This document shows, piece after piece, positions 1 to 64,000 of a DNA stretch of 64,000 nucleotides; the first letter of the stretch is position 1; each line of letters begins with the position of its first letter. This DNA comes from Lobosporangium transversale. Its lineage: Eukaryota; Mortierellomycota; Mortierellomycetes; Mortierellales; Mortierellaceae. The position numbers and the translations under genes were made by a program. Below the pieces are notes generated by a model that saw nothing but the letters and a program-made list of their open reading frames with translations, was not told the origin of the DNA and searched no databases. The stretch spans positions 1 to 64,000 of the forward strand of contig NW_019029019.1 in assembly GCF_002105155.1 (NCBI RefSeq). The letters are read 5' to 3'.

Positions 1-333
1 AACGGCCTGGGTGTGAAAACCAGTGGTATGGAACAGGACAACAGGACAACAGGATCCTCGTCCACTTCCAACCGTGAGATCCCTACTTCAGCATCACCTT
101 CCTCCTCATTCTTTTCTTTGCCAAGCTCATTCTCGTTAGCATCGCTCTTGCCCTCTTCCGCTTCTTCTTCAGCCTCTACAGAAGGATCTGGATTCTTTTC
201 TGGAGTTGGCAGTGAAAGTGCAAGGGCTGCAACGGCTCCTAGTGCTGGTATTGGATCTACCAACATGAGTGAGATTGAGTCGCTGTTGCTTCGGTCCATG
301 CCCATGTTTGGCAACTTGGTCTCGAGGGATTAA
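1..333 (+). CDS. 3' end of a serine-rich protein gene (partial)
   Basis: The frame is open from the first base and ends at TAA 331-333, so this is the last exon, or part of it, of a gene that starts upstream of the window. The roughly 110 visible residues are low-complexity, with runs of Ser, Thr and Ala, and finish in a more ordered tail (MSEIESLLLRSMPMFGNL) that could form a short amphipathic helix. No domain is recognisable. The gene converges on the ferric reductase at 813-3595, and the 479-base gap between the stops is mostly A/T homopolymer. I cannot assign a function. Confidence 0.55.
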   Translation, partial: NGLGVKTSGMEQDNRTTGSSSTSNREIPTSASPSSSFFSLPSSFSLASLLPSSASSSASTEGSGFFSGVGSESARAATAPSAGIGSTNMSEIESLLLRSMPMFGNLVSRD

Positions 334-812
334 GGAAACGAAAAAAAAAAAAAAAAAAAAAAAAAAATAGTATTGTTTATTTTTTATTTATTCTTTAGTG
401 CTCTGTTCTGTATAATATAGTTTTATCGACCTATCTATCCTCTTTGTATATAGTTTCTTTTATTTCTGGAATGAAAAAGTCGATGAAAATTGTCTTTGTT
501 TTTTTTTTTTTTTTTTTTTATTGTATGGACATGTTAAGGTTGTCAACTATCGATAGTTTTTTTTTTTTTATTTTTATTTTTTTTATTTTTTTTTTTTTTT
601 AGCAATGCAAAAATCAGTTTTTAAATAAGTTGTATCGGTTTTTCTTATTTTGAATATGTAAACACATTCATGTTTATTACTTACAATGGATAATGAATGC
701 TAAAAACTATGTAACTACATGTATATATACAATAGAGACCGAATTACTCTTCTTTTTTTTTTTTTTTTTTTTTTGCAAAAAAAAAAAAAAAAAAAAAAAA
801 ATGGGAATTGCT
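334..812. other. Convergent 3' intergenic region with long A/T tracts
   Basis: This lies between two convergent genes. It holds A-tracts at about 341-367 and 778-801 and T-tracts at about 499-520, 559-600 and 751-774. No gene or RNA is visible. It presumably supplies the 3' untranslated and poly(A) regions of both neighbours. Confidence 0.6.
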
Positions 813-3595
813 TTAAGGAGCCCAGGTCTCACGGTGGAAGTCTGCGGACCAGTCGGCTTTCTTGACTTGCTTCTCAATCATATCGACGAAGCCATCAGGA
901 CCACCTCCAAAGACAGAGACCAAGCCCTGACCCTTGGCCTTGGAACCAACACCGGCATCGACGAAGCCCTGGATGACCTTCTTGACATCAAGGCGGCCAC
1001 GGGAGTAGACGACATCACCCTCATCCCAGTTACCGTCCTCAGTGGCCAAGCGTTCGTCTTCAGTAGCAAAGTCAGGGTATGGCAAGCCCTTCTCAACATC
1101 CTTACCACGGCGGCTGAGCATGACACGGGCGGACCAGACAGCCAAGTAACCAATGATGGAGGCCACAACGATCTGGATCGTACCAGGGATCAAGGCATAG
1201 GTCCAGCGGCAGTTGGCACTAACATAGGTTCCACGAAGCTTGGTGGTTGGGCACCAGTTCGAAGGACCCTCCCAGGCAACAGTACGGGCGATGCACCAAC
1301 CAGCCAGAGGGACAAGGATGATAAAGGCAGTGACAGCAAGATCGAGCTTCGCCCACTTGGTCGCAACAGAGACAGAGTTGCGGGCCTGGAACGTAGGAAG
1401 GGGTTGGTCGTGGTAAGTCATGGCACGGGTAGGGGAAGTAGCAATAGGCTCATCAGCCTCAGCAGCCTTCTCGGCAGCAGCCAACTGAGCCTTTTCAGAG
1501 CTGGAGCCAGAAGCCTTGGTTGGTTCGGGTTCCTCAGTAATGACCTCAAGATTAACAACGGTGTGGACTGAGCCGGATCGACGGACAGAAGAGTCAGTGC
1601 TGCTGGCACCTGATTCGTCGGATGAGACAGCAGTCAGAGCAGATTCAGGAACAGGAGACTTTTCCTTCTCCCTTTCGTTCTCGGCCACAATCGTGCGACC
1701 GGAAAGAGCACGCTTCAATATGGTACCGGTACGCTTAAGGCTTGCGAAGCGCTTCTTCTTCTTCTCGGGTCTCTTATTCTTGAGAGTGACTTGGATATCA
1801 TTCTTGATCACATGTGCGTGTGCACCCATCAGGGTCTTGGGCTTATCAGGACGGGAGACATAGATCTCAACATGCAACCAGGAAGTGAAGCGAGGGTCAC
1901 GTGTGATCTGATGCAAGAACGAACCATAGGCGTGGAGCTCACTGCGGGTACGGAATGTGCAAATCAAGTGAAGTTGGGTGCGGAGAGGTTCATTTGAAGC
2001 AGCGATCTGGGCAGCGATGGCTTTGATCAAGGCCATAAAGGTTGTGATGGCAGCACCAGCAACAAAGATGATCATAGTCTCAGACTTGAGGTAGTCATGG
2101 CGGCGGTCACCAAAGACACCGTCGACATTCGCCCTGACGCGGATACGCTTATCCTCATTACCACAGAGACGAGCAAGTGCGTGGGTCCAGCTGAGTTTCG
2201 AGTCTTCGAAGGTACGGATGAACAAAGTCATGGAGTAAGGGTCCTCAGGCCAGTATGAGGCGATGGTGAAGGGATGGTAAAGAGTTCCGATCTGGGGGAT
2301 CTGAACTGCAATGTAATCGCCAGGGTAGTAGGGTTTCATGGGTTCGGGTGAAGTGAAGGTCAAGCGAATGATATCAGCATCAGCATTGAGGGAGCAAGTG
2401 GCCTCGGGCTCGACAGTGCGGGCCATCATCATCTTGGGGACGAAGCGATCGACCAAAAAGAGGACGATGGTGGGCAAGAGGTAGTACCAGAGCATGGGGC
2501 TGGGGTAGTGGGTCACCATGCCGACAAAGAAAACAGCGGTCATGAAACGATGCGAGCTCAAGAAAAGCAAGTAGCAGCGTCTACGGACCTGGGGGATTGC
2601 GCCAAGACCAAGAAAACAGACAGCGCCCTTTATGATATAGTATTACAAAAAGAATTGATGAAAAAAAAAAAAAAAAAAAAGATTAATATGTGGGCAGTAA
2701 TTTGGAGTGGCTGAGTAAACCAGGGGTGGGTGATCAAAAAGGGGGAAGTAGACTTACATAGGCGAACACACCCATCATATTCATAGTACCGCGATTGCGA
2801 TCATAAAAGTTGATGTCACTCTGGAGTTTGCCCTCGTTACCAAGGTAAGTGATGTATCCGATTGCGTGGATGGTGCTCCAGCCAACGATGGCAGCACCCA
2901 ACCATCTGTGAAGAGGGATGATTTCTGAGTAGGTGAAGCCAATGGCATGAAGCATAGAGCGACGGAGGACCAAGAACAAGATCATGCCGCAGCATGCAAC
3001 GATAGTATAGCCACTGGCATTACCAATCATACCTGTTCAATATGACAAGTGAGAAGGAATGTGAGTAAAAAAGGAAGGGCTTTAAATGCATGGGAAAAGG
3101 GTTCACAAGAGGGGGAAAAAAAAAAAAAAAAAAAAAAAACTTACGACCAACACCGCTAACCACTCCAAAGCGTGCAACCATGTTTCCGGTGCCATAGACC
3201 ATTGGGACGATGAAGAAGGTTAAATTCAGGAGCACAACAACAAGGACCATGATCCAGTACTTGACAGTGTAGCCCCACCAGATATGACGCTCCCAAAGGG
3301 AGATCTTTTGGTTGACAGAGGCAGGGGCAGTAACTTTGGCGATACTGTGTTGGAATTCACGCTCGGCGCGGTAGTAGTGACCCCAGATGGTGGCGAAATG
3401 GCCCAAAACTGAAGGAGCAATGCAAAGACCAAGTACATAGTAATCACGTTGGTTATAAAAGTAATTGGGACCGATCTTGGTGTGCCATGTCAATTCATAA
3501 TCAACAAAGTTGTAGCCAATTGGGATTAGGATACAGATGAGGATGAAGATAAAGAAGGGGTTGAGGAGATGGGGACGCTTGAATGTGAACGCCAT
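813..3595 (-). CDS. Ferric-chelate reductase (FRE/NOX superfamily), copy A
   Basis: Membrane flavocytochrome expected to move electrons from NADPH through FAD and two haems to extracellular ferric or cupric chelates. Exons (minus strand): 3595-3145, 3032-2758 and 2627-813, 846 aa, starting at ATG 3595. The introns of 112 and 130 bp both contain T-tracts. The haem ligands fit H-x13-H twice, His192/His206 (HRWLG motif) and His268/His282. The FAD motif HPFTIAS lies near residue 360 and the nucleotide-binding AGAAITTF near 432. The C-terminal glycine motif reads FGGGPDGF, without the Cys often found there, and the protein ends ETWAP. A long Ser/Lys/Glu-rich insertion with two hydrophobic segments (about 670-691 and 719-746) separates the halves of the NADPH domain. 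A paralog lies at 41782-44367. Substrate (iron or copper) and membrane are not shown by the sequence. Confidence 0.85.
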
Positions 3596-4850
3596 GGTGT
3601 GGAAAGGAGACTATATCGGCGCCGATAGGGTAATGAAGAAAAGAGAAACGACGGCTGTAATTAGAGGAGACTAAAAAAGGTCAACACTGGCCGAGACAGA
3701 AAGGAAAAGTAAAAAAGAGAGAGATATAGAAAAGTAAAAGAGATTATGCGTATATGACGAGAGTGGACGAAGGATGATGAAAGGTAGAGGAGAGGAGATG
3801 AATGATAGAGGGTAAATGGTCAGAAGAGACTTTAGTCTTCAAGAGCCAATGTTGAGTGATGAGCTGGAATGAAGGATGGAGGAGGAGGGGGGGGGGGGGG
3901 GGGATGGTCAAGAAACGGAGGCCTTTTATATCAGATCATTGCAAGATGGATCGAGTTTATGAGGGTGGACAAGGTAAGGGCTGGGCCATACCCGATAATC
4001 CGTATCAACATAACAGGATCGAGCAAGGAGGAGACCGAAAACCCCGAGATACTCAGCAACGCGAATGACAGCGACGACAGAAGCAACAGGGACCAAAACA
4101 AAGAAGGAAAACAGATGGGGATGGATGGAGCATCATGAGATTGAAGGGAGAGCGAGGGTCCAATTGAATTGAGTATTGAATGATGATTCACAGACCATGG
4201 ACATGGTTTTTTTTCAATTGATTGTGCGTACTGATTAGTATATATATGTATATATATAATATAATATATGTATTATATATTTTCCTATCAACGACAGTTG
4301 CTTTCCCAAGAGAGTAAAGAGAGAGAGAGTAGTGAATGTCTAATTGAAAGATAAATGAATGGAGTGACGAAAGAGGAATGGAGGGACAGATTGTATGCAA
4401 GTGCGCGTGAGTAATGAGTAATCTACTGTAATCTGATGAATAGCTTTTTGAATTATTGAGTTGTAAGGACTGAATTACGCATCTCACCCTGAGATTAAGA
4501 GCAGTATGCATGCGAAAGAGAGAGTTAATAGAGATCATTGATCCTTGCCTTGCAACTATATAACAATTATAATATTAGATACATGTAAGTGTATAATATG
4601 AATGTAAACATCACAAAAGAGTGGTCTGAGTGAACTGTTTTATATATATATATAACTGTAACTGTTTATATTGTATATATATATATTGTATATAGGGGCA
4701 TTAGAATGCAATTGAATGAGTGCTGATATATAGATGTGTTTACATCGATGGATGTTGATGCTGATTTCTTTTTTATTGATGCCACGATGTGCAATGATAT
4801 AAATTAAGGTTCACATTCAACATTCAATTGAATTGACATTTTATTCTGCA

Positions 4851-4928
4851 TTTACATTTACATTTACATTTACATTTACATTTACATTTACATTTACATT
4901 TACATTTACATTTACATTTACATTTACA
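4851..4928 (+). repeat. (TTTACA)13 hexanucleotide microsatellite
   Basis: Thirteen uninterrupted TTTACA units lie in non-coding DNA. The unit is not a telomere unit of the TTAGGG type. Confidence 0.95.
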
Positions 4929-6220
4929 TTTTAGATAGACAGAATATATACATTTATACATTTGCATTTACTTATATTTATTAAAAAGTCCTTAAAATAT
5001 AAAATATATATATATATATATATATATCGTTTCTCTCTTTTTGGCTCGAGTGTTCTCAATCGCTTGATCGTGTCCGGAGGTGTCCGTGACCCGAAGGGCC
5101 CAGGCTCAGTTTTTTTTTTTTTTTTTTTTTTTTTTCTTATTCTCTCGATGAAATCTTTTCACTTTTACTTTACTCCAATCCCCTACTGTCTGCCCTTAAC
5201 CACCCGCTCTCTTTTTAGTTTTCATCTTTTTTGTCCGCCCTCCTCCCCTGGCTGGTAGCTAAAAGAGTCCGGTTGCATCATCTAAAGTTCATTGAGTTGA
5301 CTTTACAAAGTTCATTATCAAATCCATACGTTATGATAGGATAGCTAATGGGCCAATGATGAGGTAGTAAGGAAGGATTGAAGGTGGGAATGCACATGTA
5401 GGGGTAAGGGGACAGAGAACAGAGAGTGACTGACTTCTAATTCAGTTTACTGTTCATGTAAAGTAAGAAATAAGAAAAAATAAAAAATAAAAAAAAAAAA
5501 AAAAAAAGATTACATATGTGGTTCTGGAGTGTGTCTCTAAATGACAAATATGGGATGAGCATTGACAGACACGGGTATTGATGTGCCTGTGGACAATGCT
5601 TTTTCTTTTTTCAATGGTCAAAATAAAAAATAAAAATTTTTTTTGCGCGTGTTAAAGCGAAGAGAAAAAAAAAATCTTTTGAAACTGATCCAATGAGATG
5701 AGAGAATGAGTAATATCAGATCCTGAATGGCCTTTCCAAATTCGACCTTTTTGTGTTATCAGATGGAAACAAACATGGACACACATACCCCCAATGCTCA
5801 TTTTTTTTTTTATTTCCCTCAACGGGACACATGTATACACACACACATCTTTTTTTAATGACCCCGGGGCAAGAAGGAAAAAAAATAAATAAATAAATAA
5901 TAAGGTACACACCAGAGTAGTGGACTTTGAATCATCTCTTTTTTCATTTTCGTAGGACAAAAGAGTAATAAAGACAAGCATATACACTTTTATGTACAAA
6001 TCGCTCACTCTTTCACTCCTCTTACATTTCTCTCTTTCTTTTTACTTGGATTGAGCGTCTAGGTTAAATAAAACGCACTGACTTTTAAAAAATAAAATAG
6101 TTCAGTCATATCCCTAACCTAGCCTAGCCTAGTCTAGCCTTTACACCCGACCGATCAGAAAAAAAAAAAAAAAAAAAAAAGGTTCGTTTAAGCATGGATC
6201 GGGCGGTCTGGCCTGGCTTT

Positions 6221-6251
<31 letters not shown>

Positions 6252-6410
6252 CGTATTTAGTCACAATTGGCGCGTGGAACCCTTTTTCGGGTACCTGCTC
6301 CCTATGCGGAAATCGAAAACATTCACAGGCGACCCGGTCAATCAGTCCCCTCTCCTCCTCCTTTTGGTTGATAAAAAATTTTCTTTCAGATAGAAAAAAA
6401 AAAAAAAAAA

Positions 6411-6628
6411 ATCTGATAAGGGATAAAAGGTAAACCTTTTTTTAATTCATGGTCGGGCTGCCATTGGGTTAAAGAGAGCCATTGTTTTCCCCGATCGCTC
6501 TTTTTTTTTTTTTTTTTCTTTTTTCTTTTCTCTACTTCTTTGGACTCGATAGTTCTCGAGCATCTTCTTGTTGCTCTCTGAAATAAAGAAATAAAGAAAC
6601 AAAGAAAAGTTTTTTTCTGATCTGATAA
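6411..6628 (+). promoter_or_regulatory. Two ATCTGATAA (GATA-factor type) motifs
   Basis: Exact ATCTGATAA occurs at 6411-6419 and 6620-6628. Iron-responsive GATA repressors of filamentous fungi (SRE/SreA family) bind ATCWGATAA, and a ferric reductase lies about 3 kb away. The distance is large for a fungal promoter and no transcript start is visible, so any link is inference. Confidence 0.2.
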
Positions 6629-7396
6629 AAAAAAAAAGAAAAAAAAAAAAAACGGCAGAGCCGCATCTGCGAAAAAAAAAAAAAAAAAAAAAAAGCCTAG
6701 CCTCCAACCTAATGCAAGTTCTTTATTTTTTTTTTTTTCATTGTTTGTGCTGTCATCACTTCCTTCTTCTTCTTTTGCTCTGGCTGAGATATATACCTTT
6801 ATGGTTTTAGGTAGTGAAAACAGATCGAAGCGAAACGACAAGCGATCCGAAAAGATAAGGCAAGCCCTAGCGAGCTTTAACATTAAATTATTATTATTAT
6901 TATTATTTTATACATGTATAAATTTTCTCAAGGTTGAGCGGAGAGAAAGAAAAGGTTAGAACAAGGCGGAGGTGTAAATGCAATGATGATGTTAATGGTG
7001 ATGATGTTAATAATGCAAGGTTGTGGATACGTCCGTTTTAGATGAACTGCACTCAAAAGGTCTCTGTCTAGTATAGGTCCCATCTCTCTCCATCTGATAC
7101 ATTGTATAGAGCATCTATGAAACGGATCCCTCTTTTCCCCATCCTTTATGCATTAATTTTTTTTTTAGTCTTTGCATCGTTAATAGAAGATAGCAAAGAT
7201 ATATAGCAAACCAAGTTTTCTTTTATTTAACGAGTGTGTATGTGTGTGTGTGTGTGTGTGCGTGTTTTTTTTTTTGTTATTCGCACAGCATATCTGAGTT
7301 TCTGAACGGTCCTACACACAAGTCCATATCGCATCTTTTTCTTAAAAAGTACTTTTTTTTCCGTATACGATTAGAGGAGGAGAGATATTCAGCCCA

Positions 7397-7434
<38 letters not shown>

Positions 7435-9492
7435 CTTCTCTTTCCCTTCCATCTATGTTTTTGAATTCTTGGAAGAAAACAAGAAAACAAGAAAAACAAA
7501 ACAAATGATCGCAACTTTCTTAAACTGTTTAAGCTAGTCGCATATTACCTATACACGTACATGTACAAAGGGATATTGCGAACACAAAGGAAATCTACTA
7601 TTATTCCATCTTTTTTTTTTTTTTTTTTTTTTTTGTTTTTTTTGTTTTGACAGAAGCCTAGAACGTGTTTTTTTCTATTTCCTATTTTGTATCTATTCTG
7701 TTCTAATAAGGGATCTTCTTTCCCCTTCAAATCTCGGAATCCCACAGTTGGAGGCTGCAGGGTACAGATGCATGGTAGCACAGCATAGACCGACTCTATG
7801 CAGCTCATGTACATGTATATATATACTGTATAATGTCATGTATATTATACACGAACATCTCCCCTTTCCCCCGCCCTTTTTTTTTTTTTTTTTTTTTTTT
7901 TCTTTTTTCTTTACACGTAATGTAGATGAACATTTTACTGTTCTATTTTATAATGTAAAATAAAAATAAAAAATAAAAAATAAAAAATATATATATATAA
8001 AAATGAAAAAGAAATAGATCGGACCACAAGGACATTGGTGTAATTATATATGTACTTGCTATTTAGTTGATGAGATCGTTGGTTCGGACGCAGGATCTGA
8101 CTTTGGTCAACTTTTATTTATTCGTAACTCGTAACTCGTAACTCGGAATGAGGAAAAAAGAAAAAAGAAAAAAAAAAAAAGATGTGTTCTATAGTTACAC
8201 ATCCATCTCTCTAGGCAATGTATTATATAGACGCGAAAGGACAGTTGATAGTGTATATATATATATAATATGTAAAAGATAATAGATTTTGGTAGACGTG
8301 TAAACCTGTATCTTGTTCTTTTATTGAATATATATAATATATACTTTAAAAATTACACTTTGGAAGGATAGAGAGACCCGAATCTATCGAAAAGAATAAA
8401 ACTGATAGATCATGCAATTTAAAAAAAAAAAAAAAAAAAGAAAAAGAAAAAGTCGATACTTTTTATATGTATTATAAATCGACTAATGTTGCATATAGCA
8501 CATAAACAAGACGCGACTCTAGTTGCTCTAGAAATCCGTAAACTTGAGACTTTCTAGGGCCTTCGTAGGCTATGATCACGTTTTTTTTATTTTTTATTTT
8601 CATCCGACATAGGATTGGTCCAAGAGAGAGAGAGATCACTCTGTCGTAGTAAAAGCGTAGATGTGTAGAAAACAAAACAAATGCAAATGCAAAAGCAAAA
8701 AAAAAAGAGAACTTGAATAACATAGCATAGTATATACAAATATATACTACATGTTATCTATTTTATCTATATATGTATGCTCCATAGTCATGCCTTGTCC
8801 TTCACAGGCCTAGATTGGCTTCTTTTTTTTTTTTATGTGGCATTTAATATTTGGTATTAAGGATATAAAACTAAGATATAGGATGTTTACACTCCTCGTA
8901 AGTGGTTATCCATAAACTGATCAAAAAGTCGATAACAATGTTTGAACTATATATATATACTAATATATAATAATGTATAATAACAATGATAATATATAAT
9001 AATAAGCAGATATGCAATTTCTCCAACAAAGACGTGTTTTTTGGAGACAGCTGACTTGAGTCGAGTTATCTATGACAAACATTGTCCAAAAAGAAAAAAA
9101 AAGAAAAACATGTAATAATGATCTAGAGCCATTCTATGCTCCTTTTGCTTTACCAATTGCAATTGCATAGAACGTCTTTGTTACTTGTGGCACGGATCGA
9201 CAATTTATTTTTTTTAAAAAAAAAGGAAGGGAGAAAGGAAAGGAAGAAAGGGAGAAAAAAAAAAAAAAAAAAAAAAAAAAGCCAAAGAATGAATCGAGTA
9301 TGCACTCTAAGATTCTAGAACAGGACAATGAGCGAGTAGACCATTGTCAATCGATCATAAAGTTATCGATCACGCCGCGCTATTGCTTTTTTTTTTTTTT
9401 TTTACCTCGTGTTTATGGCCTTACTTTTTTTTTATTTTTTTTTTACGCAAGATGACAAAACTGTGTTCTAATTCAATAAGGGTCCTCTTTAG

Positions 9493-9526
<34 letters not shown>

Positions 9527-9611
9527 CATGTCCGTGGAATGAAGGGAGCAAATAAAAAAAAGGTTTTTGGGGTGTATGTGTATGTGTAAAAAGGAGAATA
9601 GTAATAACAAG

Positions 9612-9643
<32 letters not shown>

Positions 9644-11073
9644 TTGTGGATAATCGGATAAGGATGGATTAGTTCGCCAATGACGCGTCGCGATTTCTTT
9701 TGATGACATTTCATTCATGCATGTGCAGCCCATTATCAGCTCATTGATATCGATGAGACGGTGGGACAAAAAACAAAAAGAAAAAAAAAAAAAAAAAAAA
9801 AAAGAAAAACGAGAACAAAGGAGAGAGAGAGAGAGAGAGGAGGAAGAGGAGAATTAGCTTTGTGAGCCCTGGCGTCCATTTTATGGCGCTGCGTTCAGCA
9901 GCTTTTACTTTGGATGTTCTGTAGTACTTGATTACATGCTATTCTGCATCGATGTGCGAATATGTGCGTAAATATATTATCAATCTGTGTCTCTCTCTCT
10001 CTCTCTCTTTCTCTTTCTTCTTTTTTTTTTTTTTTTGTTCTGGCTGTTTCTATGCATGATACAAAATAAAAGACGTAAAAGGAATGTATGTCTGTATGTC
10101 TGTATAGTTGTATATTACATTATACGCAAACATTCGTTCGTGTCAAAAGATGAACGATCAAGGTTATCTTCTGCGCCTTAACCCTTGTTTCCTATGGGTC
10201 GGATGCTTTTTGTTCATGATGATCATATGGATTACATATTACGTTTGATTTGTCAATTGTCTGTCTCCTTTGTTGTTGTTGTTGTTTTTTTTATTGTTAT
10301 TATTATCTTTTTTTTTTTTTTTTCAGCTGTGTCTTTTGTCTTTCCAGGTTAACGGCGCAGGTCGTATGATAAATTGAAGTGTAATTGGCAGAGAGAATTA
10401 AGGATGTTGGTGTATCATGTACTTTGTAGTCATCATTGCATTATAGTGCTCTATTGCTTTCTTCTTGTCCTTCCTATTGCTTCGATTGCAAAGTTGTTAC
10501 GTTGGAGAATATAGAGGAAAAGAAAATAAATGCAGACGCGTACTATATGATTCTTTCTTTTCTTCTAGCTAAAATTCCCTGCCGAAATAATTCGTTTCTT
10601 TTTTTTTAATTTCTACACAAACGACTATACACCTGCATAGCATACAAGGATAATGCATTCTCCTAGGGATCTGCTCCTTTCCTTGACTCTTAATTGCGTT
10701 AATGGCAATAAACTCAAATCTGATATCTCTTTGGTATACACAATATATATATTCAATAAAAAGTATTCAAATGTATATAAATGTATATATTGTTTATTGT
10801 TGTTGTATTGAGAACTTGTAACTTGTACTGCGACTAAAGTACCTATCCTGTACATGCGCATCTTTTTTTTTTGTTTTTTCCATGTCCATGCCTTTTTTCT
10901 TTTTTAGACATCATGCTTTCCAAACATGGTACATATCAGATCATGACCTAGACGGTTGTGGTATTTATTCGTACATGTAAAAAAAAAAAAAAAACCACAT
11001 GCATGAGTTTACTGGATGACTTTTTTTTTTTTTTTTTGGCCTTGCCAAAAAAGTAGCACCATCTCCGAACTGA

Positions 11074-11104
<31 letters not shown>

Positions 11105-11168
11105 GTTTCTTCACATCCTCTGCTTTTTCTTTTTTGTTTTCTGTACCCACAAAGCCGAATGCATCTTC

Positions 11169-11252
11169 ATCTGATATTTCTCATCTGATATTTCTCATCT
11201 GATATTTCTCATCTGATATTTCCCATCTGATATTTCTCATCTGATATTTCAT
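11169..11252 (+). repeat. Six tandem copies of a 14-bp unit (ATCTGATATTTCTC)
   Basis: Six head-to-tail 14-bp units; the fourth ends CCC instead of CTC and the last ends CAT. Each contains a WGATA core. There are no spacers, so this is a minisatellite and not a CRISPR array. Confidence 0.9.
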
Positions 11253-11947
11253 TTCTCTGTAGTTATATATTAATCTATACCTTTGTAAAGGAACTGAATA
11301 ATAATAATAATAGTAATAAAAAATATTTTATCCTTCACTGTTTTAGTTTCCAGACCTATCTTTTGCCCGCTATTTTGCTTTCTTTTTTTCGTCCGACGAG
11401 TTGAAAGGAATCCTCCAACTCAGCTTGCATTGAACTATAATGAATATCCCACGCCTCATAGAGCAAAAAAAAGAATGAAAGAAAGAAAGAAAGAAAGAAG
11501 AAAGAAAAGAAGAGAAAGGAAAGGTATTAGAAGAAGATGCAGAGTGGATGCATTGCTGCTTCATTCCTTTCATCTGATAATGTATATAATACATGGATGG
11601 CATCCATTGGTGCTAAATAACTGTGCTACCCGCATCGCGCCATTTTTCTTTATTGTTGTTGACAACAAAGAAATCCTTGGCTAGTATATATATACTTATT
11701 ATTATTAAGGCCAGTTGGTCATTACTAATAGAAAACATATTATATATATAATATATTATGTTATATATACATCTTGTTCGGAAAATGATGAACTAATATG
11801 GCTCTTGACTCTTGGCTCTCGACGCCCGGTGCATTCGCGACATGCGCGAATAATGAGATGGAAAAACAATGATGCAGGTGCTATGCCCATGTTTTTTTTT
11901 TTTTTTTTTTTTTTAATGGTCCTTTTTTGGATTCGGAAATCCGAGAT

Positions 11948-11980
<33 letters not shown>

Positions 11981-12874
11981 CTTTTCCTTACTATTGGTCT
12001 ATATTGCAAAAAAAAAAAAAAAAAAAAAAAACGATCGGAAGCGTCATTGTACAGCAGCAATGAGTATACTTTATGAGTATATAGTATGAGTAGATGAATT
12101 GCATTTATATTTGTATACTGGTGTATTACAATAACCGGCTGTAACCAAGAAGTAGAGTCCAATATGTATTACAGATGTATAGTATATATATATAACAATA
12201 AAATATAAATGCGTAAGGAGCTAAAATGTCCACGGCTCATTTTTCGAGAAAAAAAAAAAAAAAAAAAAAAAAAAACGTACACGGATGTGTGTGTGTGGCA
12301 TGAGTACAAATAACAACAATGCAGCATGCAGGTGTTGTTGATGTTGGCCTCGGAGATGAAATACATATTGAAAAGGATTTTTTTTACAATAGTGTTTGTG
12401 TTATACTCTGTGTATAGAAAATGTTTAGAGACTTTCTTTATGCTAATGGAGATGGCGCATCTAGATTGAGTCGAACTTCAGTCTACTGTACCTTTCGGGG
12501 AAAGGGGGAGAAGGTTTAGGAACGCCTTTTCCAGCATCTGCATCGGACTCATCTTTCCTTTTTCGAAAAAGAAAAAAAAAACCACTTTAACAACCTAATC
12601 AACTTAAACAACCTAAACAACCTAAACAAGATAAGGACATGGTAATGTTTACTCTGTCCCAAAGAAGACCGAAATCTGTTTTTTTTTGGCGTAATTCGTC
12701 TCTTTGACCCTAAGAAGAGATAAGAGCTCCCTTATTTGTCAATGAAGATAACCACGTTTTCAAAGATTGTGGTCTAGTATTTATTCTAGCACTATAGGAA
12801 TTATAGTAAGAAAGTAATACGCGTATCAAATGTTTTTATTTTTTATTTTTTTTAATCCGCCCTAGTCGTGGTCT

Positions 12875-13572
12875 CTAGGCTTGATCTTGCTCTGTTCTCG
12901 CGTCTTCAGGCACACATTTGTTCCATATGCACGATGGTATTAATCGACTCCACATTCTAATGAGCAGGTTCTCGAAATAGGGTCTTCTGCATACGATCGA
13001 TGATATAAGAAGGAGCATGCAGCTGTACAGTGGCAGTGTAAGGACAACATAGGCAATTCTGAACGACCATGGTCCTTGGCCTAAGGATCCTGTCAGTCCT
13101 AATGCCTTCATCAAAGGCTTAACAACCAACATGGTAGATGACCCTGTAACTGAAAACACGATCTAAATATTGAGACGTGGGAAGAAGAAGAAGAAGAAGA
13201 AGAAGAAGAAGAAGAAGAGGAAGAGGAAGAAAGAGGAAAAAAAAAAAAAAGTGAAGGGGAATTAGGATTAATGAGCGCAATAAAGTAAAAATGCCTTTAT
13301 AACTTTTTCTTTCCTTTTGAGATTCTTCTTACAAAGATAATAATCCATTCTATCCACCAGTTGGCACTGAATCGATAACGGACCATGGCACGATGGTGCT
13401 GTAGACGCTCGTCCCTCGGCTTGGGAGCATGGGTAGCAGTACCAGGGGTGACTCTAGGACCATCTTGATCATGAATATTCACAATAGTTGCAGTAGGAGC
13501 AGCATGGTTTACATCATGTCCCTGTTGTGGCTGCAGAAGGGGTTCAGCTTCTTGTCTAGTTGCTTGCGACAT
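12875..13572 (-). CDS. Small membrane protein, DUF6787-like
   Basis: Two exons, 13572-13333 and 13162-12875, separated by a 170-bp intron rich in GAA repeats and an A-tract. The join is phase 0 and gives 175 aa from ATG 13572. The first roughly 55 residues are polar and Pro/His/Gln-rich, resembling a disordered or targeting N-terminus. They are followed by an aromatic segment (NWWIEWIIIF) that runs across the splice into SVTGSSTMLVVKPLMK, then a hydrophobic segment (FRIAYVVLTLPLYSCMLLLISSIV) and a Trp/Arg-rich tail. The pattern 'TGSST-VVKP-K ... W-FR-YV ... P-YS ... YF---MW-R' matches my memory of DUF6787, a small membrane family in bacteria and some fungi. No biochemical role is known to me. 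The coding call is firmer than the family call. Confidence 0.7.
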
Positions 13573-14013
13573 TTTGTTTTTTTTTTTTTTGAATTAGATT
13601 CTAGCAATGGTGATGAGCAGGTGAGGGTGTGAATGTGAACTGTGCACATCATGCAGTTACTCACACTAACAGTGTACATGTCCCATCTGCAATAAAGAAA
13701 AAAAAAAATTGAAACGTGACACGTTTGGTTTTTCCCAATCGCGCGTTTTTTTTAAATTTGAAATTTCGATCTGATAAAGCATTCTAGGGGGGAGGAAGGG
13801 AAATGACGGAGAGAAGCGGAAAGGAGAAACTTTTTTGCTCAGTGCTCATCTCTGAGCAAAAAGATCGGTCCATTTAAACTCGTAACTAATCGGTCCAAAT
13901 GCAACAAGAAAAAAAAAGGGCAAATGTATATATTCATGTATACATGTACTTTCCATCTCTCTTTTTCTCTCTTTTCTTTTGAAGATCCCTTGGATAGCTT
14001 TATTAATTATATA

Positions 14014-14047
<34 letters not shown>

Positions 14048-16340
14048 AAAGAGCTGTTATGGAGAAAAGTCTTCAATTATGCACCAAAGTGTAAATAAAT
14101 ATATATACTGTATATGTATATGCAGACATGCAGCACCGAAAGATCAGTGCATCTTGAATGAAAAGGTGCTAGATTCGACCCCAATGGTCTTTTTTTTTTT
14201 TTTTTTTTTTTTTTTTCTTAATCCGCGTGGCATTGTTGGCCAGGACTGGACTGTTTGAGAAACGCCTTGTTTTAGTCTGTGATGCAGAGTAAATGACGCT
14301 GAGTAAGAAGGAAAAGGAAGCATCTATCTATCAGATGAAAGAAAAAAAAAAGGTCCAACAGACTAGATGGAATACTTTCAAGAAAAGTTTTGCTGAGTTT
14401 AGTATCATTTTGGATGTATGTGCGTGAGTTTTTCTTTTTTTTTTTTTTGGCTTTACTATCTTGTCGTGTGTATTGGCGGAGTAAATAAAAAGAGACTAGA
14501 TCTGGTTACCCTCTGTAATATATACATGTGCAGTATACAAATATGTGTGTACCTTTTGTCTCTTTAGTCAAAAGATGATGACAACCTGACCCGAGTCAAA
14601 CTTATCAGATTCTGGCAATCCTGTGCCAGCATCTTATCAGATTTTTTTTTTTTTTTTTCCCAAGACGTTGTGATCTAGCCTCTTCAAGTAGAAGGAGAGA
14701 AAGAAAAGAGGACTAGACTGTATGTAATTCTGTCAGTTTTCACCTGAAAGGGGAGGAGGGGGCTAAAGGTCTAGTGCGGTCCGTGGCAATCCACATGCTT
14801 GGATGGTCCAAAAGAAGAAGGACTGAGTTCTCAAATTGTACGCCTGTGAATATTTTTGGAAGTGTCCAGCGGGCCTTCATCTCTTGTCTTTTAAGGTTAA
14901 TGTTATGCAATGCTGTATGTATATATTTGTACAAGCACTATTCAATAGCAAATTCAACTGTTGTGGATGCAAGTGTTACCTCGACCTGTTCCCCATGCAA
15001 AACAGGAACCATCGCTACAAGGACAAAAGTTTTTTTTTTTTTTTTTTTTTTTTTTTCTTGGTCTTCATCGATACGGAAGGAAAAAAAAAAAAAGAAAAAA
15101 AAAAAGAAAAAGAAAAAGAGAAAAAGCTCCCTAGAGATAGGCTGACCACCACCTGGTACGAGATGTCCTCCGCGCTTCAAAGGATTGAACTATATAAGAA
15201 AGGAGCTGCACAACACAATAAAATGAGCTCTAGATAAGTATGCAGTACGACGCGACCTCTGATTCTGCTTTGTCCTCTATCATCACTCCACCTGTGCCTT
15301 CTTCAAGTCTTTTCATTCCTTTCTCTCTCTCTCTCTCCTTCTCCTTCTCTTTCTCTTTCTCTTTCTCTTTCTCAGCCACTTCTTGATGTCTGACAAATTC
15401 ATATTCACTTGTCTGCATTGTCCGTGGAGCATTTCTCTCTTTCTCTCCCTCTCTCTGCGCCTTTTTGTGTGAGCAAGTAGAGGGTACAAAGCAAATGTTG
15501 GACAAAGCAAAGCCCTCTGTTCCGTGGACAAACATTAGTCCAGCATAACAGGGTCCTCATGCTCTTTTTTATCTTTTTTTTTTTTTTTTTTTTTTCCCTT
15601 CTGACCAGCTTTCTTGCTTGCGCCTTTACTTTACTTTCCTATGACCTCTTACTTTACTCTCTTATCGTACCATCAAACCATCAATGATCACATCATCACT
15701 GCATGACAATATCAATCCGCATGTTTATGTTGTTGATTTGTTTTTTTTTTTTTTTTCTTTTAACTTCATTATCTTTATTATCGTGAGCCAATCTTTCAAA
15801 TCCCTTGCGACCGATTTCTGAGAATTTCATTTTTTTTTTTTTTTTTTTTTTTTTGTTTACATGTACAATAATCATCATTCGTTCAAAAGAAAAAGAAAAA
15901 GAAAAAGAAAAAGAAAAAAGGCCTCCTCACTTTCTTTCTTTTTTTTCTTTATCAAAAAAACATGGTTTAGATCAAGGCGATATCACGCAACTGTGTTGAA
16001 AAGGGAGTTTAGATACATACAATACTGTTCACACGACAATGGAGAGGAGAGGAGAAGGGGGGAGGAATATCTTTCATCGATATGCATGATAACGCATAAT
16101 TAGTTGACTCCAATACATTGACATCAATTGCGATAATGGGCAACAACAAACAAACAACAAAAAAAAAAAAAAAACAACAACAACAACATGCAGTACATGT
16201 ATATAGTCTACACGGACAAAGAGAAAAGAATGAACCATTTAGTCTACATGTACATATTGAAGACAAAAGAAAAAAAAAAAAAGAGGAACGAAACGTAATG
16301 GACGATGAGGACACACATGTCGTTAATTTATTTGGATAGA
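13573..16340. other. Gene-poor region between membrane-protein gene and gag remnant
   Basis: No supportable gene. It contains T/A homopolymers (about 14018-14050, 14190-14217, 15030-15056, 15829-15854), a CTTTTT/AAAAAG-type microsatellite near 15885-15920, and ATCTGATAA motifs at 13769 (plus) and at 14602 and 14634 (minus, read TTATCAGAT). The first 200-300 bases are upstream of the 12875-13572 gene. Confidence 0.55.
14602..14642 (-). promoter_or_regulatory. Paired ATCTGATAA sites
   Basis: Two exact TTATCAGAT sequences (ATCTGATAA on the minus strand) start 32 bp apart at 14602 and 14634. A third copy is at 13769 on the plus strand. They match the ATCWGATAA consensus of fungal iron-sensing GATA factors. 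No target gene is obvious, so the functional call is tentative. Confidence 0.2.
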
Positions 16341-17538
16341 TTAAATGATCCCAATTACAAATACGTTGTTCCTTTTATGGGTGTTGTTCACCCCACAGCG
16401 ACTGCACTGGTAAGAGTCAGGAGCAGACCGTGTCGATTCTTTGATCGAGGATTTTTTATAAGCAGAAAATCGGTTATTACGATTATTCTTGCTTCTAAGA
16501 GGCCCTACAGTGGTAGAGTCCTGTGGAGACTTCTGCTCCTTTTGTGCTCGGAGAGCAGAAGTGGGACCGCTTAGATCGCTAAGAATCTTAACAAAGTCCC
16601 TGATGGAGATGAACTTCTTCACCATCCTTCCTTTGAGGGTGTAGAGACGACTCACCATTACGTTGTGTGTCTCCGAGTCTATCGCGGATGTGAGTAAACC
16701 AAGTACCATCTCATTGTCATCCTTAATGCCATAAACCCTTACCTCTTTTGAAAATCTTATGGCGAATTGCTGGAAGGTCTCCGTTCTTTTCCGTCCTGTC
16801 TCCAGCATCTGTTTCATCTCAGTGGTGCGTTCTTGCTCATTGAGCGAAGTACTCAGGAACAGTATTTCACATTTTTCCCAGGTGAGCTCGTGTGCCTCGT
16901 GCTTCTTCATTTCGCGCATGAATAATTCTTTATGATGTTCGCTCACTATAAGGAGCTGGAGGTATCGACTGCACAGCTTCTCAAATCGATCTTTGCCTAG
17001 TAGCGCGGAAAGATAGTTTTTTAGTCGATCAAGAAACGTACGGGCATTTGAGTCTTCATAGAAACGCGGCATGTCATCCGTGACCTTGAGGGTGACCTCA
17101 TTGCTGCCAGAACTGTGGGTTGTTTTGGATGGAGTTGCATAGAGTGCCAACACCTCCCTCTCAGTATCTTGCAACAATGAAATCTTGTACGAAACAGCGT
17201 CGAGCTCAGCTTGGGTTTTTTTTTTTTTTTTTTTTTTTTTTTTCCAGAACTTGCTTATTGTTGCTGGGCGCTAAAGGGTCGGCGGAGCGTGCCAACTGAC
17301 TGGCAATGGCTCTCTTTCTTAACACCAGGGCCTTGTGTTCGGCGAGGAGTTGCAGGAGCAGTTCTTCGTCGCTGAGAGGACTGCTGGGGATGACCTGCTC
17401 TTCTTCAAGCAAGTCATCAATATTCATGTCTTGTTCAAGATCGGTCAGAACATAATCATCCTTTCGTTCATTATTCTTGGACGGTATCATGCGGACGGAC
17501 TGGCCAGAAGTAATGGTGTTTGTATTGGAGGAGAACAT
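16341..17538 (-). pseudogene. Orphan retrotransposon gag, disrupted by an A-tract
   Basis: Two open segments on the minus strand read as one gag-like protein. An N-terminal part (ATG 17538 to about 17244) is Asp/Glu-rich with a helical segment. It is followed by a 28-base A-tract (17216-17243) that breaks the frame, then about 290 codons with the features of a retrotransposon gag: a helical core with FLDRLKNYLSALL, FLSTSLNEQERTTEM and FQQFAIRFSKEV, and a basic tail with an incomplete zinc knuckle (CSRCG then His). No protease, reverse transcriptase, integrase or LTR is visible on either side. It is therefore a stranded gag fragment or, less likely, a domesticated gag. Whether the A-tract length is real needs checking, because homopolymers are error-prone. 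Confidence 0.65.
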
Positions 17539-17843
17539 GTTTTTTTGTGTGTGTGTGTATGTGTAGTGCTGCGAGAACTGAATGTGGATCGCAGCACCAC
17601 ATTGTCCGAGTATTTATTCATTCATTTTCTACATATAAAATTGATATCCCAATGTAAATTATATTATCCTTTTGTACGTGTACATTTGTACGTGTGATCA
17701 GATATGCAATAAGCAACAACTCTCTCCCTCCTCGAGGAGAACGAAGCATGAGTTCGTGGTTCAGGTACAGAGCATATGAGGCTGTGCTGAAAAAGAAAAA
17801 AAAAAATGCTGATTGCTTAGAGACCATTATTTCTCCCTCTCTC

Positions 17844-17875
<32 letters not shown>

Positions 17876-18393
17876 GACCACATGCAGGAAGAGACATTGA
17901 TGATTGGTTGGAGATCGTGACGCTTCAAGTCACCACTGCAATTCGCAAAATGTTAATTGGTCGAGTAAGATCATGTGGATTAGTAATGTCAGGAACGAAT
18001 GAGAATGAAGAAAAAGATGTTGATGGATGGATGGATGATTGTGGACATAAATTGTTTGCCATTCAGTTTTCATCCCTCCATTCCTCATTTCACTACTCTC
18101 ACACTTTTCGACCAAACTTCAAGAGACCTCATATTTTCGTTGACACCTCCCGTATTAATACATTGATGTATTTGCGGATTGAGATTCAAGATGGCCCAAC
18201 AGGTCGCCTCACCTCACACTCTAAATGGACCACTCTCAATGCTGCTCGAAAATCTCGGATGCTGCTTCATTAATCGGGCGCTGCTCGATTTATGGGGACT
18301 TGGATTCGCGCCTTGTGCTTGCTGAGATAGAGTTCTTGCTTATTGCCTAAACTCTGCCTTTCCTCAACCCACCCTGCGTCCATTCTCCAGCGA
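17539..18393. other. No supportable gene
   Basis: Contains a GT run at about 17550-17570 and a T-tract near 17849-17874. The one longer open frame, 17908-18273 on the plus strand, starts at TTG, lacks recognisable motifs and has no paralog in the window. I do not call it a gene. Confidence 0.5.
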
Positions 18394-18477
18394 GCGTACA
18401 CACCAAGCTTGGCGGGCGCTAGGATGACATACTCTTTCAAATTGTCGTTTCTAGAATCTGGCTAAACTATCTAACGG
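18394..18477 (+). repeat. Left inverted repeat flanking the Crinkler-like pseudogene
   Basis: This stretch (core CTTGGCGGGCGCTAGGATGA, continuing with ACTCTTTC, AATTGTCGT and CTGGCTAAA) aligns by eye with the reverse complement of 20788-20876 (core CTTGGCGGGTACTAGGACGA), with substitutions and one gap of about 10 bases. Both copies point inward at the pseudogene between them, as terminal inverted repeats would. Confidence 0.6.
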
Positions 18478-18541
18478 CAACATCAACGAATCCAAGGCCA
18501 ACCAAATCGGTCAAAGCTATAGCAAATATAATCCCACGGAG

Positions 18542-20330
18542 CTAAGTGACATTTATAGAGCAATGATGCCATACTAGCTCCCAATGTAAATACTCTGCGT
18601 TCAAAAGCATGTAAAAAGTAAAGTAAGACAAGAAGAAGTCTAGATGAGTTCTATTTATAAATACTGGGATTGTCCATTTGTCTAATTTACGGTATTGATG
18701 ATCCTTGTTCGTCGTAACTTGAAGGTGATAGTTCGGAGCAATTAACATTTCCACACAGGCAAAGGTCTTACTATTTGGGATCCATAGCGACCCTTGTTTC
18801 TTGTCCTTGTAACACCCAAGAGTATTGAACCATTCAACCTTCAGGCTAGCTTCGATATCGATGGTTATTTCAGTATTGTCATCAAAGTTCCTAGCCTTAA
18901 AGCAGCGATTATCTTCTGTCGGATAATGGTGAAGAAGACAGCTGATGTAATATAGTGAACCCTTATTTTGTTCAAAGTTTTGAAGTATCTTCAATGGGTT
19001 CATGAGCTTGTCAAGGGCTTCATTAACGCGCTCAAGTGCACTGCTTTCTGCTTTTGCTCTCGCTTCATTTTTACAACGATCCTCTGGGGAGTCCACCAAT
19101 CATCTCATACAGGAGTTCCATAAGATCTTCCGGGACCTTATGAAAGGTTTCAACCTTGTCTCTGCATTATTTCAGCTCATCTAGATCCCACGGTGCCATG
19201 TAGTATTTCCATGGGACTTCCTCCTCGATTTCTTGATACAGATTGTTGTCAGAATTAAAAGTTTTTGGAGACACTGAAAAGATAGTCCTGGCAGTCAAGA
19301 GCCTTGGTGCTGGTGGGCTGTTGACTAGGAATCAAGTATTAGGTAGCCACAGGAAAGAGGTTTGAAATCCTCTATGATCCCACCGAAAGCATAGCACATT
19401 GGGTCTTCCTTTTGCTGGATGATAATAATACGTGGGTCTTCCAGGTACTCCTATTCGAACCATTCGAATCGAATTTCACTGCTATCGAATTCGATTCGTT
19501 TTCGAATAGATATCTAAATTCGAACCATTCGATACTCAAACCATTCGATACTCAAACCATTCAAACCATTCGCGTCATTCGGATCACTCGAACTATTCGA
19601 ATCGATCCAGGATAGGGCTTATTCGAAGCCATTCGAATTCGATTTGTTCGAATCGAATAGGAGCACTGGTCTTCCTCACTGCTAATGGCAAGCATTCGGA
19701 TGGCAAAGTATACGAGAAAGGATGATTTTCCTATACCGACTGTCCTTGTGAGAACCATTTGGGGGTCTTCGGCCTTTATATCTCTGTCTACACCAAACTT
19801 CTTGATGTTCTCATCGTAGAGTTCTTTGAAAGCTGATCTTACGTACAAATCTGGCATCTTGAGCATAGGAAATCTTATCCCCAAAGGGCTGGATATCACG
19901 TCGATTTCTTGAAATGATGCGTTTTGGAGAGAGGTGGCCATTTGGGGTATTGAATAGTAGTGGTCTTCCTCTCTCACCATGATGCCAACATTTTTAAGTA
20001 TTGAAACCAGCTCTTTACTCATAAGGGCACGGAGACGTGGGGCGCCGTTTATTAAACCCTTTTGGGTAAGTCCTGCCGCATTAATTGCCTCCATTAGCTG
20101 ATCTCGGCCTCTTTTTTTGAGATGATATCCAAGGTCGCCCTCGGTTAAATAGCGTAGCCGAGACACATCTCTCCAATAACAAATAAAAAAACTCAATTGC
20201 AACCATACCTTGCTGTGGTGGCTTGACAAAAGCATGGATAGTTTCCTCTGGAAGTTCAGAATTAAATATGTCCCCAAGCTTCTTTGGCGCGGGTGTGAGA
20301 GCCTCGTTCGACACGATTTCTGACTCAACG
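18542..20330 (-). pseudogene. Crinkler (CRN)-like P-loop protein pseudogene
   Basis: Read on the minus strand from about 20330. A short N-terminal exon contains the LGDIF..LPEETIH.F boundary typical of the end of the CRN leader domain. A 40-bp intron (20208-20169) follows, then a CRN body with a Walker-A-like segment (VGIGKSSFLVYFAIRML), a W-x-LDEL element and a C-terminal part (FACVEMLIAPNYHLQVT...DHQY) like CRN C-termini. CRN proteins are modular effectors first described in oomycetes and also found in early-diverging fungi. The copy is dead: the leader upstream of 20330 is not recognisable, a 225-bp element interrupts the body at 19443-19667, and further toward the 3' end there are at least two frame changes and an in-frame TAA (about 19180-19350) plus another frame change near 19090. 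The last open segment, 19099-18542, ends at its own stop. Confidence 0.7.
19443..19667. mobile_element. hAT-like MITE (non-autonomous) with 8-bp target duplication
   Basis: A 225-bp element is flanked by GGTCTTCC at 19435-19442 and again at 19668-19675. Its ends form an imperfect inverted repeat: AGGTACTCCTATTCGA on the left, and AGTGCTCCTATTCGA on the right when reverse-complemented. The interior consists of degenerate ATTCGA/TCGAAT repeats and has no coding capacity. An 8-bp target duplication with short terminal repeats is the hallmark of hAT transposons. The host reading frame (a CRN body) is open up to one target copy and continues in the same frame after the other, so the insertion is precise and happened while, or soon after, that frame was open. 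Confidence 0.8.
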
Positions 20331-21868
20331 ACGCAGTTCAGAATCAGCAGCAGTGAGATGGCGCTTTGTTCGTTGTGGTTGTTGGTTTTCTCTTTTTCGT
20401 TTATTGAGTGTGGAGGTATCCTCAGGCTTATTTGTAGTCGTTTTTTTTTTTTTTTTTTTTTTTTTGTGCTTGGCTCCTTGTGGAATCATTTCAAGCCATT
20501 CTTTTTTGTACTAGGTTTCTTGTAGTGACCATTGTTAATTAAGATAAGTGAGAAAATGAGAAAGGCAAAAAAAAGGAAGGGAAAAATAATGAATGAAAGC
20601 TTGGAAAGAGGAAGAGAGGAAGAAGAAGAAGAAAGGGATGCGACTAAAAAGCAAGTGAGTGCATAAATGAAGTTAAAGAAAGTTGGACCATGCCATTTTC
20701 TTGATCATTGCGACGTCAAAGCCAGCCATATCTTTTAGGAAAGAGGGGTTCCCAATAGTTTCGTGTAAAGAAAAGGGGAGCCATGCCACGATAGATATTT
20801 AGCCAGGTGCTAGGACGACAATTATATTATAGAAAGAATTTGTCGTCCTAGTACCCGCCAAGCCTGGTGCGTGCACAGATCCTCTCTGCACCGCTAGGTT
20901 GGTGATAAGCTTAGAAAAAGTGAGAAAAAAAAAGAGACCAGTGATTTGGGTGTGTGTAGTTATAAACATACCCAGCAGCCACACAGAGAACGACCGTGGA
21001 ACGAGCAAATTTGCCCCTTTAGCTTTCATCAACTCATGCAGGCCAGGTCCAGTTCCTACAAGAAGAAAACAGCCAGCTATTGGATTCTTGCCACCCATGT
21101 GAAGCCACAGTTATGGTGCATAGGAGCAACGTCGGTGTTCCGGCCTCCCGATTTGCATACCAAGGATGACCAATCAGCAGTATAAAACAACTAGCAATAA
21201 CCAAGCAAAAACAAGCCAGCAAAAATCAATCAATAAAAATCAATCAGTAGAAAAATCATTAGAATCCATTTATCAAGCTTTGTCATCGCGATGCTACCAC
21301 GGCCATCTTTAAAAGGCCTCCGCCCCTCTGCGCATTTCCCAATTCACCTTCTTCTACCCAGATTAAAGATAAACAAGCGTCTATCTTTATTATTCTCTAG
21401 CTCCATCTTGGTTTCTTTATGCTGAGGTATGTTGCCGAGTCAGCCTCCATACTGATCTAAAAAATGTTTTGAAAAAAAAAAAAAAAAAAAACGGTGGGAA
21501 GTGCCTTGCGCATATGGCATCTCAAATGTGGCCTAGAAAGTTTAAACTCATCAGGATGGCAGCAAGAACTGTGAGGGGTTTCCGCGTTCGCCTCGCGAAG
21601 CGCTCGAGAAAGCAATTATTGGGGAGATCGACTCTCCCTTCACACCTTCACAAGTTTGTAAGTAAAAGGATCTTAGTTTTCATATGCTCGAGCAATGCCA
21701 TTCTTCTGTCTATGGAAACTTAGACTAACTTCAACTTGTACATGTAACAAATCAAGGGTATGCCACAATATTATATTGAGATACGTTGTGTTCTCCCTTG
21801 CCCAAACCCTCCACTTTGGCTTCTTCAATTATTTTCTCATTTTGATTGTTTATTTCTTCGGGATTAGG
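20331..21868. other. Region between CRN pseudogene and decayed multi-exon gene
   Basis: Holds a T-tract at about 20442-20465, the inverted repeat at 20788-20876 and an A-tract near 21474-21491. A possible exon lies at about 21505-21664 and ends at GTAAGT. It may belong to the decayed gene that follows, but its phase does not join cleanly. Nothing else is supportable. Confidence 0.45.
20788..20876 (-). repeat. Right inverted repeat with internal hairpin
   Basis: This is the inverted counterpart of 18394-18477. It contains a hairpin: GGTGCTAGGACGACAA (20806-20821) pairs with TTGTCGTCCTAGTACC (20840-20855) with one mismatch over 16 bp and an 18-base loop. A subterminal hairpin plus an inward-facing partner copy is reminiscent of transposon ends. 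The transposon family is unknown. Confidence 0.6.
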
Positions 21869-23904
21869 ATTTCCTGGTACCACGTCGACCTCATTGCGGA
21901 TTGCTCATACCATCCAGAATAAGGTAAGTTGTGTATTGTTCTAAAAAATGAGTGAGAGTTTTCTAGAGTCATTGCCGGCCCCTCTGAATTCTTTCTGCAT
22001 TTGCTAGAATAGCTATATTGATCCATTCGTAGAGGAGGATGCCTTGTCCAGTCCGTCTATGTGGGCCTTGTCATCAAATTTAAAGGGAAAGCGGGCCGCC
22101 ACTGGATCTTTACAGACCACAAACAAGGAGAGGAGCAATATGACTTTGTCAAGGGACGAGTATGCCGGCGTTGAAGAGAGTCTGGACAGTACTGAGACCA
22201 CAGATAAGCATGGTGATGCAAGCGATGTGGCTGTTGTGGACCGACCGAAAATTATCTCAGAAGCATGCTCATTGATACAAAAGGAAAATGGGGTAGAGTA
22301 CGCGCAGGTGCTGTATTTGGCCCCCACTGATCTGTGAGGTCCTTGATTAAACATCTTTCATTATAGGAACAATAGTGCCCTTCAAATATCAAAACAAAAA
22401 ATGTGACATTTCGACTATTGCGTTCGCCTAAAAATGGCAAATGGCAAATTTTTGTTTTGATATTTGAAGGGCGCTAATCCGTGTCTCTCCCACCAACCAG
22501 AGTGCTACTGAGACACAGCAGGACGTCAAAGTCGGGTATTGCTCCAATTACTGCAAGGCATGGTGGCCATCAACCCCCAGAGCATGATGTCAATGATGGA
22601 GCCAGAACACCACCACGTAATGTTCAGGGATACTGTGAGGAGATTCCTCTTGCAAAAGAGTAAGTGGGATCCTCTTTAGATCTTGAGTTTATACGACTGC
22701 CGCACAATCTCTAACTCATGGCTTCCGTCTCAATATTTTCATAGCCTTGAGGCTGTTTTTAGACACGTTGGTATCTCCGAAAATTTCCTACTACGTGAGG
22801 CTGACCAACGTCTATAAGACGATGCCAGCAAATGGTTCAAGGCAAAGAATTAAGACATCAACTGAACTGACGATAGCTGAGATGAGAACGACACGTTTCC
22901 AAGAAGATTGGATTCACGATCTGCTCTACTACAGGTAACGGTCCGTTCTTTGGTATTTATAACGTATTCGACATGTGCGCAGTACGTTATTGATTATTGT
23001 TCTTACCGTCATCATCAATAGACTGATACTCCTACGTGCAGGACTCAACCCAAATGTCGACGAAAACACATACACCTCGTTTTGGGTCTCACCTGATTTT
23101 TTCGCTCTTCAGACCAGCGTACAAGGTCTCATCAGCTCTGGTTTCGTCAATGAATCCCATTTTGGGCCTTCTGCTTGGCGCCGTTCCCTCGCAAGAGGCA
23201 CACAGTCGTCGAAAGGTACGAATGTGGATGCGTACTTCATCGGAAGGGATGATTATGTGGACGTAATTTTCGAGAACATCAGTCCCCCTTCCTGTACCAA
23301 CCATTCAAAACACCATGATGACAAAGAAAAAACATGGCGCAATGCCGTGGATGCCTTACTAGAAAGATACTACAATTCGTCCGGTTCCTTCGAAATTGCC
23401 AAGGGCTACAAGATCGTATGCGTCATTGTGTTTGGTAAGTTATCTTGATACTGTTGCATTTGGATCTTGCGCTTGGCATCGACTAACATATAGTTTGATG
23501 ATGCGCCTACTCTATTCCAGGTTATGATATCTCGATCTACACCGTCAGCATATTGGACAGGAACGAGTATCTAGTGCAGAAGGTATTCCAGGACAAGTGT
23601 CATGTCCGTCGAGATGTATATCTTTCCAAGTTACTTGTGCATTTGAAGATTTGTCTTGCAATTAAGGTATGTTTATTGTTTACCGCTCTCACTCACACTA
23701 TCTTTGTTACATTGTTTCTGATCCTGAACTTTGTGACCTACAGCACAGACTATTATGGAGGACAACTGGGATGTCTGTGTCGAGTTTGACAATTCCATCG
23801 AGTCTACTGTGAAGGAAGAACAAGGACATTTTAACATGAAAATTCATACCACTTCTATGAAGGCTCAAATCTCGCCTACGAAGAACAGAAGATTACCAAT
23901 ATAA
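21869..23904 (+). pseudogene. Decayed multi-exon gene of unassigned fungal family
   Basis: Recognisable exons on the plus strand: about 21869-21922 (ends at GTAAGT), about 22009-22310 (IDPFVEEDALSSPSMWAL...), about 22500-22661, about 22745-22934 (ends RTTRFQEDWIHDLLYYR), about 23041-23432, 23521-23667 and 23743-23904, with plausible GT-AG signals between most. The exon near 22745 needs a stop (TAA after EADQRL) and a frame change to stay open, so this copy looks dead. The 23041-23432 part contains TNVDAYF...DVIFENIS, a D...E-x-S spacing like that of some nuclease folds; this is weak. The ending (QISPTKNRRLPI, TAA 23902-23904) is basic. I recall similar proteins among Mortierella accessory genes but cannot name a function. 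Confidence 0.4.
22374..22475. mobile_element. MITE-like element with 24-bp perfect terminal inverted repeats
   Basis: A perfect 24-bp inverted repeat (starting GCCCTTCAAATATCAA at 22377, returning at 22449-22472) encloses 48 bases. After one mismatch it extends for AG...CT, giving a 102-bp element flanked by AAT at 22371-22373 and 22476-22478. It is non-coding and lies where an intron of the decayed gene would be. A 3-bp target duplication would suit Harbinger-like or CACTA-like elements; the assignment is tentative. A related end (TTTGAAGGGCG) occurs near 27124 and, mirrored, near 35960. Confidence 0.65.
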
Positions 23905-24289
23905 GTCGAGGCTCTGCATCAATACCGCAAGGTCTTCAGCATGAAGAAGGAACTAGAGTCTTGTATCAGTAGTTATATCAACTTGTCATCAAATAAACTG
24001 ATTGCTCGCATGGATTAACGTGACTCTGAGACCTTGATGGTGCCACGAAATGCATGAAAAGATTGCTATCACGATCCAGTTAGATACCCTTAAGATACAA
24101 GAGTTGTTGGCAGTTCCGTGGTTGTGCATTTGACTTTGTTCTTTATCGCCTTTTGTTCATACTTGCCCCTGATTATCCACAGAATTGGCACTGAGTGTTC
24201 ATACGCCATTATAGTCTTATTAATTTAGGGCTATCACTTTGGATGGATTTCTTATCCATCGAACCCTCCCTTATTGCTCCTGTAACACT
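23905..24289. other. No gene seen
   Basis: Short spacer between the decayed gene and the orphan NACHT-WD40 tail. It may be the eroded upstream part of that receptor, but I see no WD40 motif in it. Confidence 0.4.
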
Positions 24290-24666
24290 TGTTCGTAGTA
24301 CGTGGGATTACTGGCGCCATGTCAAGCCACACAGACAGACGTTTTCTTAATGCGAGCAACGCTTGTATTCAAAATGTGGCTGGATTGAGTGAAACCAGCA
24401 GGAAGCTTTTAGAGCAACATGGAACCATAGCCAAGCAATCTCCGTCTTTAGTCAAACATGAGGAGTCCAAACAGATTCTGACGGCATCATCAGTGGCATT
24501 CAAGCCTAGAGCAGCCCTCAGTCAGGTGGATTGCTGTCAAAATTCATCAACAGAGGCGCTCTTAGGGACAGTAGTTTTGAGTGAGGGGCTACCATCGGTA
24601 GCAGTGATAAGGTCAATTAGATCGACCAAAGACTACCAGTTCAAATACAGAGGTGGCGTGCAATAA
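24290..24666 (+). pseudogene. Orphan C-terminal tail of a NACHT-WD40 receptor
   Basis: From about 24300 the plus strand encodes a segment homologous to the last roughly 110 residues of the receptor at 46634-52796. Shared landmarks are LNAS, a following IQ-V-GL, RKLLEQ-G-I, ILTAS/IMTAS, LSQ/FSQ, EALLGT/EAILET, EGLPS/EGVPL and a terminal FKY. The part before LNAS is in another frame (one-base shift near 24335). No NACHT domain or WD40 repeat precedes it, so it is a remnant. Its stop (24664-24666) lies 42 bp outside the left edge of the giant inverted repeat, and a short, diverged echo of this edge is visible near 38440-38475 beyond the right arm. Confidence 0.7.
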
Positions 24667-25165
24667 GTGAAGAGAGAGATGACCAAGAGAGGCAGGTAAA
24701 GAAGTTTGAGAGAAGCGGAAGAGAAGTGACCAAGTAAGACCAAGAGGTGAAGAAAGAAGCGATAAAGTCCATTCAGCTTTACAGAACATTATTGCAGCGG
24801 ATCCACTTCTTGGTCCAAAGCCTCATGAAACAAAAACAAAAATACATAAAGGACTATTTTCTTTTTCTACAATCAATGCAATGAGACAGGAGTGAACAAA
24901 TGGCAATTGCATGCTAATTAAACATTTAGCGATGATGGTGAAGAAGATTCAGGAAGGTTAGACCTGAGTTTAGTGCTTTGATTTCTTTTGCCACCAATGT
25001 TAGACGAGAAGTGGATAGGCAACTTGGTATGTAATTTTTTTTTTTTTTTTTTCTTTTTCATCCGCAGTCAATTGTTGTGAGTTGTAATCAAAAATGGCTT
25101 GACGGTGTGAAATATCTAATAAACATGGTGCAATGCTGCGATACTGTCTACCTTTTCTATCGCAA

Positions 25166-25240
25166 TCCTAATAATCCTAACAATCCTGACAATCCCGACC
25201 ACCCTGACAATCCTGACAATCCTGACAATCCTGACAATGC
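25166..25240 (+). repeat. 9-bp tandem repeat (AATCCTGAC), mirrored at 37852-37926
   Basis: About eight imperfect units of AATCCTGAC or close variants. The copy in the other arm has the same units in the same order. Confidence 0.8.
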
Positions 25241-26276
25241 AGTTCCTCAAAGCAGTAAGACAGGCAAGACAATGTGTTTCTCGGGATAGCTTTGTTTAAG
25301 GTTGCGACTACGCACATCTACATCTCTGCGTCATAGTGCAGTAAAATATATTCACCCCACTCCGCCCACTCTCTGCTCTCTTTGTTGTCTTGCAATCTTA
25401 CCAAAACAAGCAAACAAACAAACTCTGTTGGTATGAGAGCACAGACCACGCAGCAAAGAGCTGCAAACGAAAATAAAAATAAAAAGAGCCAGGATGCTGT
25501 TGATTGTCAAAGGCAGATGGGATTGTAGCCAGATGGATGCTTGTTGGATATTTCAGAGGATGAAGAGAAATTAAATGGGTTTTCATTCAATAGCATTAGA
25601 GGGGAAATGGGACTGCACTTTGTTGAAAAAAGATGAAAAAACCTCCAAATTGCGAAGCGCTTTTCATACGGAAAAAAGGTCCCACAATCGATCGACCATG
25701 TCAAAGGTTGGTGACAGATGAAAGAAAGCAAGCCACTAGGTCCTGACAACGTATAAAAAGGCCTCTCTTTCCTTTCTCTTTTGAATCTGTAACGGTGTAA
25801 CGGCCTCCAAAGCGTTGAGTTAGTGCGCTCGAGAGTACTAGCCAATGTCCAACGGACTCCATTTGCAGCCTGCAGGACGCTGTAGGTTGGATGGCGGGTT
25901 GGGCCCTGCGACGGGCGTGTCGGTAGACTGCTCTAGGGTTTATGGACCGGGGGGCGCGCAACCAGACCACCTCCACGTGGTGCGCCCTGGGCTGTCTGCT
26001 TCGCGGCAGACAGGCGAAGAGTCTGGTGTCTTTTTGTTATTTATTTATGCACAACTACCCATCAACACTCTACTGCCCATTATGGGTGTCAAAATGGAAA
26101 TAAAAAAAAGATCTTTCTGGCATCGTCATGTTTATATGGCAATGGTGACTTCATAATGAGAAAGCCGCAGCTTTTATTGTCCTTTCTCTAGAGTCCAAGT
26201 CTTTGTCGCAAGGCCAGCATGGGATCTCCTTTTTCTGCCCACTTTCTTAGACCTGCAGAACTGTGTATCGAGCTCG

Positions 26277-26328
26277 TTGTCTTGTCTCGTTTGTCTTGTC
26301 TCGTTTGTCTTGTCTCGTTTGTCTTGTC
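26277..26328 (+). repeat. 14-bp tandem repeat (TTGTCTTGTCTCGT), mirrored at 36764-36815
   Basis: Three complete units and one partial unit. Present identically in both arms. Confidence 0.85.
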
Positions 26329-27732
26329 TTGGCAAGTGCGCCACCAAATTGAAACATCTGCACTCATCAATAACATCTTCAGCCTTGTTCAGGCGATTTT
26401 TTCTTAAAGTCATTGAATGGGCGCCCCCATTTCAACAATGCCATCGCAACATGCATCTTCAGCCATTGACCATTTCTGAATTAGTCCAATTACCTGAAAA
26501 CATGAGCATTCTTGTTGACGAAAAATATTACAGAAATTGTCAACGTGTCTGTAAGGTTTTCCACATTGCTTTGCCATGGCTCTTATCATTATAGTCTTTG
26601 ATCAAGTACCACGTATCATACCATCTCGACGAATGCCTACCATTGCCAGGGTGTGGCTCTTCAGATCATACAGACCATAGCACTGTCGAGTTTGTTCATC
26701 TGACTTACTCATCTAACCAAGTTCCATAGCCCCATACGACAGACTGAATGTTCCTTCAATGACCGAGACTCATAGTTACCCTTGGGATTGGAGCTTTGGA
26801 GAGTCCCTATATTATCACCTTGCGTGCGATAAATAAAACTGGTCTGTACTTGCTGCTTTGTATCAGTTTGAAGTAAATGTCTTTGAGCGACACAAGTATC
26901 TTTACTCTATTCTGCATATGGCCAAAGACCGTATCACTTCGCAGGCCTCTTAATCCTTAATCAACGGCGCTTGTTGGGGGATACTAGCTCGAAAGTGTCT
27001 AAAGTTGCAGAGCTTACATCCCAATCCTCATAGCTGCAGGGCCAACGGTGAAGACGACAGGGCAGTATCTACAGAATGGAGCTCCTTCAATATTCATGTG
27101 CATTTCCGTGTCTGAAGGGTTTAAATTTGAAGGGCGTCTTATCAAGCAGTGAAGAGATGGCAGTTATCCTGGGACACACAAAATCGTGGACGATGTTAGG
27201 ATTAAGCAGGACTTTCTCAGCTTGATTAGATAAACTATCAGAACCGAAAGACCTAGAACATCTAAAAATCCAGCCATGATCGTCGTGGAGCGGAAGGACT
27301 TGAAGAAGCGATATGGATTGTAGAGCAATGGCTTAGGATCAACGAACCGAGACCACATAGAAATTCTGCTTGGTAAAAGAATGTGGTGTCTTCGGTAAGA
27401 GAAAAAAAAAAAAAAAACTACAATAGAATAAAAAATAGATGCATTTATTGAGCATATCGTGGTCTTTAGTAACCGTCGAGTTTTGGAGGGAAACTGTGTT
27501 TGCTCTCCTATAGTCTCTCATGAAGCCCAAGCACGCGATCGCTTAAGTTTTGGGTTATGAATAGCTGAATGGATGTATATAAAACTACTTTGCGTCCGAT
27601 TCAGATATCTGACAGACAACTTGAGACGAAAGATCAAGAAATGCCTCTCAAGAATGTCTTCAAGATGTCGCCCACGAAGCAACTGCCGCAGTGAAAGGCT
27701 TCTGCAAAAGGATCTAGTCTTGAGAGACACAC

Positions 27733-30700
27733 ATGAAGCTTTGGAAGGCATATATTTTCTCACTCTTGTCATGCGGTGGCGAAGATTTTAAGAAAAAGGA
27801 TGCATATGTTACTCAAAAGAGAAATGAGGGAGCCTTGCATTCTGTCCTCATCCATCCAAGTACCACCGACATGGCGGAACATCAATACCAACAATTTCGA
27901 AGGGCTGGCATTATTGAGAGAGTTTGTGTCAGAATTGCTTCTACCTTTGCAAACAATGGCAGCTCGTCCTGCCATGTGAGTCTGCAAGACATTCGAGACG
28001 TGTTTCCAGATGCACAACGATTCAAACTGGAAGGACTTCCCATTCCATTCCTCATAGACCCTAATGGGAACAGGTGTGTTACTGATTATGGAGCGCTTTA
28101 ACAATTATCTTTGGAATATAAACGAAAAAACTCAATCTAGCATATTCTGTCTTCTTATCAGAGTCGAGCCACCATGCATTGCATTCTATCCTTACAAGAT
28201 TCTGGATGTCATTACAGAAGCGCCGCAGTTAGGAAACAGCAATAGCAGCAGCAGCAGCACTGAAGCTAGCAGTACCAACGTCAGCAGCACCAACACCAAC
28301 ACCAACACCAACACCAACACCAACACCAACACCAACACCAACACCAACGCCAACACCAACACCAGCACAAATACCAACACCGACAATACCAACTGCAGCT
28401 GCATTAGCAACAGCAATCACAGCACCGCCATCCACTTGCCTACATTGAGAAAGTCAGCAAAGTATGGGCGGGATACTCCTTCACCATTATCAAACTTGAT
28501 TCAATCTTTCAATTCACTCCTTACTACTCGCAACAATGCACATATCGAGGCGGTCAACTTTAACCTTGTGAAGGTTGCGGATTTGCTCTTGGAGGCCGAA
28601 GAGAAGGACGACAAGGTGGCTAATATGCTTTTGGAAACCAAAGAAAAGGACAGCGAGCTGTTTGAACTGAAAGATAAGGTGCTTAGTCTGGTATTGGAAA
28701 CCAAAGAGAAGGACAGCGAGATGTTTAAACTACAAGAGAAGATGCTTAAACTGCAAGAGGAGATGCTTAAACTGCAAGAGGAGATGCTTAAACTGCAAGA
28801 GGAGATGCTTAAACTGCAATTGGAAGCTACGGAGAAGAATGAAGAAATGCAGCATCAAAGCCTCAACAAACTTGCCCTGCTTCTACAGCATGTTGATGCT
28901 ATTCTCACCCAGAATACCGGACTTCACGAATATCTATTTCCCCGACTATTTATCATTTTACCTGTCGACCACACCAAGTGGGACCCAATGAATGTCTTGA
29001 AGAACAAGTTCCGTGTTCATTTCCTATGTGAATGTGGAGACCACGCTACAATGGCAAGCAAGAGTAGTCAGAGTCAACTCCATATTGTCAATCATGATGG
29101 GTACGAGATCCGAGACAGCGCGGGATTCTTCCGCAAGTATGGAAAGTACATGTTCATCCTCTTACAGTGGTTCAAGCTAGGAATGTCTTCGTCTGCATCT
29201 CTGGCACTATCCCCAGATTCGATAGATGCCGGTATCGATTGTTCAATCGACTATATGGAAGCACTCTCTAAAGAGGACCCAGCTTTGAGCAACATTGCTA
29301 CAATCGATGACTATGATGGACCGAAAGGATCTGATTTTCAAAATGTGAGGACATTCCTTCGAATCAATGATGAAGGCAGGAAATTCGGGGATTTGTACAG
29401 GATCATGACCGAAACAGGCCGGGTCAAATGGGTTTGTCTCGAACACTGTCGCTCGATGTATGAAGAAAAAGGACAGAAGGCATTTATAAATGCAGTGAAA
29501 GTGAATAATGGCGAATATAACTGGCATCTTGGTAAAGTAACTATCACATTGGGGTACAGAGAGGGAGCTAAAGAGCTCTTCGATGCACTAACCAGTTCAA
29601 GACGAGTTTACGAGTTGGATATCACATTTGGCTGGGATTGGACGGAGATTGATCTTGAAGCATTTGAGAATGCTTTGGCAGTGTCGAGTGTATCGAATCT
29701 TCGACTTGGCCTTGTACCGACCGACATAAAAGTATCCACAACGTCTGCGCGATATGAAAGCCTTATTCGCATTATAGAGCTCAGTAATATGAAAACAATC
29801 CATATTACTCTAACTCAGGACCACATAAAGCTTCTCAGTTTACGGCCCAGAAGATCGTCATGTCTTCAAAAGCTGACGTATGAGGTGAAGGCTCAATGGA
29901 TTGGAGTCATTGAATTACAAGGACTTGTAAATTCACTCAAGACTGGCGCGCCATTGACGATTTTGAACTTGCGTGACGGCTCAATCAAGGATGAAGGGGC
30001 TCTGGCACTGTCAGAGGTACTCAAGGTTAATACTAGTTTGACGACTTTGGACTTGGGTTACAACTCAGTTGGGGATGTAGGGGCTCAGGCATTGTCAGAG
30101 GCACTCAAGGCTAATGCAACACTAGCAACTTTGGACTTGTGGGACAACTCGATCGAAAAGGAAGGAGCTCTGGCATTGTCAGAGGCACTCAAGGTTAATA
30201 CTAGTTTGGCGACTTTGAACTTGGGTTACAACTCAATTGGGGATGAAGGAGCTCTGGCATTGTCAGAGGCACTCAAGGCTAATGCAACACTAACAACTTT
30301 GGACTTGTGGGACAACTCGATCGAAAAGGAAGGCGCTCAGGCATTGTCAGAGACGCTCGAAGTCAATGCAACTTTAACGACCTTGACCTTGGGCAACAAC
30401 AGAATTCGAAAGGAAGGAGCTCTGGCATTGTCAGAGGCACTCAAGGTTAATACTAATTTGTCGACTTTGGCCTTGGATGGCACCTCGATTGGAAAGGAAG
30501 AAGCTCTGGCATTGTCAGAGGCACTCAAGGCTAATGCAACACTAACAACTTTGGACTTGTGGGACAACTCGATCGAAAAGGAAGGCGCTCAGGCATTGTC
30601 AGAGACGCTCGAAGTCAATGCAACTTTAACGACCTTGACCTTGGGCAACAACAGAATTCGAAAGGAAGGAGCTCTGGCATTGTCAGAGGCACTCAAGGTT

Positions 30701-31033
30701 AATACTAGTTTGACGACATTGGCCTTGTGGTACAACTCAATTGGGGATGAAGGAGCTCTGGCATTGTCAGAGGCGCTCAAGATTAACACTAGTTTGACGA
30801 CATTGGACTTGGGCAACAATGGAATTCGAAAGGAAGGAGCTCTGGCATTGTCAGAGGCACTCAAGATTAATACTAGTTTGGCGACTTTGAACTTGCGTAG
30901 CAACTCAATTGTGGATGAAGGAGCTCTGGCATTGTCAGAGGCGCTCAAGATTAACACTAGTTTGACGACATTGGACTTGGAGCCCAACTCAATTGGACAA
31001 TTTCAGAAGCACTCAAGGAAAACGCAGTTTTAA
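27733..31033 (+). CDS. RNI-type leucine-rich-repeat protein, left-arm copy
   Basis: Exons 27733-28073 and 28162-31033 (88-bp intron, phase 2), 1070 aa, starting at ATG 27733. Layout: an N-terminal module (about 80-140: DVFPDAQRF...FLIDPNG...IAFYPYKILDVI); a Thr-Asn repeat from a hexanucleotide array (about 155-186); a coiled coil with 7-residue repeats (KLQEEML, about 245-350); a conserved middle region (FPRLFIILP...FLCECGDH...FFRKYGKYMF); and from about 711 twelve complete 28-residue LRRs of ribonuclease-inhibitor type (LTTLDLxxNSIxxEGALALSEALK). LRR arrays of this kind bind proteins; no enzymatic domain is seen. Relative to the other arm it has five fewer LRRs, units 8-9 repeat units 5-6, and a 13-bp net deletion at the 3' end changes the last residues. 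I recall the family from Mortierella; its role is not established. Confidence 0.8.
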
Positions 31034-31617
31034 CTCAATAAATAAGAGCGTCTTAAGCGTCAAATAAGGGACACTGATGCTGTTAGGCACACCCAGGACT
31101 GACTGACCGACTTTGGATCTTTTTTTGGGATACTTGATTGGTTGATGGTTGAAATAGCTCTAGAATAGTTAAAGAAAATAGTTTGGTTTAAATAAAAGGC
31201 TTGCTTGTAGCGGCCAAGCGGCCATGACAGCGTTGGCTTTTAATCCTTTGATGTCAGCTCTTCCCCTTTGAAAGCTCATTCCTTATAATGACAGCACATC
31301 AATATCAGTTCAGTGGAAGATTCGTACAAAGCTTTCTCCAATGTTAAGCTACGTAGAGCATAGTTACAAAATGTAAAGACGGTAAATTGTTCTCCCTTAG
31401 AACAGGGACTTCAATCAAGTCAGTTGAGGGAGCCCAAAGAAAAGATTGTCGCTTGGCTGCTACAAGCAAGGTTTTTATTTAAACCAAACTATTTTCTTTA
31501 ACTATTCTAGAGCTATTTCAACCATCAATCAACCAAGTATCCCAAAAGTCGGCCAGGCAGTCCTGAGTATGTCCAACAGCATCAGTGTCCCTTATTTGAC
31601 GCTTAAGACGCTCTTAT
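31034..31617. other. Centre of the giant inverted repeat (spacer about 226 bp)
   Basis: The two LRR genes converge here. About 190 bp beyond each stop is still homologous between arms but visibly diverged. The unique centre is about 31223-31448. No gene, transposase fragment or strong hairpin is seen in it. Confidence 0.7.
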
Positions 31618-34600
31618 TTATTGAGTAAAAATTGCGTTTTCCTTGAGTGCTTCTGAAATTGCCAGATCTGCTTCCCCAATTAAGTTGTACCACAAGGCCA
31701 ATGTCGTCAAACTAGTGTTAACCTTGAGTGCCTCTGACAATGCCTGAGCTCCTTCCTTTTGAATTCTGTTGTTGCTCAAGCTCAATGTCGTCAAACTAGT
31801 GTTAACCTTGAGTGCCTCTGACAATGCCTGAGCTCCTTCATCCCCAATTGAGTTGTACCACAAGGCCAATGTCGTCAAACTAGTGTTAACCTTGAGTGCC
31901 TCTGACAATGCCAGAGCTCCTTCCTTTCCAATCGAGTTGCCACCCAAGGTCAAATCTGTTAAAGTTGCATTGGCCTTGAGCGCCTCTGACAATGCCAGAG
32001 CTCCTTCATCCCCAATTGAGTTGCTACGCAAGTTCAAAGTCGTCAAACTGGTATTAACCTTGAGTGCCTCTGACAATACCAGAGCTCCTTCCTTTTGAAT
32101 TCTGTTGTTGCCCAACTCCAATGTCGTCAAACTAGTGTTAATCTTGAGTGCCTTTGCCAATGCCAGAGCTCCCTCATCCCCAATTGAGTTGTACCACAAG
32201 TCCAATGTCGTCAAAGTAGTGTTAACTTTGAGTGCCTCTGACAATGCCAGAGCTTCTTCCTTTTCGATCGAGCTGTGGCACAAGTTCAAAGTCGTTAATG
32301 TTGCATTAGCCTTGAGTGCCTCTGACAATGCCTGAGCTCCTTCCTTTCCGATCGAGCTCTCATTCAAGTCCAATGTTGTCAAACTAGTGTTAACCTTGAG
32401 TGCTTCTGACAATGCCAGAGCTTCTTCCTTTTCGATCGAGTTGTGACACAAGATCAAAGTCGTTAATGTTGCATTAGCCTTGAGTGCCTCTGACAATGCC
32501 TGAGCTCCTTCCTTTTGAATTCTGTTGTTGCTCAAGTCCAATGTCGTCAAACTAGTGTTAACCTTGAGTGCCTCTGACAATGCCAGAGCTTCTTCCTTTC
32601 CAATCGAGGTGCCATCCAAGGCCAAAGTCGACAAATTAGTATTAACCTTGAGTGCCTCTGACAATGCCAGAGCTCCTTCCTTTCGAATTCTGTTGTTGCC
32701 CAAGGTCAAGGTCGTTAAAGTTGCATTGACTTCGAGCGTCTCTGACAATGCCTGAGCGCCTTCCTTTTCGATCGAGTTGTCCCACAAGTCCAAAGTTGTT
32801 AGTGTTGCATTAGCCTTGAGTGCCTCTGACAATGCCAGAGCTCCTTCATCCCCAATTGAGTTGTAACCCAAGTTCAAAGTCGCCAAACTAGTATTAACCT
32901 TGAGTGCCTCTGACAATGCCAGAGCTCCTTCCTTTTCGATCGAGTTGTCCCACAAGTCCAAAGTTGCTAGTGTTGCATTAGCCTTGAGTGCCTCTGACAA
33001 TGCCTGAGCCCCTACATCCCCAACTGAGTTGTAACCCAAGTCCAAAGTCGTCAAACTAGTATTAACCTTGAGTACCTCTGACAGTGCCAGAGCCCCTTCA
33101 TCCTTGATTGAGCCGTCACGCAAGTTCAAAATCGTCAATGGCGCGCCAGTCTTGAGTGAATTTACAAGTCCTTGTAATTCAATGACTCCAATCCATTGAG
33201 CCTTCACCTCATACGTCAGCTTTTGAAGACATGACGATCTTCTGGGCCGTAAACTGAGAAGCTTTATGTGGTCCTGAGTTAGAGTAATATGGATTGTTTT
33301 CATATTACTGAGCTCTATAATGCGAATAAGGCTTTCATATCGCGCAGACGTTGTGGATACTTTTATGTCGGTCGGTACAAGGCCAAGTCGAAGATTCGAT
33401 ACACTCGACACTGCCAAAGCATTCTCAAATGCTTCAAGATCAATCTCCGTCCAATCCCAGCCAAATGTGATATCCAACTCGTAAACTCGTCTTGAACTGG
33501 TTAGTGCATCGAAGAGCTCTTTAGCTCCCTCTCTGTACCCCAATGTGATAGTTACTTTACCAAGATGCCAGTTATATTCGCCATTATTCACTTTCACTGC
33601 ATTTATAAATGCCTTCTGTCCTTTTTCTTCATACATCGAGCGACAGTGTTCGAGACAAACCCATTTGACCCGGCCTGTTTCGGTCATGATCCTGTACAAA
33701 TCCCCGAATTTCCTGCCTTCATCATTGATTCGAAGGAATGTCCTCACATTTTGAAAATCAGATCCTTTCGGTCCATCATAGTCATCGATTGTAGCAATGT
33801 TGCTCAAAGCTGGGTCCTCTTTAGAGAGTGCTTCCATATAGTCGATTGAACAATCGATACCGGCATCTATCGAATCTGGGGATAGTGCCAGAGATGCAGA
33901 CGAAGACATTCCTAGCTTGAACCACTGTAAGAGGATGAACATGTACTTTCCATACTTGCGGAAGAATCCCGCGCTGTCTCGGATCTCGTACCCATCATGA
34001 TTGACAATATGGAGTTGACTCTGACTACTCTTGCTTGCCATTGTAGCGTGGTCTCCACATTCACATAGGAAATGAACACGGAACTTGTTCTTCAAGACAT
34101 TCATTGGGTCCCACTTGGTGTGGTCGACAGGTAAAATGATAAATAGTCGGGGAAATAGATATTCGTGAAGTCCGGTATTCTGGGTGAGAATAGCATCAAC
34201 ATGCTGTAGAAGCAGGGCAAGTTTGTTGAGGCTTTGATGCTGCATTTCTTCATTCTTCTCCGTAGCTTCCAATTGCAGTTTAAGCATCTCCTCTTGCAGT
34301 TTAAGCATCTCCTCTTGCAGTTTAAGCATCTCCTCTTGCAGTTTAAGCATCTTCTCTTGTAGTTTAAACATCTCGCTGTCCTTCTCTTTGGTTTCCAATA
34401 CCAGACTAAGCACCTTATCTTTCAGTTCAAACAGCTCGCTGTCCTTTTCTTTGGTTTCCAAAAGCATATTAGCCACCTTGTCGTCCTTCTCTTCGGCCTC
34501 CAAGAGCAAATCCGCAACCTTCACAAGGTTAAAGTTGACCGCCTCGATATGTGCATTGTTGCGAGTAGTAAGGAGTGAATTGAAAGATTGAATCAAGTTT

Positions 34601-35359
34601 GATAATGGTGAAGGAGTATCCCGCCCATACTTTGCTGACTTTCTCAATGTAGGCAAGTGGATGGCGGTGCTGTGATTGCTGTTGCTAATGCAGCTGCAGT
34701 TGGTATTGTCGGTGTTGGTATTTGTGCTGGTGTTGGTGTTGGCGTTGGTGTTGGTGTTGGTGTTGGTGTTGGTGTTGGTGTTGGTGTTGGTGTTGGTGTT
34801 GGTGCTGCTGACGTTGGTACTGCTAGCTTCAGTGCTGCTGCTGCTGCTATTGCTGTTTCCTAACTGCGGCGCTTCTGTAATGACATCCAGAATCTTGTAA
34901 GGATAGAATGCAATGCATGGTGGCTCGACTCTGATAAGAAGACAGAATATGCTAGATTGAGTTTTTTCGTTTATATTCCAAAGATAATTGTTAAAGCGCT
35001 CCATAATCAGTAACACACCTGTTCCCATTAGGGTCTATGAGGAATGGAATGGGAAGTCCTTCCAGTTTGAATCGTTGTGCATCTGGAAACACGTCTCGAA
35101 TGTCTTGCAGACTCACATGGCAGGACGAGCTGCCATTGTTTGCAAAGGTAGAAGCAATTCTGACACAAACTCTCTCAATAATGCCAGCCCTTCGAAATTG
35201 TTGGTATTGATGTTCCGCCATGTCGGTGGTACTTGGATGGATGAGGACAGAATGCAAGGCTCCCTCATTTCTCTTTTGAGTAACATATGCATCCTTTTTC
35301 TTAAAATCTTCGCCACCGCATGACAAGAGTGAGAAAATATATGCCTTCCAAAGCTTCAT
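31618..35359 (-). CDS. RNI-type leucine-rich-repeat protein, right-arm copy
   Basis: Exons (minus strand) 35359-35019 and 34930-31618, same 88-bp intron, 1217 aa. The N-terminal module, Thr-Asn repeat, coiled coil, middle region and first six LRRs, plus most of the seventh, are identical to the left-arm protein. After that this copy has its own series, with signatures such as LCHNSIEKEE, LNESSIGKEG and LGGNSIGKEG, for seventeen complete LRRs and a capping unit ending ISEALKENAIFTQ. That end reads as an intact cap, whereas the left copy is shifted there. Solvent-exposed positions of each LRR (LxxLxLxxNxI) carry most of the differences, as expected of a recognition surface. The gene converges with its twin. 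I consider it the more complete of the pair. Confidence 0.8.
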
Positions 35360-38300
35360 GTGTGTCTCTCAAGACTAGATCCTTTTGCAGAAGCCTTTCA
35401 CTGCGGCAGTTGCTTCGTGGGCGACATCTTGAAGACATTCTTGAGAGGCATTTCTTGATCTTTCGTCTCAAGTTGTCTGTCAGATATCTGAATCGGACGC
35501 AAAGTAGTTTTATATACATCCATTCAGCTATTCATAACCCAAAACTTAAGCGATCGCGTGCTTGGGCTTCATGAGAGACTATAGGAGAGCAAACACAGTT
35601 TCCCTCCAAAACTCGACGGTTACTAAAGACCACGATATGCTCAATAAATGCATCTATTTTTTATTCTATTGTAGTTTTTTTTTTTTTTTTCTCTTACCGA
35701 AGACACCACATTCTTTTACCAAGCAGAATTTCTATGTGGTCTCGGTTCGTTGATCCTAAGCCATTGCTCTACAATCCATATCGCTTCTTCAAGTCCTTCC
35801 GCTCCACGACGATCATGGCTGGATTTTTAGATGTTCTAGGTCTTTCGGTTCTGATAGTTTATCTAATCAAGCTGAGAAAGTCCTGCTTAATCCTAACATC
35901 GTCCACGATTTTGTGTGTCCCAGGATAACTGCCATCTCTTCACTGCTTGATAAGACGCCCTTCAAATTTAAACCCTTCAGACACGGAAATGCACATGAAT
36001 ATTGAAGGAGCTCCATTCTGTAGATACTGCCCTGTCGTCTTCACCGTTGGCCCTGCAGCTATGAGGATTGGGATGTAAGCTCTGCAACTTTAGACACTTT
36101 CGAGCTAGTATCCCCCAACAAGCGCCGTTGATTAAGGATTAAGAGGCCTGCGAAGTGATACGGTCTTTGGCCATATGCAGAATAGAGTAAAGATACTTGT
36201 GTCGCTCAAAGACATTTACTTCAAACTGATACAAAGCAGCAAGTACAGACCAGTTTTATTTATCGCACGCAAGGTGATAATATAGGGACTCTCCAAAGCT
36301 CCAATCCCAAGGGTAACTATGAGTCTCGGTCATTGAAGGAACATTCAGTCTGTCGTATGGGGCTATGGAACTTGGTTAGATGAGTAAGTCAGATGAACAA
36401 ACTCGACAGTGCTATGGTCTGTATGATCTGAAGAGCCACACCCTGGCAATGGTAGGCATTCGTCGAGATGGTATGATACGTGGTACTTGATCAAAGACTA
36501 TAATGATAAGAGCCATGGCAAAGCAATGTGGAAAACCTTACAGACACGTTGACAATTTCTGTAATATTTTTCGTCAACAAGAATGCTCATGTTTTCAGGT
36601 AATTGGACTAATTCAGAAATGGTCAATGGCTGAAGATGCATGTTGCGATGGCATTGTTGAAATGGGGGCGCCCATTCAATGACTTTAAGAAAAAATCGCC
36701 TGAACAAGGCTGAAGATGTTATTGATGAGTGCAGATGTTTCAATTTGGTGGCGCACTTGCCAAGACAAGACAAACGAGACAAGACAAACGAGACAAGACA
36801 AACGAGACAAGACAACGAGCTCGATACACAGTTCTGCAGGTCTAAGAAAGTGGGCAGAAAAAGGAGATCCCATGCTGGCCTTGCGACAAAGACTTGGACT
36901 CTAGAGAAAGGACAATAAAAGCTGCGGCTTTCTCATTATGAAGTCACCATTGCCATATAAACATGACGATGCCAGAAAGATCTTTTTTTTATTTCCATTT
37001 TGACACCCATAATGGGCAGTAGAGTGTTGATGGGTAGTTGTGCATAAATAAATAACAAAAAGACACCAGACTCTTCGCCTGTCTGCCGCGAAGCAGACAG
37101 CCCAGGGCGCACCACGTGGAGGTGGTCTGGTTGCGCGCCCCCCGGTCCATAAACCCTAGAGCAGTCTACCGACACGCCCGTCGCAGGGCCCAACCCGCCA
37201 TCCAACCTACAGCGTCCTGCAGGCTGCAAATGGAGTCCGTTGGACATTGGCTAGTACTCTCGAGCGCACTAACTCAACGCTTTGGAGGCCGTTACACCGT
37301 TACAGATTCAAAAGAGAAAGGAAAGAGAGGCCTTTTTATACGTTGTCAGGACCTAGTGGCTTGCTTTCTTTCATCTGTCACCAACCTTTGACATGGTCGA
37401 TCGATTGTGGGACCTTTTTTCCGTATGAAAAGCGCTTCGCAATTTGGAGGTTTTTTCATCTTTTTTCAACAAAGTGCAGTCCCATTTCCCCTCTAATGCT
37501 ATTGAATGAAAACCCATTTAATTTCTCTTCATCCTCTGAAATATCCAACAAGCATCCATCTGGCTACAATCCCATCTGCCTTTGACAATCAACAGCATCC
37601 TGGCTCTTTTTATTTTTATTTTCGTTTGCAGCTCTTTGCTGCGTGGTCTGTGCTCTCATACCAACAGAGTTTGTTTGTTTGCTTGTTTTGGTAAGATTGC
37701 AAGACAACAAAGAGAGCAGAGAGTGGGCGGAGTGGGGTGAATATATTTTACTGCACTATGACGCAGAGATGTAGATGTGCGTAGTCGCAACCTTAAACAA
37801 AGCTATCCCGAGAAACACATTGTCTTGCCTGTCTTACTGCTTTGAGGAACTGCATTGTCAGGATTGTCAGGATTGTCAGGATTGTCAGGGTGGTCGGGAT
37901 TGTCAGGATTGTTAGGATTATTAGGATTGCGATAGAAAAGGTAGACAGTATCGCAGCATTGCACCATGTTTATTAGATATTTCACACCGTCAAGCCATTT
38001 TTGATTACAACTCACAACAATTGACTGCGGATGAAAAAGAAAAAAAAAAAAAAAAAATTACATACCAAGTTGCCTATCCACTTCTCGTCTAACATTGGTG
38101 GCAAAAGAAATCAAAGCACTAAACTCAGGTCTAATCTTCCTGAACCTTCTTCACCATCATCGCTAAATGTTTAATTAGCATGCAATTGCCATTTGTTCAC
38201 TCCTGTCTCATTGCATTGATTGTAGAAAAAGAAAATAGTCCTTTATGTATTTTTGTTTTTGTTTCATGAGGCTTTGGACCAAGAAGTGGATCCGCTGCAA

Positions 38301-38384
38301 TAATGTTCTGTAAAGCTGAATGGACTTTATCGCTTCTTTCTTCACCTCTTGGTCTTACTTGGTCACTTCTCTTCCGCTTCTCTC
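35360..38384. other. Right-arm DNA upstream of the LRR gene
   Basis: Mirror image of 24709-27732 with the same tandem repeats, GC-rich block and F-box-like fragment. No additional gene. The T-tract at 35676-35690 mirrors the A-tract of the left arm. Confidence 0.5.
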
Positions 38385-38430
38385 TCGCTTCTCTCTCGCT
38401 TCTCTCTCGCTTCTCTCTCGCTTCTTGATC
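38378..38430 (+). repeat. Tandem repeat (TTCTCTCTCGC) at the right edge of the inverted repeat
   Basis: About five units of 11 bp. The equivalent place in the left arm (about 24700) has a single unit, so arm homology stops within this array. Confidence 0.8.
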
Positions 38431-38719
38431 TGTCTCTCTTAACCACCTCTCTCTTCACTTCTTGCACGCCGCCTCTCTACAACCAATCCGCGACGAGTCC
38501 CAGTAAGACATCTCCGCTGCCAAAGTAATGCCGCCATAAGTTCGTATACTATATATTTATAATTGGAAGACCTTACTACCAATGCCAGAACTAAACATCA
38601 AAGTGTCCATGGATCCTGCAGTTATCTCCCATATCTTTGTTCATATCCCTCACTTTTAGCACAGAGGGTGAGCGCTAGAAAAAACACAGCCTACTGAAGC
38701 TGCTACGTCAAAGCAGCAG

Positions 38720-39030
38720 CATGAGCTGATTAGTATCGTAATTCCTTTTATGTATCGTCCAAAGGATGATTACCTGCACGGGATATTTAATGCGATGGAA
38801 GTAAACGAAAAATCACCAGCTCAGCTCCTATTAGATGTGTTCAATTCGGATAATCAGACCATTGAAGAAGTATTCAGAGCTTTTACAAAAACAAAGGCCT
38901 GCCTCCATAGTCAGGATCTGGGCCTTGCGATTAAAACCCGAAGGGGCTTACAATGGATATGGCGATTTCTCTGAGGCCGGAAAGATATTGTTGTTGAGGA
39001 TGCAAAAAGCGAGCTCAAGGAGCTTACTTG
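38720..39030 (+). pseudogene. Fragment of an unassigned accessory gene
   Basis: A readable segment (FMYRPKDDYLHGIFNAMEV...PAQLLLDVF...LHSQDLGLAI, then PEGAYNGYGDFSEAGK, then VVEDAKSELKEL) continues only by changing frame twice, near 38935 and 38985, and then meets a stop. It looks like the end of a once-coding sequence. I do not recognise the family. Confidence 0.35.
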
Positions 39031-41624
39031 AGTCGACGACCTGAGGCTCCCAACCAACAATCTGTTCCCCACAGTGGTTCAGAAAATATCATTAAGTTAC
39101 TGCTAAACCCTCCACTCCAACCCCTCTATCAGCCTACTTTGGACCACAGCCTCCTCCACAATAAGGGGTAAAGCCCATAAATATCACGCTATTGCTAACA
39201 TAGATCCTGTACATTAATTGCCCAATTGTTCGGGCAGAGTTGCGGCCAAAATGTAGATATTTGGAGCTTGAATTCTCCCCTTTAGATATACAGATATCGG
39301 TAGTAGACGCTGAGGAGCCAAGCGTTGGCTCTCAATAAACCCCTCTTCTTTATCCATCTAAAGACTGAAATGGCCATAACCCTGTGCTTGCTCTTCATAG
39401 CTGTTTATTTTAGCAGTTGTCTTGCTTAAATTAACCGCAACATGAAATGTCTATTGAAGACGTAAAAAAAGTAACGAGAGGTCATTGTGACGTTATCAGA
39501 CCTTTATTTAAGTTGCTTACTCTCATGTTCCTGTCTTCTGTTTTCAACGACCTTCTCAGAACCAAAATTTGATTGCAGCATTGCAATTACATGACTCGTA
39601 TCTGCATTCCGTGCAATAGTGGCAACCATGACAAACAGCCCTTAAATACAAGGTCTGTTTTTATTTGTTTTACCTTTTTATGAATATTATTATTTTTTAT
39701 TAACCCTCCATCGCTGTTGCTGATAGCGGGCCTAAACGAGGACATGTGGCATTTGTGATCGCTCAGGACACAACTGAAGCACATGTCCAGGCAATGAAGG
39801 GTGAGTTCCATATTCAATATTTCAATTGTGTCATCATCGCTAATACATTTTTATTAATCCTAAACTTTTATTCTCTGTTGCAATGGCATAGTTAGTGTCC
39901 CCTGTAAGCGAATCGAGCCTATGGCGGTCTGCAGGCGGAGTGTTAACCTTGGCCGCCTTGGTGAAAGTGAAAGACCTGTGTGAAGGCGAAGGTAAACTAA
40001 TCTTTTGTTTACATTCTATTATACTTTCAATCTTTGTGGTGTGATTGTATATATTTATTTAGGGTCTGTCAAAGACAGATAATAGGATTGCAAGGTACGG
40101 TAAGTGTGGCAGGAACTTGGATAAAGGTATATGGGTAGTTTTTATTACAGGCTGAGGTTTTCTGTATTAAATGGCGATGGCGTTTGTACTTCTACGTCCT
40201 TGAGCTGAATTGCACACATATTATATTAACTATTGATAACTACCAGTATACAGGGTTGCCAATAAACACCTAAGCACCTCAGCATTGCCTTTAAGATTAC
40301 GATCACCCATAAGTATGGTAAAATGCGCTGTCCTCGTAACAGAAGCCCTAGAGGGACGATCGACCAAAGCAATGATGGGGTTTCTAAACCTATTTTTGCT
40401 AGTGTTCATTTAAATAAAGCCTTGTGTTAGGAGACCCTTACGAGGGTCTGTTATACAGTTCAATGTTATCAAGCATGTCACTGACTCTTGATCCTTGTAT
40501 ATAAAGCCCTATTGCTTATCTTCTGCTTTGTAGACATGATGGCTTGTTCGGTAGATGATAAGTAAGAGGAAGTGTATATATGTATATATATATATATACT
40601 ATAGCTGAATTTTTCAAGCAGTATTGGTTAGTTCAGAAAGTGACATTGTCTTCGACCGGTGGAAGCGGAGAATGGTTTATCTCGTATATAAAATAAAAGA
40701 GAGCAAAAAGGAGGATTCATTGTCTACATTTACACCACCAATAGAAGCAAGGGACGACATACCTTTCTGGCTCATGATTCCCGCGCGGTGTTTTTTTTTT
40801 TTTTTTTTTTTTGTTAAATGTAAACAACATTATGGCTAGCCATTTACTCGGAGATCTCCTTCCTAAAAGCGTGCTCAAAAAGACCTAGCATGGACAAAGG
40901 TCGATCATTCTATCAAAAGTTTTTTTTTTTTTTGATTTCGTCCATCAAACAAATATAAAAAAGAAAAGATGGATTGATCCAAGAGTCCGTGGCAAAAAGT
41001 TTAAAAAAAAAAAAAAGAGAGAGATGGACTTAATCAGTTTTTTAAGAAAAAATTTTTAACAGATTGCTCGTACTCGAGTGAAAGCAGCCAAAAACCGATT
41101 GGAACAATGCATTCCGCAATTACAACGAAAAAGGCCTAGAGGGGCCATGCTCTTTAGCCTGGATATGGTAACACATCTAGTCCAGTGAGTAAAGTAAACA
41201 GAAACTCTGCTCTTGAAAAAGTATGTTTGCCATAGAATAAAGAAAAAATTAGACCCCGATCTGATAGGGACATAATATACATGTTAATAATGCGTCAATA
41301 ATCTATCCACGTCCAGGGCCATCATCATAAACAATTGTTACTGCATGCATGCGTACATCCATGTGCATTTGCTAGTCTATAATTCATACCTTATGATTTG
41401 AGCAAGGGTATGGACAATGCAACAATGTCCGACAAGGGCAGAGCGGCGTTGCAATACTGTGGCTGCTCGCTTACTTACTTGTTGTATGCATGTTCATGTA
41501 TATATTCTTTTATATTATTTTATTTTAATTTTTTTTCTTATCGAAAATGAATATAAAGCGCTCATGAACATCTCTCTTCATTTTGCTCTTGCATCCTCTT
41601 TACGTTTCTTCTCTTTGGTCGTAT

Positions 41625-41656
<32 letters not shown>

Positions 41657-41781
41657 CTACCTCGCTTTCTTTTTCGGCAACGACCCTTGTACAAATATAG
41701 CCATAACTCTCTCTTCCTCCTCAGTCATTTGTATATAATTTTAACGATTTTCATTCACAGAGAGATTAATCAAATACTACC
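39031..41781. other. Intergenic region left of ferric reductase B
   Basis: No supportable gene. The first roughly 1.7 kb has ordinary composition with only short, motif-free frames, and may be eroded accessory DNA. From about 40790 homopolymers return (T-tracts at about 40792-40812, 40920-40933 and 41629-41656), as in the core regions. An ATCTGATAG motif lies at 41259-41267, about 515 bp upstream of the ferric reductase start. Confidence 0.5.
41259..41267 (+). promoter_or_regulatory. ATCTGATAG motif upstream of ferric reductase B
   Basis: It differs in the last base from the ATCWGATAA site of fungal iron-sensing GATA repressors, and lies in the likely promoter of an iron-uptake-type gene. 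Suggestive only. Confidence 0.25.
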
Positions 41782-44367
41782 ATGATCTCTATTTCAACCC
41801 TCATTATCAGCGCCTGTCTGGCTGTGTTCTCAGTATGGTTATTTGCAGATTACTTTATTCTCTGGAGAGCAAAGATAAAGTCACATTTTGTTTGGAACGA
41901 GATGGACATTTACTGGTCCCTTGTCTGTTTGCTACCTATCCTATTGGGTCACTTCATCACCATCTGGGGGAACTACTTCCGCGCAACGAACCATTTCCAG
42001 CATTCAATCTCAAAAGTCACCACTCCTGCAACAGAGAAGCAGCGCATCTCGTTCTGGGAGCGCCATGATTCATACTTTGGGTACACGACCAAGTTTTGGT
42101 GGCTGGTCGGTCTGGTCGTCACAATGAACATTTACTGGTTCATCCTGACAACGGTCCTGAGCAGGGATGCGTACGTCGAGACCTATGGTTATATCCAGGG
42201 CAATCTCCGTTCCATCGCCTATGGTAGTTCTCAAGCTGTACTGCTTGATACATCCCTCATCCTCTTCCTGGTGCTCCGTCGGTCGATGCTTCATGCCCTC
42301 GGCTTTACTTATCCAGAGATTATCCCTCTCCATCGTTGGCTTGGTGTTTCCATGCTTGTCTGGTCTACAATCCATGTAGCATTTTATAGCGCCTGGCTGA
42401 TCATGGAAGGCAAGTTTGTCAGCGACATTGCATTCACTGATAAGTCCCGTGGTACCCGCAACATGCCTGGAGTCTTTGCATGGGTATGTATCTCACTTTT
42501 TTTTTTTTTTTTTTTTTTTTTTTTCCGTATTGGGCTCCAACTTATTAATCCTGATCTGACTTTCTTCCCTTGCAAAATATACGAATTGGTGTTCACCTTG
42601 ATCCGCTAGATCGGAGTCGTTATAATGTCCTTCTTTGCGCTGCCCCAATTCCGTCGATGGGTTTATCCAGTCTTCGTCTACGTCCATCGGGCAGGCACTT
42701 TTGTTTTCTTCATTGGTCTCATTATGCATTACCCTTCGTACATGCTTTGGTACTACATGCTTCCAGGATTCATCCTCTTCCTTATCGACCGCTTCGTCCC
42801 TAGGATCATCCAAGCACGTACAATCGATCCCATGGCCACCTGTGCTCTTAACACTGACGCCGACATCATCCGTGTCAAGTTTACATCACCAGAACCCATG
42901 AAGCCATATTATCCCGGTGATTACATTACAGTTCAGATCCCTGGTATGGGCCAGATCTTTCATCCATTCACTATTGCCTCGTACTGGCCCGAGGACCCTT
43001 ACTCCATGACCCTGTATATGCGTGTCTTTAATGACTCCAAATGGAGCTGGACCAAGAAGCTTTCCGAACGCTGCGGTACGGATGACAGACCCATTCTGAT
43101 CCATACCAATGTCGAAGGTGTCTTTGGTGACCGTCGTCATGACTATCTCAAGTCTGAAACCATGGTCATCTTCGTTGCCGGCGCTGCCATCACAACCTTT
43201 ATGGCCTTGATCAAAGCCGTTGCTGCCCAAATAGCTGCTTCAAATGACCCGCTCCGCATGCAGCTTCACTTGGTTTGTACATTTCGCACCCGCAGTGAGC
43301 TCCATGCCTACGGGTCATTTTTGCATCAGATCACACGCGATCCTCGTTTTACCTCTTGGCTACATGTTCAAATATTTGTCTCTCGCCCTGACAAGCCCAA
43401 GACTCTGATGGGTGCCCATGCTTACGTTGTCAAGAACGATATCCAAGTTCCAAGCCAAATCAAGAAAAAAGATGGCAAGAATTTCCTCCAGCGTACCGGA
43501 ACCAGACTAAAGCGCGCTCTTTCGGGCCGTACTGCAGTCAATGCCCCCGCACCCATCATGACGTCTGTGGTAGTGGAGAATGCTGGCGAAAGTTTGGAGC
43601 GATTCAGCTCTGCAAAGCCCACTGCTGAAACACTAGACGACATGAAGAGAAATCCTTCAATTGCTGCTGTTATGATTGACCCTTCATCCATGTCTCCATC
43701 ATCTTCACCCTCAATCGAAATAAATCCCATTTCTGAAAAGCCCAGCAGAGCCATGACATACCATGACCAAGCTTTGCCAACGTTTCAGGCTTCGAATGCG
43801 GATGCAGTCTCCAAGAGGCTGGCCCTACTGGACCTCTTTACAAGTGCATTGTTAGTTCTTGTGCCCATGGCCTTTTACTATGGTATGCGTGCTGCCCGGT
43901 TCGAGGGCCAACCGCAATGGTGTCTAACTACCAAGAGCAAAGACAAGTGGACAATCTTTGTCTGCCATTGGACAAATGCCTTAGTCCCTGGTCTTGTTCA
44001 TACAATCGCCATGCTTGCTCTTGGCTACTTTGGCATTGCTGTAGCCAAGAAGATCCATATGCGTCACCACCAGTGTGCTTCTAACAACATCGCCAAGGAT
44101 ATTGAAATATCTGGGGCTCATTCCGAGAAGCAATCGGTTGAGGGCGGTAACTGGGATGAAGGAGATGTCGTCTACACACGAGGCCGTATGGATGTCCGTA
44201 AACAGATCCAAGCCCTGGTGGATCAGGGTGTGGGTATGAAAGAAAATGGAGAAGGGCTGACTACTGTCTTTGCTGGTGGGCCCGAGGGTTTTGTTAACAT
44301 GATTGAGAACCAGGTCAAGAAGGCAGCGTGGGTCGTCGATTTTAATCGTGAAACTTGGGCACCTTGA
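41782..44367 (+). CDS. Ferric-chelate reductase (FRE/NOX superfamily), copy B
   Basis: Exons 41782-42483 and 42610-44367, phase-0 intron of 126 bp with a long T-tract, 819 aa from ATG 41782. Predicted role as for copy A: NADPH to FAD to two haems to extracellular metal chelates. Haem ligands His184/His198 (HRWLG) and His260/His274 keep the H-x13-H spacing. The FAD motif HPFTIAS, the nucleotide-binding AGAAITTF and the C-terminal FAGGPEGF and ETWAP are present. It shares with copy A the long insertion with two hydrophobic segments in the NADPH half (LDLFTSALLVLVPMAFYY and LVPGLVHTIAMLALGYFGIA). Its single intron matches intron 2 of copy A; intron 1 of copy A is absent here. Linker and insertion sequences differ most between the two, so the duplication is old compared with the inverted repeats. 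Confidence 0.87.
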
Positions 44368-44456
44368 ACGAAAAAAAAAGAACAACAATGCCGCATCCTT
44401 TGTATAATATCGACTATAATTCGCTTCAGTATATATTTCACAGTATTTTTATCCCA

Positions 44457-44490
<34 letters not shown>

Positions 44491-44606
44491 CAAACAAGAA
44501 AATGTAGTATACTAATGTTGTCAATTAGTAAAAGCTCCCACTGCGGCTTCTACGGCTATGAAAATTATTTTACTTTTTATATCTATTTATTTATTTACTT
44601 ATTATT

Positions 44607-45499
44607 TTACATCCTACGCTTTTCTTGCTTTTGTGTCCGTCGCCTTTCTTTTTCCTGTGCCAGCCGTTGTTTCTCCAAAGCCAATTTGTTCCTTTCCTTT
44701 TCATTCTCGCTCGCTTTCTTCATCTCTGCCCTTCGTTGAGCCTCCTTCTGTTTCACAATGTCAGCGTTGGTATTGGCCATAAGTAAAGGATCGGAGGACG
44801 AGGTTTTGGGCCCTGAACTACTAGCGGATCGATCTTTATAACGGATTTCCATCTCTCCATCTTCACCCTCCACCATTTCATCCAGATCGTATGCATATTG
44901 AGCTAATAGAGCCTCACGTTTTTTGCGTTCTTCTTTGGTCATGTTCTTGACAACATGTCGTGAGGACATCGATAGAACCTCACGACCACTTGGATTCTCA
45001 AACTCTGCCTTGAGAGCAGCCCGTTCTTTTTCTACACGCGTTTTATTATTATTATTATTATTATTAATCTTTTGATCTAGAGGTGCGATTTTTTTTTCTT
45101 CCTTATTTTCAATTACCTTTGGCTGCTTTGAGTGTTTTTTCCTTCTCTTCTTGAGCCTTCTTTGCTTCTGCTTCCTTCATTTTATTCCAAAATTGAAAAA
45201 CTTCATCAATTACGGTTTGTGTGGGTTGTTCCGTAGCATCTGCCAATAACTCTGTGATAGCTTCTACTTTTTCGGGTTCTTCCATTGTTTCCTCTTCCAC
45301 AATCCTTGCAAAATACTCTGTAATGGCCTTGAGGGAAAGGAAAAAAAAAAAGAGAGTATTAAAGATATTGTACATATTCTTTATTTTTTTATTTTTTTTT
45401 TTGGTCCGCTTATTAAAGAAAAAAAAGTACCTCATCTTCAAGACTAATAGTCGCTAGCCGCTCTGCAATAAAAGCCTCGATATTATTATTGTCCGTCAT
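44607..45499 (-). CDS. CCDC43-like coiled-coil protein
   Basis: Exons (minus strand) 45499-45431, 45327-45117 and 45076-44607, 249 aa from ATG 45499; joins are phase 0 and phase 1. The N-terminal helical part (FIAERLATISLEDEAITEYF...EAITELL) resembles the N-terminus of animal CCDC43. The middle carries the family signature EERKKREALLAQYAYDLDE (human: AALLAQYA), followed by NTNADIVKQKEAQRRAEM (human: NTNVEDVL) and a charged Lys/Glu/Arg coiled coil to the end. An Asn run (AAT repeat) starts exon 3. CCDC43 is conserved across eukaryotes and its function is poorly defined. The gene shares a 231-bp divergent promoter with COA6 and is convergent with ferric reductase B. Confidence 0.8.
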
Positions 45500-45730
45500 T
45501 ATTATATTCTATTCCCGTCTATGAAATTACTTCTGTTCTCTTGTCTCCCGCAATGTTTGTGAAGGTTGGAATCATGAGCTTGTCATTTTGTTCTGTTTTG
45601 ATTGAAAACCTACAGGTACCAAATCGGCAGTCACACATCCTTTGACTTCCTTGGACAGCCTTGTCTATCTCATTTTTCACGCACTTTCGTTTGGAAAAAA
45701 AGAAAGAGAAAAGAAAAAAAGTAGATTCCA
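45500..45730. promoter_or_regulatory. Divergent promoter region of CCDC43-like gene and COA6
   Basis: The 231 bp between the two start codons must contain both promoters. An A-rich stretch with AAAGAAA-type runs lies just upstream of the COA6 ATG. No TATA box is obvious. Confidence 0.5.
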
Positions 45731-46355
45731 ATGACTCAACAACAACAGGAAGAAAAAGTACAACATCCTTCAAGAGCTGATCGCCAAAAGTGCTGGAAGG
45801 TCCGTGATGCATTCTTTGCATGTCTAGACCAATCCAACGTCGTGGACCCTTCTTCTCCAGAAGCTGCTAATATCTGTCAGGATTTGAGAAAAAATTATCA
45901 TGATGCATGCATGAAGAGCTGGGTAATAGAACCGATTTCTTTCTCTCTCTCTCTCTCTCTTTTTTTTTTTTTTTTTTTTTTTTTTCTGTAAGAACATGGC
46001 TAGATATGAGCAGTCTTACTTAGTCTCCTTTTTTTTTTTTCTTTTCTTTTTTTATTACTAATTAGGTCGAATATTTCAATAAACGTAATGTTCAATATCA
46101 AAACATTTGGAACAAGATCAGTTGAATTGGCTATGCCCTATACAGAAAAAAAAAAAAACTATCACGGATTGATAATGGGAAAACTGACTCTCTGAATTAT
46201 CATCATTTTTTTTTTATTTATATTTTATATTTTTTCCAGGTCGAGTATTGGAAGTTGAACAAAAAGAGATGCTGGAACGTATGAGAGCACAACACAAGGC
46301 TGCGGAAGATCGTGCTGCTGAAACTGCAAAGGCGAAAACACCAAAGGCAGCATAA
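45731..46355 (+). CDS. COA6: Cytochrome c oxidase assembly factor 6
   Basis: Small twin-cysteine protein of the mitochondrial intermembrane space needed for building the copper A centre of cytochrome c oxidase. Three exons: 45731-45922, 46066-46084 and 46240-46355, 108 aa. The 19-base middle exon is required: it joins SW to VEYFNKR and then, in phase 1, to RVLEVEQKEMLERM, reproducing the family pattern SW..YF.KRR. The COX6B-type motifs are intact, with C-x9-C (CWKVRDAFFAC) and C-x10-C (CQDLRKNYHDAC). The C-terminal tail is an Ala/Lys/Glu-rich helix. Both introns contain T-tracts. It is divergent from the CCDC43-like gene and convergent with the NACHT-WD40 receptor. Confidence 0.9.
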
Positions 46356-46633
46356 AGCATAAAGCATAGGCATAGGCATAGGCATAGATATTGTGTAGTA
46401 TTAAAAAAAAAAAAAAAAAAAAAATGGAATTCATCGAAATTTCGGCCATCCAAAACTTAAACACCCTCGCCAGTCGGTTTAAACGCTTGCTTTCAGGATT
46501 TTAGTCAAGATTGGTTGGGTGCATCATACGCCTAGAAAGTAATTTGATATCTCTTAACCTCATTGCGGTATATAAACAAGCGTTCCTTACACTTTCTTCC
46601 TTATTCTAAATATCATCCTGCTTATCCATCCTC

Positions 46634-49600
46634 TTAATCGCGAGGCCTACATGAAATGACATGTGCAAAACTACATTCGCTACACACACTGTACTTGAAC
46701 CGGAAGTCTCTGATCAATCTACTTGGTGCTATCAATGTTGTCAATGGTACCCCTTCTCCCAGTGATTCTGTCTCTAAGATTGCCTCTGCTGATGGGTCTT
46801 GGTAGCGATCTTCTTGACTGAAGGCTGTCTTGGGTTTGGATCCCATTGATGCTGTCATGATCTGGTTGGACGCATTATATACGGTCAAAGGAGGGGCATG
46901 TTCGCCTATAGCTCCACGCTGCTCCAGAAGCTTCCTGTTGGCTTCACCTAATCCATCAACATCTTGAATACGTATTTTGCTCGCATTAAGGACCGTTTGC
47001 CTGGTGCTCCACTTCAGGCGATATTGATATTGATCATTCTCCTGTACAATCTGCCACATTCGAACAGAAACATCCGTACATCCCGTGACTAGAAAGTAAC
47101 CTTCTTCAGAGACACTCCATACAAGCGTTCCAACATATCCAGCTGTGAATGGGATAATAACCAAACACCGGCCTGACTCTGGATCCCACACTCGCACTGT
47201 CCTGTCCAAACTACAGGAGGCAATGTATTTTCCATTAGGCGAATAAGCCATACCAGTGATCCACGCAGTATGTCCTCCAAGCGACTGTACAACTGTTCCG
47301 GATTCCGTATCCATCACAACAACCAACCCTTTTTCAAATCCAACGGCCATCTGTTGATTACTTGGTGAAAATGCCATACTTCCTGTACTACCTTCCAACT
47401 GAGCTTCGTAACATATCCCACCCGTTTCTGCGTCCCGTACTTGTAAGCTGTTACCGTAATTGCCGCGATTATACATTATCTTTCGACTGTCAGGGGTGTA
47501 TACGATAAAAGAATTATCACTTGTTCTATCCTTCACTACATACTGAAGATCCCCTGATTGAGCGCACCAGACTCTAATACTGCCACTATTATCATACGAA
47601 GCCACCTGACGGCTATCGGGCGAGAAAACCACGCACTTCACAAGCTTGTCATGGCCCTGTAGAATGCGATTGAGGTTTCCCGTCCGTGCGTCCCACATGG
47701 AAACGTCTCCATATCTATGACCACAGGCAATTTGGTGACCGGTAGGCGAGAAGTCCAAAATGTAGATGTTATCAGCTTTTTCTCCTTGCATTCCCAAGGT
47801 ATGGACGACTTGACCTGTTTGAGCATCCCAAAGATAGACGCATGAAGAATTACGATGGCAAGAAGCAAGCAACTGACCATCAGGTGAATACTTGATGTCG
47901 GATGCGCGCCCGCCATTGCTTTGTAAGACATGAATGGACTGTCCTGTTTGTGTATCCCACACACGAACTATCCCATCATAACTGCTTGAGGCTACCTGCC
48001 GTCCGTCTGGCGAGCTAATAACGTGATAGATTGGGTTTGAATGACTCTGTGAACCATGGCTAGACTGCTGTGACCGAGTATCCCAAAGGCGTATCGTCCC
48101 ATATAAACTGAAAGATGCAATCTGATGGTTGTTTGGTGAATATGCCACGCAATTAATATCATTAGAATGGCCATAAAAGATATTCATGAGCTGCCCTGAC
48201 CCCGCATCCCAAAGCCGTACTGTAGTGTCCCTACTGCAGGTGGCTATCTGCTCTCCATTCGGTGAATACTTTAGGTCCTTGATCGCACTGGAATGTCCTC
48301 CAAAGGTATGAATGGCTTTTCCTCTTTGTGTATCCCATTGGTATGCCTTCCCTGAGGCGAATGAAGCAGCGAACCTTCCTTTAGGTGAATACCGGACGCC
48401 TTGGACAATATTATCATGCTTTAAGGTCCACATTTTTCGACCAGTCCCAACGTTCCACACATACAGCCAGCGATCCTCGTGACAACGAGATATTATTTCA
48501 TGACCATCAGATGAATATATGATTTGCTCAATCCTAGATCCAAACTCACGGTCCATTAGCATCACCATCTGTTGCTGCCCTGATGTCGCATCCCACAACC
48601 GTATCGCCTTGCCACCGCTAGTTGCAATCTGAAGTCCATTAGGCGAATATGCCAGACTTCTCACACCGCTAGTATGACCTGTTGTCATAAACAGGAACAT
48701 GCCTGACTGAGCGTCCCATACTCGTATTGAGTTATCATCGCTGGCCGAGGCAAGATGATTTCCACTTGGTGAATATGCTATACAGTTAACTTGTCTTGTA
48801 TGGCCTACCAACTTGTGAATTAATACTCCTGATGTTGTATCCCATATAAAAACTTCATGCTGACCACCCCAGGAAGCAATATTTCGGCTGTCTGGAGAGT
48901 ATATAAGGCTGTCATCGGCCCTACGGTTCTTTAGGGTCAAAAGCTTCTCCCATGTTGATGTATCATACATAATGATTGAAAGCCTATATGTCCCATCCCT
49001 AATAACAGCAGCGAGTGTCTTGCCATCAGGTGAGTACATTCCTTTCAATACCATACCGCCTCCTTCAAGGAGTGGCCATTCACCAAACTGTACGCCTGCC
49101 ATATTCGCACCACTCAGATCCGCTTCGCGGAGCCAACAGTTTCGTAAAACGACCTTCCTTAAATCTGCTCCTTGTAACTGAGCACACTCAAAAATACCAT
49201 AGCTAAGGTCTGCTCCTGGGATCTGAATGTCCCGCAAGTCTGCTTCGATGAATGACTCGCCTGCTCGAACCAAGATTGTCATCGCATTAGCTGCTGCTAT
49301 GCGCCACTTGCTATCGTTCTTCGAAAGCTCTACATAGGTATACAGCTGCTGTTTGAATATCGGTTCAAGGCGGACACGATCCTCTAGGAACTGAAGGATT
49401 GATGGTTCATCCACAAAGCTCCTCCATACTAAAGGTGAGCCTTCACCAGCCTTGACTAAATCGACTCCTTGCTCGTCTTCCTTGACATCTACGGCCTCAA
49501 AACTATATGCTGAACTAACACTCCGTCGACGAGAAGTTGATGTTGCCGCCTTTGTTTCTCGATCACTCGTAGGAGCACTCATTGCTGGCAGTGGCTCAAA

Positions 49601-52600
49601 GATCGCTCGTACCAGACTATATTCCAGAATAGTTCGATGAATAAACCGGTGCTGATTACCTGTACGGCTCAGCGGAGAAGCCTCGCGTAGGAGGTTCCTT
49701 CCATCCTCTTTGCTAAAGTACTCTTCCTTCCATGTACCTTTATCTTTGAATGGTGAGTAGTCCACTACTGGATTGCCATCTTGGTGCTTATAAATTGCTA
49801 TAGCTAGCTCTGCCAGGTACCTGATCCCGTTCTGTGCAAACCCTTCGTCCGAGAGTATCCGGAACATCCTTCTATCTTCTGGCCTTAATGTCTCGCCTAA
49901 CCGCTTCTTCCCTCGTTCAAGCCATAGCTCAACGAACCGGTCATACAACGTGACCCGCTTGACCTTCGTGTTGGAATTGTCTTGATTTGGATCAACCATC
50001 CGTGGAAGTACTTCTAGCGACATCGACAGCATGAATGGGTTCTTCACAAGTTCCTGTAGACTAGGGACCATTTTGAGAGCACGCTGGTACACCTCCACAG
50101 GCCACAGTGGATCCATAGCTGCGACATAATGCTTGATGTAGTCCTCGATCTGAGTCTCGGAGAATGGTACAATCACAGCCTCTTGAAACAGTCTAGCATC
50201 TGTTTGGTGATTACGGTCCATAGGTTGGAAACGATCTCGGTAGTCTAACCCAAGGTACTCACTGCGGCAACTGACCACCATCTGGGCCTTCCACTCGCCA
50301 GGTTGATTCAGTTGGTTGGCAACATACAGATTGTTGGTCTGCATACTCTCATCGTATCCATCACAGATCAAGACAAATGACCGATTCATCTTCAGCTCCT
50401 TGATCTGCGTGTCTGTGAAATCATAGTCTCGCAGCTGCTTTGTAACCAGATCCTTCTCTGGCTTATCAATGGCTGGAAGATTGATATACAATGGAATCCG
50501 TCCACGCCTCTTTTGATATGTCTCCCAGAGTGTGCGCTCCAGAGTGCGATTGAATGTGGACTTGCCCGCCCCTGAGTTACCTTGGACGAGTAGCACTTTC
50601 TGATCGCTGTTTAGGAACTCTTTTACCTTTTCCATCAGCAAGAACAGCTTATCATCGCTTGCTTGAGGATTTGCTTTGGCATATAGTTGGATGTAGAATC
50701 CTTGATCATTTCCAACCTCCATCCGCTGCCTCTTTAGTTGGCGTAGACTATTCTCGACACCAGGCTTCTTCTGTACACGGTCAAGTAGCTTTGAGGATGT
50801 AGGCGGAGGGAGTGTACCAATGAAGGGGTACTGGATCAATGCCCCTTTGAGACAATTCCTGTATACCTCTTGCTTCTTGAGGTCTCCATCTATTTCTAGC
50901 TCATTTAAGAGAGTGCTTGTACCTGAAAATAAAAGAAGAAAAGAAGAAAAAGAAGAAAACAGGGTATGTGTGGAGTATTAGAATTAATTATTATACACTG
51001 AGTGATCCCGAGGATTCCAAACATGTCCATAGGAAGGAAAGAAAATACATACATTGTAGTCCATCCAATGATAGCGAAGATAGTTTCCTTAGGATATGTA
51101 CGATCCACTGCTTGATATCTACATGACAGCCCCACTCCTGGTCATTCTTGTAGATCTCTCCAAGTAGTATGATGGCATCCTGCCGAGCATCCATAGTCCA
51201 CTGTGTGCCACCTGCAATCTGTCCTAATCTCTGACATAGTCCCCATTGGAATGCTGCGTCATTTCGGCAGGGTGCTTCACACACAAGGGTCTTGAATTTA
51301 ATGAGCTCGCCTGTCTGGAGTAGTGCATCCGCTCCACGAAGTGCTGGGTACCATGCTGACTTGCGACTAAAGCTGAGTCCTTCTTCCATACACTGTTTGA
51401 ATGTTGCTCCACTCGTATATAGTGAGGCTATACCTGTGTACATTTGTAGACCCGTGGCAACGATATCTGTTACATATGGAAGCTCTTTATGGATGCTGCT
51501 TATCTCGCCTATGAAGGCATTCAGATCCATGGCTTTAACTGCGCTGACTGCTCCAAATGCTCCTCGGAGTATATCTGATGTCCGTCGAAGCATGGCTTGC
51601 ATTGCTGTTTCATCATCTGGAATATACAGTAGAGCTTGGAACCCATAGGCTGCTTGATAGACTAGATGTGGCTCAGAGCTGTCTTTCAGCCCTTGGAGAT
51701 ATGCTGCAAGTGGCTCATGGAGTTGTTCTCGCCTCAACCCCTTGACTTGGTTGTTGACCATGGCATCAAGCACATCTGACACTGTAGCTGACAGTCGGTA
51801 AAGATGGTCGGTAGATTGTCCATGTGTGCCTTGTAGGCGGGAACTGAGGGTGTTGAGGATTGAGACAAGGTCATCCGAGTCGAGGTATCCAGAAGGTGCA
51901 CTCTGCATCAGCTGGGCTAGTCCTTCCAGCAAATGAGTCTCCAACATGACGTTCTGCTTGATTCCATTGACCAAACCCATAAGCAATGTCCTGAATTGGA
52001 CTCGGTCCAGAACTGGAGCCAGAGATATAACCTCCGCGACAGTAGTCTCGGTCTTGGCGTTGTCATCGATGAACATCTCAATCACATCCGATACCAGTTT
52101 ATGCAGTCGCTCTTGTTCATCCTGATCGTTTGATATGAACTGGCGCCATTCATCCTCATGGTCATTCAGGTCCGTTGTTGGGATAGGAGCATTAGGAAGC
52201 AAACTAAGACAATATACAAGCTGGTGGACACTATTCAAGTTTGCATCAGCATCCGGCAAGCTATATCTGATGACTGTTGGAGGAATGTTTTGATTGAATA
52301 TGTCCTTTGAGATAGTTGCTATGGTATGCACTGGCATAGGTTGTGCTGCTTTTGCCACCTTAGTCAGACTGCGACTATTGGTGCTGTTGACTCTGCATTT
52401 GATGGTATTATTGATATTGTCGTTGTTGCTGTTGTTGTTACTGCTCTGTTTGATGTAACCCCATTTTTCAGCTTTTTTCTCACGACCTTGAGCAACATCT
52501 GGGTGACCTAGCTGTTCAAATAAGCGAGCGAGTTCATAGCAGGCTGAAGCAACACCTTGACGCAATGCCATATCCTCACTAGAAGCTGAAGATGGTGGAG

Positions 52601-52796
52601 AGGTTGAAGAACTGAGTGACTTTTTTGCAGGTCGTTGGATTCGAGACAGCACAGAATCAGCATCAAGACATAATTCCATCACTATATCGCTGTCGTCGTC
52701 TAAGGTACGAGCGCCCTTCATATAGAAATCGAAAAGTCTTAAAGCCTGTGCCGGCAAGAGTGCACTCCGGGATGGAGTATTCGTTATGCCGAGCAT
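46634..52796 (-). CDS. ARM-like/NACHT/pentapeptide/WD40 receptor (NLR-like), intact copy
   Basis: Exons (minus strand) 52796-51053 and 50922-46634 with a 130-bp intron (phase 1), 2010 aa. The order is: an alpha-helical ARM-like N-terminal half (about 1-590); a NACHT-type P-loop NTPase with Walker A GNSGAGKS (696-703) and Walker B FVLICDGYDE (764-773); pentapeptide repeats (about 1140-1195, A-D/N-L-x-x); about 16 WD40-type units (YSPDG...RVWD; about 1205-1895), enough for two propellers; and a 110-residue tail. This is a STAND/NLR architecture: nucleotide-controlled switch plus repeat sensor. In other fungi such proteins act in non-self recognition and cell death; the role here is inferred. 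Unlike HET-E, the WD40 units are not near-identical. An inverted, damaged copy lies at 59556-64000 and an orphan tail at 24290-24666. Confidence 0.85.
49911..52779 (-). repeat. Identical tract shared with 59573-62441 (inverted)
   Basis: Position x pairs with 112352 minus x. Over about 2.87 kb, intron included, I found no difference in the translated segments or in the intron sequence I compared. It begins 17 bases inside the start codon and stops in the codon run for RGKKRL. On both sides the sequences remain homologous but diverge clearly. Confidence 0.85.
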
Positions 52797-54061
52797 TGTC
52801 TGTCACTTTCTTTTTATTTCCTTTGGTGTGAGAGAAGAGAGAAAGACGAAATGTTTGAAACGATAATGCCCGGAACGATAACGTTTTTATTGGTCCCAAG
52901 TGGATTGTGTGACGTGAAGGAAGAATGAAAGAATGCATGCATACAATATAACTTCTTCCCCCCCCCCTTAAGCGATGCGTTTTCTTTTTTTTTTCTTTTT
53001 GGAATACTCATGTATTTACAGTACTTGAATGGGTAGTATTATCAGGAACGGCATTTGGGTCTGGAATAGCTGATGATGAACACGAATGAAGCCGTGAGCA
53101 TAGTGTTTAGCATCTGTCTGAAGGTAATAGCCAATTTCTTGATGAAAGATTGAAGCACGGGATTTAAAAAGAGATTTGGGCGCAGCACTTGGATAGTATC
53201 GCAAAATAAAGTTTGGATGGAATAATAGGGTTGATTAAAGTAACCAGGATTGATTGTTCTGATTTCTCTATTTCCCAATCTTTGTCCCGACACGAGTATG
53301 TCTCCGAATGTAAGCTTACAAAAGACACTTTCACTTTCGCACTTTTTTACTTTTGGACTAGCTGTGTCTCCTCTTTTGTCTTTGGGGCCATTTTTTTTTT
53401 TTTTTTTTTGCGTTTATTTTCCATTTCCATTTCAGTTTTTATTTTATTTTTCATGTTTAGCCTGGGAAACTTTTTTTTTTTTTCAGTGCTACTTGGAAGA
53501 TTTTCACCGTTGGTGGTTTCTGATGTGGTATACCGTCGATATAGTAGTATATTTGCCACCATACTATTATTGATACATCAGCAGTAACTGTACATTACAC
53601 CAACTAAAGTCACTGATGAAAAAGAAAAAAAAAAGCACTGGGCTTTGGTGAAATCACATGTAACAATTAAGGTAACTACAATAAATAAATATAAAAAAAA
53701 GCAAGGCGCTTAGACCGCTAAATCATAAAGCATTTCAAAATACAGCAAGGATAGGGCCCATCATCATTTGATGGATAAGTGGCCAAAGAGAGATGTCATT
53801 CATTTGTATTGTATATACTATTTAATAATAGATGCAAGACATGTTTAGCCGTAAAATAATAAAAAAAAAAGTCATGATAAAAATGCAAATTTAAACATAG
53901 AGAAAGCTATGGTTGTGGCCATCGCTTTTTGAAGAGGGGGATAATTAGAATGATGGTATTAAATATATGATAAAGATATGACAAAGATATGATTAAGATA
54001 TGATAAAGATACGGCAGTGGTGGTAATAAAATACTTTAAGAATGTTTATGAACGCTTTCAA
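52797..54061. other. Intergenic region between the receptor and the beta-sandwich gene
   Basis: No gene. It contains a C-tract near 52959-52967, T-tracts at about 53391-53409 and 53471-53483, the sequence CTTTCACTTTCGCACTTTTT at 53328-53347 (repeated at 57806) and a short GATAAGATAT-type tandem stretch near 53965-54010. The first few hundred bases are the receptor promoter. Confidence 0.55.
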
Positions 54062-54681
54062 TTACAGAAAACTGGCAAGAGCAAAGGAGCGAGCACCAGT
54101 GAAACCTAGGTTAACAAAGCGTTTAAATTTTTTTTTTTTTTTTTTTGTATTATTAGTTTTTGTTTCAATGCATGCTTACAAATTGACAATAATGTCAGCT
54201 TTGTTCTTTTTTTTTTTTTTTTACCAATGAGGCCAAGGTATTGTAGATCAATGTTCTCGGGTCGTTGCAGTCCATTTGAACATCGTGACCTCAATAGCTT
54301 GATCAACACATACCGACCAGACCGAGTCGGGGTTAGATCTAATGTGCATGTTTCATCTGGCCCATCCATTTGAAAGAACGCTGCTGGGATCAATGCATCT
54401 GCATCAGCTCCATGAGTCTGGAGTATTTTTCGATACGCTGAACCATCACTATCATTGATACCCTTCATATATTCCTCATATCGATCTCGCGTCATGTTAT
54501 CAAAGAAGGTAGTCTTTTCCAGTGGAATGGGTTCATGGCTAATAAAAATAAGCCCCTCCTTACAAGGTGCTGTGAAGCCTGTGGTTGGGGCCTTAGCTTG
54601 GAATTGAGTCAAGACAAATGACCTGTGGGGCTCGGCCAATTTGAGGCATATGTTGATATTCGTAGGTCTTCGGGAACTGGA

Positions 54682-54733
<52 letters not shown>

Positions 54734-57223
54734 CAATTAGTTTTTTCTTTATCCTTTTGTACAGGGACGTAAAAAGGCTAGTATGCGGTGGACTCAAAGA
54801 GACGAATCTTACCAATAAACAGAGGAGTCATTCTTGAGCACATTCTCGACTGAATGTGCAGCATTAAATTCACCACCATCAGCATAATACATGTTAAACT
54901 TCAATGGCCAGACATCACCTTGAGCCTCTATGTTCTCATTAGATACAGCTTCCCTGCAGGTTCTATGGTCAAGCGCTACTCCCGGACTCGCGGCTGTGCC
55001 CCCCTGAGGGTACAATTGGTTGCTGCCGTTATAACGAGTCACCAAATTAAAAGTTGGAGTTGGGAACGAACGTCTCAAATCAGCTGTGCCTCTATTAGAT
55101 GTTGTGGTAATGGTAGTGGTGGTAGTACTAATCCTGGAACTAACTGACCCTGGTTGCCCATTACTGGGTGGTGTATGATGCATCGAGCTTCGGTGCAGTG
55201 ATGAAAATCCGACTCCAATGTTGCTGTTGCTATCGTCCCTAATGACGGGAGACGGTGAAGTCAGAGGTCTGCGGAAATAAGGGTTGCTATCGTATTCATG
55301 TTGAATAATTTGCGAGAGCGTAAGCAAACCCGAGGCAACAGATGAATGGATGGCTGGATGCGGATGCATTGATCGGCCGTTAGCAGAGAGCATTGACGTG
55401 AGAGCTGCAGCAGAGCGTGGCGAGAGTTGAGCATGTCGTGGGCGCTCTAGACGAGAGGTGTATGACGAGGGGGCTATCATATCCGAGTCCATAGAAGCCA
55501 CACCTGCTCCACGTCGCTGCCTATTTTCTATGACTTGCTCGATACCATCATCGTCATCATCGTCATCATCGTCATCGTCATCATCGTCATCCTCGTCGCT
55601 ATTGTTATAAGAATCATCGTTTTCATCGTCTTCGTTCTCTTCTTCCCGAATTAATGAAGGACGGTGAGGATGTGTGTGAAGCATCAGAGATGCAAATCCA
55701 TCTCCTCGAGTGGTAAGCGCGGAGCTAGAGGATTGTGAAGGTCCATAGTCTATACCATCCATTTCGTCCTCTAGTATGTATTCGTCCTCTTGGTCTGAAG
55801 GGTCGCTTTGGGTATCCAAACGCCTTCTTTGATGCCGAAGCCCATGTGGGAACATAACAGATGCTCTCATGGCTTGGCCTTCGTCATGGCGAGATAGTCT
55901 ATTCGAGGTCGAAAAATACATGCTATTCAGCTGTCGAAAATGGATGCGTTCATCGACCTCATACCGTGCTTCATTTGGTGGCGTTAGTCTTCCTCTTCTA
56001 ATTGATCCACGTGGAGCGCTATTTGAATTAAAGTTGGAAGCGTTACCACGATCAACGGCCATAGACACAGACGTCTGACTTGAAAATCTGGAGGAGGTGG
56101 CGCTCAAAGGCGGGCTGGGAATGGAGAGTGAGGGCATACGGACAGATGCTATTGGGGATGAAGAAGAGACAGAGATGGATATAGAATCCGAATCTGGTGT
56201 CACAGTTGCAATGCTAGAGAGAGTAGAGTTGGAAAGCGAGTCCATAACAGGATTGTTTGTCAAGGATCGCTGCATTGGTGTAGATGTGAGCATACTGGTG
56301 CTAACGGAACTTCTCTGAGACGGAAGCTGTGACAGTCGCTGACTTGCAAGACTAATGTGGGCTGGAGACAGTGTTTGCTGGTGACTACTGAGTACTGCAT
56401 TACCACCAGAAGCAAGAAAGGTGGAAATATTTGTGGCGGGATCAGAACTGCTCATTGACATTATAGAAGGAGCAAATGTCTGGTGATATGCTTGTTGCTG
56501 CAGCTGATGAGGAGGAGGAAAGGAGTCAGGAGAAGGTGCAGTTGCTCTTGATATCGATGTTGTTGAGCGCTCGCTAGGGGGAGACAGTGAATGTGAAGGT
56601 GATGATGATACCAATGTTGTGGTTGTTGCTGCTGCTATTGTCAAGGGTAGTGTGGGGGGTATTGATGGCAATGTTGAGACCATCGTCACAGTTGCTGAGA
56701 CTGGTGATGACGAAGAAGTGAGAGAAGATGTATCTTCTGCATTTTGTCGGCTAGTAGCGATGTTGTGGTCATGGGGCCCTAACCGTGGTTCTTGGTATAA
56801 TGATGAGGATATTGGAGCATCAAAGGTTTGCTGGTTTAAGATCAGTGATCCAGAAACAGATGGGTGACGGTGGGAATAGAGCAGCTGAGACTGATTCAGA
56901 CGCTCTGCACGACTATTGGGATGACTCGATGGTGTAACAGGGTAATAGCGCGTCCGCGGCGAGTGATGATGATGTGTGGATGAAGTATCAAAGGGAGATC
57001 GACGCTGCAGCCTGCTCCAACGCCGGAGGACACTAGGGCCGTTATTCAGACCTAGTTGGTTTGGAAGATGGTTGGAGCTGACATTATGGTTCCCCTCAGC
57101 ATTACTACCATTAATATTTCTGTCGGAGTTGACACCTGAACTGTTGGCATTGCGGTTACCACCAGAAGAACTACTGTTGACTACTGGGATAGGGCTCTGC
57201 GTTGTAGAAAATGGGATGGGCAT
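54062..57223 (-). CDS. Large low-complexity protein with C-terminal galactose-binding-like domain
   Basis: Exons (minus strand) 57223-54813, 54676-54225 and 54105-54062, 968 aa from ATG 57223 (an upstream in-frame TTG is ignored). Joins are phase 2 and phase 1; both introns carry T-tracts, one over 40 bases. Residues 1-780 are Ser/Thr/Pro/His-rich and probably disordered, with an Asp run near 541-561. Residues from about 785 form a compact domain: SVENVLKNDSSVYCS...NICLKL...F-L-QF-AKAP-TGFTAPCKEGLIFIS, a Pro/Phe-rich AAFFQMD, then SGRYVLIKLLRS and IDLQYLGLIGFTGARSFA. The 'NVL-DDSSVYxS ... RYVLIKLL' layout is that of discoidin/APC10-like beta-sandwiches, so a ligand- or protein-binding role is plausible. 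I do not know a named homolog. It sits in the loop between the two inverted receptor copies. Confidence 0.7.
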
Positions 57224-59555
57224 TGGAAACAAATGGAGTGTGACTAATGGAAATGGAGTGAATGAATGTGAATGGAGTGACTGCAAGCTTTTTTTTATAT
57301 ATTTGTGTATAAAAAATAAAATAGAATAAAATAAAAAAAAATAAAAAAGAGAAGTTGCAAAGTCGGGGAGAACTTGTCTTTGTGTTGTTTACAATCCGTG
57401 TTCAGGTGTAGGTTTGAGACGAATGTGCCTGGAGAAGAGGAAGAAGAGGAAGAAGAGGAAGAAGAGGAAGAAGAGAAAGAAGAGGAAGAGGAGAGAGTTG
57501 TTGAACAGACCGTGTCAAGGAACAAGGGGCGAATTAGATGTGAATTATGCGTGGATGTGAATGTAAAGGATAGGCAGGTGTAAACAAAAAAAAGCCAAAA
57601 AAAATAAAAGCAAAGAATTATCAATTAGGGAAATGCCTTGCAACAATAAAACAAAAAGCAAAAATAAAAATAAAAAACTTAGACATTGTTTTGGATGCCA
57701 CAGGTCCGGAAGAGATAGTCATCTGAGCACATCTTTATTCATTTGCCTACCCCGTTGTCTTCTTTCATTATACTAACCATCAAGCTGTTGGCGTGGCAAC
57801 GAACCCTTTCACTTTCGCACTTTTTGCCTTGACTTTCATTGTCGCACAGAAACAATGACCGTTTGACGACAGTAAATAGAACAGCAATAGATCATCTGAA
57901 GAGGACACTGCTCGTCTTTTTATTTACAAAAGATCAAAGGGCGCATGGCATTGTTTTATTCCCTGGATTCTTGATCATTTACTCTCAAATCCATGCTATT
58001 CATCCTCGGAAGTGTAGCACCGCATGGCAACCAAAAAAAATAATAATAATAATGCGCGAGAGAACTTTAATAACGACGCTACAAGCTTTTCTGTTTATAA
58101 AACATTCGTAGAGCCATACTTCGTCCAGTTGTGTTTCAAAAGGACTGATTGACCGCTATTACTGCTGTTGTTGTCACAACTGCCTCTGTGGATATTTTTA
58201 AAAATTCAGGAGACAAGGAGAAAGAAAGAGGTAGGCAAGTGAGGGTATAAGAGAATGAAAAAATAGGGAAGACGAAAAAGAGGAAAAGAGAAAAATAAGA
58301 GTTGCTGATTAGTTCATGCTGATGTTGGAACTAGGTGCGTTTTGCATTGTGCATTTATTTAGTTAGCACACCGACTTTTTTAAAAAATCAGCGCACCGTC
58401 CGATTACAACAAATAAAGGGGATGTTGCAAGATGTATGCGGGAATTCTTGGATCGGGCCAATCGTCGCGTAGATCAAAAAAAAGCTTGAAAAAGGGGTTC
58501 AGTATGGACTGGGAAAAAGGTTGACCACATCCCTTTTTACTTAATCAAGATCTGTTTACAGCAGAAGGAAAGGAAAGAAAAGAAGAGAGATGGGAATCAA
58601 TATTTAATACAACGGACACACTCCCTTGAACTGTATCCAATAGGTCAGTAATGTAACGTTCTTTCAATCCCCTGTCTCTTTGTTCACCTCACCATCTCCA
58701 GTCAAAACACGTTGCTCATAACACCAATACCACATACCACAACACTCCTTTTGTGAACACAATCAAAGACAACATGACCAATGGGAAGAGATGAACACAA
58801 ATAAGGCTTCGCCCAATTATCCACGTGCTCAAGGGGATTAGTTTTTCAATTTGCGGGAAACGGAGCTCTTGAACTTCGCGGGCCTTTTAACGCCCGTCTT
58901 ATGAAGACAAAAAAGGGGGGAGAAGAGGGGGAGCAAAAAGACGGGAAGGGAGGTTGGGAGACTGTTCGAAAGAACATAGCCATACGGTGCTGCTCGCCTA
59001 ACGTGACCACCTCTCCAGAATCTGCTTCATGAGCCCCTGTCACCATGAGTCTGAGGCATGTTGGTGAGTCTAATCTTCCTCTTCCTCTTCATTGCTTTTC
59101 GTATTATCATTTGTCATTCATATCCATACTCTTCAACATACTGTTAGCAAAAGCAGTAACAGCGGTGCCACATTGTGCATTTGTTTGGATGATCTAACCA
59201 ATCTATCAGAAGCTCGGGCGTGACCAAGGCTGTATGGATGGCTATATTAGTCATGTCGATTGGGCATGTTTGTGCTGCTACAAACAGGCAGGATTTTCAT
59301 CTCAGGTTTTGAGAATCAGGCTCCACTGGTTTTCAAAGCTTCTCTTAAGGAGGCTTTTTTTTTTCAAAGAGATCATTTTTTCTTTCTTCCCTCACGTCAC
59401 AATCCCGCCACTTTTAGGTTTGGGTCTTAATGACAGTCATACATGCAGAGGACGCATGAACAAAAAAAACATTTTCCCACCCAAATAAACACAGGCATTT
59501 TTCATCTAAAACATTTGAATTGGAACCTACAGTCCAAAAGGAAAAAAAGGAAACA
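57224..59555. other. Intergenic region upstream of the beta-sandwich gene and the second receptor copy
   Basis: Holds a GAAGAG-type microsatellite (about 57432-57490), A-rich tracts near 57315-57345 and 57584-57680, a second CTTTCACTTTCGCACTTTTT (57806-57825) and a possible tiny gene around 58850-59050 on the minus strand (KTGVKRPAKFKSSVSRKLKN before a stop at 58857) whose upstream exon I could not join in frame. About 59100-59555 would be the promoter of the receptor copy. Confidence 0.45.
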
Positions 59556-62500
59556 ATGTTTGGTACGACCAGTACTCCATCCCGGAGTGCACTCTTGCCG
59601 GCACAGGCTTTAAGACTTTTCGATTTCTATATGAAGGGCGCTCGTACCTTAGACGACGACAGCGATATAGTGATGGAATTATGTCTTGATGCTGATTCTG
59701 TGCTGTCTCGAATCCAACGACCTGCAAAAAAGTCACTCAGTTCTTCAACCTCTCCACCATCTTCAGCTTCTAGTGAGGATATGGCATTGCGTCAAGGTGT
59801 TGCTTCAGCCTGCTATGAACTCGCTCGCTTATTTGAACAGCTAGGTCACCCAGATGTTGCTCAAGGTCGTGAGAAAAAAGCTGAAAAATGGGGTTACATC
59901 AAACAGAGCAGTAACAACAACAGCAACAACGACAATATCAATAATACCATCAAATGCAGAGTCAACAGCACCAATAGTCGCAGTCTGACTAAGGTGGCAA
60001 AAGCAGCACAACCTATGCCAGTGCATACCATAGCAACTATCTCAAAGGACATATTCAATCAAAACATTCCTCCAACAGTCATCAGATATAGCTTGCCGGA
60101 TGCTGATGCAAACTTGAATAGTGTCCACCAGCTTGTATATTGTCTTAGTTTGCTTCCTAATGCTCCTATCCCAACAACGGACCTGAATGACCATGAGGAT
60201 GAATGGCGCCAGTTCATATCAAACGATCAGGATGAACAAGAGCGACTGCATAAACTGGTATCGGATGTGATTGAGATGTTCATCGATGACAACGCCAAGA
60301 CCGAGACTACTGTCGCGGAGGTTATATCTCTGGCTCCAGTTCTGGACCGAGTCCAATTCAGGACATTGCTTATGGGTTTGGTCAATGGAATCAAGCAGAA
60401 CGTCATGTTGGAGACTCATTTGCTGGAAGGACTAGCCCAGCTGATGCAGAGTGCACCTTCTGGATACCTCGACTCGGATGACCTTGTCTCAATCCTCAAC
60501 ACCCTCAGTTCCCGCCTACAAGGCACACATGGACAATCTACCGACCATCTTTACCGACTGTCAGCTACAGTGTCAGATGTGCTTGATGCCATGGTCAACA
60601 ACCAAGTCAAGGGGTTGAGGCGAGAACAACTCCATGAGCCACTTGCAGCATATCTCCAAGGGCTGAAAGACAGCTCTGAGCCACATCTAGTCTATCAAGC
60701 AGCCTATGGGTTCCAAGCTCTACTGTATATTCCAGATGATGAAACAGCAATGCAAGCCATGCTTCGACGGACATCAGATATACTCCGAGGAGCATTTGGA
60801 GCAGTCAGCGCAGTTAAAGCCATGGATCTGAATGCCTTCATAGGCGAGATAAGCAGCATCCATAAAGAGCTTCCATATGTAACAGATATCGTTGCCACGG
60901 GTCTACAAATGTACACAGGTATAGCCTCACTATATACGAGTGGAGCAACATTCAAACAGTGTATGGAAGAAGGACTCAGCTTTAGTCGCAAGTCAGCATG
61001 GTACCCAGCACTTCGTGGAGCGGATGCACTACTCCAGACAGGCGAGCTCATTAAATTCAAGACCCTTGTGTGTGAAGCACCCTGCCGAAATGACGCAGCA
61101 TTCCAATGGGGACTATGTCAGAGATTAGGACAGATTGCAGGTGGCACACAGTGGACTATGGATGCTCGGCAGGATGCCATCATACTACTTGGAGAGATCT
61201 ACAAGAATGACCAGGAGTGGGGCTGTCATGTAGATATCAAGCAGTGGATCGTACATATCCTAAGGAAACTATCTTCGCTATCATTGGATGGACTACAATG
61301 TATGTATTTTCTTTCCTTCCTATGGACATGTTTGGAATCCTCGGGATCACTCAGTGTATAATAATTAATTCTAATACTCCACACATACCCTGTTTTCTTC
61401 TTTTTCTTCTTTTCTTCTTTTATTTTCAGGTACAAGCACTCTCTTAAATGAGCTAGAAATAGATGGAGACCTCAAGAAGCAAGAGGTATACAGGAATTGT
61501 CTCAAAGGGGCATTGATCCAGTACCCCTTCATTGGTACACTCCCTCCGCCTACATCCTCAAAGCTACTTGACCGTGTACAGAAGAAGCCTGGTGTCGAGA
61601 ATAGTCTACGCCAACTAAAGAGGCAGCGGATGGAGGTTGGAAATGATCAAGGATTCTACATCCAACTATATGCCAAAGCAAATCCTCAAGCAAGCGATGA
61701 TAAGCTGTTCTTGCTGATGGAAAAGGTAAAAGAGTTCCTAAACAGCGATCAGAAAGTGCTACTCGTCCAAGGTAACTCAGGGGCGGGCAAGTCCACATTC
61801 AATCGCACTCTGGAGCGCACACTCTGGGAGACATATCAAAAGAGGCGTGGACGGATTCCATTGTATATCAATCTTCCAGCCATTGATAAGCCAGAGAAGG
61901 ATCTGGTTACAAAGCAGCTGCGAGACTATGATTTCACAGACACGCAGATCAAGGAGCTGAAGATGAATCGGTCATTTGTCTTGATCTGTGATGGATACGA
62001 TGAGAGTATGCAGACCAACAATCTGTATGTTGCCAACCAACTGAATCAACCTGGCGAGTGGAAGGCCCAGATGGTGGTCAGTTGCCGCAGTGAGTACCTT
62101 GGGTTAGACTACCGAGATCGTTTCCAACCTATGGACCGTAATCACCAAACAGATGCTAGACTGTTTCAAGAGGCTGTGATTGTACCATTCTCCGAGACTC
62201 AGATCGAGGACTACATCAAGCATTATGTCGCAGCTATGGATCCACTGTGGCCTGTGGAGGTGTACCAGCGTGCTCTCAAAATGGTCCCTAGTCTACAGGA
62301 ACTTGTGAAGAACCCATTCATGCTGTCGATGTCGCTAGAAGTACTTCCACGGATGGTTGATCCAAATCAAGACAATTCCAACACGAAGGTCAAGCGGGTC
62401 ACGTTGTATGACCGGTTCGTTGAGCTATGGCTTGAACGAGGCAAGAAGCGACTGAGCGGGATATTAGCGCCGGAAGACAGAAGAATGTTTCACAAACTAT

Positions 62501-64000
62501 TGGATGAAGGTTTTGCACAGAACGGGATCAGGTACCTGGCCGAGCTAGCCATAGCAATCTACAAGTATCAAGACGGTAATCCAGTTGTGGGCTACTCACC
62601 ATTCAAAGATAAAGGTACATGGAAGGAAGAGTATTTTAGCAAAGATGATGGGAAGAACCTCCTACGTGAAGCTTCTCCGCTCACTCGTACGGGCAATCGG
62701 CACCGCTTTATCCACCGATCTATCCTGGAGTACAGCCTGGCACAGGCAATTTTTGAGCCGCAGAAGGCAATGAACACCTTTACGAGCGATGGGGGAGCGG
62801 AAGCAAGAATATTGCCTTCTCGTCGACACAGTATTAGTTCAGCCTATAGTTTCGAAGCTATGGACATCGAGGAAGGCGAGCAAGAGGCCAACCTAATTGA
62901 CGTCGATGAAAGCTCACCCTTGGTATGGAGAAGCTTCGTAGATGAGCCATCTATCCTTCAATCCCTAGAAGACCGCGTCCGTCTCGAGCCAGTGTTTAAG
63001 CAGCAACTGTATACTCTCGAAGAGTGACAACAAATGGTGGATAGCAGCAGCTAATGCGATGACAATCTTGGTTCGAGCAGGTGAGTCATTCATCGGAGCA
63101 GACTTAAGAGGCATCCAGATTCCAGGAGCAGATCTTAGCCATGGGGTCTTTGAGTATGCTCAGCTACAGGGAGCAGATCTGAGGAAGGCCATTTTACGAA
63201 ACTGTTGGCTTCGTGAAGCGGACCTGAGCGGAGCGAAGATGACAGATGTACAATTCGGAGAATGGCCACTTCTCGAAGCAATCAGTGAGGTATATGGAGG
63301 GTCTTATTCGCCTGATGGCAAGACACTCGCTGCAATCATCAGTGATGAATCATACAAGTGTTCAATCAACGTCTATGATACATCAACGTGGGAAAAGCTT
63401 TTCACTCTGGACGACGATGAGCTCGGCGACTACCTTATATACTCACCAGACAGCCAACGCATCATCTCATGGGGCAATGAGCAAACTGCAGTCCTAATTT
63501 GGGATGCCCCGTCAGGAGCATTAGTTCATAGGTTGGTAGGTCACACAGCACCTGTCCTGTGCGCGGAGTACTCCCGAGCGGAAACGATCTTGCCACAGCT
63601 AGCGATGATGCCTCAGTGCGAGTCTGGGACACTCAGTCGGGCGTGCTCAAACACATATTTGAGGGCCATACCGACGCGGTGAGAAGCGTGGCATATTCGC
63701 CTGATTGATCGCAGATTGCAACTGGTGGTGATGACAATACACTACGGCTGAGGCCCGCAAAAACAGGACAGCAGCTAATCCTGATGAACCATGACTCTGG
63801 GATCCAGCAAATTGTCTATTCACCTAATGGCCAGGATATTATAGCTCGTTGTGACGAAGATTGTTGCCTGCATATGTGGGATGCCGCATCTGGCCAAGAA
63901 AAGCTGATCCTGAGCCATGACGACGACGTCCTAGGTGTTCAATACTCGCTTGACGGAAAACATGCCCTTTCCTTCGCTTCGGAGGTTGTATATGAATGGA
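59556..64000 (+). pseudogene. ARM-like/NACHT/WD40 receptor, inverted copy with broken sensor region
   Basis: Start ATG 59556, exon 1 to 61299, intron 61300-61429, exon 2 from 61430. The ARM-like half and the NACHT domain (Walker A and B intact) match the copy at 46634-52796 exactly for about 2.87 kb, then diverge from 62442. An 11-base deletion near 63010 shifts the frame and gives a stop at 63025-63027. Beyond it the pentapeptide and WD40 coding capacity continues but is broken again by a one-base loss near 63573 and a TGA at 63706-63708; the window ends inside the WD40 region. If translated, the product would be a 1113-residue ARM-NACHT protein without a sensor. I call it a pseudogene because of three lesions, but a truncated functional protein cannot be excluded. 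Confidence 0.75.
59573..62441 (+). repeat. Identical tract shared with 49911-52779 (inverted)
   Basis: Partner of the tract in the intact receptor; see 49911-52779. It includes the splice sites and the whole 130-bp intron, so it arose by a DNA-level event and not through a spliced transcript. Confidence 0.85.

What the first reader, a model, noticed from the sequence alone, without database searches (positions are those of the whole stretch)
24708..38384. 13.7-kb inverted repeat carrying twin LRR genes whose only large difference is the LRR array
Seen: arms of about 6.5 and 6.9 kb are apparently identical for their outer 5-6 kb, including the non-coding part, yet the LRR arrays hold 12 versus 17 complete units. 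Units 1-6 and most of 7 agree, then the order and sequence differ. Near-identity outside with rearranged 84-bp units inside is the pattern of a receptor-like gene whose recognition surface is reshuffled by unequal exchange, while conversion between arms keeps the rest equal. The diversification role is inference.
Basis: partly seen in the sequence, partly recalled or inferred. Interest (0 to 1): 0.78.

Follow-up and report, generated by a model that had tools for sequence, protein, structure and literature searches.

The report
Fungal LRR palindrome homogenised outside repeats
In the soil fungus Lobosporangium transversale, two mirror-image copies of a leucine-rich-repeat gene are almost letter-for-letter identical, apparently because one arm is copied over the other, except in the repeat region that may do the recognising, which differs between the twins; a second gene pair in the same genome has the same layout.

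Summary
The arms differ at 2 of 5,823 positions (24708-30530 against 38384-32562), break sharply inside LRR unit 7, and the arrays have 12 and 17 complete units. The LRR is not the only difference: the short non-coding 3' flanks next to the centre differ at 13 of 203 positions plus an 11-bp gap.

The genome is Lobosporangium transversale. A second palindrome on contig C77 has the same gene pair, a homologous spacer, arms with 0 of 5,238 differences, and arrays differing by a net 252 bp (three units) plus a diverged last unit. Between the two palindromes, 211 of 3,385 outer columns group arms within a locus and 0 group same-side arms. In the inner flank a third, truncated copy groups the other way (10 same-side, 0 within, of 202). 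So the palindrome is old and outer arms were homogenised later at each locus; arm-to-arm gene conversion is the simplest cause.

That the arrays are a diversifying recognition surface remains inference: strand positions 2, 4, 5 vary, but selection is not proven. Conversion here is not specific to LRR genes: two other palindromes and a NACHT-WD40 pair look similar.

The parts
24661..31220 (+). Left arm (A) of the palindrome; core 24708-30530 identical to the right arm but for 24947 and 24957
31450..38424 (-). Right arm (B); identical core 32562-38384
31221..31449 (.). Central spacer, homologous to the spacer of the C77 palindrome (163/183) and to that of the truncated copy at C64:157.8-158.1 kb (221/228)
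27871..31033 (+). Gene A, exons 27871-28073 and 28162-31033 (1,024 aa): small N-terminal beta-rich domain, Asn/Thr-rich stretch, coiled coil, domain of unknown fold, LRR array; C-terminal cap frameshifted
   Evidence: splice join inferred from homolog P0001; domains (the model is of P0001); cap
31618..35221 (-). Gene B, exons 35221-35019 and 34930-31618 (1,171 aa), tail-to-tail with gene A
29963..30970 (+). LRR array A, 12 complete 84-bp units; 252-bp-period duplication with identical run 30502-30707
31702..33129 (-). LRR array B, 17 complete 84-bp units
30530..30531 (+). Sharp end of arm identity inside unit 7 (mirror position 32562/32561)
31003..31220 (+). Inner 3' flank of A, diverged from that of B (31450-31669): 13/203 plus an 11-bp gap
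24661..26366 (+). Dispersed ~1.7-kb repeat, also at C64:115.6-120.3 kb, C36, C52 and (diverged) C84; near-identical local pairs at C64, C64:115-120 kb, C36, C52 and C84:901-909 kb, where both copies were aligned

Best explanation
This is an old tail-to-tail palindrome carrying two genes for LRR proteins. Its outer arms (promoter side, N-terminal half, first LRR units) are overwritten, one from the other, by gene conversion between the inverted copies. The tract ends in the LRR array, where the two arms no longer match in unit number and order. The short stretch between array and spacer escapes too and keeps its old A/B differences. The arrays themselves change by whole units, twice by a 252-bp (three-unit) step. 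Result: one constant gene body, two different LRR surfaces. Shown: shared ancestry of the palindrome centre, later homogenisation of the outer arms at two loci, whole-unit array change. Inferred: that the copying is ordinary gene conversion; that array mismatch is what stops it; that the arrays bind something and the diversity is useful (about 0.4).
For: C64 arms 2/5,823 differences, inner flank 13/203 (Fisher p about 5e-18); C77 arms 0/5,238, inner flank 15/213 (p about 5e-22). C64 non-coding alone: 2/3,163. Spacer and both flanks of C64 and C77 align through the centre, 575 of 636 columns identical. Outer-arm quartet C64A, C64B, C77A, C77B over window 26400-29934: 211 within-locus, 0 same-side, 0 cross of 3,385 columns. 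Inner-flank quartet of C64 with the truncated copy: 10 same-side, 0 within, 0 cross of 202, plus an 11-bp deletion shared by both B flanks. P0001, from a second assembly (BX616 locus tags): its last 669 residues, coiled coil to LRR unit 10, equal C77B and not C77A.
Against: The C64/C77 inner-flank quartet alone does not show the expected side grouping: 6 within, 1 same-side, 0 cross, and C77 against the truncated copy gives 4 within, 1 same-side, 1 cross. So the argument that the palindrome is old rests on the shared centre and on the third copy, which keeps only one outer arm. The outermost 1.7 kb was not in the quartet because C77 has only patchy 73-78% matches there. Fisher tests treat linked sites as independent. 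Of five pairs with near-identical N-terminal halves that I profiled, C64, C77 and C84 differ in the array but the two C39 pairs do not, and C84 and one C39 pair are direct, not inverted. No reads, isolates or expression data.
Confidence: 0.82

Rival explanations
1. Generic local conversion only (not exclusive of the best explanation, but denies the role): close repeats in this genome are homogenised whatever they carry, and LRR arrays differ simply because tandem repeats slip and stop conversion tracts. No receptor diversification is involved.
For: The 1.7-kb repeat has within-locus pairs at 98.8-100% and between-locus identity of about 79-98%. The C64:115-120 kb and C52 palindromes, which show no match to the LRR gene upstream of its array (hits wholly inside the array were filtered out), share a centre (94.5%) yet have near-identical arms within each locus. 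The wider exposed LRR position set has pN/pS 0.86, below 1.
Against: Strand positions 2, 4, 5 have pN/pS 1.33 (C64A 1.48, C64B 1.61) against 0.37 for the rest; but C77A 0.79 and C77B 0.92 do not exceed 1, and the position sets were my choice.
Confidence: 0.45
2. Young palindrome: the arms are identical because the inverted duplication is recent, and LRR end plus 3' flank of one arm were later replaced from another paralog.
For: Near-zero arm divergence; mosaics exist in the family.
Against: The centre is shared with C77 and with the truncated copy, whose A and B flanks match C64's A and B flanks respectively, including the 11-bp deletion; the A/B difference is older than that split.
Confidence: 0.08
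3. Assembly artefact (missed hairpin adapter or a collapsed and duplicated contig).
For: No reads could be checked; arms are almost perfectly identical.
Against: The spacer is not mirror-symmetric, arrays and flanks differ, the same design occurs at C77 with about 6% divergence, and the C77B array is found unchanged through unit 10 in a second assembly. The C64 genes themselves were not found in that second assembly.
Confidence: 0.04
4. A mobile element with long terminal inverted repeats that carries LRR genes.
For: The 1.7-kb repeat lies in inverted pairs facing inward around LRR genes at C64 and C84.
Against: The pairs face outward at C64:115-120 kb and C52 and are direct at C36. Transposase genes were not searched for, and the ends were only looked at by eye.
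Confidence: 0.06

Closest known systems
Palindromes of mammalian sex chromosomes with arm-to-arm gene conversion (human Y P6; PMC3723533, abstract and section list seen)
   Same: Inverted arms of very high identity, multi-kilobase homogenised tracts
   Different: Here in a fungal contig, about 14 kb; homogenisation stops at a coding repeat array so that twin genes keep different ends
Podospora anserina NWD/HNWD allorecognition genes (PMC1805685 passages; PMC2873952 abstract and section 9)
   Same: Repeat number changes by whole units, variable exposed positions, concerted evolution in a multigene family
   Different: There the WD repeats themselves are homogenised and exchanged and a NACHT domain is present; here the gene body is homogenised, the LRR ends are not, and no NACHT domain was found
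Plant NB-LRR clusters (recalled)
   Same: LRR differences between near-identical paralogs through exchange
   Different: No NB-ARC domain found; tail-to-tail palindrome
Lamprey VLR genes (recalled)
   Same: LRR modules varied within a constant frame
   Different: VLR assembly is somatic and uses donor cassettes; no evidence of that was looked for or seen here

Membership tests
Gene-converting palindrome | Long inverted arms with near-perfect identity and a spacer | tested here: met
Gene-converting palindrome | Arm identity younger than the palindrome (arms group within locus, centre shared between loci) | tested here: met
   211 against 0 sites in C64/C77 outer arms; 10 against 0 the other way in the inner flank with the third copy. 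The C64/C77 inner flank is not decisive (6 within, 1 same-side)
Gene-converting palindrome | Observed conversion events in a population | not testable with these tools
   no isolates or reads
Fungal NLR (NOD plus repeat domain) | NACHT or NB-ARC domain | tested here: not met
   no such Pfam match in genes A and B at E 0.1 or among the 14 families matched by the 44 members of A2 at E 0.01
Ribonuclease-inhibitor-type LRR protein | 28-residue LRR units forming a horseshoe | tested here: met
   PF13516 E 5.5e-51 (A) and 5.1e-75 (B); model of homolog P0001 matches ribonuclease inhibitor 2bex_A, E 7.5e-14, and NLRP proteins
Podospora-type repeat diversification | Repeat-number polymorphism among isolates | not testable with these tools
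   only one strain at hand; the two other BX616 proteins tested, P0008 and P0012, match this genome at 99-100%, suggesting the same or a near-identical strain
Podospora-type repeat diversification | Positive selection at exposed repeat positions | tested here: inconclusive
   pN/pS 1.33 at positions 2, 4, 5; 0.86 at the wider exposed set, bootstrap 0.77-0.97
TIR transposon | Transposase and target-site duplication | not tested
   no transposase search was made; ends only looked at by eye

The most novel reading that the evidence does not exclude
The palindrome is a built-in diversification device: arm-to-arm conversion keeps a constant N-terminal half and promoter equal, while mismatch between the arrays shields two LRR ends from being overwritten and lets them change in multi-unit steps; occasional out-of-register copying moves the tract end and hands array pieces from one twin to the other. 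It would be a germline constant/variable gene layout for an LRR family in a kingdom where LRR receptors were reported almost absent.
Probability: 0.25. Interest if true: 0.75.

Novelty: new variant of a known kind. Interest (0 to 1): 0.52.

Why it matters
Comparative studies reported LRR pattern-recognition receptors to be almost absent from fungi (PMC2939053, passages) and found no LRR motifs in fungal NLRs (PMC4986451, passages). Here is a large LRR family in a Mortierellomycete (57 of 146 listed genome matches score 350 bits or more, two of them with several stops; only the best candidates were scored), with tail-to-tail pairs in which the gene body is homogenised and the LRR end is not. 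Whether these proteins are receptors is unknown. The two palindromes are repeated natural experiments on how conversion can preserve one half of a gene while the other diversifies, and sequencing a few isolates would test it.

Tried and rejected
Rejected or set low: a simple recent inverted duplication (shared centre, third copy); a hairpin-read artefact (asymmetric centre, second assembly); a terminal-inverted-repeat element (orientation differs between loci; transposase not searched); a pattern confined to inverted LRR pairs (the C84 pair is direct, and other palindromes and a NACHT-WD40 pair look alike). Rfam found nothing at its gathering scores in 22000-40000. Solved-structure sequences gave only four weak antibody light-chain hits (E 0.22 and up) for the N-terminal half. 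The model of the N-terminal half was weak (mean pLDDT 64.9) and most of its top 50 matches are LRR proteins, so the fold of the middle domain is unknown. Protein searches showed no second-assembly copy of the C64 genes among the rows listed (54, 120 of 897, 21).

Literature searches; I saw no listed title that describes LRR palindromes in Mortierellomycota. Seen: passages of PMC4986451, PMC1805685, PMC2939053, PMC10197012, PMC12258605; abstract and section list of PMC3723533; abstract, section list and section 9 of PMC2873952; other papers only as search listings.
Full report
WHAT IS THERE. The window is positions 1-64000 of contig C64 of a 42.7-Mb genome in 127 contigs. Contig C40 is 1,787,510 bp long, the contig length listed for several Lobosporangium transversale BCR41DRAFT proteins, so this is that Mortierellomycete. 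The palindrome runs from about 24661 to 38424. Its outer 5,823 bp differ at two positions; 3,163 of those bases are non-coding and hold both differences. Identity ends at 30530 inside LRR unit 7. The arrays have 12 (A) and 17 (B) complete 84-bp units, with units 1-6 identical. Past the arrays homology resumes: the 3' flanks next to the 229-bp spacer differ at 13 of 203 columns plus an 11-bp gap. Gene A also has a frameshifted last cap, as judged against the reading frame of the truncated copy.

A SECOND PALINDROME WITH THE SAME DESIGN. Contig C77:56871-68831 carries an inverted pair of the same genes. Its arms show 0 differences over 57002-62239 (5,238 bp), then a net 252-bp step (three units), then 108 further identical bases, then divergence in the last unit. 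Its arrays have 8 and 11 units. Its 3' flanks differ at 15 of 213 columns. From gene end to gene end, C64 and C77 align in the same orientation through the spacer with 575 of 636 aligned columns identical, so the centre is inherited from one ancestor.

THE TEST. If the palindrome is older than the split of the two loci, arms on the same side should group together unless they are homogenised. Over 3,385 ungapped columns (window 26400-29934 and its counterparts), 211 group arms within a locus, 0 group same-side arms and 0 are crossed. The outermost 1.7 kb could not be used because C77 has only patchy 73-78% matches there. The C64/C77 inner flank is not decisive by itself (6 within, 1 same-side, 0 cross of 203 columns). 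A third, truncated copy at C64:156579-158564 keeps the centre and both flanks. Against it C64 shows 10 same-side, 0 within and 0 cross of 202 columns, and both B flanks share the 11-bp deletion; C77 against it gives 4 within, 1 same-side, 1 cross. The C64 A/B difference is therefore older than the split from that copy, while the identity of its outer arms is younger than the A/B difference. Fisher tests give about 5e-18 (C64) and 5e-22 (C77) for outer against inner, with linked sites counted as independent.

ARRAY CHANGE. Array A repeats itself with a period of 252 bp over a 206-bp identical run (30502-30707), which spans the point where arm identity ends. The C77 arrays differ by a net 252 bp within otherwise identical sequence. 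Both are three-unit, in-frame steps. The remaining tail units of arrays A and B in C64 are more diverged: best matches 74-81 of 84, apart from unit A8, an exact copy of unit 5.

HOW GENERAL. I profiled five family pairs with near-identical N-terminal halves. C64, C77 (inverted) and C84 (direct) differ in the array and 3' part; C39 610/628 (inverted) and C39 604/656 (direct) have the same arrays over the part compared. Three further C40 comparisons are mosaics of near-100% patches and patches of about 74-95%. In the window itself a NACHT-WD40 pair with an upstream ARM-repeat gene is identical over 49911-52779 (2,869 bp) and drops to 63-88% per 100 columns outward, 39% in the last block. The 1.7-kb repeat 24661-26366 occurs in within-locus pairs at 98.8-100%, with about 79-98% between loci. 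Two palindromes at C64:115-120 kb and C52, with no match to the LRR gene upstream of its array (array-only hits filtered out), share a centre at 94.5% yet have near-identical arms. Homogenisation of close repeats is thus not confined to the LRR genes and is no proof of a receptor system. Two 10-kb control stretches had no self-match of 150 bp or more, a small control.

THE PROTEIN. Genes A and B have two exons, with splice sites inferred from homolog P0001. Pfam recognises only LRRs above its cut-offs. A model of P0001 (mean pLDDT 74.6) shows a small N-terminal beta-rich domain, a long coiled coil, a poorly predicted middle domain and a confident LRR horseshoe that matches ribonuclease inhibitor and NLRP proteins. 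No NACHT or NB-ARC domain was found, so it is not an NLR by definition, though it might work like one. In the genome 57 of 146 listed matches score 350 bits or more with the N-terminal part (my count, two of them with several stops, lower bound). Relatives are listed from Mortierella, Entomortierella, Gamsiella, Haplosporangium and Linnemannia among others.

SELECTION. Among 33 distinct units of the four arrays, positions 2, 4 and 5 (strand, exposed by the usual LRR model, recalled) have pN/pS 1.33, a wider exposed set 0.86 (bootstrap 0.77-0.97), the rest 0.37. By array (C64A, C64B, C77A, C77B), positions 2, 4, 5 give 1.48, 1.61, 0.79 and 0.92. This is suggestive only.

ASSEMBLY. P0001 comes from another assembly (BX616 locus tags). 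Its last 669 residues, from the coiled coil through most of LRR unit 10, equal C77B and not C77A. The two other BX616 proteins tested match this genome at 99-100%, so it is probably the same strain: support for the assembly, but no information on variation between isolates.

VERDICT.

Noticed in passing
window 46634-52796 (-) and 59520-63682 (+): Second inverted pair in the window: ARM-repeat gene plus NACHT-WD40 gene, identical over 49911-52779 (2,869 bp), then a sharp drop to 63-88% per 100 columns outward; the right copy is split over two ORFs near the window end.
   Followed up: partly
window 24661-26366; C64:115319-120568; C52:424073-436636; C36:537802-545736; C84: Dispersed ~1.7-kb repeat in near-identical local pairs, inverted at five places and direct at C36; one diverged copy at C84:159 kb had no partner in the 10 kb fetched. 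C52 forms a palindrome with 5.85-kb arms at 99.9% and no ORF of 150 aa or more in 422001-432000.
   Followed up: partly
C64:156579-158564 (L032): Truncated third copy of the palindrome centre with part of gene A, the spacer and the start of array B.
   Followed up: yes
window 25949-26044: GC-rich stretch matched at 87-92% at three places in C40 where the neighbouring sequence matches less or not; no Rfam match. Perhaps a non-coding RNA or short repeat.
   Followed up: no
window 24289-24666: ORF overlapping a 305-bp match (71%) to the C-terminal end of the NACHT-WD40 gene at 46.7-47.0 kb, next to the left end of the palindrome: perhaps a gene relic.
   Followed up: no
window 813-2570 (-) and 42625-44367 (+): Paralogous genes with FAD_binding_8 domains (ferric-reductase type) in opposite orientation, about 77% alike over 712 bp.
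   Followed up: no
C39:603001-608900 and 655218-661100: Direct duplication, essentially 100% over about 6 kb including part of an LRR gene, then fading through the next LRR gene to about 63-84%.
   Followed up: partly
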